NCBI RefSeq assembly: GCF_032854445.1
Contig: NC_088302.1
Span: forward strand, 19,587,338-19,651,337
Source of the DNA: Liolophura sinensis
Lineage: Eukaryota > Mollusca > Polyplacophora > Chitonida > Chitonidae
Reading direction: 5' to 3'
Length of the DNA stretch: 64,000 bases
The first letter of the stretch is position 1. The number at the start of each line of letters is the position of its first letter. Below are positions 1 to 64,000 of the stretch, in pieces. The position numbers and the translations under genes were made by a program. A model generated the notes under the pieces. The model was given only the letters and a program-made list of their open reading frames with translations, searched no databases and was not told the DNA's origin.

Positions 1-84
1 CCAATAGCATAGTCAAATCCTTTCTACGGAGTGTCAATAGTACCACAGTAGCCATTTACTCACATTCCAGTCATACCCTCTAGG

Positions 85-443
85 TTTACCATCTTTCCAT
101 GTAATTTGGTTCAATGTGAAAGTGATGTACTGCATTCCCAGGTCATTTAAATTGAAAAAAATTTTCCCCAATCCAATAATACTAGTCAGAAAGAATGCGC
201 ATTATTGCATTTCTGAGTAATTTGGATTGAAGAGATCATGACTTATGGCATTACAGGGACACCTGGATCAGTATTAAAGAGCACGACTTACTGCATTGCC
301 AAGTGTTACGGATCAATGCGTATATAATTTTACTACATGCCAAGGTCATTTGGGTCAAGAAGGAAATGACAGACTGCATTCCTAGAAAATTGCTGCATTC
401 CAGTGTCATTTGGATCAGTGAGAAGAAGACTTACTGCATTCTC
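85..443 (-). repeat. 42-bp degenerate tandem repeat starting at a FKBP8 splice donor
   Basis: Read on the FKBP8 strand, about eight degenerate units of roughly 42 bp begin with GAATGCAGTAAGTC-like sequence and end near TTGATCCAAATGACCTG. The first unit is the real exon 3' end plus donor (GCA|GTAAGT at 435/434). A later unit near 300-281 carries an intact copy of AATGCAGTAAGTC; other units have decayed donors. This fills the visible part of the last FKBP8 intron. Confidence 0.7.
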
Positions 444-3400
444 AGGTTCCTTCTTGTCCTCCACAGGTGCCTTGGATGAGCCAAACATTTTCTTGTACAT
501 CTCTTTTTCAGATTCTGTCTCTTTCTTCAGTTTTTTCGTCTGTTTAAACAACTCCTGCTGCACTATCTGAGAATAACCAGGAAATTAAATGACATGCTTA
601 ACATATTAATATATCAATGTGTTCATAACATAAAATAAAAGACTCGTCTCTAAAAAAAAGGGAAATACATGTCGATGTATTATGATTTTCATAATGCATA
701 AAAGGTACATTTCACACAGTGAAATATAATTGCTGATTTTACTTTTTCTCATCACATTTACCTCACTCCTTATTTCATATTATTCCAACAAAAGTGTCAA
801 TATAAATAATAAAAAATATATAATATTGCACACTTAATGCCACAAACAATATTCTCAAGATATGAATAGCTTAATTCTCACTTCTTGCACAAACAACATA
901 TATTCTGGTCAAATGTCACTATCCAGGTATGCAATATCATCTAAATGTATTTCTGCAGATTTACATCGTGGAATGTGAAATAATTTTGTTTCATGACTAA
1001 GATGCACATTTTGCCTGCGTCGGAGAGTTCTGTTGATCTTGGAAATTTTTTTGTGGAAGGTTGGATGATTTTAAATTTTAGCACAAATGTAATATTTTAT
1101 AAACCTGTTTTGCCTCTAAAAATGTACTTTTTTGATCGAATTTTCAGGGCGTTCAGACTAACCTCTTTTATACTTTAAATCTTGCCAAAGAAACTCAACA
1201 TATTCATGACACCTTGTTTAAAAGAACTATTTTGTCACACATTGCAGTTCTTTATGAAAATATATGTACTGTGTCAAAGCTTGTACATGACAAGAAGAGA
1301 GTGTGACATACACAATCTCACTGCTCCATTTGAAAAACTCTGAGGGATTGTAACTTGTTATTTTCAGTTGGCAGGTTATATTCCCACACCCAGGAGTCTG
1401 ATCAACTCAGTCTGATTTTAAATTAGATGTACTTATCTCCATATATGCCAAATTGCCAAATTTGGAATTCCTACACAAAACAGTATGATTTCTATTGTCT
1501 CAATCTGTTGCCAAGGACACCAGAAATTTGAAGGAGACAGCTCCAGTTTAAACTATAAATTAGTTCACCTCAATATCAACCTATATATACTACATACGAA
1601 AGCATTATTTCAAGTAACATATATCACCAAAAATTTAGCATCTTTCAAGTGAGGTGTTTTGCTTGATTTTTATGTTTTCATGACTTTGCTGTCAGGAAAA
1701 GTTAAGGTTTGTCATCAAAACTATCATTTTAAGGCCATTTTTATATACCAAACATTAGGCGAAATACAGTACTTTAATTTCTACTGCGTTCACATTGTTG
1801 AAACTTTCCAATTCTAGATGGCAGTCAATGAAACCATGCTGTCATTTGACCAAAACAGCCGCAGTTTATGCTGAGTTTATACAGAATAAACAGGAAATCA
1901 TTATGTAAAACATTTCACCTTGCATTGTAAATTACTTACACTCAAACGGACAGACAGACCAAGATACTGTTTGGTATAATATGTCGAGGGGCCTCCGTGG
2001 CTCAGTCGGTTAGGGCGCTAGCGCAGCGTAATGACCCAGGAGCCTCTCACCAATGTGGTCACCGTGAGTTCAAGTCCAGCTCATGCTGGCTTCCTCTCTG
2101 GCCGTAAGTGGGAAGGTCTGCCTTTAACCTGCGGATGGTTGTGGGTTTCCCCCGGGCTGTGCCCACCATAATGCTGGTCGCCATCATATAAGTGAAATAT
2201 CCTTGAGTACGGCGTAAAACACCAATCAAATAAATAAATAAATAAATATGTTAATGGGATAAGAATGTTCCGTTACAACTTGTGAACGGATGAGTGCTTG
2301 GGGCTTAACATCCCATCGTACTTCAGCCATTTGATGAGGAGCCATTAGGTGTCTACATACACTGTGCCTTCTTGTGGTAGGGCTAGTCAATGTTGCCAAA
2401 GTGCTGCCGCCACTGAAGTATCATCCTGATAACACCAAACATGACGCCTCACCCAGTCACATTATACGAACACTTGATCAACCAGTCCTGTTTCCTTGCT
2501 CTAACCTCTCAGCGCTGAGTGTCCGATCCAAGTGTTCCCCACAACTTGATGTGTAGAAAATCTAACTTCACACCTTGTCAATCAATGTGTTGTGTTACTT
2601 TTTTGTGTTGTTTTATTTGTCAATAAAATGTTGCATATAACTATACATGTACATGTATGTTGCTTTCTGAATTACCTTTACATGTAAGTTACAATGTAGA
2701 CATAGAACTGTTAACCAGTTCACCAGCTCCATGAAATCAGTAACAATGTAGCTTGGTTCACTGCATTATCTCTAGCTTTACCTTAGATTCTGGATCCAGT
2801 TGCACTGCTCTCTTCAACACAGTTATAGCAAGCTCTGTATTGCCTTTCGAAGCGAGAGCCTGAAACAAGATTGACTGATTGATGTTGAATGCTGCATTCA
2901 AGATTAATTCACTTAGTTTGACAACAGTCGGTTTCATGGGTAGAAGAAATTGCCAGGAGTAAACCCCCAGCCTTTGGCAAGTAAGAAACTAACATTCTCA
3001 TGCCTGAAGCACACATTTTACAGAAAGCAGAACAATGTTTGCCACAATGAGGAAGGCCTTCCACCTACATGACATTCACAATGTGTGTGTCACATGAAAT
3101 AAGAATTACAAGTAGTTTATTTATTTATTTATTTATGTGATTGGTGTTTCACATTTGACTATTTCACTTATACGACACGGCCAGCAAGAAAGAAAATCAG
3201 GAAGAGCCCGGTGAGAAACTCAAGACCATCCACAGGTTAAGTACATGTCATTCACAAGAAGATCATGTCATTATTTCTTTCCTTGTTATTGAATTTGGCA
3301 ATAAATGGACGGATGATGCCTTATACATCAGTGGTACTTCACCAGGGCGCAATGCTGGATACACCAGAGAGGATGCTAACCCAATCAAAATATACCAAAA

Positions 3401-6400
3401 CCAGAAAACCTTTGCCTGTGTGTTCAGCACTTAGCCAGAAAGTACCATGACCATAAATTTCGTCCATTTGTCCTGATTCTGAGAGTTTTTATGAGTTTAG
3501 AAAGGTGTTTTGAGGTTTGCTTGGAACATGGTATGATATTCTACTGAAAAATTGTTTCAGCACCAGAAACAATATTCTGTGACATTTATTTGCCTCTAAA
3601 AATGCACTTTTGTGGGCGAAATTTTAGGCCATTTAGGACAATACCAGGCTCCTTATTATTGGTCTCTTGCTTATGAAACCCTGATCTGCCAGCCAGGTTT
3701 GCGTAGCTTTGTTTTTGACTACAGAATGTCACGACGCTAGTATACAAGCAATGAGTCACATTTTTTGAAGTTTGACTGAAAAAGATCACAAAAGTACTGT
3801 GGCAGAATATTATCAAATGAAATGATTTTATTGATTAGTAACAACATATGATATAATCCTACCTTTCCTTTCCGGAACAAGGCTTTGATATTCTGGGGTT
3901 GAACCTTCAGTACTTCATCACAAGATTTTATAGCTGCGGCATAGGCTTCAACCTGAAAAATATTTGAATATAAAACTACAACCAAAACATTTTTGGTCTG
4001 AAATATTAATCATTAAACCTCAATCATGCTAACTTATCATTCCACTATTTTGTGCTTTATTTAACATTAGCCATGCTACATAAAGATTAAAACAGTCACT
4101 GTTTTAATTTGTGTTGCAATTATCAATATTTTTTCAATATTTGAGCTGCGTTTATCATAACAGTATTAGTCACCTTCATTAGTGCTGTACAGACCTTTCT
4201 GTGCTATAGTGACCTTTATTTTGTGCTGCACTGACCTCTATTTGTAATGTACTGACCTTTATTTTGTGCTGCACTCACTTTTACTTGTGTTGTACTGACC
4301 TCTACTTGTGCCGTACTGACCTTTATTTTGTGTTGCACTGACCTCTGTAATTTACTGACATTTATTTTGTGCTGCATTCACCTTTGTGTTGTGCTGCACT
4401 CACCTTTGTGTTGTGCTGACCTCTATTTGTGCTGTACTTACCTTTATTTGTGCTCAACTGACCTTTATTTGTGCTCAACTGACCTTTGTGCTGTACTGAC
4501 CTTTAATTGTGCTGCAGCTATGTTGTTGTAGCACTTCACCCGGGTGTCCACAAGCTGCTGAAGCAGACTGACATCCTCCTCAGAGTGACTTAAATTATCA
4601 TCGTTCAAAATCTTCAGAGCTCTGCAACAGGAAGGTTCACGTAAACAGTATCAGTAGTTTTCGAACTGGTTTGCACACAGATCTTTTTTTTATTGATAGC
4701 TTCACCGTCAAGTTAAATTTTGAAAGTATGGCCAAGTTCAAACCATACATGTACCATAATCATGGCACAACTGTACAGTATTATATGCTGCGCCATAATC
4801 ATGGCACAAGAGCACTATGTCACATGCTGCACCATAATCATGGCACAAGAGCACTATATCATATGCTGCACCATGGTCATTGCACAGCTGCACTATACCA
4901 TATGCTGCACAATGACCATGGCACAGCTGCACTATAGCATATGCTGCACCATAATAATGACACAATTGCACTATATCATATGCTGCACCATAACCATGGC
5001 AAATGAGCACTATATCATATGCTGCACCATAATCATGTCACAAGAGCACTAAGTCATATACTGCACCATGATCATGGCACAAGAGCACTATATCATACGC
5101 TGCACCATAATCATGGCACAACTGTACAATATTAAATGCTGTACCATGATCATGGCACAAGAGCACTATATCATACGCTGCACCATAATCATGGAACAAG
5201 AGCACCATATCATATTCTGCACCATAATAATGACTCAACTGCACTATATCATATGCTGTACCATAATCAGGCAAATGAGCATTTTATCATATGCTGCACA
5301 ATGACCATGGCACAGCTGCACTATATCATATGCTGCACCATAATAATGATACAATTGCACTATATCATATGCTGCACCATAACCATGGCAAATGAGCACT
5401 ACATCATATGCTGCACCATAATCATGTCACAAGAGCACTAAGTCATATACTGCACCATGATCATGGCACAAGAGCACTATATCATACACTGCACCATAAT
5501 CATGGCACAACTGTACAATATTATATGCTGTACCATGATCATGGCACAAGAGCACTATATCATATGCTGCACAATAATCATGGCACAATTGCACTATATC
5601 ACATGCTGCACCATAATACTGACACAACTGCACTATATCATATGCTGCACCATAACCATGGCAAATGAGCACTATATCATATTCTGCACCATAATCATGT
5701 CACAAGAGCACTAAACCATATACTGCACCATAACCATGGCATAACTGCACTATATCACATGCTGTACCATAACCATGGCACAACTGCACTAAATCATATA
5801 GTACACAATACGTTATCATATACTACACAATACGTTATCATATGCTGCACAATAATCATGGCAGAACGTTATCATATGCTGCACTATATCACAAATGCAA
5901 TGCATACATATCTCTCTGTTCGTTTGTAAAGTAACATTTTCATATCTTTGCCTTCTAAAGCAACCTTTCCATTAATCTACATCCATATACGATAATTTTC
6001 TGGGTATTGTATAAATGGGATTTGTCATTATAAGGCAGCAAATATGTATTTAATCCATATATGTATTTGATGGGTATTTTGTACCGTATTCAAGAATATT
6101 TCACTTATTCAACAGCGGCCAGCATTAGGGTGGGAGGAAATCGGAGGGAGCTTGGGGGAAAATACTCAACCATCTGCAGGATGCTGGAAGACCTTCAGAG
6201 GTATGACCATAGTTGAAGCCTCATAAGCTGGGACTTTAACTCATAGTGGCCGCATTGGTGAGAGGCTCTTGAGTCCTTGTTGTGCACTAGCAGGCTAACC
6301 ACTCTTTTCAGAGTTTAGATACAAACTGAGGATGGCAGAAACCCACACCCATCTGCACCTACTGGCACACCTTCACACGACAACCAGAAAGCAAGCCAGC

Positions 6401-9400
6401 ATGAGCTGGACAGTCGTTTCACTGGTGAGAGTCTCTTGAGTCCTTGTTGTGCACTAGCAGGCTAACCACTCTTTTCAGAGTTTAGATACAAACTGAGGAT
6501 GGCAGAAACCCACACCCATCTGCACCTACTGGCACACCTTCACACGACAACCAGAAAGCAAGCCAGCATGAGCTGGACATTCGTTTCACTGGTGAGAGGC
6601 TCTTGAGTCCTTGTTGTGCACTAGCAGGCTAACCACTCTTTTCAGAGTTTAGATACAAACTGAGGATGGCAGAAACCCACACCCATCTGCACCTACTGGC
6701 ACACCTTCACACGACAACCAGAAAGCAAGCCAGCATGAGCTGGACATTCGTTTCACTGGTGAGAGGCTCTTGAGTCCTTGTTGTGCACTAGCAGGCTAAC
6801 CACTCTTTTCAGAGTTTAGATACAAACTGAGGATGGCAGAAACCCACACCCATCTGCACCTACTGGCACACCTTCACACAACAACCAGAAAGCAAGCCAG
6901 CATGAGCTGGACAGTCGTTTCACTGGTGAGAGGCTCTTGAGTCCTTGTTGTGCGCTAGCAGGCTAACCACTCTTTTCAGAGTTTAGATACAAACTGAGGA
7001 TGGCAGAAACCCACACCCATCTGCACCTACTGGCACACCTTCACACGACAACCAGAAAGCAAGCCAGCATGAGCTGGACATTCGTTTCATTGGTGAGAGA
7101 CTCATCAGCCGTTGTGTGGCGTTTGCACCCAGACAGCAAATATTCCTAGCACCCAGACAGCAAATATTCCCCCAAAATAGCTGTTCTATTTATTTCTGTA
7201 GCATTAGCTTAAATACAGAATGTATTCAATTGTTATGTTTCCCACATTCTTTAATGTAAGTTAACCTTCATGGCCCTATAAGCACTGTTGCCTGCTATTT
7301 TCACCCAAGCCCTGGGAAAAGAGGAGGCAGGGGAGTCTTGAAAATTCTCTGCCTTAGATTGGGATTGAAGTGACACCTACAGTATACAATAATTCACAGT
7401 ACACAGTAAAAACTCGTCCGTCACTCACTTGGAATAGGAGTTAATCGCCCCAGTGTAGTCACTACGCCCAAATAAATAGTTCCCTCGCTCTCTCTTCTCA
7501 TCTCTGGGATAAAATAAAGAGAAGAACAGACAAGACATTTGAAAAGGTTTTAGTATTCAAAACCTTATTAAATGTAAGTTCAATACCTATGGTAAATTAC
7601 CTAAAATTTTGCTTCAAAAATTGCATTTCTAGAGGCACAACATGTCATGTAATATTACATTTGGTGCTGTAACTTACATTTTTTCAATGGCATATCATCC
7701 CACCTTCCAAACACATCCTAAAACACCTCTGTAAGATCAATATAAGATCAAGCTATGTGGCCAAAAATTAAATAAAAGTGGATTTTTTAAATAGAGGGAG
7801 GAAATGTATGGGAAGGTGAATACAAATCACACCCTTTAATGAATGGCCACTGACACCGACATAGACATCACACCTTTCACACTTAGCTCAAACACATACA
7901 CTAATATGCACAAAAGCATGTACTTGATTTGATAACAGGCAAATGTAAAAGCTAAACAAAAGATGTGTTAAGGCACAACGTGCCTTTAGGTACTGGATTC
8001 CACATGATAAAAAAATGAGACATGTTCACATTGAGAACATTTTGGGTCTCAATTAATATGACTACATCAGCTTACCCAAACTTGATTCTGTTCTCTACTG
8101 ACAACTTTGTGAGGTCCACAGGCTCATCTTTCTTCAGCAGTTCTAGTGTGTAGGTGATCTTAGAGTTAGCTGGTATGGAAGGGGGTCTGAAACATAATCA
8201 AATTGTGAAACAGTGAAAACCCAGCATAAACAGACAATAATAATGTCTTGAATGTTAAAACAGAATTAGGCAAATTGAACAAGGCAGCTCTTAAGTTTCT
8301 CCTTCTTTTGCAAATATCAGTTAGTTATTGGTCAACCTTTTTTAACACCTGGGCAACTAATATTTTGAAACATTCTGAGAGAAATGTGGGGTGTAGAGAA
8401 ATAATTTGCTCAGTTTTATGAAGCTTGCATCTTTCATGACACAAACAAATCATGTTTAGCATAATTTTCATAATAATTGCATACATTACTTCCACTGAAA
8501 AAAGTGCTTTAGTGGTTAAAAAGGTTGAAGATTTGCAATAAATTGTCTTCAGAACAAGGAAGGGTTTCATGATTAATAAAAAATCCTTTGAATAATAAAT
8601 TCACACATACATCACTGTGGATTCACACAAATCCACATAAAATTTCCTTCTGTACCCACATGTACATATACTGCACACTGAACTTCCCCATTATTGATTT
8701 CAATTTGCTCTGAAGTCAAGTTCGCAGTGATTATGAAGAGACAAGTGTGTAGGTTGTTGGATTACCTCCCCTGATTTCCATAGGCATATCTGTTATCAGT
8801 GGTCAGCTGGCAGACTTCTCCCACATCCATCAGAGCAGTGCACAAGTCCCAGGCTGACAACATCAACATCAACATCAACAATTTACAAAACTGACAAACC
8901 AAAAAGACTGTACTGATGTCTAACATGTTTGGTGAAATATGGCTCTATAGCACGACAGAGGCTGACAATAAAACTACATGTATAATGATTGCTATAGGTT
9001 TAAACATTCAGTCATGGGTGTGGTTGGGGGAGCGGGGAAGGGGGGATCACTCGCAGACTCATTTTATTTACCCTAAATGACCATAACTTTTGTCCATGAC
9101 TAACTTGCTCAGTTTTCCTTATTTTGAGAGTTAAATTGATCTTAAAAAGGTGTTTTGAGGTTTGGAACATGGGATGATATTCAACTAGAAAAATTGTAAC
9201 TTTCAGCACCAAATATGATATTTACCTAAATGTAGCTCTCACTCGTTGGTCATAAGTCAGGGGGTCTGTCAGTAGATTTACTCCACCCATAAATATGATT
9301 TATTTATTTGATTGGTGTTTTACGCCATACTCAAAAGTATTTCACTTATACGACAGCGGCCAGCATTATGGTGGGAGGAAACTGGGCAGAACCTGGGGGA

Positions 9401-12400
9401 AACCCACAACCATCCACAGGTTGTTGGCAGACCTTCCCACGCCCATAAATATGATTACTACTGAAAAGTATATTTATTTCTTATATGATTGATGGTCTAA
9501 TCCCTTACTGAAGAATTTTTCACTTCTACACTTATACTGCCAGACAGTTTCTTTTTATAAGTGGAGAAAACCACTGACTTTCGGCAGTTTACTGACAAAC
9601 TTTCTCCCATGTGATATATGTTACATTGGTGGAATAGTCTGCTGCCTACTTCATGTGTGGGACCACACAAGTGAGGACTATTCATCTCTTCTTGTCACCA
9701 ATGCCCTAAGAACAACAGATTCAAGGAAATCTTGTAAATTCCCTGCCCGTGAATGGGACTGAATGCATTTCTCAGGTGACCCATTGACTAAAAGTAAAGC
9801 AACTTATTCATGTAGCCATGACCTGCTCCCATGCTCTGGTAAATGTGTAAAATGAATCAATGAATAAATAAAGAAAATAAATGTATTAACCTTCAGGTAA
9901 TTAACACATACAAACAAAAGAAACTAGTATCTGCATATCCGAAATACCCCCTTCCAATCCCCAACATTTCCAAAAATAAAAGAAAAGAAAACTAAGAAAA
10001 CCTTATAGGGAATGATAGGACATCGTGTTGCCTAGGTTGGCTTCATATAAATTGTTTCATGAACCCTCCATGGTGTGCAACAATTCCACTACTGATACCT
10101 CCAGTTTGAATGGAACAATACAGTGTACAAGAAAACCCATTACTGCACTAAGTACCTGAATGTAAGTATTTATGAAAATAACTGCCCAACTGTAAATAAA
10201 TTTAACATTGCACTGTTTAGATTTTGGGGAATGGGGAAGATTTATTTATTTGATTGGTGTTTTATGCCGCACTCAAGAATATTTCACTTATAAGATGGCG
10301 GCCAGCATTATGGTGGATGGAAACTGGGCAGAGCCCGGGGGAAACCCACAACCATCTGCAGGTTGCCGGAAGACCTTCCCACGTACGGCTGAAGAGGAAG
10401 CCAGCATGAGTTGGACTTGAACTCACAGCGAAAGCATTGGTGAGAGACTCCTGGGTCATTACGCTGCGCTAGCACGCTAACCAACTTAGCCACAGAGGCC
10501 TCTGCATGGGGAAGATGTATGCTAAGTTTCTTAGACATAGATCCAGTACTTTAGGAAGAGTTGCATGGAAAGAATCTGAATACATGGAAAGGACTGTTAT
10601 GTAAAGTCCTAAATAATTACCCATGCACAAGTTATGACCAAAGGCAAAATGTACAGTAAGTTCAATTGAAATTGGCACACTGGTTTGGGAGGAGATGGAT
10701 GAATAGAATTGCATCTACACAGACAGGCGGGGTGATTCCAGTATACTTCCCTTCACTTCGTTGAAGGGGGTATAATAAGTAAGTAATCAGTACATAAACC
10801 ACCACAATGGACCAATGCTTTCATATCGATTGCATAAACTACCACAATGGATCAATGTTTTCTAACTGATTACACAAACCACCACAATGGACCAATGCTT
10901 TCATACTGATTATATAAACCACCACAATGGACCACTGCTTTCATATTGATTACATAAACCACCACAATGGACCAATGCTTCCATACTGATTACATAAACC
11001 ACCACAATGGACCAATGTTTTCATATTGATTACATAAACCACCACAATGGACCAATGCTTTCATATTGATTACATAAATCACCACAATGGACCAATGCTT
11101 TCATACTGATTACACAAACCACCACAATGGACCAATGCTTTCATACTGATTACACAAACCACCACAATGGACCAATGCTTTCATACTGATTACATAAACC
11201 ACCACAATGGACCAATGCTCTCATACTGATTACATAAACCACCACAATGGACCAATGCTTTCATATTGATTACATAAACCACCACAATGGACCAATGCTT
11301 TCATACTGATTACATAAACCATCACAATGGACCAATGCTTTCATATTGATTACATAAACCATCACAATGGACCAATGCTTTCATATTGATTACATAAACC
11401 ACCACAATGGACCAATGCTTTCATAGTGATTACATAAACCACCACAATGGACCAATGCTTTCATATTGATTACACAAACCACCACAATGGACCAATGCTT
11501 TCATACTGATTACATAAACCACCACTGATTACATAAACTACCACAATGGACCAATGCTTTCATATTGATTACATAAACCATCACAATGGACCAATGCTTT
11601 CATATTGATTACATAAACCACCACAATGGACCAATGCTTTCATACTGATTACATAAACCACCACAATGGACCAATGCTTTCATATTGATTACACAAACCA
11701 CCACAATGGACCAATGCTTTCATACTGATTACATAAACCACCACAATGGACCAATGCTCTCACACTGATTACACAAACTACCACAATGGACCACTGCTCT
11801 CACACTGATTACATAAACCATCACAATGGACCAATGCTTTCATACTGATTATATAAACCACCACAATGGACCAATGCTTTCATATTGATTACATAAACCA
11901 CCACAATGGACCAATGCTTTCATATTGATTACATAAACCACCACAATGGACCAATGCTTTCATACTGATTACATAAACCACCACAACGGACCAATGTTTT
12001 CATACTGATTACACAAACCACCACAATGGACCAATGCTTTCATACTGATTACATAAACCATCACAATGGACCAATGCTTTCATACTGATTATATAAACCA
12101 CCAAAATGGACCAATGCTTTCATACTGATTACACAAACCGCCACAATGGACCAATGCTTTCACTCTGATTACATAAACCACCACAATGGACCAATGCTTT
12201 CATACTGATTACACAAACCACCACAATGGACCAATGCTTTCATACTGATTATATAAACCACCACAATGGACCAATGCTCTCATACTGATTACACAAACCA
12301 CCACAATGGACCAATGCTCTCATACTAATTACACAAACCACCACAATGGACCAATGCTCTCACACTGATTACATAAACCACCACAATGGACCAATGCTTT

Positions 12401-15400
12401 CATACTGATTACATAAACCATCACAATGGACCAATGCTTTCATATTGATTACATAAACCATCACAATGGACCAATGCTTTCATACTGATTACAAAAACCA
12501 CCACAATGGACCAATGCTTTCATACTGATTACATAAACCACCACAATGGACCAATGCTTTCATACTGATTACACAAACCACCACAATGGACCAATGCTTT
12601 CATACTGATTACACAAACCACCACAATGGACAAATGCTCTCACACTGATTACATAAACCACCACAATGGACCAATGCTCTCATACTGATTACATAAACCA
12701 CCAAAATGGACCAATGCTTTCATACTGATCACATAAACCACCACAATGGACCAATGCTCTCATACTGATTACATAAACCACCACAATGGACCAATGTTTT
12801 CATACTGATTACACAAACCACCACAACGGACCAATGCTTTCATACTGATTACATAAACCACCACAATGGACCAATGCTTTCATATTTATTATTGCTACCT
12901 CAGAATAAACTAAGTTACCTTGGATCACATCCCCATCTCCAAGTGTGAATGTTATACTGTCATGTTTGTCCACCACTGAGCCATCTTCCAGGGTACCAAC
13001 TGTTCTCAGTGTCACCTGGTCTCCATACGATGGTCTTGAATCTGGGTTTTCAGATGGTTTGATCACCTGGAGGCAAATGACATCAAAATCATCCCACTGA
13101 TAACCTCAATCTCCATCATATTTTCATCCCTGTTATGACTATCCCACTCCAGTCAGTCAGAGCTGCAGCCATTCTGAACAGAATATGCATCTTTTGTATT
13201 TATGATAAACATATCCATGAGCCAACAGTTTTATTCCTCGCCACCCCCATCCCCCATGAACCATTCTCATTGTGAACGCATGTTGTGACATAACCAATAT
13301 CAAAATCTACCACTATTTTCCACAGAGGACGATGTCACCAGTAAATAACAAGGAACATGTGCAGGCAGAGAAATCTCAAAATATCCTCAGCCCGAGACCT
13401 GAGTCTATAAATTTGTTACATACACTGACAAGTATTACAATAGAACACAGAACATGATAATATACATTTTTTTTTTAAAACAAACACATTTGATGATGAA
13501 ATACACTCAAACTATTAAAACATAGTATATGTGGTTAAAACCTATTTCTAAAAAAAAAAAGGGATATCATTTAATGCTGTTAGGGTTTCCTGGATGCCGG
13601 GCAAGTTGCAGAGCTCCATGTGAGTAATCACTTCAGGACATGTACTTACCTATCACATGTGAAAAAATGACACATGATAAAAATGAGATGAGACAATATA
13701 AATACAATGTAGTATTTCTAATTTATCTCAGAATCACCTTGTAGGTGGCAAAGGTAAGACAGTAACCTGTGGATGGTAATACATTTCCTTCTGGCTCTAC
13801 CCGGTTTCCTCCAACCATAGTGCTGATTGTACAAGTGAAATATTCTTGAGTACGGCATAAAACACCAATCAAATAAACAAAGAATCATCTGTCCCCACAG
13901 TTGTAATGGGGTTTCTCTGGCTCTCTACAAAGGGAAGTAAATCTTGCTTCTCATAAAACAGCAATGCATTATACCCTCTTGAAAAACAATCCCAGCTATC
14001 ATTATTCATAATGGCTTGTTATGTTATTGAAATCACTGGTATTGTTATTCATATAAGTAGAGGGCACTGCTGTTTTATGAGTTGCAAGATCTGCTTTCTT
14101 TTGTGAATGGGTGAAGTCCATTACACGCAACACTTGCCTTTTTCAGGAGCATCCCATTTCCCAGTATGTCAAGAGGTTTAGGGTCACTCTCCTTTTCCTC
14201 CTGCTGACCATTTTCTACACCCTTCTGAGTAGGGTCTGCTGGACCGTTCTTCACTTGTTTACCCCCTGCTTCTGAACAGCCCATCTTATCATCTGGGGGC
14301 TGTTCACTATTGCTAATATTTTCATGTCCTTTCATTTTATTTTCAGTTTCACTTTGCCTTTCTCTGTCTGACACAGTCTGACTTTCACTTTCAATACTGT
14401 CTTTAATTTTCTCACTGACACTTGTGCTTAAATCTGAACTAATGTCTGAGCTTTGTTGATTTTCATTATTGAGAGAATCTGTTCCTTCTTTAGGGGGGTT
14501 ATTTTCCTCGATTGATTTATTATTACAATCATCACCAGAAACAACATTGTAATTCCCATCCTCATCCATCGTTATATCTGGAATATTTTCCTCTGCATTC
14601 TGCCCCAATCTGCTGTCATCATCATCATTAGAACTGCCAGATATTTCAAGCGCAGATTTCCCTTTCTGAAAACCAGTGGACGAGGCATCTCCAGATTCTG
14701 TCACCCTCCCATTCACTGATGTTTGGCGGTCTTCTGACACTGGGGTTAAGGGAAAATTTTAAAACAAACCCATACATATATATATATATATATATACATG
14801 TATATATATATATATATAGTTCACAAGTAATAGACAACATTACAATGGTGACACTGATTAGCTCAGATGTCATTTCACTTTCGCTTTCATTGTAGTAGAA
14901 AATCTACAATTGCCGAGACTGCATATGTGACATGGTTTAATTTATCTATCTAAATTAGTCCATCCAGATGAATTCAATGTGCCATTTAAAAATTCTGACA
15001 TTCATCGTAACACTGAGTCCATTAACGCGTCTCAAAACACATGGTGCAGATTTCAAACTCCCATCTCCTTCCCACTTAAAGCAATCTACTTCACCTCCTC
15101 TGCTCATTTATATGTAATTTCATGGTGGAATCTCTAACACTATCCTCTTAATTTACTATCCTCGCCTATGAAACTAATTAACTCGTGGCGTCTAAGACAG
15201 TTAAATCTACTTATATATCTTGACATGTAACATTTATAGACTTAAAAGAGATATATGTATATATATATGTAGACCTACTGAGCTCATCTGCCTTGTTCCA
15301 TAATTTTTTTATTCACTCTAATTCTCTAAAAATTGACAATTGGAGTCCATCTGCGTCCTCTACCTTCTCTTCTTCCTTTTCGACAGTAATTACATCGGAT

Positions 15401-16234
15401 CATCTAATGCAAAAAAAAAAAAAAAAAAAAAGCTTTTCTACAGACAGTGTTATGTTGTTGTTGTATCCTCACTATCTCATGACTCGACACTTGAAGCTAT
15501 GCTTTCTCCTACACATGGCAAGTGTTTTCGCCTTTGAGACACTGTCGGTTTAAAATACTCACTTATCTTGCTCTTTTCAACTCTGTGAAATTGGATAGTC
15601 AACTTCTGATCGGCCTAACAATCCTTTCTTAACGCTGTCAAGCTCATGTGAATCAGCATGCGATGTTGATCGCGGACAGCAGTCAAAGCCTGTTACGACA
15701 TTGGTCTTTGAACTTTGCGACAATGATCTCTTTGGCGACATCGACAACAACAACAACAACGTCGACGAAAACAAGAGATGAGTCTCTCGACACAGGAGGA
15801 CCGTGTTTACACGGAGTAAGCTTTAGAAGGTTGAATCCCACGCCCTCGGCTATTTCAAGGTAGGGTTTCTTGACGCCTTCAAGTAAATGAAATTATCCAG
15901 GAACAAACGTATTCATTTCCACGAAACAACCATGTGTCGGAAACTGAGCATCCACAATTGAGGTAACTCCAGGTGGCTACTTCAAGTCCTCTCTTTATGC
16001 TGGGCTGGCGGAGTATCGTAGCCACAGGAGGAACCAATGATAAACCATACACCGATTCACTCCATGTCCAATAAGTCCTTTCTAAACAATGACTGTAGTC
16101 CAAAAGTGGTGTCAACTTTGACTCTCACTTCTCAGCTCGCCTGCACATTCGCCCGGAATGTATATTCCATTCAGTAATCGGACACCAGCCCCATATTCAC
16201 GATACGACAGACCATTTCTATACAAGGCGGCCAT
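435..16234 (-). CDS. FKBP8: FKBP8 (FKBP38) co-chaperone, lacks its last exon
   Basis: Peptidyl-prolyl isomerase-like co-chaperone, in vertebrates anchored in mitochondrial outer and ER membranes, binding Bcl-2 and Hsp90. Coding exons (transcript order): 14739-14138, 13066-12919, 8853-8766, 8186-8076, 7503-7429, 4621-4501, 3952-3863, 2859-2782, 566-435; phases agree at every join. An acidic Ser/Asn/Glu-rich N-terminus (about 200 aa) ends in LDILGNGMLLKK, the FKBP8 signature before the FKBP fold. The FKBP domain is about residues 200-299 (FTLGDGDVIQAWDL, MDVGE, YAYG). TPR helices follow (RGNYLF, CYNNIAAAQLK, NIKALFRKGK), then a charged exon with EMYKKMFG. The C-terminal transmembrane exon lies left of position 1. 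The start is uncertain: exon 14739 begins with TG, and an upstream exon ending in A at 16129 would create ATG and would also read in frame with an ATG at 16234. Intron 14137-13067 uses a GC donor. About 482 aa are visible. Confidence 0.9.
567..1986. other. FKBP8 intron, mostly without recognisable features
   Basis: AT-rich intronic sequence. About 1085-1180 resembles the terminal part of MITE family R1 (CCTCTAAAAATG core followed by a TTTTCAGGGCGTTCAGAC-like end). I see no coding exon or RNA gene here. Confidence 0.5.
1987..2248 (+). mobile_element. SINE1, full-length tRNA-derived SINE
   Basis: The head has Pol III box A (TGGCTCAGTCGGTTAG) and box B (GAGTTCAAGTCC). The body has GGTTGTGGGTTTCCCCCGGG and the conserved GTGAAATATCCTTGAGTACG block, ending ACACCAATCAAATAAATAAA. 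This is the best full-length reference copy in the window. Confidence 0.85.
2281..2560. mobile_element. SINE3-like element, older copy
   Basis: Shares the pattern of the better-preserved copy at 37270: TGAGTGCTTGGGGCTTAACA start, TGAGGAGCCATTAGGTG, CCTTCTTGTGG, a CACTGAAGTATCATCCTGA block, then AACCAGTCCTGTTTCC and AGCGCTGAGTG. It directly follows the SINE1 copy at 1987-2248. Confidence 0.6.
3116..3241 (-). mobile_element. SINE1 fragment
   Basis: Inverted tail (TTTATTTATTTATTTATGTGATTGGTGTTTCA), CTATTTCACTTATACGAC and GGCCAGCA, truncated after ACCATCCACAGGTTAA. It lies in the FKBP8 intron between exons 2859-2782 and 3952-3863. Confidence 0.75.
3449..3650 (-). mobile_element. MITE family R1 copy
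   Basis: Shares blocks with other R1 copies: CTGATTCTGAGAGTT, AGGTGTTTTGAGGTTTG, GGAACATGGTATGATATTC, TTTCAGCACC, CCTCTAAAAATGCAC and CGAAATTTTAGG. Minus orientation relative to the copy at 17545-17763. Confidence 0.6.
4180..4510 (-). repeat. 21-bp minisatellite repeating a FKBP8 exon end and donor
   Basis: On the FKBP8 strand the exon ends GCAGCACAATTAAAG, then GTCAGTAC at 4500. Immediately downstream come about 15 degenerate units of around 21 bp, of the form AGCACAAATAAAGGTCAGT. Many keep a plausible AAAG|GT donor, including a consensus AAAG|GTAAGTA copy near 4443-4432. The array runs to about 4180. Confidence 0.85.
4735..5890. repeat. 39-bp tandem array, about 29 units
   Basis: Unit of 39 bp (core ATAATCATGGCACAAGAGCAC, then TATATCATATGCTGCACC). 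Because 39 is a multiple of three, long frames stay open on both strands; these are artefacts, not genes. Higher-order copies exist: the variant CTAAGTCATATACTGCACC recurs at 5049 and 5438 (389 bp, about 10 units), with a related variant at 5711. Intronic in FKBP8. Confidence 0.9.
6055..6256 (-). mobile_element. SINE1 copy whose head continues into a tandem array
   Basis: Reverse-oriented SINE1: GATGGGTATTTTGTACCGTA, TCAAGAATATTTCACTTATTC, GGCCAGCATTAGGGTGGGAGG and AACCATCTGCAGG. The tRNA-head portion starting near 6257 is continuous with the 167-bp array. Confidence 0.75.
6257..7100. repeat. 167-bp tandem array made from a SINE1 head, 5 units
   Basis: The marker GGTGAGAG recurs at 6257, 6424, 6591, 6758, 6925 and 7092, an exact 167-bp period. 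Units are nearly identical. Each contains reverse-strand SINE1 head and body pieces (CCAGCATGAGCTGGAC, TGGTGAGAGGCTCTTGAGTC, CTAGCAGGCTAACCACT), so the array arose by amplifying part of the SINE1 copy at 6055. Intronic in FKBP8. Confidence 0.9.
7590..7760 (+). mobile_element. MITE family R1 copy
   Basis: Shares AAATTACCTAAAATTTTGC, GCATTTCTAGAGG, TTTGGTGCTGTAACTTACA, ATCATCCCACCTTCCAA and the AAACACCTCTGTAAGATCAA block with the copy at 17545. Lies in the FKBP8 intron between exons 7503-7429 and 8186-8076. Confidence 0.55.
8332..8528. mobile_element. MITE family B copy
   Basis: Starts TCAACCTTTTTTAA and ends TTAAAAAGGTTGA, forming terminal inverted repeats. The interior (ATGAAGCTTGCATC, GACACAAACAAATC, TTCCACTGAAAAAAGTG) matches the element at 54491-54683. 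About 200 bp, no coding capacity. Confidence 0.65.
9069..9235 (-). mobile_element. MITE family R1 copy with intact terminus
   Basis: Begins TACCCTAAATGACC, the terminal inverted repeat of this family. It continues with ACTAACTTG, TTTTGAGAGTT, AAAAAGGTGTTTTGAGGTT, ATGGGATGATATTC and TTTCAGCACCAAAT. Confidence 0.65.
9286..9456 (-). mobile_element. SINE1 fragment with 15-bp target-site duplication
   Basis: 5'-truncated SINE1 at 9301-9441, flanked by the direct repeat CCCATAAATATGATT at 9286-9300 and 9442-9456. The duplication shows it inserted by target-primed retrotransposition as an already truncated copy. Confidence 0.85.
9480..9800 (-). mobile_element. SINE2 copy
   Basis: Shares a series of blocks with 21660-21970 and 31715-32050: TGAAGAATTTTTCACTT, GACAAACTTTCTCCCATGTGA, ACATTGGTGGAA, CTTGTCACCAATGCCC, AAATTCCCTGCCCGTGAATG. 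It appears to end in a degraded tRNA-like head. Confidence 0.55.
10231..10516 (-). mobile_element. SINE1, full length with target-site duplication
   Basis: Full SINE1 at about 10241-10505 from inverted (AAAT)n tail to tRNA head (GCTAACCAACTTAGCCACAGAGGCC). It is flanked by ATGGGGAAGAT at 10231-10241 and 10506-10516. Confidence 0.9.
10789..12885. repeat. 40-bp satellite-like array, about 52 units
   Basis: Unit of 40 bp (ACCACAATGGACCAATGCTT, then TCATACTGATTACATAAACC), repeated head to tail with a few percent divergence. One irregular partial unit lies near 11520. No unique spacers. It occupies half of the FKBP8 intron between exons 8853 and 12919 and stops about 33 bp from the splice donor at 12918. 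Every unit carries a CCAAT pentamer. Confidence 0.95.
13765..13881 (+). mobile_element. SINE1 3' fragment
   Basis: AACCTGTGGATGGTAATAC, CCCGGTTTCCTCCAACCATA, GTGAAATATTCTTGAGTACG and ACACCAATCAAATAAACAAA. Body and tail only, no tRNA head. In the GC-AG intron of FKBP8. Confidence 0.75.
14740..15929. other. 5' intron of FKBP8
   Basis: Between the acceptor at 14740 and the divergent promoter. It holds TA-rich simple repeats at about 14775-14818 and 15250-15270, an A-tract near 15411-15431, and a short CAA/CGA-rich stretch near 15740-15770. Two open frames of 60-80 codons here show no family resemblance. Confidence 0.5.
16129..16234 (-). other. FKBP8: Possible FKBP8 first exon
   Basis: Proposed 5' exon of FKBP8, by inference. 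It ends in GCTGAGAA followed by the donor GTGAGA at 16128. Joined to the acceptor at 14739 it makes ATG TCA GAA. An ATG at 16234-16232 (MAALYRNGLSYREYG...) is open and in frame with that join, so it could extend the N-terminus by 35 residues or be upstream leader. No homology supports the extension. The exon lies in one arm of the inverted repeat at the divergent promoter. Confidence 0.35.
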
Positions 16235-16314
16235 TAGTCTCGTCTTTTCAGGTTTAACTTGCGCCATCTAGGAACGATAACTTTTTGAAGACCCATAACT
16301 GTGGCGAAGGCAAA

Positions 16315-16343
16315 ATGGCTGCTGCTTTATCGATGACTGTGAG
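16315..16343 (+). other. SNRNP35: Possible SNRNP35 5' leader exon end
   Basis: The sequence up to ACTGTGAG followed by GTGAATTT at 16344 forms a candidate donor that could splice to the strong acceptor TTACTCTTACAG at 18091, just before the SNRNP35 start codon. An ATG at 16315 opens only a very short frame (stop after 10 codons), so this is leader sequence. Inferred from splice signals only. Confidence 0.35.
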
Positions 16344-16615
16344 GTGAATTTGGTTCTAGTGTGTCCTTACTAGGTGGAATATATATGAGATGTTGCATGT
16401 GCTGGCAAGCTGAGAGCTAAGAGCCAAAGTTGACAGCACTTTTGGACTGCAGCCATTGTTTAGAAAGGACTTAGCGGATATGGCATGAATCAGTGTATGG
16501 CTTACCGTTGGTTGCCCCTGTGGCTAGGATACCCTGCCAATCTCTGTATAAAGAGAGGAGTTGAAGTAGCCTCCTGGGGCTACAGTTGAGGATGTTTCAG
16601 AATGTCTTCACATGG

Positions 16616-17544
16616 GGCTCACCACAATGTGACAGTCTCCACTGTGAAATACGACATTGCACAAAACTCTTAGAAGGAGGTTTTAACGTTGAGCCTGGTC
16701 TTAGGTGGTAGTGGTAAAGTGACGTCAATTAATAGAAAAACCAACTTTTCACAATGAACATTAGAGAGTGGGATCAGTGACTGATGAAGGCATCAACCTA
16801 GTCTTTACAGCAGGATCAGGTCGCTTTGTACCCAAACTGTTTCGTACCAGGTTACCTCATTCCATATTTACATTTAGCGATCTTGCACTGTATGTGTGTC
16901 ATACAGTAACTACTGTAAAGACATAGGGCCTACTGTATGCAGGTATTGTACACTGATTCATGCCACAGTGATAACTAATATAATATGTACCTTGTTTTTA
17001 GTCTTGTTTAAACAGATTGCTTTAACTTGGTCAATGATCTGGTTAGAACAAGGGATATAATCCTGTTTCTGGTTGAGAAGGTTCTCACATGAAATATTGA
17101 AACGTGAACTCCTGAAATCTTGACCTATTTGTTATATACTTTAACAATATTTTTGCGTATCAGTATTGGTATTGGATTAAGTAACCCCCTGTGCTTAATC
17201 TCTGAGCACAGTGGTATTGTTAATCCGATCCCATAAACTGAGGTGTTCCCATAAACTGAGAATCAACAACGTTCTTGGTAAGTGTATCCAAATCTGTTGA
17301 AATAATTTCCTAAACCTGAGGAAAGATGCGATTATTTATCTTCAGTGTACGAATTAGCATTTCTGATGTACATAACCATCATTGAAGAGCAACTGTGAGA
17401 GATAAGCCTGAGGTAAATTGCAAGAATTTTCTATTAAAATGCTTGATGTAAGAGTTGAATGATAAAAACATGGAATAACAAGCGCATGCATCAGTGAAAT
17501 GAAATGAAGCCTTTATAAAAGAATGTAAAACTGTCAAATTGTAC
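16616..17544 (+). other. SNRNP35 5' intron, left part
   Basis: Unique AT-rich sequence. A palindromic CRE-like TGACGTCA lies at 16720-16727. No exon or RNA gene is apparent. Confidence 0.4.
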
Positions 17545-17763
17545 TACCCTAAATAACCTAAAGTTTTGCCCAGAAAAGTGCATTTTTAGAGGAAAATAAA
17601 TTTCACAAAATATTTTATATTAGTTTTGGTGCTGAAACTTACAATTTTCCAGTAGAATATCATCCCATGTTTCAAGCAAACCTCATAACATCTTGCTAAA
17701 ATCAGTAGAACTCTCAGAGTCAGGACAAGTTAGTAATGGGTGAAATTCATGGTCATTAGGGTA
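17545..17763 (+). mobile_element. MITE family R1, complete reference copy
   Basis: 219 bp starting TACCCTAAATAACC and ending GGTCATTAGGGTA, giving imperfect terminal inverted repeats of about 13-14 bp. The interior has CATTTTTAGAGGAAAATAAA, GGTGCTGAAACTTACAATTT, ATCATCCCATGTTTCAAGC and CTCTCAGAGTCAGGACAAG. No transposase frame: a non-autonomous DNA element. Confidence 0.75.
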
Positions 17764-17951
17764 TGTTTGCTGTGAGTGCAAGTCCAGCTCATGTTGGCCA
17801 TACATGGGAATGGCTTCCAGCAACCTGCCGATGGTTGTGGGTTTCTGCTGGGTCCTGCTAGGTTTCCTCCCACCATAATGCTGGCGGCTGTCATATAAGT
17901 GAAATATTCTTGAGTATGACGTAAAACACCAATCAAATAAGTAAATAAATA
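17764..17951 (+). mobile_element. SINE1 copy without complete head
   Basis: Begins in the box B region (GAGTGCAAGTCCAGCTCATG) and runs through GGTTGTGGGTTTC, CCACCATAATGCTGGCGGC and GTGAAATATTCTTGAGTATG to the CAATCAAATAAGTAAATAAA tail. It abuts MITE R1 exactly. Confidence 0.8.
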
Positions 17952-18092
17952 GGGTATTTGCTCTTTCTATAGGCCCTCAGTCTTGCAGTTGCTTGTTGAA
18001 TTTCAGTGTTCTGTTTATATGCTTGTTGATTGGTCTAGACAATAGCATCAAATATGTTAACCGATAATAAAAAGTGTGTTTACTCTTACAGA

Positions 18093-18806
18093 ATGATGGA
18101 AAGGTCAAGAGGTGGCTGGAGTAGCCTGTGTACACAGTACTCTCCCCTGGCTGCTGGCAGTATAGATGGCACTGATGATTATCCTCATGACCATGGGATC
18201 ATCAGAGCCATGGAAGCCAAATACAAACCTAACAAAGCCGTTATCGGAAATCCAGAGACAACCATTTTTGTGAGCAGACTGAATCCCCGAACTACGGAAG
18301 ACACTCTGACAAAGACCTTTTCACGATTTGGTGAAATAAAGCGCCTGAGATTAGTAAGAGATATTGTAACAGGATTTTCAAAATGTTACGCGTTTATAGA
18401 ATACTATGATAGGACATCGGCTGAGGATGCTCACATGGATGCCTATAGACTTGTTGTGGATGATAAGGAAATATTTGTGGACTTCGAAGTAGAAAGAACC
18501 ATGAAGGGATGGGTACCGAGGCGATTAGGAGGGGGTTTTGGGGGCAAGAAAGAGTCAGGTCAACTTCGGTTTGGAGGGCGTGACAGACCTTTCCGAAAAC
18601 CCATAGAAGTGGCAATGGGCGAGAGAGATAATAGACATGACAGTAAGTTTGGACGTTACCGGTATAATGATAGGCCTGAAGTTAGACGCCGTGACACTGA
18701 TAGAGATCATAGAGCCAATAGACCCTCACACAGAGAGAGAGACCGCTGGCCAGACCAGAGAAGGCGGTCACAAAAATATGAGCGAGACAGGAGCGAGACT
18801 AGATAG
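18093..18806 (+). CDS. SNRNP35: U11/U12 snRNP 35 kDa protein
   Basis: Component of the U11/U12 di-snRNP of the minor (U12-type) spliceosome, nuclear. A single coding exon of 237 aa (human about 246). The start is the ATG at 18093, directly after the acceptor TTACTCTTACAG (AG at 18090-18091). The first ATG of a tandem pair is used; the second would also fit. Diagnostic segments: AGSIDGTD, PNKAVIG, one RRM with RNP2 IFVSRL (58-63) and an RNP1-like KCYAFIEY (97-104), then ERTMKGWVPRRLGGGFGG, KKESGQLRFGGRDRPFRKP, and an Arg/Asp/Glu-rich tail. RNP1 has Cys where the family has Gly. A candidate poly(A) signal AATAAA lies at 19415-19420. Shares a divergent promoter with FKBP8. Confidence 0.96.
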   Translation: MMERSRGGWSSLCTQYSPLAAGSIDGTDDYPHDHGIIRAMEAKYKPNKAVIGNPETTIFVSRLNPRTTEDTLTKTFSRFGEIKRLRLVRDIVTGFSKCYAFIEYYDRTSAEDAHMDAYRLVVDDKEIFVDFEVERTMKGWVPRRLGGGFGGKKESGQLRFGGRDRPFRKPIEVAMGERDNRHDSKFGRYRYNDRPEVRRRDTDRDHRANRPSHRERDRWPDQRRRSQKYERDRSETR

Positions 18807-19420
18807 CACTTGGACAGAACAGAACTGCAATGTACTTGTATCATGTAACTGGGTCATAGTTCGAATTTCACTATTTTTTTTTAATGAGAGCAGTTATAGT
18901 GCATTTTAAAAATGCCAGTGTGTAAACTTCAAGTCTCATTATTTAAATGGAAATTATAGCTTATTAACTAAATAAGCATTATATATGACCTGAAAGATAT
19001 ATCATTTGCTTTTTGCATATTAGTATTCAAGTGTATGTATCATACAGTGTTTTAAAATCACTCCAGTTGTCATCGTTAGCAGTTAATTTCATTGGCTACT
19101 TCCATATATGGTCAGGCTATTGCTGAATATGGATATGAACGTGGATACTTGTTATTTTAATATTAACTGAATTATGTGTATGTGCCATGGAAAGAGAGTT
19201 CATTAAAATATTGAATACATATTTGAAAAGGGGGATATGGGACATTTTTTGTTAACACATAAATGTGCATTATAATTAGGCTATCAAAATTTAATTCACT
19301 TTCTTAATTTGATTTAAAGGCTTACAGAATTGGCAGCGACTGGCTGGTAGTGGAGGTAAAGAGATCATGTGTTAAGAACTGTATTAAACTTGTTCTATGC
19401 TTGAGAATGCTTCAAATAAA
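18807..19420 (+). other. SNRNP35: SNRNP35 3' untranslated region (inferred)
   Basis: AT-rich non-coding sequence after the stop, with the first convincing AATAAA at 19415-19420. No other feature seen. Confidence 0.45.
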
Positions 19421-19684
19421 TCTAAAGCATCTAATATTTGCCTCAGCACAGGTTTGCCTGTCTTACACAGTAGCCAGTCAGTAATTTATCTGTACTCCTT
19501 TTAAGTGAAAACCTACTTAACAAATTGAAATGCAGACTTTGATATGGTGTCAAGATGTATGTAGGAAAGTGCAAGTGTCTTTTGCTCTGACATATTTGCA
19601 TTCATTGCTGGTTGTTGTGGGTATTACCCGCATGTAATGTTACAAGAAGTTCATGATATCATTTGATCTCACAAAAATGAATTA

Positions 19685-19938
19685 AGGGCCTCCGTGGCTG
19701 AGGTCAGCACTGCCAGCAGGGTGCAGTGACCCAGGAGCCTCTCACCTCTGGACCAAAAGTCCAGCATATGCTGTCTTCCTCTCTGACCGTACATGCGAAT
19801 GTCTGCCAACAACTTGTGGATGGTCGTGGGTTTCCCCCGGGTCCTGTCCAGTTTTCTCCTACCACAATGCTGGCCTTCGTCGTATAAGAGAAATATTCTT
19901 GAGTGCGGTGTAAAACACCAATCAGATAAATAAATAAC
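19685..19938 (+). mobile_element. SINE1, near full length, diverged head
   Basis: GGGCCTCCGTGGCTGAGGTC head, ACCCAGGAGCCTCTCACC, GGTCGTGGGTTTCCCCCGGG, GAAATATTCTTGAGTGCGG and the CAATCAGATAAATAAATAA tail. Box A is damaged by an indel. Confidence 0.85.
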
Positions 19939-20369
19939 AACTGGACAACTGTTTTTAACTGGTCTGATGGTGAACTCAGAAGTTTTTCTATCAAATGTAA
20001 CACATTGTATATAATGAAACATAATAAATGTATTGTCAGCTTATCAATGAGTGATTGCATCTTAAATGAATTAACTTTAGGAGATTTTATAGTGAATAAC
20101 ATTTCATAAAAATTCATTTTCTTCATTTATTTGATTTATGTCTAAAGTTGGACGTTGTTGGTTGCAGCACTGATGCATGACCAATACCTCCAGAAGACGC
20201 CTATTTTACTCATTGGTCTGTCCATGGTGTATCGATTAAATGTTCATTTCACTCCATGGACTAACAACCAAAACTAGTTGTGTGGTTACATTGTTTTGAT
20301 GTCAGATTATATTGTGTGTGATGTAGATTTTCATTGGAACTGATGAAGGGATATGTTTGGTGCAAATTT

Positions 20370-20447
20370 TTCAGGGTTTTCCTATCACCATAATGGGAAA
20401 TATTTTTGAACATGGCGTGTAACAGCAATCAAATAAATAAATATATA
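20370..20447 (+). mobile_element. SINE1 3' fragment, old
   Basis: ATCACCATAATGGGAAATAT, TGAACATGGCGTGTAACAGC and AATCAAATAAATAAATA preserve only the SINE1 tail half. Confidence 0.6.
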
Positions 20448-20960
20448 TAAATATCAACTCATGTGATATTTGGTATGATGTCTAGTTACATTGGGTTGAC
20501 GAGTTATATTTAGCATGATGTCAGGTTGCATTGGGTTTTATGTTTTGGTTACATTTGGCTTAATCTTTGATTACATTGGGTGTGAGATCATGATGCATTC
20601 GGTGGGATATCTGGTTACACTCAGGTTACATTGAATGTGAGGTATTGTTACATTGGGAGTGATGTTTGAGTACAGTGGTTGTGATATTTGGTTATACTGG
20701 GTGTAATGTTGGGTTACATTGGGTGTCATTGTTGGGTTACCTTTGGTGTGAGATTGGCTTATATTTGGTGTAATGTCTGGTTACATTTGGTGTGATGTTG
20801 GGTCACATTTGGTGTGATGTTGGGATAAATTGGGTTATGCTTGGTGTGATAATGGGTTACATTGGGTGTAATGTCTGGTTACATCAGGTGCAGTGTCATT
20901 ATGTTTGGTGTGTAACCTGGTTGTTTTGGGGGTGAAATCCTGTTGTGTTGGTGTCAAATC
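20445..20960 (+). repeat. 22-bp degenerate minisatellite
   Basis: Roughly 20 or more degenerate units of about 22 bp resembling GGTTACATTGGGTGTGATGT, beginning right at the SINE1 tail fragment. Strongly G/T-biased on the plus strand. Non-coding. Confidence 0.75.
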
Positions 20961-21111
20961 AGGTTGTGTTTGGTGTGGTTGGGAAAACTCTGTTGAAGCG
21001 AAGTCAGAACTGATCAACACGACTTCTCAGTCCGCAGTGTTCAGCTCTCCAAGAAGAACCTCCTTCAGTTGGAGTAAATAGTTAGTTGTTCCTAATATAA
21101 CTGTGAGCTAC

Positions 21112-21275
21112 AAGAGCGACTGTGGTCTACTGGTTAAGATTCACTAGCCTTTCAATTGCTATAATGAGGTGCAGATTCAACCTCGATCCAGGACAGGGAT
21201 ATGGTACATTCAGCACCTCCCACGCTTGTGGGGTTTTGGGGACAATAAGTGATCAGCAAAGCTTTTTTGACTGTT
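21112..21275 (+). mobile_element. tRNA-derived SINE fragment, Glu/Asp-like head
   Basis: TGGTCTACTGGTTAAGATTC resembles box A of a tRNA-Glu-type gene, and AGATTCAACCTCGATCC resembles box B. Spacing is plausible, but there is no intact acceptor stem. It continues into non-tRNA sequence, so it is a SINE head rather than a functional tRNA. Confidence 0.5.
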
Positions 21276-21659
21276 TGCACTGTCTAGACTTTAATGAAGG
21301 CCATCTGTCCTCCAGTAAAACGGTGTATATATCTATAGTCATTTTCTTTTTTTTTTTGGTCAGTAATTTGCAAATGGTCAGTGCTTTAAACTGTGCACTT
21401 CTAGCTCCTCCCCATACAAGACTAACTGCTATAGCATAAACGTGGATTATTCTTTATTATATTCTTTGATCCATTACAAAGACTGGGCACTGTTGGCAAA
21501 CATTTTGCCATTTGTCCACCACACTTTCAGACAAGGACCCTGTCAGTGGTCCGGAAGTTAGCCAGTTTATGAGCCATGTTGAACAGGACTGTTCCAGTGC
21601 AGCAAGAAAACCAACAAGACATTGTACAACAAAGCACTTAACTTCATTGTAAAAATGTT

Positions 21660-21970
21660 AAGATTGTGTATTACTTAACTCCAGACTCAAAAATTCTTCA
21701 CTTGTACACTGGCCACATGTTTTAGGGGTAAAGGAAACCATAGTGCCTGGGTTAAACTACTGCTGAACTTTCTCACAAGTGATGTTAAATATGCACACCA
21801 TGCCGGTGGAAAAACAGTCTCAAATGAACATTAGAAATGCTAAGACTGCAAAACAGCCAATACACTGCGTTCATATGCATCCTCAACAGGCAGGCACCAT
21901 GAACAGTGACAGCAAGGGAACTCACAGTTCAAAACCGAGATTCAACCCATGCTCAAGTGTCTTAACCACT
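21660..21970 (-). mobile_element. SINE2 copy
   Basis: Same series of blocks as 9480-9800 (AAATTCTTCACTTGTACAC, CTGAACTTTCTCACAAGTGA, CATGCCGGTGGAAAAACAG), ending in TTCAACCCATGCTCAAGTG and TCTTAACCACTGG, the reverse complement of a tRNA-like box A. The adjacent 59-bp array starts with this same end. Confidence 0.6.
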
Positions 21971-22435
21971 GGTCACTGTAAACAAGCTCGTATACACAAA
22001 CCAATAAGTCCATCCAAATCTTAACCACTGGTCACTGTAAACAAGCTCACATACACAATCCAATGAGTCAATCCAAATCTGAACCACTGGTCACTCTAAA
22101 CAAGCTCATATACACAAACCAATAAGTCCATCCAAATCTTAACCACTGGTCACTGTAAACAAGCTCGTATACACAAACCAATGTCCATCCAAATCTTAAC
22201 CACTGGTCACTGTAAACAAGCTCGTATACACAAACCAATAAGTCCATCCAAATCTTAACCACTGGTCACTGTAAACAAGCTCGTATACACAAATCAATAA
22301 GTCCATCCAAATCTTAACCACTCTTTACTGTAAACAAGCTCATATACACAAACCAATAAGTCCATCCAAATCTTAACCACTGGTCACTGTAAACAAGCTC
22401 ACATACACAATCCAATGAGTCAATCCAAATCTCCC
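21960..22435. repeat. 59-bp minisatellite, about 8 units
   Basis: Unit of 59 bp beginning CTTAACCACTGGTCACTGTA followed by AACAAGCTCGTATACACAAA. One unit has lost 4 bp. The first bases are the terminus of the preceding SINE2, so the array includes the SINE2 junction. Confidence 0.9.
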
Positions 22436-22439
22436 AGAG

Positions 22440-25400
22440 TTGCCATGAACACTTCCTGGAAGAAACAAACTAAATATGGAAGCCAATGTTTTTTAATCAC
22501 CTGGCGATATGGAATCTTTACGGAGAAAAAAGTCCAAACATAATGTGTTGATGGGGCATAAATATTAATCTTTTTTTTTATTTGAACTGCATTGACGATC
22601 AAGAATTAAGGAAAAGATTCTGTACAACAGTGGTTATTACATGACTTTGTACATGGTACTGGCTTGATATACATCTTTGTCCAGTTTATCTGACGTAACG
22701 ACAGAAAAGTAGATGTCACCGAAAAAATGCTTGAAAACGTATACGTATAATAACTTCTTCTGTGGTGCTGTAACAATGATACCATGTATTAACCCAGACA
22801 GACACCTTTATGTGAGTAATTGTCAGAAACATTTTCAGACCACTGTAAGACATACAGGGTGAACGAAGATGAAACAATCAATAATATTAAATGGAAGGTA
22901 TTAGAGAATACCTATTACATGATAGGTAAATGTTGAAGGATTGATATCAATGTCAGGTAGCTACTAGGGAAGATTGTGAGAAAAAAATGGATTTTTGGTC
23001 AAGGTGTGCATTGCACATTAAGATTCACATCATTATCAAGAGGCTAAAATGCGAAACCCAATAACCCTCTAAGATAATGATAACAGCACTCAAATCTACA
23101 AAGCATACAGAGAGATCTGAAGTGGGGTAAGCAGGTCTCTTTTTTTTTCTTTTTTTTTTTTGGAGCAAGTGTGAAAGTATCATTCCATTTGCAGAAGGCT
23201 ACAGGTGTGATTTGCACACACATCTGGATTTTGTTTCAGAAGTCCTTTTGTTTCACAAGTCGAGGAGATTTACAGAAGAGGAAAGTGGCCATATGGTGGA
23301 GGAGTAGGGCAGCTTGCTTTCTGTGTAATGTAAGCTTTGCTTATTGCCCTTGCCCCATTTCACATCCCATAAAACAATGCGTGCCAGCAAATTGATATCA
23401 TTATTCTCTGATTATTCCCATTAATTCTCAAAGATTTAGCTGCTATCCAATTTCAATCAACCCAACAAGGTAGTCTTAGTTGTCCTTATATACACAATGA
23501 AAACACATATATGTCAGATATGTCAGTCGTTATGACTGTATCTGACTAAAAATAATGGCCTTTGTAAAGTGTGAGTACAGATAGGTATGAAAACTGATGA
23601 ATTACTAGTCATATTTTAAGTTGCACCGAACTGAAAAGTTCTTAAGTCACATTCTCAATTCAACAGAACTGAAAAAGTTCTTTGTCATATTCTCAAATTC
23701 AGTAGAACTGAAAAAATCTTATAGTCTTATACTTCCAATTAAACAAACGTGAGGAAGTGCCAGCCACATTTCCTATTTAGTATCAGCCATATATGGTCAC
23801 CTTTGCTTCAAACTCCCCTACGTGTAGCATGTAGAATGAATGAATGGAAATGGCTTATTGCCACGTCAGCAATATTTCAGCCATAATGATGGCTTCACAG
23901 ACTAGAAATATTACATTAAACTGTACAGACCAGATGTAATTATTGTTTACTTTGACAGATGAAAATGAGCATGATCAGCATGCAAGTTCTTTAAAAAAAA
24001 AAATCAAACAGAAAAAGACAACTGATGATAACCATTTATACAAACTGATAGATTCTGTTCATAGTGTGTGGGTGTGCCATATGGGACTTCAGACACTACA
24101 GATATAATTGTTAAGTACATCTGGCAACCTGTATACATCCACGCACCTACAATCCAGTAGAACATGTACATGCATAATTTTTCAGAGTGTTTTGCTTACC
24201 CCACTCATAAGAATATGAAGGAATCTAGGATATGTTCTTTGTATGATTTCAAAATTATACTGTTATTAAAGAATTAATGTATTTTGTACGTAACCCTTGT
24301 ACAGACTCGGTGTGCAGTACGTATTGATGAGGTCTAGGTCACAGTAACCTTTGAACCCTGTAATATTTAAAAAAAAAAAAAAATAGATGAATAACATCTG
24401 TGTAATGTTACCAGTATTTACACCTGTATATAGGACATATTCAAATATATTTATATGAAAAGACAATAAAATAAAATACATGTATAACATACAGATGCTG
24501 CACACAAAAACAAAGCAAAAAAGGAATTTAGCATAATATGTATACAGTGTAGACAGCACCTTTAGATAGGGATGCCAGGGTTACAGAAGCAAAAGTCTAG
24601 ATAGCTAAAAATGTAACAAAACTAAAAACAAACAAAAAAAATGTAAAAATTAACCCCATTTTTAAATAGCTCTATTTAGACAACAAAAAAGGTCACTATA
24701 TTTACATTATACACCGCTACATGTAGAGCTTTGCTTCTCTCTTTAATTGGCCAATTGTGTGTTCAAAGACGATGGACATGCACTTCAGTTAAGATATCTA
24801 CCAAGTGTTGAAAATTTTCATAAGTTAACACTACACCACTTAGGTCATCGTCATGACAATATTCACTTACAATTCACATAATAAATGTTACAATTAAAGA
24901 TAGCTCGAGCCATAGTGGAGAGCTACACATTCAGCCAGAAGGTGCACACATGTAACAGTGCAATGACAAGTTCTGAGACCGTCACAAAAACAGGAACATC
25001 CAAATTTGGCAAATAGGATTATCTGTAACAATAAGTTTTTAAAGAATAGATTAGCACACAAACAGGTACAGTAACTTAAAGGAAATGTCAATCTGACGTT
25101 AAAAGAAAAGATTAAAAATGTGTTCTCAGAAAGACATTTCTGACTACCAGGATCCTGTCAGAAACCATTGTGTGGGTTATACAAATGATACTGTCAATAC
25201 CGAGACCATGATGTGGGTGCACGTACACATGTATGTAACACCATCTTATCTATGTGCAGAGGAGCTTTAAAAATACCTGGTATGAATACAATGGAACACA
25301 ATGTAATACCAGTGTTTTTAAGGTATATCCAGCAGACAGCTGTCTATAGTATACTCTATGTGAAGCAAATAATCAGTTTGTGCAAACTGTGCAGATAATG

Positions 25401-27999
25401 TTTAAAGGGAGATTAAAAAGAGGCAACCACATGAACTGTTGAAAGACTGCGTTTGCACATTTACTGTAATAAAAATAGAGGCAATGCGATTAACCAGTAA
25501 AGAATCCTTGCCAGGTATTGTTCTGTCTGTGACTCCACCATGTATTTATGTAGTCTATCTATGCACTACCATTACTTTACAAAGACTTGCAGATCCAAAG
25601 ATGAAAATCCAATTCATTTTACAATAGCTCCAACCTCTGTTACACCAGGTAAATCTTAGCCTTCCCCCAGACTCAATAATTTGTAGGGTTACCCAGTTTA
25701 TCATATCTGTGATCAGGCTTTATTCAAAATACTCAACGTAAGATAAGAATCATCTGCCATAACATCCATTCTTTATTTATTTATTTACTTTGAGTGCGTT
25801 TTAATTCCCATCATGAGAATATTTCAGTTTAAATAATGGCCAAATTGTTTTTGTTTTTTTTTAAACTTGCAACCCGTTTGGGTCATGCACAGATATTCTA
25901 AGACGCAAGAGTGAAAATATTCACTCCTAAGGTTATGTCAATTGTAACTTCTTTTTTTCGTCAACCAGCTCCAGATTATAGTACAAGTATACACAATATA
26001 AATTTATATCATTAATAAGACTAGATTCAAGGTTCATACATATAGTTTTCTGTCACTGCAATACTTTCAGAACAAAAATCTCCGGCATCTGACACAGTCA
26101 TTACTGATATCTTGCCTGCACGCAGATCCCCTGATATGAACACAATGTCACTGTCGTTTAAACAAGCTCCCTCTACTCGCATGACTACCAAGACAGCTAT
26201 GTGCAAAACACGGCGCATCACTGTCAACTTCGTAGGCCATCAGATATGTACAGTACACACACTCTCTTTATATCTACATCACTTTCACAACACAAGTAAG
26301 TATAATATTCAATAAGTAACAATATTCTTCGGATCTACCAAACCGCAAACGTGAAGAAATAAACTGGATATTTCATGAGACAAAAGCTTGACAGAGATCC
26401 AAATTCAGCTCTCATTCAATTAGTGGAAATTTAGCTTGCCATACCATCATGTCAAAAAAGTTACGCAGAAATGAAAACAGGAAGCCATGATTACCATGGC
26501 TTGTACAGTCACCATGATTACCTGTTCACTCAAGACATTATTTTAACATCTAACCTTTATAACCAATAACATAATTAGTATGTCTAAAGTACCAGTATCT
26601 AATACATGTACCACTTCATTATGAAATAGATTGACTAATTTCTTTTGTCCAACACGTACATGTACAATCAAGGAGAGAAATCCTAGTGTGCAACAAATAT
26701 CCTCCCGAAAATGTGTTGTTTTTGTTGTTGTTGTTGTTCATTACCCAAAGCACACTGGAATTCTGCAACATAAATTTGGGATTATTACTTCTGCATTTAC
26801 CCCCAAGTACTGCCATATATATGTTATGTTACTGACACATAAGGAAGATAATGAGAGTAGAAAGTGTAATGCATGGATACCCACAGACAGGTCAAGCCAA
26901 AACTCACTGCTCTATATTTAACTGTCTGAAGTCCTATACCTAAAACATTCCAAATTTTGTAGAAAATCAATGTAAACCATTGTGCAACCCTGCAGAATTT
27001 CTTCACAGTGAAAGCCAAACTTGATCAAGTTAATCTAAATATCAATCCTCCACTCCATGACTTTTGCTCTAAATATCATGGGAGTAATTTGGAATAAACA
27101 CTATTCTTCATTAAAAAGATTATAATAGCATGTGCTATGCATAACGCTAAGCATTGCACACACATGCAAATGAGTTAGGACGATAAAAAAAAAAAAAAAA
27201 GACAACCGTTTTACAATGTACACGTATTTCAGCAGCATATTTTAGGAGACAAACTCTGCACATACATGTTTACATGTATATTCATACAGAACCTTCTCTG
27301 TTTTTCCACGTGCAGGCATCGTCCGCAAATGGCAAATAATGTGCAGCATAATATACGGTAATATTCCAACGCCGCCCATACAACACATATGAAATCAAAG
27401 GGGACCCAGTTACATTTCTAAGGTTCTTTGGGGATTACACGTATTTATAACCTAATTTTATTACACAGATGAAAATATATATATACATATATATATATAA
27501 GTACTTTTGAATTTCTTATTTTTCAATTCCTTGTTTTTAACCGACCAGTAATTTAAATCAATCCTGGCACACACACACATATATACATATACACACGTCA
27601 TTACATTTTATTAAATATACACTTTTGTGTACCTATGTCAATGATGGCTGATGACATGTCGTGCACAGGATATGCCTGGTACGGAATAAAATGTGACTGA
27701 ACACCTCTGATATATAAAGGATACAGAAATGTGATGTTGAAAAACATGTGGTACCATAGAAAATAAATGAGTTCCAAGGCAAAGGTTTAAAAAGAAAATG
27801 AATAAGAGACCCAAAGATATTCATGAAATAAACCGAAATGAAAAATCAAGAAAACAACTGTCTGAAAAATGACCCGTGGTCTTTGCCATTTCGGAAAGAT
27901 GTGAATTTTGCCACTTGCCACTCTTGGTGTCAGATGAGAATTCATGGCTCTAAGGAATGAGAAATACGATGTAACCAAATTTATAGCTGCAGGCCACTA
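22440..27999. other. Intergenic / ABHD17 3' untranslated region
   Basis: Mostly unique AT-rich DNA between convergent SNRNP35 and ABHD17. It has poly(A/T) tracts near 23140-23160, 24368-24382 and 27186-27200 and TA-rich repeats at 27475-27500. Candidate minus-strand poly(A) signals (TTTATT on plus) at 27607-27612 and 27457-27462 could end ABHD17. No coding exon or RNA gene is recognisable. Confidence 0.4.
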
Positions 28000-30900
28000 T
28001 CAATTCACAGCCAGTTCTACATTAACAAACTGTTTCAGACGTTCCAAATATTGTCCAAAGAGTTCTACATCGTTGTGGCCAGCCCCTTCCACCCACAGGG
28101 GCTCCACAGCCCGAGGGCAGCGCTCGTAGATGGCCAGGCCATGAGAGAAGTCAATCACTTCGTCCTCGGTTCCATGAATGACCAGTACAGGAGAGGTAAT
28201 CTTCGGGACTTTGTCAATGCTGCAACCAGAAAGACATTAAACCATTAAAAGTGCATTCATTATCTTTTTGAGTATAGGGCTACCCTCCAAAAGCAGAAAA
28301 TAAAAAAAATAATAAAACACTAAAGTACTGGACAAAGTAGGTGGCTAACTGCACAATGTATATAGTAACTACTTTCTAATGAGCCCCTTGCATAAAACTA
28401 TAATTTAACCTTCAGCTATACACCGTATACATGTACATGAAATAATAAACATTATCATATTGACTGCTACACTATAACCATGCACAGAACTCTAAAGTAC
28501 ATATACCCTAATTCTTTTAAAAATTGGGACAGATATTAGAAGTGTTGAAAGTAGAATATTACATTTCTTTACCAGCCTTTTGGACAAGTAAAAATATGAG
28601 TGTTTTTCACTGGATGGTCTAACCATGTGAGAAAAAAGAAACTTAATACTCCTGCCAGAATTACATATTTCATAGTTTAAATGAGCAGACCGGGTGGCCC
28701 AAATTTGAGAAGAAATACATGTAGGGTACATTGTGTATATGAATGTGTTCTTCATGACTACATGTTTGCAAACCTTTGTTTACGTTCATACATCAATATA
28801 ACTACCTACATACGCCTGTACAGTTGTATATGTTTTTGGTAAACATGGCAGTGAAACTAATGGACCGAAAACAAAAAATACCTTGGAAACTGACCAGTCT
28901 TTATTAGTCCATATACATGTATCTAAACATGGAAAGGCCAAGAGATTTCTCACTGGAGTGGGTTGAGAGCTTAGGGCCAGCATCTCAGGTATAAATAAAA
29001 GGTAAAGATATACATGTATCATGAGCAGAACGATTCAACTTCATCAACGTTCAACAATTAACTGACATCCACATGGCGAAGTGGCAATTTCCAATTTTTT
29101 ATACAATTAATAATAGCAGATATTGTGTCATTATGCTTAGGTACATGTATGTGTTTGAATTTACATGTATTTATTTCATTCGGCTACCGTAAATCATGTA
29201 GAGTTTAGCCGATGATTTTAAAAAGTATATCAAATGATTCCTTGTGTCTACTTGTGATTCTTGGTAATTGGACACGGCTAGAGGGTGGGGGGGGGGGGGG
29301 GGGGGGAGGGTCCATGAGGACCTGAGGAGTGTGTCCGGAGGATTGTTCATGCCTGTGACAAGATCAATAAGCACACTGATTCATGCTTCACTGAACATGC
29401 CACTGTTAGCTCTAGTAGGATCCGAGGATTGTTCATCCCTGTGACAAGATCAATAAACTCACTGATTCACTGAACATGCCACTGTTAGCGCTAGTAGGAT
29501 CTGAGGATTGTTCATCCCTCTGACAAGATATATAAACACGCTGATTCACACTTCACTGAACATGCCACTGTTAGCTCTAGTAGGATCCGAGGATTGTTCA
29601 TCCCTGTGACAAGATCAATAAGCACACTGATTCACGCTTCACTGAACGCGCCACTGTTAGCTCTAGTAGGATCCGAGGATTGTTCATCCCTGTGACAAGA
29701 TCAATAAGCACACTGATTCACGCTTCACTGAACATGCCACTGTTAGCTCTAGTAGGATCCGAGGATTGTTCATCCCTGTGACAAGATCAATAAACATGCT
29801 GATTCACGCTTCACTGAACATGCCACTGTTAGCTCTAGTAGGATCCGAGGATTGTTCATCCCTGTGACAAGATCAATAAACATGCTGATTCACGCTTCAC
29901 TGAACATGCCACTGTTAGCTCTAGTAGGATCGCTACACAGCTACTGCCAGAGTGCACAATTTACAAATATTTACTAATTTACAAATATAAATACAACACT
30001 TCACTTCTCTAATTTAATGCGATGAGGTTCAACTTTACATGTTTGCCCTTGTTGGAGTAAGGAAATTCATTTTCACGCAATTTATGTTTATCAGAACTTG
30101 TGATCACACCTTATCAGCTAACAACAGTATTCATTGTTTGGAAATATGATAGAAACTGCTGAGTTGTTTTGATATCATAGCTAATCCCAACTTTTCGCAT
30201 GGATTTGGGTATAGTCTTTGAAGTTTCAAAATTGTTTTAGAAGTCAATCAGAGCAGAGACCTGATCCGACCACTTGATATTTTGGCCGTTGTTTTTAATT
30301 CTACTCGCTGTAAATTAGTTACGTGTGTTGCGTAAACCATTGAAATAAATTACCACATGGCTTTACTGAAATGGTTTAGTAGCAAAGTCAAAAGCGGTTT
30401 CATGAAAATTACTGTAGATGCACTTCCCTGGGCATGTAGATGTATATAATTTGATGGACCTCCATCTGCTAGTCTAGATTTGGCAGATTTCTCGTCCCAA
30501 GGGGCGGGTCAATAAGGATAAATGCATCTAATTGGTCAGTGTTGAAATCGATAAGCTGTCAGTTATCTGTAGACATTTATGCGCATGTGACTGAGTTCTC
30601 AGTCCAGTGCATGCCAATTGGCGGGCACAACAATGTGAGAACGAGGTTAGAACACATGGTATATTTAGTTTCGGGAACTTTACCGAAATGTGTGTTTTGT
30701 GTTGGAGTGAAGGTACCAGATTTGATAAGGCGGGAAAACAGAATTCTCCTGAAATGGGAGGAAAGTTTCGATTGTAACAAAATAACATGTGCGTGAAACA
30801 TGGCAAACTCCACTGCTATTTTATGAGAGCTTGATGACTGATACTACCATTCTGATCTGTATCACTGAAATACGTTTATGTGTCAACTTTTTAAAATTTA

Positions 30901-33900
30901 TTTACAGGCTGTGAACGGACAACGCCATTTCCTGGATCATTGTGCATCCTCCACGTAACCTGAACAATTAAGCATTCGGCCATTTAATTGAGGCCAGCAA
31001 AAGTAATCTGCAAATTTAGCCTGTCGACCAGAAAGGTAATAAGTCAAATAGACTGTTTAGCATGGACATTTTTGGAACATACAGATTGGTTGCAACTATC
31101 ACTTGATACTTTATTCACTTTTATTCGTGAGTAAAAACAAGGGTGTGACTGGTCGGGAAATCTTTAAGCCTCACTGTCAAGTACCATAGTTGACCCCCAT
31201 ATGGGGCGGATTAGCAACAGATAAGCCTACATGAAGTTTAATAGGGGGTGGGGGGCTAAATCTCATATGTCATGTCGCCCCTAACTCAGGCTGTGCGGAA
31301 GTAACCAACGGGCATGTTTTAGATCCTTTTCCATAAGTTATTTCACTGGTTGAAAAAAAATTTTTTTTTCCAACAACCAATGGGCCTGGCCTTGAGAACA
31401 ATCGCTTGTTATGCTCAACAAACACATTTTAATTAGGGTCTAGATGGACTAGTGGGTGATTTATCATACTTCTCTGAGCCACTCCCTGGAAAGTTTACCC
31501 CATGTGGCCATGACCAGCAGCCAGACCATCATTGGGGATTACTGTACAGCTGGGGGCTGGTCACACTCCCCTGTCAGCCCCTCCAGCAACTAAAATTTGA
31601 TAATCTTTATGGCCAGAAATTTTTGGCTAAACTCTGCGTGATTTACGGTATATGCTTTGCTTGATAATTAACTTTAATACCGCAGCAGAGAAAACTGATG
31701 TTCTTCATCAGTTATTTATAGTTATTTATTTGATGATTTAACACCATACTCAAGAATGTTTCCCTTATACAAATTTTATGGCGGGCGGGAATTACCCAAG
31801 GGTAAATACTCTAACTTCTGGCAAGTTGTTAACAAACTTTCGCACATGTGACGCTGTCAGTGACATACAGATATTCACACCATATTGCTGGGAGACAAGC
31901 AGTCTTCAACAAGCACTAGACTGATCTTATTGTCACCAAGGCTCCACAAACAGTGAGAGAAGGCCATTCTACAAATTCCCTTAAACGCGCAACTTGTGCG
32001 TCATAGCAACCGAAAGACAACGGCATTAACCACTTGGCCGAAGCCTTCTACCAGAGCCAGTGAGGGCCTAATAATAGATGTTCATGTGTACTTTGCAGTC
32101 AGTATGGATTGACTTATGACAATCACAATGTCTCATGTGCACATGTACATGATATAAATCTATATGTTCCACAATTTCATACATGACCATAGTACAGGAA
32201 TTCACAGAAGTCCAAATCTTTACAACCAGAAACTAAAAATCATTTTTTTTTTCTATGAGATTAAGTTTACTTCATTTTAAATGCTGACTTTAACCTGGTA
32301 TTGAGATTAATTCCACTTTGGTGACCGGTAATTTTGTGAACATGAAAGTATTTATGAAATATATATATAGAGAGAGAAAGTTTAATTTCATTTGACGTTC
32401 ATTTCTGATCATGATTTTATTGTTGGTACTTACATATACTTTTACAAGTATATTATCCTGATCGGAGATACACATTGTATAATAAAACAGTCATAAACCA
32501 TGGTGATGCATGTTCAGTTGTTGGTTGTTATATTAAAGGAAAGAATGAAGTAACAAACATCATATCAAAGATGTACAGACGAGGCTTATCCTGCCCAGAC
32601 TAGAGGTACATAATGAAACATTTACAAACCCTACACACGTCATCAAAAAAGACAGGGTTTACCTTGACCAGAGATACATGTATAATTATAATAATTATAA
32701 TAAACAGCCATGAACAATCCATGTTCAGTTGTTGGTTGTTATATTAAACAAAGAAGCATTAGAAAATCCTCTATACAGGTACATGGTTTGACTGTATGCT
32801 TGGCTATATTGTAAGCGGCTTGGGGGACCTCACCTCAGATCACTGAATATCTTTGACCCAATTTACATTGCCTGTAAAATACTTATATTTTAGGAAGAGG
32901 GGAGCCAAGATCATGTTGTGTTGCGTGGAGTTTTAGAGTGAAATATCAGCCTTTTCCTTGAATATGAAACTCCCCTGCATGGATTTGGAAAATGCACAGG
33001 TCTGCCCTTTCAAGTGCCTCTACTTTTGTTTTCACATCCCAACAATGTCACAGTAAATGCATCAGATACACTTCCTATCCACCAAAGTTAACTTGGCATT
33101 ACAGGGCTGGTGACTGTCACTGATAGCTCTGGAAATCATGCCAATTACATGATTTCTGTCACACCCTTGACTGGAGATAAACTATCCGTACACCTGACAA
33201 ACCTTTTTGCTGAATATGGGATGTCCCAAACACTACATTTCTGGCATGAAACGAGGGGCTCAACTGGGGGCCTGAAGCTGGATAGAACATATTGCTTGAT
33301 GCCAAGTTAAAAAGTGGGCACTCCTCAGGATTTTTTAACGATGTAGGTTTGATGCAAAAATCTTCCATTCTGAGCCTGTTACTACAAAATACAAGATCTA
33401 CATGAATCAGTTTCAATTTGTCACCATGATTACTTGGCCCACAGAGGAAAACACCCATCCATCACTAAACTAATTTAAATCACAAATAGTCAATTCATGG
33501 CATAGATTCAGAAATTGATTCAAACAGCTGCCTGCTCCCTAAAAAAAATCGATACATGTGCGCGCTTTTTACTGTCATACACGATATTTTGCACTGTACG
33601 CTGTGGTTTTTTTTAAACAAAGAATCTGTAAGTCGTAAATATGTGTACCAGGACAAGGCCCTTTGCTTCAATGAGGCAGTCAGATTGACTTCTGCCCAAA
33701 TGGCCACAGAGTTGCTGAGGACAGACTGTTATGTGATTAGCATTACGTGTTGTGAGGATGCTCAATTTCAAATCTCCTGTGATGGTGGTCCATCTTTAAA
33801 CACTGTAGGTGGGGAAAGTAACATGGGTTGAGTTCATTTACTCAACCCCGTCTTTAGGCTGTCTTTTTTGCGACCTTGGTCGTGAAAATAATGGCTGACT

Positions 33901-36900
33901 ACTTCAGCCTGTCACAGGTCGAGCCACTGGCGATCGAAGTCAAATGCTACATGTATATGATTCGAATGCAATTCAGTTTTTGTCCAAAAATTTGAGTATT
34001 TGTAGAAAAACACAGAATTTTTTTTCCCTCCCAGTATTCAGTTTTCAACTAAATTTTACTGCCGAATACCTGAGTCTAAAATCGATGTATATGACTCTCT
34101 GGTAGTAAGACAATGCTGATTTTCTCCCAATCAGAGCTACAAATTACTCAGCAAATTCTGAGAAAGTCAAACAGGACGACTTTGTGTTCTGCAACCCTAT
34201 ATCCTTACCATACATACATGCATCTTAGCAGAGGTAATGATCTGGCTTAAACATGTATATGCAGTGTGCATCTGGACTACAGGGACTACAATAAGCATGT
34301 ACAAGAGCCAAGTAATGGAACAGGTATACCTGAGCTTTTTGATTTAACAGAGCTGAGAAAGGCAGTTTTCTTTGGTCTTGTCCATGGTCATCTTTCAAAA
34401 AATCCCTCTCATTTCAAGGCACATATAAACACACCATTCATTCCATGTTATATGTACTGGTCCCTGGTATATCGCAACAAACTTTTTTTTCACTAAATGT
34501 TTCTTACTTCTTTCTAGTCAAACCCAGCTTAATTACCCTTGAACCAGCGCTCTAAGCTGGCTCAGTCAATAGACCAGCCAACACCCCAGTAATCTTATGT
34601 CGCTTATATTAGACATAATTCTCTTTGTCTAATAAGAGGCAAGGGCTTTAATGGAATGCACATGTACAGACATGTTTCAGCTTAGGGCTTAATGATTTGC
34701 ATTTCTTCTGGTCACCTGTACCAGTGCTGGATTTGCACCGACTGTAATTATTGTCAGTCTTCTCAATTATCTGCAATTTACACATCAGTATACTGTATGT
34801 TTATTTACAAAAACCCAAAAGAAATCCTAATTAATGCTTTTTTTTTTTTTGGTATACATTTAAAGAAACATGTAACAGACAATGAGAAATACATGGAGGA
34901 CTGTACTGGCCCTAAAACTTCACACGAAAAACATGCAAAATGGTCAGTAAAATACTTTTTGATGCTGAACCTCACAGTTTCCTAACAGGATATCATCTTA
35001 CTCTACCTTCTAATGAAATTTCAGAGTCAGGAAAAGTGAGTAACTTACTTGTGGTTGACAAGTCAAAATAAAGTGCATATACAACTATTGTATTTCCCCG
35101 TAAGTGTGGCCCGAAATATGCACTTTCAGAAATACAAAAAGGCCATAAAATGCTAATTTTGATGCCAACACTTTTCTGATAAGAAAAATAATCAAACTTA
35201 ACACCCTATAAGGTGGATGAATTAGTAAGAATCAAGCCAAATGTCTCTCCTGAAAAAAAGTTTAACTTTACTAGGTAAATACAGTATTCAGTGCAAGGTA
35301 AACCTCTGGTACATCAAGATATACATGTATCTACATTAAACATGGACATTTTTAAGAATTTTACTCCTGCAAATCTATGCCACCATAGTGGTCATCAAGA
35401 CTGCCATAAATCTATATATCCAGAACTACAGACAATCAATCATTTGCTTTAATTGCTGGTCAGCTCTGATCTTAATACTGACTGGATAAGCTATATGGAG
35501 TGGTCACTGGAGCCCTACAAAGGAGGCATAGCTACCACTAAGTGGGGCCCCTAATTCTAACAAATATCATGTTGCACACAGGAAGGTTGGGCAGGGAATG
35601 TTAAATAGCTCAAAGCCATCTTTGCCTTTAGCCAAGTCTGATTCTGAATCCCTTAGCTGCTAGCATGCCTGGTAAGCCCCAGGGTAAGGCTAAACATAAG
35701 AACATCTTTGCTGGAGGTAATCTGACACATCCACCTATGTATACATGTACATGTATGAGGGGCATACCTGAACTCTTAAAAAGGGCCCCGTTGGAAACTA
35801 ACTTGATTATTAGAATTTACTATACTGTGGTTTGATTAGGGGGTGGAGGTGGTGGTTGGGGCTTGTACGGCGATGAGGAAAGGGGGGTCTAAAATATGTT
35901 TCAGCAGCAGAGTTAAATGAAGAAAACTACAGTCATAAGTCATGGTAGGCACTGTAGCCATGAAAGATAATAAATTTAATGTATCTAAGTGTCCATATGA
36001 CCTGGATATTTTATTTCTGACCAAATGTAATACACCTCAGTGTTCTTTCTTTTTAATACAAATTAAAATACATGTAATCAAAAAACATCTTCCTAGATCA
36101 TAAACAACATGTGCCATAGACTACTACGTCTAATTTCACTGCGTTCATTTATCACGGTCGCAACAAAGAACATGCATGTGACATTATCACCCTTGCATGG
36201 CTGTCATCTGGAAGCGCCTATATGATGTAGTACTGCAGGTAAACAACAAAGTCATGTTAGTCATGTCAACCATATACAGCATACATGTATGCAGACTTCA
36301 GCCAGGGGAAAATTTTAACACCCCACTATTAAATAAACCAAACTAGATCAAATGCACCTTCTCTTCTTTTCATACATTAATGTACTGGTACAACATATTC
36401 AGTGTGTCCACAAGAACAGGCTGCTATTGCAAGCTCCACATCAAGCAAAAATGAGATCCTTAACTTATTTGCTTCAAAATCAATACAGATGATCACAAGG
36501 AGTCCAAGCCAGTCTGGCAGAATGCCCAAAACATGCCCATGCACAAAACACCATCACTTAGAACAAACTAGATTTCTTGACAACATACTTTTTCACGTAA
36601 ACACTTAAGTTGGTGGCAAAAGACAGAGTTTAACACCTTAGCATTTTACCATTAGCAGTTGTATGAACAAAGAAGTTACAATTCATGCCGGTTGAACTGT
36701 AACGATACATGTAAGTAGTTGACCATGACTATACTATACACTGAAGGGACACTTTTATGCAAATAGTAAAGAAATGAATACATACTTGGCACACTGTATT
36801 TAAAGACTGTACAGTGTGCTGGTTCATATTTCAAAAGTGCTAAACTGATAGGCAGCAATTAAAGCTTTCTTCTCTTGCTGCCACTGAACTATTTTTTTTT

Positions 36901-39900
36901 AACTTTACCATGTGTAACTCTAAATGTATTTTCCTGTATTATTTAAGTACTTGGGGTTCTATTTCTGAATACATCTTTATATTTTTCAGTCCATACCATT
37001 TCAAAATAATATTTGTGACTTTAAAGGAAAGGAACCCGACAGGATTAACATACTTTTGTTTTATGGGAGTCATAGCCAGAATTGGAGATCTGTTGAAAGC
37101 AAATCCCTAATAACAGCTGTATATCGTGTACACTAATTTTTTTTTACAGCCATATTTAATTTGTATCCATGAAATTTCATCTCCTGTCTTGCTTTCCATG
37201 ACCTAGTGATACAAACATATCACCAGGAAAGTAAAACTAATTGGGACCAGAAAAGTTGTTAACTAAATAATATTATACTGAGTGAGTGAGTGAGTGCTTG
37301 GGGTTTAACGTCGTACTCAACAATTTTTCAGTCATATGACGACGAAGGAATCATTAGGGTGCATGCACGTGTAATGTGCCTCCTTGTTGCAGGACGGATT
37401 TCCACCGCTCTTTTATTTAGTGCTGCATCACTGAGACGACTTACCGAAGGCAAGTAAGCCGCCCCGCCCGAGCCATTATACTGATACGGGTCAACCAGTC
37501 ATTGCACTAACCCCTGCATGCTGAACGCCAAGCGAGGAAGTTACAACTTCCTCTTTTAAAGTCTTAGGTGTGACTCGACCAAGGATTGATCCTGGATCTA
37601 CCGGCCCCGAAGCGGAAATATTATACTGACATAGGGCATGTATGACTGAGGCTTGCTTACACTGTAATGTCACTTCCATCATCATTAGTCACATAATTCA
37701 TCACTGAGCACTGATTCACAGCAGCATCATTCATGTGCAGGACACCAGTAAGGACACCAAATTCAGTCAAACAATGTGAACATTAAGCCAACCAGTCTTT
37801 GTACTTTCCTGTAGACTATAGTATAAGGTGCTGAGTACTAACTAAGCAAAGATGCCCCAACAGGAATTTTTATAGTATGAATCAGCTTATTACTGAACCA
37901 GGCACTCCCTGTACTAGCCAGATCAGGGTCTCATCCAACCATTCTAAGGACTGATTGGGCCAGCTGTTCCATTTCCCTCCCTTTGCAAAATCTGAAGCTC
38001 AGGGTCAAAACATCAGCACAGGAATTTAACCTAGGCCTTCACTGAAGGATATTATCAGTTAGGTTGGGTTTTCCCTGTCGACTGTCATCACAAAATTATG
38101 ACTTTAAAGTTCATGTATTTTTGCTGGGTTTGTTTTATTGGTTAATCTGGGAAATTATAGTTTTGTCTTGAAAACATTTTTTTGATTTTTACTTTCAAAT
38201 TTCTTACCTTCTTCCCTATCTGCCCATGTTAATTACCTCTTATGTTAGAGGGAGCTTCATGGAACAGCCTGAGACTATGACCGGACCGATACTCAGTGAG
38301 CACTATGAAGACTAAGAATATATGTACGTACCCTTAAGGTTTTATTTATTTATTTATTTGATTGGTGTTTTACGCCGTACTCAAGAATATTTCACTTGAC
38401 ATATGACGGCGGCCAGCATTATGGCGGGTGGAAACTGGGCACAGCCCGGGGGAAACCCACAACCATCCGCAGGTTGCTGGAAGACCTTCCCACGTACGGC
38501 CAGAGAGGAAGCGGGCATGAGCTGGACTTGAACTCACAGCGACCGCATTGGTGAGAGACTCCTGGATCATTACGCTAACCAACTGAGCCGCGGAGGCCCC
38601 CCACTCAAGGTTTTATGTCGTACTGAATATGACATTATCATTAGGTATGTACACATACACCAAGTCTTCTTATGGCAGGGCAAGTCCATGTCGCCATAGT
38701 GTTGCTGTCACTGAAGTATCATGCTGATGACACCAGACGTGACATACGACAGCCACATTATAGTGACACCAGGCCAACCAATCCTGTTTCCGTCCTCTAA
38801 CCTTGCAGTGCTGAGTGCCAAGCTAGGCAGCTACCAGTACCATTTTTAAAAGCCTTTGGCATGACCTGACCAGAGATTGATCCCTGGTCTTCCAACTTAT
38901 TATTCGGTACAACTTTAATCACCAAAGGAGAGTTACCCATGAGTGACCATGACCACTGTCGTTTTAGTAATGCCTACAGCCTTTACTAGCATACAAACAT
39001 GGAGGTAAAAATATGTCTAAATAAAACTGAAGTTAATCAAAATATATGTACAGTGACATAGTCCAAAGCTCTTTTTGCTGAAGTTCACAATTTTGTACAT
39101 ACATGTGTGCAGCGCAGATATATCTGGTGTCTAACATAGTATAATTTCCTGATTATTATTAGGCATGGTCCTCAGAATATTGTCCCATTTTTGTCCATTT
39201 GCCTATAAATCTTTCCAAGTTGTCTTTCATCCCACGGTCTGCTAGCCACTTTGGAGGTGAATGAATTGCCCATATGTATGCTGTCTCAAATATTTCAGCT
39301 ATTACCAGTGTTATTCTAATACAAAGGCAAAGGGACTACAATCCAGACCAAAACTAACACCAAACTTAAAACGCCTACATCTCTGAACAACTAATATTTA
39401 TTAATTTATGGTGGGAAGAAAACGGACAGATCTTGGGGGAGACCCACAACCATCCGCTGGTTGCTCACAGACCCTCCCATATACGGCTGAAGAACTAATA
39501 TGGTAGCACTGACAGACATGTACATGTGTAAGAAATACGCATAATATGTTGGTATACATACCTAGGGAACGCATCAAAGAACCATGTACGTTTCGTCTCT
39601 GGGAAGGCTACTCTCATCCCAGACATAAGAGGAGAATGTAGAATGACAGCTCCCACCTCAAATCTTGATGCCAGATCAACTGTGGGCACTGTGCCGATAC
39701 TTTGGCCATAAAGAATTACATTTTGTGGGCTTATCCCATAGCGGGTCCGCAATGCTTGCCACGCAGCATCTATATCTGAATAGAGGTTTTTCTCTGAAGC
39801 ACGACCTGAGCTTGTGCCATAACCTGAGTAGTCAAAACTGAATATGTTACAGTTGATTCTTGAGCCAAGGCCGATATAAAAACTTGACATCTGTCCCAAA

Positions 39901-40208
39901 TCGACGGCATTACCATGACTGAACAGAATCGTATATCGTGCATTTGGGCAACAGCGTACAAACATACATGCTATTCGGTTCCCTCTGGACGTTCTCGTCA
40001 TAAACACTTCTATAACGTCCAATTCGCGCTGTGTGTACTGCCATTCAGCTTTCTCTGTCAGATGCAAGCTGTACCTTGATGCTGTTTCATCCGATATGAA
40101 CGAATAGGTTGGCTCAGGTGGTAGAAATGCCAGCTTGGCTGCGATCCGAGACGGACATGGCGGGCAGCAAAACAGACAACAGAGCTCGCTGAACGACAAA
40201 CCATTCAT
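28000..40208 (-). CDS. ABHD17: ABHD17 depalmitoylase (alpha/beta hydrolase 17)
   Basis: Serine hydrolase that removes palmitate from membrane proteins such as N-Ras and PSD-95, itself held on membranes by N-terminal palmitoylation. Two coding exons: 40208-39562 and 28219-28000, joined in phase 2 (AG + C = Ser) across an 11.3 kb intron. The predicted protein is 288 aa, the same length as human ABHD17B. Visible features: an N-terminal Cys cluster (residues 10-18, CCLFCCPPC), oxyanion-hole motif SHGNA near 97-101, nucleophile in GQSIGT (Ser170), and the putative acid and base in HGTEDEV (Asp235) and GAGHND (His264). Intact by every criterion visible. The paralogue (A, B or C) cannot be assigned; invertebrates often have one gene. 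Head-to-head with the C9orf85 homolog, 438 bp apart. Confidence 0.96.
28504..28728 (-). mobile_element. MITE family C copy
   Basis: Bounded by TACCCTAATTCTTTTAAAAA and the complementary TTTGGG...TAGGGTA end (terminal inverted repeats of about 28 bp, imperfect). The interior (AAAGGCTGGTAAAGAAATG on minus) matches 45808-46015. An apparent shared peptide [11 protein letters not shown] between the two copies comes from this DNA repeat, not from a gene. Confidence 0.7.
29287..29306 (+). repeat. 20-bp poly(G) tract
   Basis: Uninterrupted run of 20 G on the plus strand, flanked by GAGGGT and AGGG. Candidate G-quadruplex. On the ABHD17 transcript it is a C-run inside the intron, 50 bp from the 86-bp array. 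Confidence 0.8.
29333..29935. repeat. 86-bp minisatellite, 7 units
   Basis: The block GAGGATTGTTCAT recurs at 29337, 29424, 29503, 29589, 29675, 29761 and 29847; most intervals are 86 bp. Units contain CCTGTGACAAGATCAATAA and CACTGTTAGCTCTAGTAGG. Intronic in ABHD17. Confidence 0.95.
29936..31714. other. ABHD17 intron, no clear features
   Basis: Unique sequence. The overlapping open frames at 30528-30813 on both strands show no family resemblance and no splice context. I see nothing else. Confidence 0.4.
31715..32055 (-). mobile_element. SINE2, most complete copy
   Basis: Reads on minus from a tRNA-like head (GGCTTCGGCCAAGTGGTTAA, box A-like; box B region degraded) through AATTTGTAGAATGGCCTTCT, CCTTGGTGACAATAAGATC and ATATGGTGTGAATATCTG to a TTAAATCATCAAATAAATAA tail. 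The tail resembles that of SINE1, so the two may share a mobilising LINE. Confidence 0.65.
32056..34900. other. ABHD17 intron, no clear features
   Basis: Unique AT-rich sequence with short T-tracts. It includes a pair of similar short blocks (ATGTTCAGTTGTTGGTTGTT near 32509 and 32721) suggesting an old local duplication. No exon or RNA gene recognised. Confidence 0.4.
34905..35045 (+). mobile_element. MITE family R1, old copy
   Basis: CCTAAAACTTCAC, TTGATGCTGAACCTCACAGT, GATATCATCTTACTCTACCT and TTTCAGAGTCAGGAAAAGTG align with the 17545 copy, considerably decayed. Confidence 0.5.
35046..37269. other. ABHD17 intron, no clear features
   Basis: Unique sequence apart from a possible R1 remnant near 35095-35180. 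No coding signal. Confidence 0.4.
37270..37625. mobile_element. SINE3-like element, best copy
   Basis: GAGTGAGTGAGTGCTTGGGG start, TCATATGACGACGAAGGAAT, AATGTGCCTCCTTGTTGCAG, TGAGACGACTTACCGAAGGC, GGTCAACCAGTC, TGAACGCCAAGCGAGGAAGT and a TGACTCGACCAAGGATTGAT block. It looks like the highly conserved MetaSINE-type element I associate with bivalves and gastropods; the family name is from memory and unverified. Two related copies lie at 2281 and 38602. Confidence 0.65.
38334..38615 (-). mobile_element. SINE1 full length, inserted at a SINE3
   Basis: A complete SINE1 (about 38341-38601) runs from inverted tail to GAGCCGCGGAGGCCCC, with a small deletion in the head. AAGGTTTTAT is duplicated on both sides (about 38336 and 38606). 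The right-hand copy runs straight into SINE3 sequence. Confidence 0.85.
38602..38905. mobile_element. SINE3-like element interrupted by SINE1
   Basis: TATGTCGTACTGAATATGAC, ATCATTAGGTATGTACACA, CTTCTTATGGCAGG, CACTGAAGTATCATGCTGAT, AACCAATCCTGTTTCCG and GACCTGACCAGAGATTGATC track the element at 37270 and the one at 2281. Confidence 0.6.
39400..39490 (-). mobile_element. SINE1 internal fragment
   Basis: TTTATGGTGGGAAGAAAACG, GACCCACAACCATCCGCTGG and CAGACCCTCCCATATACGGC, about 70 bp from the ABHD17 exon 1 donor. No tail and no head. Confidence 0.7.
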
Positions 40209-40646
40209 CCCTATCTTTGGTGATATTCTCCCTGACCCCCGAGATGATTAAATGGGTAAACCTAACAATGAATGATCAAGGATAATCACCGCTCTTTGTC
40301 TGTCAAATTTCAACTTCACCAGACTGTAAAATAAACTCTGAGGATGACGTCACGGGTTCGAGGAAGTGAAAGTCTTCCGCACTGCAAGAATGTCACGCGC
40401 TGATTAGTGGATACTTTAGCAAAGTAATTATTGATTTAAGTCTCCTAAACGTAATATTTTTTCTTGGAATAACCAGTAGTGCTGTCTTCATTTAAATGAA
40501 TCATATTGTTTTCAAGTATCTTGGACGTCATTTCCGGTCATTGCACCACGTGAGTTGTAAAGTCTGTTTATTTGTGTCTCACGACCACGTTTTGACAGCT
40601 GCAGATTTAATATTTCTCCCTTTTTTTGGATAGTGATAAGCAAGCC
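40209..40646. promoter_or_regulatory. Divergent promoter of ABHD17 and C9orf85 homolog
   Basis: 438 bp between the two start codons. It contains a perfect palindromic CRE TGACGTCA at 40345-40352, a second CRE-like GACGTCA at about 40524-40530 beside an ETS-like TTCCGG, and an E-box CACGTG at 40547-40552. No TATA box. The motifs are seen directly; their function is inferred. Confidence 0.6.
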
Positions 40647-43600
40647 ATGAGTACCCAGAGAGGCAACAATAACAAAACACGCAGGCAGAAACATCAAAAC
40701 AAGACTGCCTTCAAAAACAATCTCCATGACACGAGCGGAAAGACGAAGAAGATCAACAGCGTGGTGGTGGCGGGTGTTTGTCAGCACTGTAAAGATATCA
40801 TCGACTGGAAAATCAAATACAAGAAGTATAAGTTATTGTCGCAACCTAGGACATGGTAAGATTTTAGTAGTTTAGTTTTTATAGGCCTGTATTACGTGTG
40901 GTATTATATTATGGAGTTGTATGTCCGCGTGTTCGTCGATCCGGCCGTCTGTAAAGTTTTTGGAACTTTCCTCCCACCATGATGCTGGCGAAATATGTAT
41001 AAGTGAAATATTTGTGAATACGGCCTAAAACACCAGTGAAATTAAAAAGAAAATAAAGAAAGTTTTTGGCCTTGCCAAGTAGCAAAGCGTGCACTTTCGA
41101 AAGCTAAACAGGTGCTCGATAGCCCAGGTAGACTAGGCTTGTGTACGAAACATAGAGCTTAGCTTCGCATATGTAGGGCCTATGAGGGACGCAAGTACAC
41201 TGGAGTTTCGCGTTGGGCGCTCGCATATATACCAGAAGTTGGGATTAGAACCTTAGAGAAACACAGCCTTGATGCATGAATGTTGGGTGAATAAAGCATT
41301 TTTCTAACCCCAACTTCCAGTATATGCGTGAGCGCCCCCATGCGGAACTCCCATGAACTCGTGTCCCTGGCCAAGCTACATTTTGAACATAGGCCCAGTC
41401 TAGCTGAGCTATGGCACCCCGTTTTGCTTTCAAACTGTTTTCTCTGAATGAAATTGTCTGTGTGGAAGTCTGTATAAGGGAAGCTGGGCTATACGTTTCG
41501 TATGTAGGCCTCGTTTAGCTGAACCAGGGGCGCCAGTGTGAAATAGGATTTCAATCTCATATGTTTTGTTTCGTGATGTGAGACATGTTGCATGTTTCTG
41601 TTTCTTCTACGATGTATTTGATATAGGCACTGATGTCCCGCTATAGGGCTTATAATTGGGCTCTTAGTGCAGAGTCACTGAAATGATGTACATCCCACTT
41701 TGTACTTTTGATGGCATCCCATTTTGCATAGGCATCATCTGCTCATACTGGACTGGTGGAGTATTATGACCAAAGTGGAATCAGACAGCAAACCTTAAAC
41801 TGTGTCTCACCAAGTTCAATAGCTTCCTCCTAAATGATGTGCCACACAAGACTCAGCTGTGAGTTTTAAAGCAAAATGGCCCATTTTAAAAGATAGGATG
41901 TCAAAAGAGATAAAAAGTAAATTTCAAAATTATGTACCCAGGAAGAGAGTTTATTAATGTAAGCATACTGACATTTCAAAAGGAGCCAGTTTTGAGTTAA
42001 TGCCAAAGGGATGTAACTCTTACTGAGGGTTCAGGGAGATAACCTCTGAGGGACATACTCTAAGTTTATTTATATATGATGTTAGAACATGTCTTTCCTC
42101 AGAGAGGCAATGAAAAATATGTACATATGCTCTTTATTGACAGCATAAAATGTCTGCAGAAGACTGTGAAGCAGGCGTACTACACCATCTGTGTACCATG
42201 TGCACAGGCCCAGTCCATGTGTCAAAAGTGTGGGGAACAGAAAGACATTGTGCTGCAGTAAGTGTTCTGCTTAATAAGGGCAGTTGTATATAACAGTTAT
42301 CTTGTGCACATCATAATGAAATAAATGACAGTGTAATAACTGGTATTTGACATTTGCGGAAATCGCGGATGTGGTTTTGAGAATAGGGGTCACAGATTGT
42401 GAGAAGATCTCTAAACTTACACTGGATTACATGGATGATGGTTGCACCTTTTGATCTGTACATGTACTGATTTTAAAGCTCTGTCTGACAATGTATTTCA
42501 AAACTAAAATTCATTGGGTATTTTGTATACATAGAAGGAAATCAGCTCATGAGTGGCAATTACATTTGTATCAAACAAAAAATGCCGAGTAAAGTGACCC
42601 AGATTTTCGCAGTCCTGTTATACTTAGTCTCTAAATGGTGTGGATCTTTTTTTTTTTTTTATTTATGGATTTTATTTTCCAGTCATATGTCCGGTTATAA
42701 TAGCAGAGATTTCAATTTATTAGGCTTTTTTTTTTTAGAATTTGTTCACAAAAATAAATAATCAAATGTTTAAGGCATGAAGGTGGGTATATATAGATCA
42801 GACTTGTAAGTAATGTAAGGTCTCTCAGAATTGTGAAATTACCTCAACCTAATGAACCACAAAAAACATGTTATTTCTTATGTGTGTGTATGATTATTGT
42901 TTGGAATATGAACTTAATTATGCTGTGTGAAGAGCCTCTCAAGAACATTTTTCTTTTCCAGGCCATCATTATCAGCTTCGGATGAGGCGTCCAGAGATGC
43001 CATGTTACAGTTTGAATTAAAACAACTCACAGAAAGACAGAGGCGTAAGTCTCATGAAAGCTTGGATATAATGAAATGCTATAAAACAAATTGACCAGAA
43101 TATGAAAATACAACATGTAATCAGTTGCTTATTAGATGTGTGAGAAAAGTAAAAATAATAGTCTTTGTGTTAGCAGTCAATGTCATCAGTACCCTGAAGA
43201 GTTACCTCCCCTAATTCTCCATTACTACTTGTTCATTCTCCTCTGACACAACTCTCATCTTGCAGAGGCGTTGATGCATGCTGTTGCTGAAAAATCACTG
43301 AATGAACAAGAGAGTGAATTTGGACCAAATTTTACCAAATTTGTTGATAGAGATCGAGCTTTAAGTGTGGAGAATATTTATGGTCCACTTGTGGGCAATC
43401 AATTTGTTTACTTATTTATTTGATTGGTGGTTTACACCATTCACAAGAATATTTTACTTATATGACAGCGGCCAGCATTATGGTGGGAGAAAAGCGGGCA
43501 AAGCCCAGGGGAAACCCACAGTCAACCATAGTTTGCTGGAAGACCTTCCTATGTATGGCTGGAGGAGAAGCCAGCATGAGCTGAACACGATCAACGATGC

Positions 43601-44673
43601 GAGGTACATGCGTCACTGAAGTAGATTATATTTTGTTGAAAATGTAACGTCTGGTAGTCTTACAAGCTGCCTTTGTGTAAGTTATGTGAATGTTAATGAA
43701 AAGACTCGACTTTGACCAATGAAAACTCCTTTGTTCAGTGATCAGTGGCTAACATGGATGTCACTGTTCAGTTGTATAAGAAAACCAGGTATTTCTTTTG
43801 ACAGAGCTTTGGGTCAGTAGATTCAGATGGTTTGTCATGGAGAGAGTACTCTGGCAAAATTGTCCAACAAACTCAGGCTATTGAACAGAATGAGTCGTTA
43901 GTTAATACAACATAACAAAAGATTTCACTAAGAATCGGTTTTCCGGATTCTAAGAGTTCTAGAAATCTTAAGAAGGTATTTTGACGTGTGTTTGGAAGGT
44001 AGAATGATATCCTCCAGGAAACATGCGCATTTCAGCATTAGTAAAGATGTTCACCTCTAAAAATGCACCAATGTGGTTGACATGAGTTCACGTCCAGCTC
44101 ATACTGGCTTCTGATCCGGCTGTATGTGGGAAGGTCTGCCAGCAATCTGCAGATGGTGGTGGGTTTTCCCTGGGCACTGCCCGGTTTCCTCCCACCATAA
44201 TGCTGGCCGCAGTTGCATGAGTGAAATATTCTTGAGTACAGTGCAAAACACCAATCAAATAAATAAATGTATCAAATAAACAAAGAAATAAAAATGGTCT
44301 TTGTGGGACGAATTTTTAGGACAAACATAGTATATAATTGTTTCTGTTCATAGGCTCTTTCTTCCGGCTCCAGGCCTCAGGGAAGTTGACAAACAATGCT
44401 CTCGAGTCAGCGGTAGGAGAGCAAGACAACCATACAGAGAGTTCCCACAACAACAGTGATGATGAAGCTAGCCCCTCCCATGGTAATGGCTGTCATGGTG
44501 GAGGTGATGTTCATCATGCTCAGAGTGAAGAAAGTTCTGATGGAGACTTCTCTGATAGATGCCATGACGACAGCTTGTGCAACAGTGATGAAGACGGTTG
44601 TGATAATGTTTGTTCTTATAGCGTCTGTCCAGACGACAGTGGGAAGGACAGTACAAAGGCAGTGTTAAGATAA
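40647..44673 (+). CDS. C9orf85: C9orf85 homolog, CxxC-rich protein with acidic tail
   Basis: Homolog of the conserved eukaryotic protein of unknown function known in human as C9orf85. Exons: 40647-40855, 42144-42257, 42962-43044, 43266-about 43382, 44354-44673 (stop TAA). The N-terminus (KHQNKTAFKNN, KTKKIN) and four CxxC pairs (residues 45/48, 70/73, 86/89, 96/99) suggest a zinc-binding fold. The tail is rich in Ser, Asp and His. Exons 1-3 join cleanly (TG+C, CA+G). Exon 4 (from ALMHAVAEKSLNEQ) has no strong donor; G|GTCCAC at 43383 gives the phase needed by the last exon, and AGA|GTGAAT or TTAA|GTGTGG also fit. Without a donor, translation would stop in a SINE1 25 bp further on. Predicted about 280 aa, longer than the human protein. 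Candidate poly(A) signal at 44705-44710. Confidence 0.85.
40955..41064 (+). mobile_element. SINE1 3' fragment
   Basis: TTTCCTCCCACCATGATGCTGGC, a deletion, then GTATAAGTGAAATATTTGTG and AACACCAGTGAAATTAAAAA. In intron 1 of the C9orf85 homolog. Confidence 0.7.
41186..41367. repeat. Inverted repeat with about 65-bp arms
   Basis: Arm 41186-41250 (GGGACGCAAGTACACTGGAG ... CAGAAGTTGGGATTAGAA) is the imperfect reverse complement of 41302-41367 (TTCTAACCCCAACTTCCAGT ... CTCGTGTCCC), with a 51-bp loop. Weaker similarity extends outward about 20 bp. It is likely a fold-back element or MITE and could form an RNA hairpin in the C9orf85 pre-mRNA. Confidence 0.75.
41370..42143 (+). other. C9orf85 homolog intron 1, right part
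   Basis: Unique sequence up to the acceptor CTTTATTGACAG. No further feature recognised. Introns 2 (42258-42961) and 3 (43045-43265) are also unremarkable apart from T-tracts near 42648 and 42726. Confidence 0.4.
43408..43605 (-). mobile_element. SINE1 copy abutting C9orf85 exon 4
   Basis: Inverted tail (TACTTATTTATTTGATTGG), AAGAATATTTTACTTATATG, CGGCCAGCATTATGGTGGGA and AGCCAGCATGAGCTG, truncated before the tRNA head. It begins within about 25 bp of the last plausible exon-4 codon, and its tail supplies an in-frame TGA if the exon is not spliced. Confidence 0.8.
43930..44335 (-). mobile_element. MITE R1 split by a SINE1 insertion
   Basis: R1 sequence 43930-44065 (GATTCTAAGAGTTCTAGAAA, GGTATTTTGACGTGTG, ATGATATCCTCC, CACCTCTAAAAATGCACC) resumes at about 44288 (ATGGTCTTTGTGGGACGAAT, TTTTAGGACA), with SINE1 between. 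The join restores the R1 order seen at 3449-3650. Confidence 0.75.
44066..44287 (+). mobile_element. SINE1 inside MITE R1
   Basis: Starts around the box B region (GAGTTCACGTCCAGCTCATA) and runs through GGTGGTGGGTTTTCCCTGG, CCACCATAATGCTGGCCGC and GAAATATTCTTGAGTACAG to the CAATCAAATAAATAAATG tail. It must post-date the R1 element it interrupts. Confidence 0.85.
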
Positions 44674-45807
44674 ATAGATTTGTGATGGATAGGACTGAAA
44701 TATAAATAAATTTAGTACTCCACGAATTACAGAGGACATTAAATATTTTACCAGTGGAGTGGTCTTCTGGGATCACGACAGGCTCATGTGACTGAAGTGT
44801 TTGTCTTGTCGAATCAGATTAGCCCCTGACCAGTGAAAATGAGGACGATTCCAGCTTTACCTTGTTCATCTTCCCCTCCAAGTCAGGAGATTTGTCAAGT
44901 ATTATGGTTATTAAAGAATACATGTATATGAAACCATTTATTATTTCTTCAAATACAGTTAAGAATGTGTCCTTACTTTTAAAAGTACTGGTACAAAAAA
45001 TGGTTGTAACTGGTATAACCTACAGTTTTTTAAGGCATCAATGGTCAATTTGGAAAATCGGTAGCCTTGAGTGTTGATGTCAATGGTGATAGTTGTCAAA
45101 ACTACCCTGTCATGGAAAACACATATAAATTACATGGGCTATCAAGAAACATAACACAGCATCAAAAAAAAAAAAAAATAAAATAAAAAAAAAATTTCCC
45201 TTAAAACCATTGTTTTTTTGTTCAGAGTTTCCTTTCATAACTCTGGTAACAAGCAGCTTGCATCACCCAGGCTGGACGTGCACAGGCCCATTTTGGCAAG
45301 ACTTTCACCTTTTTTGTTAGCTTTGCTTATTGTTGCAATTTGATGTTGAATCTAGGACTGCCACAAGCCGAATCAGTACTTTTAAAAACACTAAAATCGA
45401 ACAGGTGATGATCCACACATGAACTCAACATACAAAAAAACAATAAGAACACTTTCCATTTGAGAATTCTTTATTCATTGGTTCTCTCAAGTAAAAAGTT
45501 TACTTGATTCGAATGATATCTATCCACTAATACCAATACAAAGTTCATGTATATACAAAACAGTTTTAGAATTCTAATATTGAAACAATACATTGCATTT
45601 TAGGTATTCTTTCTCGACTTCTTGAATACCGATACAGGATTGGACAATTGTAGCGTAGATTTCAGTCTTCTTATTTCCTAGATTTCATAGCATGAAACCA
45701 GGTTAAACTTTATCTAAACATCTTTGGTGGTGTTTTTTCTAAATGTTGGTCTGGAGTGGTTGCACAGTACATGTACCGCATTACTAATCACCCAAAATTA
45801 GAAATAG
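44674..45807. other. 3' flank of C9orf85 homolog
   Basis: Probable 3' UTR followed by unique AT-rich sequence, with A-rich runs near 45165-45195. No coding exon or RNA gene seen. Confidence 0.4.
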
Positions 45808-46015
45808 TACCCTATTTCTTCTAAATTTTGGGACACTTGGTCTGCACATTTTGGCCAATATATATGTAATTCTAAGAGGAATATTGGAGTTTTCAAACAT
45901 GGCTAGACCATCAAATGAGCTACATACTCGTATCTTTACATTTCCAAAAAGGCTGGTAAAGAAATGTAATATTCTACTTTTAACACTAGTAATATCTGTT
46001 CCAAATTTTAGGGTA
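45808..46015 (+). mobile_element. MITE family C copy
   Basis: TACCCTATTTCTTC start and TTTTAGGGTA end. The interior AAAAGGCTGGTAAAGAAATG and TAATATTCTACTTTTAACAC match the element at 28504-28728 in inverted orientation. About 208 bp, no transposase. Confidence 0.7.
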
Positions 46016-47410
46016 GTTATTTACACATTAATTGACAAATCCGATTCCATATCAAATCATCAACAGTTGTTTGTTAGTTTTTTGACCAATACCTGACTAA
46101 TTGCTGGTCATGAATGGCAAATTTTACATGCATGTACAATGTAAATGTATTGTTCTTAGCACACTGCAGGATTCAAATATAAAAGCTGTGAAGACTTTAA
46201 AGCAAACAGATTACAAGAGAAAGGTTTTAATTATTTGCAAGATTAAATACTTTATACAGTTCATAGTATACATGCATATGAATATATGTATGAGAAATAC
46301 TACACTGAAGACAGAAGGATTGACCCAGATGCACTTCCACCCTTCCCAGGGGAAGGAAACCCCCTGTACACTGTAAGAAAGTAACTTCAGCCCAAACACT
46401 CCAAAAGCAATTAAGAAATTGAGTTCTTAAATTTTAAGATGTACAAGTGACAAGATGGCCAGTAAATTCACAACTTTGCCAGTAAGTACATGTATTTCTT
46501 GTGCAAACATATTTGTACCCAGAGTAACACAGCAAATCATACTGACAGAAAAAAAAAAAACAAAAAAAAAAACGAATAACTACCAAGTACTAAAACCTCA
46601 TCTGTATTCCAATCTTTAATTCCTGATGAAAATTGAATCATGTCTGTTGGCTTCCGTATCATATCCTGCTGCCATTCTGCACACCACACACCCATTTACC
46701 ACAAATTAACTACACTAATCATTCACACACACACAGCAAAATGTACAATCAAAAATAATATGGTGCACAAAATTGCACTATCTTCAATAAGGTTGCACCG
46801 AATTACCTCCCTTAAGGTCACTCTCGCTTTAAAAGGTGCACTTATAGGAGAGCATGCAGTGTTGAGGTGGGGCTTCAAGAAAATTGCTTACGGCGAGTTT
46901 AAGCGGCATACGTTAGTTTTAAGTCTGATTTTAAATTTGTAAACTTATTCAAATAGCCCAGGATAAATGTAATGTATTTTATAAAATCCCATTTGGAGGT
47001 GATTTAAAAATCCTGGACAAAATAAAACAGGCAGCATCGGTGAACTCCATCAAATATATATGTTCCATTTAACCTGAAAAACATAAGACTGCATTTAAGA
47101 TCTCTTGATATTTGTACCACTCTCAAGTCTGATTTTAATGTTTTTACATTATGTTGTTTATATAGAAAATATTTGTCAATCTTGTGACATAACCTGCGTA
47201 CTGCATACTTTGCAGTCCTACATCTCGTAGTTTCACGCCTCAAAACTGATCTTGCAACAAGACCGGGAATTCAGAGCAAGTCTATTACCCATTTTGTACT
47301 TTTTTGTACAACGTGACCTAATGCGATGTCATCAACTGTACATGTTTTACGTGGTTCACCATATTCATTGGGACATTTTATCATTGGTATAAAACAAAAC
47401 ATATATTATT
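46016..47410. other. Intergenic between convergent C9orf85 homolog and TIMM44
   Basis: Unique AT-rich DNA with A-tracts near 46550-46573. Part of it may be TIMM44 3' UTR. No coding signal recognised. Confidence 0.4.
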
Positions 47411-47509
47411 CTCTTGCATTCTGCTGATTTACCATCACTCACATATCCACATTTCACAGTGAGCCACAAGCACGAAATAAACTCTGCAAGCCTGATCACC
47501 ACTACTGGC

Positions 47510-47930
47510 TCAACGCCACAGTTTAGTCTTCTCGTGGTACTGCTGAAACTCCACATACTCAGAACAGGAAACTTGATGTCCACCCAATTTATCCAGTTAT
47601 GCAACTCCACATCTTTGATCAGTACTGCAACTCCACAGACTTTAACCAGTACTGGAACACTACAATCTTTGATCAGCACTACTGGAGCTCTAGACAGTGA
47701 CACCTGTCAATCGCTACAGTCCACCATTGGTTCTCCACAGTGTCTGATCAGAACTACTGCAGCTCCACAGTTTTTGATCAGCACTACTCGAACTCCACAC
47801 TGTTTGATCAGCACTACTGGAACTCCACAGACTGTCAGCCTTCAATCAGTAATACTGGTTCTCCGCAGTTCGGCACTATTGGAACTCAGCACTGAAACCC
47901 ACTATAAGACACCGCAGATCACATCTAGGG
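47510..47930 (-). repeat. 30-bp minisatellite beside the TIMM44 stop codon
   Basis: About a dozen degenerate 30-bp units (plus strand: AACTCCACAGTTTTTGATCA then GCACTACTGG). Since 30 is ten codons, a 184-codon plus-strand frame stays open across it; this is not a gene. The minus-strand unit CCAGTAGTGCTGATCAA resembles the end of the TIMM44 coding region (GCCAGTAGTGCAGAGCAGTGG). Confidence 0.75.
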
Positions 47931-47970
47931 CTTTAACCGCACAGTTGTTGATTCACTATACCGTGTGACC

Positions 47971-50900
47971 CTATAGCCACTGCTCTGCACTACTGGCCGA
48001 GATGTCCAGTAACTTCCAGGCAGCTCTGGGGTTCAGTTCTTCTTGATCACGACACAGGGCCCACACATACAGGATCCTCAGAATTTTTTCCTGTAAACAT
48101 CAACATAAATCATGTTATTTTAAGTTTACACTTCTACATTTTATTATTCAGTCAAACTCTTCATGTATAGCCCAATTAAATTCACACTTTTAGACGGCTG
48201 ATGAATTTTAATCAATACAGTATCCAGTCTGACTGGCATTTTCCTTCATGATCCAAAATTGAATGTTCCAGGTTGATAATCTCAAGACCAATTTCCCAAA
48301 CAACCTTTAACAAAATACTACCAAAGAACTAAAAGAAAGTATATAATGTAAGAAATTAGGATGGATATATTCAAAGAGAAGCAGTCAATAGTTTCAGTGA
48401 TGATGATGGAGAGACACAAGGACTGTTCTTGGTTAATTGAACTGAATCAGCATCTGTATCACTTACGATGTTAGTTCACAAGTTTTTTTTTATCATCAAA
48501 ATATATATATCTCAGATGCGCTAAGATATGTATGTTGATATACAGGTGTGACACTTACTGGGTCCCCCTCCACCAGTTGGCCCTTACTGTCACATACGCT
48601 CATGATCTGCTGGGCGTTAAAGCTGATCACCAGCACCGGGCCCTGCTCCATGATCTTACCAGCGGCCACCTGAAAGGCAGCCAGGAATCCCTAATTAAAA
48701 CTCTCTATGTCTTTGTGAAGAATAGGACAAACACACAATTACTGGCCTTAACATACTTTTCTGTACAGTGCCTGAGACTGAAAGTGAAGTACCCTAAATT
48801 TTCAACAAATTCGAGCACAGATCTACTGAATACTCGACCACATTACAGGAATGATATCTTACTTGGACAGGTGATTGGCAGGACCTGTGAAGTGCCCCCT
48901 AACACCTAAACAATACATTTTAGTCTTCATAATCATATAAAGTGTGTTTTCAAACTCCCTCTGGTTATACTTTGCTGGTCGAATCTGATGAGGATTGATT
49001 GATTTCTGTTGTGCCGTATACACCACAGAGAATGTAGTTATTTAGAGGAAGATAAAGTGCTGGATGGAATACAAGGGGGACAACCCAGGTTGTGACGAAA
49101 AAAGAAAAACCCAAATGTGGTGTAGCACAGTTTAGCATGCTGCATTACATTTATCATGCAGAAGGTGTCACTGTGTGCAACATTCTGTATCATTCACCAC
49201 CCTGTGACGTGGTCTTATCAAATGAGAGGAAGAGAAGCTTACACCACACGTATAATAAAGACAAGTTTGTATCATCCCGGACTAACTGGTTCCAATGTTT
49301 ACTGGGTGTTAAAGGAGATCCTTAACGACATTTTTTCATACTTAATGTTCACTAGACACAATATTTATGCTATGTTAGTCTGTAAAATGCACATAAAAGA
49401 AAATATTATGTTAAATAGTTACATTTAAAAAAACAACAACATTAAAATTGGACCCTAGGCCTGTTGTGTTGACAGTGGAGTTCTGGTCGGGTGAGGTCAA
49501 GCCAGGATTATGTATTGAAAAGCCCAGCAAAGCACTGCTGAATCCGTACCGTACTACCTTTATCTTGGTATTAACCTTAGCCCACAGGAAAGCACCAGTC
49601 TTGAAGTTGTGTTCCACATGAAGTTTTGCTTCTTTCAAATAACACAGATTGATTCATCCATTTTAACACAGGGCAACTCAAGTGATTTGAGTGAAGTTTG
49701 GTTAATTTCTTATCAGAAAAACTTAAGTGTTGGCTTCGAAAGTATCGCTTCAAGACCTTTAAATGCTTCTCAAAGTGCAATTTTACAGGCCAAATTTCTC
49801 AGGAATTACCAGAATCAAAATGTTTGTCAGATTTTGTCACCTATGCACTTTTGTACGTAAGATCTACATTTTTCTTAAACTTTGTTAACAAATCTTTAAA
49901 TTGGTCAAATTTTATCACAGCATGAACAAGACAAATATCGATCTTTTAACACTTTATTTATACCTGTAGGCAGCCAATTTAACACTTATTTCATATAAAC
50001 TGTATTTATAAACTTTCTAAAAGAATAACAAACTATTATCTTGACCTGTTAAGCTGAAAATGACACAAAATGCCACATGGTTTTTTTTTTCACATTTTTT
50101 TGTTTTATCACAGATACCATGATCCCCAATTCGTCTATATGAGTTAGGATAATTCTTTTATAGCTCAAATCTGTCACTCACATCCACATTGTTAATATCC
50201 AAAACCCTGGAGTTGAACTTGTAACCTGCTGCAAAAGCCTGCTTAATCGGGTGGGCCAGAGTGTTGAATGGCTGACAAAATAATACAAAATTAAAACATC
50301 TATTCATTCATTAAACTTCAGGATAATCATTAGCATCAAATACAATTTAAGTCACTGAAACAACTAAACTGAACAATTAAAGAAAACAATTAAATAAAGT
50401 CTATTATGTAGCCTACTTATGAGAGGAGAATGGAGGACAGGTTGTGGAGATATACAGAAGAACAAATTACAAAAATGAAAATTACAATATGAAAAATGTT
50501 GAGCCTTGGGATTAACCAGTAACTTTTTGCATCCAAAACTGTACTTAAAATATGCATGAGAAGTAAAACAAAAAATAATAAAAATAAAAAATTACAAATA
50601 AATACAAATAAACACACACTAAGCTGTTCCTTTCCTTGCAATTAAATGGCTAACGTGTTTACATGTAAACCTTCTCAAACTGATCAAAACTCACAGCCTC
50701 ATAGCACCAATCCTTCAGAACTTCTAAATCTCCTCGCACCATTGCCTGGGAGAAACAAACAAAATTATTCAAATATTACTCTCAGTTTTGCCAATCATTG
50801 TTTAACAATATTACTCTCAGGTTTGCCAATCATTGTTTTACAATATTACTCAGTTCTGCTAACCACTCTTTTACAATGTTTGTGGGCTTGAATCAGATTT

Positions 50901-53900
50901 ATCTTGGGTTTTGACATAATTTCACATGTATGATCATGGTAAGTCCTTTTACCAGAATGGCATCACATTCACAATATTGCCTTACTGAAACTGCATACTA
51001 AGGACATCAGCTATGACACCATTTATTGAGCTGCCTAACTGAAAAAAATGCTGAACCAGACACCAGACATGCTGCCCTCCCCACTTGTGTCACAACCTTG
51101 CATGTAATATGCGTTGTCTTGTTCAGACAGTGCTGTCTCACTGAATCAGCATGTCATAGACACCAAATGTTACACCTATCTTATTACAGCCTTGTTATAA
51201 GTAGGAAGGCCCCGCACTAGGTGCTGTAACTCAGCGCGTGTACTGCATAAATTTGCATGCCATATTGGTGGAAAACAAGGTCTTGAACAGACAGAAGAAA
51301 TAGCCCTTAAAAACGTTGCCAAAACTTACTTACCTCCAATATATTTGGGATAATTTCTTTCTCGCACTCCTCAATAAATCTTTCTTTTGTGAAGTTAGGG
51401 TCTATTTTGACAATCTCTGTCAGTACCTCGGACATTTCTGTCTTGGAGAACATACCTCCTGCAAACAGCACATACATGTACATTGTTAGAATTACAACAC
51501 ATGGGAAATTTATTTACTTTATTTACTGATTGGTGTTCAATGCCAAACTCAATCTCACTGCATAACAGTGATCAGGTTTATCAGTCATATTGTTTCAAGA
51601 GTAAAGAACCACCCTTCCCAAGGTCTACATTGAAATTTTGTCTGCGGACGATCGTGGGTTTAGCACCCAGTTTCCTCAGAACCACCCTTCCCAAGGTCCA
51701 CACTGAAATTTTGTCTGCGGATGATGGTGGGTTTAGCGCCAAGTTTCCTCACACCATCATACTGGCTGACATCGTACAGGTGAAAGTATTCCTGAGTATG
51801 ACATACAACACCAATCAAATAAATAAATAAATAAAACATATTGAATTTTCTTCTCTAATTGCTAACAGCTAATGTTCACATTTTAAGGATATTAAAAAAC
51901 AAAATCTGAATCTATAAAGCAGCGAAACGAAATTGATCAGCTTAGATATGAATATGCCTGTCCATATCAGTTTCACACTCAGAGACCTGTCAATCATCAG
52001 GCAACAATTAAAAACAATTTTTTTGCGCTCTCAATTTACTTCTGGGGCCAGTTGTTCTAAAGCCTGGGATTGACTTTAGCTCAGACTGAAGTGCCATTTG
52101 ATTTGGATTTAGCTGGGATTAAGATACACAGAAGGATAAGGAGCCCTACTGTTCTCGCTCAGTCAGGCTTGAGAATCATGCCTTCGCTTCGCTTTATCAC
52201 GTGGTAGTCCGAGACTTTTAAATTTAAGTTTGATAATGCTACTGTCATCACACGTGAAAAAAACAAAATACGCTATGGAAATCCCACTTAAAAATTGCAA
52301 AGCTGTTGGGTTCATTCGTCCAATCAAATGATCAAGATGACTCGTTCAAAATTCAGTCACCAATAGCCCTGTGACCAGAATCTGGTAGATTACAGATTGT
52401 AACTGCCATACAAATAATTTTACATCTATGAGTCATCTTCTTCATCCTCAATGACATAAAAAAAAAAAACAAACAAAAAAAGCTCATTTTATTTATACTA
52501 TCATTTTTGGACCCATTTTTTTTTTTTTAAATAATTTCTTTATTATAAATTTCTTTTCTGTTAAAGTGTGAACAACTGTAGAAAGTGGGCTTTTCTGTGT
52601 AATTTCTACTAGATTCTAAAGTGCACTCCTGCACAGCCAGATGTACAGTAACAGAACTATTTACATTTTAGATGTCTATTTCAGCAACTAGCAAATTGGG
52701 TCTTTAATTATTTTAGTGCTTATTGCATTTATTTACAACAGTATGGCATATAAAATAAAAACCGAGCCATAAGATTAAATTAAATGGCGTAATATTATTT
52801 AGTTTATACAAACAAAACAAACGCAGAACTGTCAGTAGGTGTACGGCTGATTGAGCATGTGGATTTGGCAGGCTACTTATGTAAATATATAAGTGGAAGA
52901 GAATGAAAAGACTTTTCATTTTAGGCTGCTCTGTTATTGTAAACTGTTTTTACAAAACATTTTTTTTCTTTTGCAGAGTTGATTACCTCGAAAATCCAGA
53001 AGGAGGGAGTCAATTGGCTGTCGTCCCACATGTAGTGTTTGTTTGATATGGAGTCCGTGAGATATAGAATTAAAACTTTAGATGGTGTGTTATTATTTAA
53101 CATTATTTTTTCGAAATTATTTCTCAACACACCATAGTTCTCTCAGAATGTTTCAAAATTTTGATAGCAGTTGTGGTTGAAGAAACAGGGTAACTCTTAC
53201 ATGTATATCAGTTGTATGATAAATTACGTGTACAGAATTTTTGAAGTTAAAACAAAATACTGTTTTGATTTAAGACGGTGTCTTTTACTGCCTTAACTTT
53301 ATTTGCTTTAACACCTGTATTTTTAAGTCTAAACAGCTGGAGGGTGGGGAAAGTGGGCTAATAATCAGAGATCATGTAGCAATTAAGGGTCACAGAGACA
53401 AGAACTTTTACACCTATTACTATTTATTTAATTGATTGGTGTTTTATGCAGGGAGATCATGGAGATATGGTCACAGATACCATGAGAATGTCTTCCTCAG
53501 GTTTGGCATTTAGTGCCATTGTCAAGAACAAAAGAAAACATGAAAGCGGCATATAAAGTGTCTTTGCTTGACCTTTACAAGCACGCACAAGAAAAGTATG
53601 CTTTCTATCATTACGTTTACAACTCGTTTATTACGGGACATAAGACTCATTTTTTTAAACTCCCTCAGCAATCAGTAAGCCCCAGGTTGTACACATCATC
53701 ACGTGAGTTCTACAAAAATACCTTGATTATCTGGAAAGCTGAAAATTACACAAATCCAACAAATAGGCTAATGCCGACATCGATTTGAAAATAGGTATTT
53801 TCCTATATAACATTTTGCGGGACGAATTTCTTCACCCACCCTGTTTATAACCAGAGAAATCACGTGGTCTCTAGCTTCCGGGTTGTCTTATAGAATAGCA

Positions 53901-56900
53901 TATAATTTCACACAATTATCTGTTGGTATCGGCAATCATACTTTTCCATGTATTTTGAAGAAGCGAACGGCATTTTGACCATAACCTAGCGGGCATTATG
54001 GCAACAGGTGTGTTGACTATATTCTGAAGGTCTGTGGATGTGACATTGGCTCTGTCCGTGAAGAAGACACTGGATCTGTCCGTGAAGAAGACAGTGGCTC
54101 TGTCCGTGAAGAAGACATTGGCTCTGTCCGTGAAGAAGGCATTGGCTCTGTCCATGAAGAAGACATCAGCTCACTCTGCCAGTTGACGATAGTTCCCGAA
54201 GCAGTCTAGACATGTCCGGGCTTGCGGTGTGCTACCCACACTTTCTGGTCCCACTGCTGGGGCTAAAACAACAGCGAGTCTAACACCGTGGGCTCTAACG
54301 GTTTTCACATCCATTCATCTCTTAACCCAGGTATTAGGATGAGACTGGTATAAAAAATTTTAGCCTGACTATACTCCGCATACACCTTGAGCAACTGGTA
54401 GCAGTCTCTAAGGTCATGTTTGGGGGGATCACAGGAACAGTCCTGACATTCATGTACTGATTCTGAGATAGTTACACCCCCAAACCCTAATTCTTTAACC
54501 TTTTCAAACACCACTGCGACCGATATTTTGCAACGTTTTGAATAAACTATGAAGTGCAGAGAAATAATCCACACAGATTTATGAAGCTTGCATCATTGTT
54601 GACACAAACAAATCTTTCTTGGTGTCATTTTCATAACAATTGTACATATAAATTCCACTGAAAAAAGTGTTTTGGTGGTTGAAGATTTGAAGATTTAGAG
54701 CATCATATTTCTTCCACGACATTTGCCGAAATGGTACAAAGTGATACTCATTTTTTCATTGTCATTCAGCACATAGATGTATATAGCAGGTAATGACTTA
54801 CCAAATAGGTATCCTATCTTATCTGTGAAAGTCCTAGTAGCTCGGATAAGAACATTGTCACTTTCATCATACTTCATTTTAAGATCAAATAATTCTGCAA
54901 ACAGACAACAAAGAACAAAAAGCTAACTATAGTAATGAAAAAAAAAAGAGACATTCAGTTGTAGATGCATTTAAAGTACTGATGACTTGCATCTTTTGGA
55001 TACCCTTTTCTGGTTTCATTTACAGCTGCAAGAAATAAAAAAGTTTCACTGATTTTCTTCACACATTTATGCCACACATTTAAGTCTAGCAATCTTGAAT
55101 GACAACATTTCAAGCTGTTCATACATGTGCTAACAATTGCATAGACTACGAGGACTGCCCTCATGAATGTATCTACACCAAGAGATGCAGCTTTGTCTGC
55201 ATTTATTTGTCTCTCTGTCAATAGCTTTAAGGCAAAAGTCTTAAATGGATTTGTGCACAACTCGGCCTTGGGCCAAACACCAACCCATTCAATTTTGATG
55301 ATGACTGTGTTCTGGAACTGGACTCAGGATATTTTATAAGGATTCATTTTCACCACTACGAGACACAACACAAGTGCAAAGTACATGTATTGTCCAGGCA
55401 TAAGTTCACTGTATTATTTATTTATTTATTTATTTATTTATGAGGTTTTGCTTTGCATGATGAATGTCCATTTTACGTGTACAAAGAGAACCAATGCAAC
55501 TTACCATCCAAGCGACAAACATAGCTTTTAAAAAAATGCTAGCTGGAGATGAAAATATTAATGGAAAGGCGGCATATTTTTTAAACCCATAAGGTGACGC
55601 CAGTGTGAAGCAGGTCCTCCAGCTCTAGCTATGTCAAAAAATGATTGTTGTGCAATGTCTGCAATGTTACAATGTATTAGTTCCTAATGTAATGTCGTTC
55701 TGTCTTTATTGTGACGTCAAATTGATGAGCTGGGAAACGTCAATAAAATGGTGTCAAGGTCGAACTGCTGGACATTTGACAGGCCTCCATTCATTGAGCA
55801 CAGATTTTTTTGCCTGTTGAAAATAAAACTCTCACACCGCTGAGTCAGTTAGCATTCATCTGACTGGATTTTGGTGATGAACCACTGTAATTCTTCAACC
55901 TTTTCGCATATTTGCAGGTTGTTTATTCAAGCATATTCTGAAGGTATTATTCTGCACTGACTGATAAAAATAAATTTTTTGTGCAGCTCTGAAACTGGCC
56001 AATTCAACCAATGTAATTTTGTCTCCAAAATCAAATTAAAAATGTGCTTAAACTGCACTGTACGTTATCCTTGAGGAATTAGGGTAACGGCGATCAACAG
56101 ATGAAAGGGATTATACTTACTTGTTACATATTCATTGTTGTCTTTGAAGTTCTGCCAGCTTTGATACCAACGAGAATCCTTGTGCATCACCATACCAGTA
56201 GCTTCTCTGAAAATACAAGGGAGAAGTATTTCACCAACCGAAAAGGTTTGTGTAGTGGCAATTCACAGTCACTCTCTTCAAATATGGAAGATGTACTAGA
56301 GTATTTCTCAGAAGAGCTGTTTGCCCAAAATTACATTTTTCAATTTTAAAAGTGCAGTTCAAGATATCATTGGATATATAGACATTTGAAAGACCTGTTA
56401 TTATGAATGACCCATTCAGCTATGTGTATGAATGTCAACTGAGGCCATACATGTAGTTTCACATTTAAATAATCATATTAACTGTCAGTTGATTTGGCTA
56501 TGTACTATCAATTATTATTTCTGTTTTAACACATCAATCTAATACTGCAGTATTTGAGAACAGATGCCTCTCTGTACTCACGTGTTTGCTTCCACATGTT
56601 TGTTGTCTCCAGCTTTTGATGAGTAGTCAGATCTCATTTTCAGAGTGGCTGAGACAAAAAAACAACACACACACACACATAAGATTATTGCAGTAACATT
56701 ATACTCTAGGATTTGGCTAAGCCTAGCCAGGGACACTAGTAACAGGACTGTAGCCAAAAAAGAGCACCAAGTAATCACACACTTTTTTCTTTATTTTTTT
56801 TTTTTTTTTAGATATTTGCTGATAACAAGATACTGTCTCCGTTAGTTACTGGAACTGGAAGATCAAAGTTTCAAAAATGTTTTGAAAAATTAAACATATT

Positions 56901-59900
56901 GGGAGACATTTTCAGGGGACTGATGAGATTATTTTTTTCATTCACTTTCTCTTTTTCAGAAATGAATAAGCCTACAATATGAGGGTCACCTAGCATTGCT
57001 GACCAGTCTTTACAGCCTCCAGATGAAATGTGACTTCAATCTGTCTTTTTTTTTTTTTGTCATGTTTGCTGTTTGTGTGTTTAAAAACATTTTCATGTGG
57101 TCCAAAATACCTGGCGGCCGGTATGTACGTGCTCGAGATAATGTGGCTTCATCCAGCTCTGACTTTACCGCTCGAACACTCTGCAAAGCACAAAAGAACA
57201 GCTTCAGTGTAAGCAAGGTCCACATTTACTTCCTCTGTGGTCTTACTTTGGGAATGTCAGGTTTCTGATTGGTTAATTGCCAAATTGCCAAATTTACAAT
57301 ACTGTAATTCTTTAACCTTTCTGCATGTCTACAAGGTGTTTATTCAAGCATACTCCGAACGCATTATTCTGTGTAGACTGATAAAATTATACTTTTTGTG
57401 AAGCCCTGAAATTGGCTAACCCAACCAATGTACTTTTGACTCTAAAATCAAATTTAAAATGTGTGTAAATAGCAATGAAAATTGCTCTTTCATATGCGAA
57501 AGGTTGAGGAATCAGGGAACACAGTGTTTTGGATAATTCAGTTCCTTGGGTTCTCAACGATACAGCCACCAAATGTGAAATAAACAGAATGAAATGTTAT
57601 ACAGAAAATCAAAAGACAGTTGAAACTCTTATTTTGGAACCTATGAATTCTTAACTCGTCAGTCTGTTTTGTGGCATTAAAATGCAGTCAAAAAATTTTA
57701 AACATCTGAAATACATGTATCTCTCCATATACTTTCTGATCAAAGCTGACACCAGGCATGATAAGTTTCTGAATTGGTGCATAATAAATGAGTGTATTTC
57801 CTAAGGTCCTAAAACAAGCTATAAACAGTCCAGCTACAACTTGATTTTAATCAGATCATTTGTAAGGCCATTTCGTCACATCTCATCAGTTCACTAGTCA
57901 CAAAAACCATGATCAGGACATACAACGGTGGCTGATGCATTTTCCTTTATACACCAGGATAGATGACATCAACTGTTCAGCAGCAAGAGGAACATGCTAA
58001 ATAACAATGAATGCTCATTTTACCTACCTCTGATATGTTTTTAAATGCCGCACTCTGGCCCAGTTGCTGCCCTTGTTTTGTGATGGACTCGGCAGCTTTC
58101 CCAGCAGTCTTTGTCAGTTCATCCGTGAAGTCTTTACCCTTTTTGGCAAATTCAGTGTGCTCTACAGTCTGAAACATTATACGTTTCTCATGATAACAAA
58201 AGTCTGAGACAGAAGTCTGAGTAAAGCATTTATCATTCCACTGTTTTATACACGTAAATGGAGCTGATTTCCATTTTTATCATTACAGGTAATGCAAGAA
58301 GAAAAATTAGAGAAATTTAAAGTCTACCAGGATGTCATTTCAGCATAAATACACTTTAACTGTGTATTATATCTATATGTTTAAAATATACTCTCTGCTC
58401 AGATATATATATATATATATATGACTTAAAAGCCAAATGATTCTTGTGCTTGTAAGTCACCTTGACACCTTTTCTTTGAAATAAACAAAAGCAACATTTA
58501 TTTATTTATTTGATTAGTTTTGCATGATTTACTTGAGTGTTAGCCACTTATACGATGGCGGTCAGCATTTTAGTGAGAGGAAACTGAGCAGAGTTCGTGG
58601 GGAAACCCATGACATTCCACAGGTTGTGAAAACGAGGCACATTAAGTTTTAATCAAGGCACCTACCTCTTTAATATCTTCAAGCTTCTTTTTAATTGCTG
58701 AGGATCCTCTTAGTGTTTCTGCCTCAATGCTGTCCTGTTAATTAGAAAAGAACTTCGTATATGTTTTCTTCAGGCAAACCTAGTAGCCAGCCACTGGCCT
58801 GCTAATGATTTACTTGTGGGGAGATAATTCCACTTCACTGGTCAACACATTCATACACCACAGCACTAACTCCATATATCCAGCAGATGAAAGCCAGGTG
58901 AATGGCGATATTTATTTATCTGATTGGTGTTTTACTTCGTACTCAAGAATATTTCACCCGGAGAATGCTACAAGCTTGCCACATGTGTGCTATCAGTTAG
59001 CTAGTTACATACATCTTAATATTGGTTGGTACTTAAAAAAAGTTTATAAATAATTATGGTGTAAAGACACTAGAGCAGTAATGCAGCCATAGAAGTCCAA
59101 CATGTGAAACATTATTTTCAATATATCTGTGTAATGCTCCATCTTATTGTTTATTTTCTATAGCTTTATGCTTTTTTACTCTGTGCGTGTAGCTGGGGGG
59201 GGGGGAGTGTTGTTTTACTTACAAATTTCCGTCGAGCTTGCTGAATTGCCTCTGATTTCTCCAACTTTTCTGTCTCTTCTCTGAACTTCTTTAAACTTTC
59301 CTGAAAAACATCCCCACAAAACGAACATTCTCAAAAACTTATACGAGTGTGAAAATCTTTGTACACAGAAATAAAAGCTGTCTGGTTGTTACGCACTAGA
59401 AAACTAGTTCTAAACTAGAACAAATCTGTACTGTAACGAGTAGTCTTAATTACACTTTTCACTACATATTAATGCTCTGCGATTTAAAACATCAAGACAT
59501 AAACATGCTTATAATTATTACTAACTTCTCTGAATTGAAAATGACCTAAACTCAAAGAAAGTGGAATGTACTGAGAAAAACATATCAGACAAAGTTTATA
59601 ACCTGGGCAAAGATGCAGGATGAATAGAAAAAAGCAACAAAATTATCAAATATTCAGTTTTTATTTGAAGAAGAAAACCTTTAAAAAAATGCCAAAAGCA
59701 TTAAAACTTTCAGACGAAAGGGAAATTTGAAAATATTTTTGAATGGGGGGAGGGGGGGGGGTATTGGTATATATCGTCTTTGCATAAGAATGCTCTAAAT
59801 AAGGATGACATGCATGTCTAATATTTATTTATTTATTTATTTCATTGGTGTTATACGCCGTACTCAAGAATATTTCACTTATACGATGGCAGCAGAGCCT

Positions 59901-62900
59901 GAGAGAAACCCACAGCCATCCGGCATGTCTAATAAGTTTATTGGAATGTCAATTTGTAGTTTATATTCAAATATTAATTTTAAGTACGATAATATTTCTG
60001 CATATATTAAAAGTGTCAATATGATCAGAAATCTGGGTTGAACACATTTGTTAACTGAAAAGATCAAATTCTAGAAGAAATATTTTTATTAAACATGATT
60101 TACATCTTCATTTATAAAATTATGCCAAAACATGAATATATACCAAAAGGTGGTCCCAAATCCCCACCATATAAAAACTAATTTTATGCGTTTTCTGTCT
60201 TTGAAGAAAAATCAACCAAATACTGAAGACCACTTTTACAACCAACTTTTCATACACTTTCATTTGAACTTTATGTAATTTTTATGCTTTCTCTACCTTT
60301 AATACTGACACCTTCAAATGCTTACCTTCATTTCCTTGTTTTTTGAAAACTCTTGCTTAATGTTGTCAAAGACCTGTGAAAAGAAGCCTTTTCTTTGGCC
60401 TGACATGTGCCGTACCTATAAAACAAAACAGGGACAAACCAAACATACATGTCAGCAGCACAGAGGAAGGTTCACAGTTATCATCAAAATCATCAGCAAC
60501 TGCTTAAATTTGAGTTTGTAAATGTAACACTCTGCATAAGTCTTTTTACTATAGTCATTAATAAAAAGCACAAGGTTTTCATGTCCATATGGTGTACTCT
60601 ATCCTTTCTGAAGTTGCTTGAACTGATTCCTTGTGCTCTTAAATGAAAGAAAATGTGCTTTGATGTTGGAAAATGATTTTATACATCATCATGTTTGTAT
60701 TTGATTGATATATAATGTCTTGGTAAAAAGACTGATCGCTTATATGATTATCAGGTATATAGGTTATAGGGTACAATAAAACAGGCTCCAGGGGTAAACC
60801 ATCATATCTAACAAACCTCCTGTCTTAAAGGAGGCATGAAAAGTTATTGTAAAACGAAGAGTATGGTTTTAAGGAAAACGAAGATATGGCAAAGACAAAT
60901 TAGGTCAACGATCGGAAATATTTGGAAATGACGTCAATTCTCAAAGAAGATCGTCCAGCCCTCCTGCCCACCCCTCCACCCCACCAATTTGGGCTCTCCA
61001 ATTTGGGAGCTAGCAAACCCACTTATCAAGGTCTGATGAACTTCAGGGGCTAGAAACATGCTTTAGTTCACTTAGATACTGAAATTTAACTCTCTTGATC
61101 TGAAGTACAGTATTACAACAATCACGACCCTCCCACTTACAGCTGGAAATTAAGCCAGCATGTGATTAATATTAGTTTCAACTAAATGTAAAAGACTTAC
61201 TGTACGAGACTTTCCATGTTACGAAAGTAAATTACCCTGTTCCCGTGACTTTCCATTGAACAAAGAGACGTAAGGAGTTTACCGGGACAGGAATGCGATT
61301 TAAGGAATAAAGTAGTTGTTGGCAGCGAATCAAAAAGTACTGATCACTCAAAACGAACTACATAAATTCGGGTTTACGAAGCAATTGACTACTGAATCAA
61401 TAACCGACCCAAGTGATGAAGCTAATCCAACAACAACATCAGCTACGCAATAATGTTTCAAGGAAGATTGGAAGCAATGTATTATACCACGTGTGAAAAT
61501 TACAGTGACCGCAAATAACCCCCCTGATCAGTTATTAAAACAGTTACATGTCAATACTAAGTACACAGTGCATTTAATCATATATCGGCCAATAGTTCAA
61601 TGTGGAGAAATTCTGCCCTGTGAGTTGGAAAAAATGTCCGGTAACTTTCAGAGATTAACACGACATTTATCCAGCTGGCTTTACTTCTAATTTTTATCCC
61701 TGCCACTTAACATGGCCCACGGCTTAGCACCAAGTGGGGAAGTATTAAGACTGTCACTTTATCAAAGTTTTCCTGACTTAGAATTGAACCCAGATGCTAG
61801 TCAACCTCAGAACAGATACTAGCACTTTCAGCCAATGAATGGTGAGAGAACGACAACTAAAAATCTTACGGCTCCTCAGTTAGACTAAAGGGAAATACAG
61901 TTTTAAAACATGAAAAAACTTCCTAATATCTTACCTGAGTAGTGAGGGACTGATTTTGTAAACTGCCATTGTGACTTATCCTGTAGTCCAGGTGACCATT
62001 TTTTACAAGATAATGTGATAACGTACAGCATCCTCTATGGTGAAATTGATTTCCATGGTAACTATAGGACCTAGGTGTGAAAACCAGAAACTGCAAAGAA
62101 ATAAAGACAAAATTTTAAAAAGACACACCAAAAATACATTTAGACAAACTAGCGTTTTTGACCATCACTTAACACCAACAGGAACAGGAATTTTTTTCTT
62201 TTTTCCTGATTGTTTTATCGCTTATTGTTAATTAGCCAATGTTAATTACATCAACATCAACTGTATAGTTCTTGTCCATTTGAGTAATAAATTAGAAAAA
62301 CTGAAGAAAATTTAAAATGAAAAATATGTAGAAAAATTAAAAGAGATACTTGTGGGTACCTACCTTATCACTGGCAAGAGCACTGAAAGTTTGAAAAGGG
62401 GGAAATATCCAGAAACACACCCATATATACAGGGTAGTTCAGACCCAACACTGTCTGTCATACACGTAAGTCACTTACGCATTTCAGACGGCCGCCATTC
62501 TTTAACAGAAATGTCATGAGATCTCGCATTACATGGGAGCTGGGTGCTAATTTTCACTCAACAGCCTATACTTTAACCTAGTGATGGCATGCATACTTGC
62601 ATTATAGTAAAAATAATGAAGAAACTGCAAACACCAAGCAGAAAGTGTTACCCTGAAATGTTGCCTTTTTATTGGCCATGAAAAGCAGCTGCAACCTGAA
62701 ACTTGAAATACCACTGTCCTCGACTGGTTGCTAATTTGACCAGGACTGCTCTGTTGTGGCGAGTGTAGTGGCGTGCATCCCGAATTATAGCCTCTAAAGA
62801 TGCCAACTCATTTTCTTATACTGGCCTAGCCTTGTTGGAGTCTCGACGCTAACAGTGTTAATTTCATACTCAACGAAGAGCAAGGCCAATTCTTTTTGTT

Positions 62901-63798
62901 ATCGGACTCTGCCACAATTGTTTTCCTGAGGGTATACCAGACAGTAATTAGACACAATAAATGCCTAAGGCAAGTGTATGGGACAATATTGTAACCCATT
63001 TCAATAGATATGGTTATATGCATCAGGAGCCAGCGCTTGTAACGGAAATAATATATGTGGGGGTGTTTCTGGATGTTCTCCCCATTTCAATCCAATGATC
63101 TTCCTGGCTCCATGTACCTCTATACCTTCACTAACACTACAGGGTAGAGCTACACAATGTTTAATTTGATTTTCTTGAAGTAGTGCCAGAGTTCTGCTAA
63201 ATCTCACCTCAGGCACTTTTCTCGTGTCTCCAGCAAAAGTACAGACCAACACAAATATGTGCACTACAATTCCAGTGGCCTCACCTTCATTCCTTAGGAG
63301 ATTGCCGGCCTTGAAGATCATTGCCCCATCACTCCAGGTAGAACATACCCCACCACCTCCCCCAGTGTTAGCGAATGTGTAGAGGTACGTGGAGCTATGC
63401 TCTCCCCAAGTTATCCACACAAGGTCTAATTTATTATTTAGCCTAAGCTATTGACCCCTTGTGCTATTCATTCTACATGTACATTATCAATTGATCTTCA
63501 CATAATATTGCCTAAATCAGACTCTGGATCTGGTCCTAACATATTAACATAGCTGATGAAATATATTACTACCTGCGTATTTAGCACGATATCTGAACAC
63601 GCGATAATGTCATACAATTGCGTTTTTGACATTATTTGCACACTATTTAATGAAAGAAAACAAGCTACTGTTCAGATGCACGCATCTTAAAGCCCAAGAA
63701 CTTAAAAAAAAACAACTTGTGTCCTCAATATCTAATATTACCTTGTTAACAAGATTTATCCGACCAACCCGACCGAACACATGGTAAACTGTCGACAT
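47971..63798 (-). CDS. TIMM44: TIMM44, mitochondrial import inner membrane translocase subunit
   Basis: Matrix-side scaffold that tethers mtHsp70 to the TIM23 channel (PAM import motor). Fifteen coding exons in phase: 63798-63742, 62090-61935, 60415-60326, 59300-59223, 58734-58666, 58168-58028, 57180-57111, 56648-56582, 56206-56121, 54894-54802, 51458-51334, 50745-50695, 50271-50182, 48669-48559, 48090-47971 (stop TAG). Predicted 467 aa (human 452). The N-terminus MSTVYHVFGRVGRINLVNK is basic and lacks acidic residues, as in a presequence. Then QRKGFFSQVFDNIKQEFSKNKEMK, a charged coiled-coil region, and the C-terminal Tim44 domain from about residue 250 (HKDSRWYQSW, KMKYDESDN, TEMSEVLTEI, LKDWCYEA, LDINNVD, ILYVWALCRDQEELNP). 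Exon 1 is least certain: it rests on frame, donor phase and presequence character. All introns are GT-AG. Confidence 0.95.
48670..50181 (-). other. TIMM44 intron, no clear features
   Basis: Unique AT-rich sequence between exons 50271-50182 and 48669-48559. The flanking introns (48091-48558 and 50272-50694) are equally plain. Confidence 0.45.
50765..50885. repeat. Three tandem copies of a roughly 45-bp unit
   Basis: AATATTACTCTCAGTTTTGCC, AATCATTGTTTAACAAT and variants repeat three times with increasing divergence, just upstream (transcript sense) of the acceptor of the 51-bp TIMM44 exon. Confidence 0.65.
50955..51195. mobile_element. Possible SINE3 remnant
   Basis: CCCCACTTGTGTCACAACC, ACAGTGCTGTCTCACTGAAT and ACACCAAATGTTACACC preserve the order of the SINE3 middle, strongly decayed. 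Followed by a SINE2-like piece (ATGCCATATTGGTGGAAAAC) near 51258. Confidence 0.35.
51510..51836. mobile_element. Composite SINE1 fold-back with internal tandem duplication
   Basis: The left end (TTTATTTACTGATTGGTGTT, CAATGCCAAACTCAA) is an inverted SINE1 tail; the right end (CACACCATCATACTGGCTGA, GACATACAACACCAATCAAA, TAAATAAATAAATAAA) is a direct one. Between them a 73-bp unit (AGAACCACCCTTCCCAAGGT ... GGTGGGTTTAGC) occurs twice (about 51606 and 51679). Confidence 0.7.
51837..54045. other. TIMM44 intron with few features
   Basis: AT-rich unique DNA with A/T tracts near 52455-52480 and 52518-52530 and a 33-bp SINE1 tail remnant at 53424-53456 (TTTAATTGATTGGTGTTTTA). No exon recognised. Confidence 0.4.
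54046..54170 (+). repeat. 24-bp tandem repeat, about 5 units
   Basis: Unit GACATTGGCTCTGTCCGTGA + AGAA, repeated about five times. Read on plus, the open phase encodes an acidic octapeptide (GSVREEDI) repeat; on minus it encodes FFTDRANV. Neither frame has a start, splice context or conserved flank, and the repeat lies in a TIMM44 intron. Confidence 0.85.
54491..54683. mobile_element. MITE family B copy
   Basis: Starts TTCTTTAACCTTTTC and ends GGTGGTTGAAGA. The interior matches 8332-8528 in the same order (ATGAAGCTTGCATC, GACACAAACAAATC, ATTTTCATAACAATTG, ATTCCACTGAAAAAAGTG). Confidence 0.65.
54895..55889. other. TIMM44 intron, left part, few features
   Basis: Contains a (TTTA)n run near 55415-55440 and otherwise unique sequence. 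The open frame at 54955-55260 shows no family resemblance. Confidence 0.4.
55890..56080. mobile_element. MITE family A copy
   Basis: Starts ATTCTTCAACCTTTTCGCAT and ends CTTGAGGAATT. The interior GTTTATTCAAGCATATTCTG, ATTATTCTGC and AACCAATGTAATTTTG parallel 57307-57512. Confidence 0.7.
57307..57512. mobile_element. MITE family A copy with terminal inverted repeats
   Basis: ATTCTTTAACCTTTCTGCAT at the left is mirrored by CATATGCGAAAGGTTGAGGAA at the right. The interior (GTTTATTCAAGCATACTCCG, ATTCTGTGTAGACTGATAAA) matches 55890-56080 at roughly 75-80% by eye. The terminus AACCTTT is shared with family B. Confidence 0.7.
58497..58632 (-). mobile_element. SINE1 fragment
   Basis: ATTTATTTATTTATTTGATTA tail, GTTAGCCACTTATACGATGG, CGGTCAGCATTTTAGTGAGA and GGGGAAACCCATGACATTCC, ending after CACAGGTTGTG. 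A TA-repeat lies at about 58402-58421. Confidence 0.75.
58907..58960 (-). mobile_element. SINE1 tail fragment
   Basis: TATTTATTTATCTGATTGGTG, TTTTACTTCGTACTCAAGAA and TATTTCACCC; only about 50 bp is retained. Confidence 0.7.
59811..59933 (-). mobile_element. SINE1 fragment with target-site duplication
   Basis: A short SINE1 (about 59823-59921: tail, GTACTCAAGAATATTTCACT, GAGAAACCCACAGCCATCC) is flanked by GCATGTCTAATA on the left (about 59812) and GCATGTCTAATA on the right (about 59922). It carries an internal deletion. Confidence 0.8.
60416..61934 (-). other. TIMM44 intron, few features
   Basis: Unique sequence. About 61130-61160 has a short SINE1-like scrap (CCCACTTACAGCTGGAAATT, AAGCCAGCATG). 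61710-61860 resembles a decayed SINE (GATTGAACCC-type box on one strand) but is too diverged to assign. Confidence 0.35.
62091..63741 (-). other. TIMM44 intron 1 with an unexplained open frame
   Basis: Contains a 139-codon minus-strand open frame (63420-63001) without an ATG at its start and without recognised motifs apart from a GGGGG run. No splice context ties it to TIMM44. The rest is unique sequence. Confidence 0.4.
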
Positions 63799-64000
63799 TG
63801 CGAAGCAAACAAATGTCACGTTGAGTGAGCTCTCAAAGGGAGGTCACTCTAAATGACCTTCTTCTCATACATGCAGCTCGGTACAACTGTAATATTGGAA
63901 CATTGTATACATGTTTAGATACACCAAGATTGTTACAATAATCTTCCCAAAGCAGCTTATCTAGAATGTACCCTGTAATTCCCCAGGCCACGTGGGTAAT
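63799..64000 (-). promoter_or_regulatory. TIMM44 upstream region
   Basis: Sequence upstream of the proposed TIMM44 start contains an E-box CACGTG at 63989-63994. No TATA box or clear initiator; the promoter may extend beyond the window. Confidence 0.35.

Follow-up and report, generated by a model that had tools for sequence, protein, structure and literature searches.

Genes flanking the palindrome

In the 64-kb stretch of the Liolophura sinensis genome analysed here (hereafter, the window), an imperfect palindrome sits between an FKBP8-like gene on the left (− strand) and SNRNP35 on the right (+ strand). The open reading frame at 18039-18803 matches the U11/U12 small nuclear ribonucleoprotein 35 kDa protein (phmmer, E 5.1e-73), and the main coding exon of this gene (U11/U12 35K; 18092-18806, +), whose acceptor was read from the sequence, starts at 18092, immediately 5′ of ATGATGG. 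A first coding exon is predicted at 16315-16343 (+), at the inner edge of the palindrome's right arm, extending from an ATG to a GAG|GTGAAT donor. It splices in frame to the exon at 18092 (MAAALSMTVR-MMERSRGGW...), and its donor ranks second among the 149 GT sites in 15900-18080, as scored, here and for all donor ranks below, by a generic splice-donor PWM.

The N-terminal coding exon of the FKBP8-like gene (14138-14739, −; ORF 14075-14758), for which the ccccag acceptor and the exon end were read by eye, carries an LDILGNG-type motif that we take to be typical of FKBP8, while a downstream exon at 12812-13105 has an FKBP_C match above the Pfam cut-off. In a comparison with known structures, this downstream exon recovers FKBP8 at E ~1e-4, behind two plant-type FKBP chains (~6e-11 and 7e-11). 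The N-terminal exon apparently ends at a GC-AG type donor, AAG|GCAAGT, at 14136-14137 (−), likewise read by eye. Directly after it lies a hairpin (13927-14104, with 69-nt arms that are 75% complementary), which looks like a MITE and whose Rfam matches to miRNA families fall far below the gathering scores. The span of the gene also harbours tandem arrays at 10791-12891 (40 bp x 52), 4753-5799 (39 bp x 27) and 6256-7103 (167 bp x 5, 98%).

Two positions are possible for the first exon of FKBP8. An uncertain candidate at 16129-16267 (−) runs from an ATG to a GAA|GTGAGA donor ranking 5 of 130 GT sites, and joins, without a shift of frame, the exon that begins at 14739; an alternative leader ending at 15563 has an equally good donor (rank 4 of 130). 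The three best-ranked of these 130 sites are those at 16506 and 16623, in and just past the right arm, and at 15095, whereas the one at the mirror position of the SNRNP35 donor is weak (rank 37 of 130). Judging from donor ranks and reading frames, a start beside the palindrome's centre is thus plausible for SNRNP35 and ambiguous for FKBP8.

The window as a whole is CpG-depleted (observed/expected 0.39). The ratio reaches 0.6-1.2 in 200-bp windows starting at 15500-16200 and amounts to 0.18-0.35 in those starting at 16300-16600. Because CpG is also raised at 14900-15400 and within the SNRNP35 coding exon, it is no sharp mark of a single start.

Arms and centre of the palindrome

Alignment of the left arm (15930-16235, +, 306 nt) with the reverse complement of the right arm (16314-16615, −, 302 nt) yielded 231 identities in 296 gap-free columns (78%), beside 16 gap columns. 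The best-conserved core, 16006-16148 on the left and 16397-16539 on the right, aligns without gaps and is 84% identical (120/143), and the best 170 columns contain 142 matches (83.5%), in agreement with the value of about 83% given in the preliminary description. The local palindrome score of 280 compares with a maximum of 50 in 500 controls, which, like those for the symmetry, third-copy and divergent-promoter tests below, were first-order resamplings rather than exact dinucleotide-preserving shuffles. The window is repeat-rich, and the highest score for 438 pairs of real segments taken elsewhere in it was 162. In a scan of centres placed every 50 bp, this palindrome was the strongest in the 64-kb window, followed by independent ones scoring 153 (opposed SINE-like copies), 137 (a tandem array) and 105 (an imperfect palindrome at 41092-41437). 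Facing mirror-image stretches of 260 to 300 bases between two animal genes are therefore real, and the palindrome originally described at 15930-16615 is borne out by the control scores. Chance similarity or an assembly artefact, in favour of which no evidence emerged, has next to no likelihood as an explanation, since the former is refuted by the gap between 280 and 50, and the 22% divergence of the arms rules out a recent chimaeric or hairpin read.

The limits of the symmetry are less sharp than its existence. When a profile of one arm was used as the query, the other arm was recovered at 15945-16204 and 16342-16596, respectively. Symmetry is significant for 16149-16200 / 16344-16396 (p = 0.0005) and marginal both for the outermost stretch, 15930-15962 / 16584-16615 (p = 0.057), and for the innermost one, 16190-16240 / 16309-16355, which covers the predicted SNRNP35 exon 1 (p = 0.038), so that the outermost 30 nt and the innermost 40 nt are the marginal parts of the arms. 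No significant symmetry was detected when the outer edge was tested more broadly, with the outermost stretch included (p ~0.5), or in the 78-bp centre (16236-16313; score 11, with shuffles averaging 13.3; p = 0.81). Taken together, the limits of the single-arm searches and the marginal p values at the edges define a secure palindrome of two arms of ~255-260 nt, separated by a centre that measures at most ~137 bp; the earlier figure of about 300 bp on each side is loosely true, but only this shorter part of it is secure. Conservation is lower at the inner end than in the core (54/80 versus 120/143, Fisher p = 0.007, for regions picked after inspection of the data). The left arm contains 11 CpG and the right arm 3, and nine differences between the arms are CpG-type transitions.

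A 17-nt exact, inverted copy of right-arm positions 16481-16497 occurs at 16949-16965. It was considered as a third tandem copy and rejected, as the match fails to extend (2.2 bits, E 2.1).

At the inner edge, the arm alignment pairs ATGGCTGCTGC (right) with ATGGCCGCC (left), with the GTGAAT donor kept. This pairing would be expected if the two genes, unrelated housekeeping genes, had sister first exons, that is, if a one-way gene start (start codon, exon 1 and early intron 1 with a repeat fragment) had been copied in reverse and become the start of the neighbour. Given that the exon-1 match is only marginal (p = 0.038), we lowered our estimate for this scenario and now regard it as unlikely. 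By the same token, the proposal that the two divergent genes start from homologous, mirror-image sequence holds in part: homologous arms do lie between divergent genes, and a predicted in-frame SNRNP35 exon 1 is located at the right arm's inner edge, but the symmetry over that exon is marginal and the FKBP8 first exon is ambiguous.

A third copy of the arm

Searching the 64-kb window with a profile built from the two arms (nhmmer) revealed a third, diverged copy of arm positions ~57-165 at 41735-41839 (+; C3, ~105 bp), scoring 25.3 bits (E 2e-7); the controls, 20 windows that were resampled and one that was reversed, gave 6.1 bits at best. In single-sequence searches, the left arm found C3 at E 8e-7 and the right arm at 0.0026, and the reciprocal searches with C3 recovered the left arm at E 2.8e-7 and the right arm at 0.0017. 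The exons on either side of C3 correspond to successive portions of DUF2039 (a split Pfam match), which places C3 in intron 1 of an unrelated gene, presumably C9ORF85 in human terms.

Since ~105 bp of the arm recur in the intron of an unrelated gene, the arm contains, or is, a dispersed repeat, so that at least some of it is repeat DNA; C3 is the older copy. The Jukes-Cantor (JC) distance between the arms is 0.195, compared to 0.49 and 0.55 from the arms to C3 (105 columns). In these columns, the two arms agree with each other but not with C3 (L=R) at 29 sites, while the alternative groupings have 9 and 6 sites. Given this closer kinship, either the common ancestor of the arms is more recent than the one they have in common with C3, or sequence has since passed between the arms.

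How far C3 extends along the arm depends on the scoring. Permissive scoring stretches the match over the whole left arm (191/286 columns), although the flanks of C3 are not significant, showing no significant similarity to the arms in four tests (p = 0.16, 0.33, 0.55 and 0.93). A three-sequence profile gave a weak fourth match at 62773-62845, to arm positions 19-88, whose 9.2 bits (E 0.014) are borderline against a control maximum of 8.1. No second palindromic copy was found within the 64 kb, and an exact-pattern scan of viral_contigs with the arm core returned none, this being a non-animal collection that says nothing on copy number. The preliminary description named many copies with defined termini, as in a transposon, as what would refute it; the recurrence of part of the arm at 41735-41839 is a step in this direction, but as a single diverged copy without defined ends.

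The presence of a dispersed repeat within the arm might suggest that one repeat was inserted twice independently, in opposite orientations by chance, on either side of the promoter, much as copies of an unrelated SINE-like repeat oppose each other at 43412-44266. We consider this quite improbable, because the arms start and stop at mirror-equivalent points, include inner sequence that is undetectable in C3 and differ far less from each other than from C3.

Several further repeats and one gene arrangement were observed in the window. Intron 1 of the DUF2039 gene also contains the second imperfect palindrome mentioned above (41092-41250 and 41302-41437, with a 51-bp centre), which has an extra partial copy at 41471-41537 and lies ~300 bp from C3. 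The DUF2039 gene (+) is arranged head to head, across 40248-40640, with an alpha/beta-hydrolase gene (−; Pfam match just under the cut-off). As ABHD17B and C9orf85 are, we assume, also head to head in human, this pairing may be old. The dispersed SINE-like repeat occurs at 43451-43673, 43996-44227, 10281, 38389, 2198, 17905, 9339, 19894, 6098 and other positions. With an E limit of 0.5, its profile gave 24 matches, including the two sequences from which the profile was built; 20 of the 24 are at E 3.4e-5 or better, five of these 20 lying inside the 167-bp tandem array. Exact-pattern scans for this repeat in viral_contigs and genome_contigs, non-animal collections that are uninformative on copy number, returned none.

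Tests for constraint and function of the symmetry

Two kinds of product encoded by the arms were considered and set aside. Coding arms are unsupported, as the 23 mismatches between the arm cores are split evenly over the three codon phases (8/8/7) and none of four translated arm frames has a Pfam match; the mismatches between the left arm and C3 (18/10/10) do not differ significantly by phase either (chi-square ~3.4, 2 d.f.). The right arm had been thought to have lost the open frames of the left arm, which is only partly right, because the frame at 16022-16177 (+, 51 aa) has an open counterpart at 16356-16523 (−, 55 aa). A structured RNA was rejected, given that none of the 13 Rfam matches at E up to 5 in 13000-19000 falls inside 15930-16615.

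The symmetry itself could be functional, with the arms forming a mirror promoter that is maintained by selection for the same elements in both directions or by gene conversion between the arms. The ungapped 143-nt core with its 84% identity is consistent with this, and so is the strong grouping of the arms against C3, which is also expected under conversion. However, sites identical in the two arms match C3 in 58/87 cases, compared to 15/18 for sites at which the arms differ (p = 0.26); the former being no likelier to match C3, no class of conserved sites is visible. The most symmetric part of the palindrome, its core, is situated ~125-265 bp from the centre and thus away from the predicted start. 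A YY1-driven mirror promoter is a weak candidate: within the palindrome, an exact match to the YY1-like pattern (a generic consensus) occurs in the right arm only, and the window shows no clear enrichment, with 17 motifs found against 11.9 expected and 7 of 100 shuffles reaching 17. Moreover, the other divergent promoter that we examined, the ABHD-like/DUF2039 interval at ~40248-40640, has no palindrome (best score 25 over 32 centres, with shuffles, scored as the best of 4 centres, averaging 29). Considering all this, a functional mirror promoter appears improbable. The preliminary description favoured regulatory constraint, which finds no support in these tests: they show no constraint, CpG is distributed asymmetrically between the arms (11 versus 3) and the other divergent pair lacks a palindrome. 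We found no sign in them that mirror symmetry is needed for two-way transcription.

Origin of the palindrome

Our tentative preference is that DNA containing a repeat underwent an old inverted duplication, at what are ordinary divergent gene starts. Under this scenario, ~260-300 bp that included a fragment of an older dispersed repeat, and perhaps the margin of a gene start, would have been duplicated in inverted orientation, and the copies would now oppose each other, between FKBP8 and SNRNP35, across a centre in which symmetry was lost or never present. SNRNP35 would probably start just to the right of the centre and splice out through the right arm, whereas the start of FKBP8 would lie at some point on the CpG-rich left. 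As a promoter, the locus would be an ordinary divergent one, its mirror symmetry recording the origin of the DNA without being known to serve a need. The data show the palindrome with its secure part, C3, the closer kinship of the arms and the uneven CpG content; exon 1 and the transcription starts, as well as duplication over transposition, are what we infer.

Several observations argue for the inverted duplication. The distance between the arms (JC 0.195) is much smaller than that from either arm to C3 (0.49 and 0.55), as would be the case if duplication, or conversion between the arms, took place once the repeat was there. Their homology continues well beyond the segment recognisable in C3 and reaches about as far as the donor of the predicted exon 1, this exon keeps the frame and has a donor ranking 2 of 149, CpG observed/expected is 0.6-1.2 on the left against 0.18-0.35 on the right, and a target-site duplication was not seen. 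On the other hand, equal distances would result from a transposon subfamily if its palindromic copies were younger than C3, inverted-repeat structures are not rare in the window (41092-41437 and 13927-14104), and the symmetry over exon 1 is marginal (p = 0.038). Furthermore, an inner end less conserved than the core is the reverse of what a constrained duplicated gene start would show, and CpG, being raised also at 14900-15400 and in the SNRNP35 exon, does not mark a start sharply.

The main competing explanation is a decayed fold-back or MITE-like element that was inserted between the genes and whose centre subsequently came to serve as a first exon or promoter; the copy at 41735 would then be a fragment belonging to the same family. 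This explanation is a serious contender that we rate slightly below the inverted duplication. The third copy in an unrelated intron fits such an element, and so do the permissive alignment of C3 over the whole left arm (with C3 flanks that are not significant), the weak fourth match at 62773-62845, barely above the control maximum, and the other palindromic elements in the window, namely the one at 41092-41437 with its partial extra copy at 41471-41537 and the hairpin at 13927-14104. In addition, with exon-1 symmetry marginal, the gene start need not belong to the repeat. What speaks against the element is that C3 is significant just for arm positions ~57-165, with flank tests at p = 0.16-0.93, and that no target-site duplication was found at the outer ends, where the best shared flank word, 7 nt, lies off the ends (the outer ends are themselves uncertain, and an old insertion could have lost it). 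The lack of a second palindromic copy in 64 kb also speaks against it, though weakly if the family is of low copy number. The marginal homology of exon 1 moved the odds from duplication towards the fold-back element; on balance, we lean slightly towards local inverted duplication over a captured fold-back element.

Comparison with known systems

The palindrome resembles inverted (fold-back, head-to-head) segmental duplications in its opposed homologous arms, which score far above chance (280 against at most 50 in controls), in its short asymmetric centre and in that no target-site duplication was found. It differs from them in being small (~300 bp), old (22% diverged) and located at predicted gene starts, and in that one arm segment recurs elsewhere in the window. 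With fold-back or MITE-type elements bearing long terminal inverted repeats, it shares the palindromic form, the short length, the lack of a detected coding signal and the content of dispersed sequence. However, neither a target-site duplication nor, within 64 kb, a second palindromic copy was found here, and the only firm other copy covers about one-third of an arm. The whole structure is an inverted repeat, a property that does not discriminate between a duplication and an element. Bidirectional promoters of housekeeping gene pairs are common in animals, and the locus is akin to ordinary ones in its divergent genes with a CpG-rich region between them, but here the flanks are homologous to each other and CpG enrichment is mainly on one side of the centre. 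In a literature search, none of the abstract openings was about a promoter made by inverted duplication, which we do not offer as a claim of absence.

If a neighbouring gene can acquire its promoter through the inverted copying of a gene start, this locus would be a small, datable example of how a two-way promoter originates. If the palindrome is instead a captured fold-back element, it would be another case of repeat DNA at a first exon. Whichever the origin, the symmetry need not be functional.
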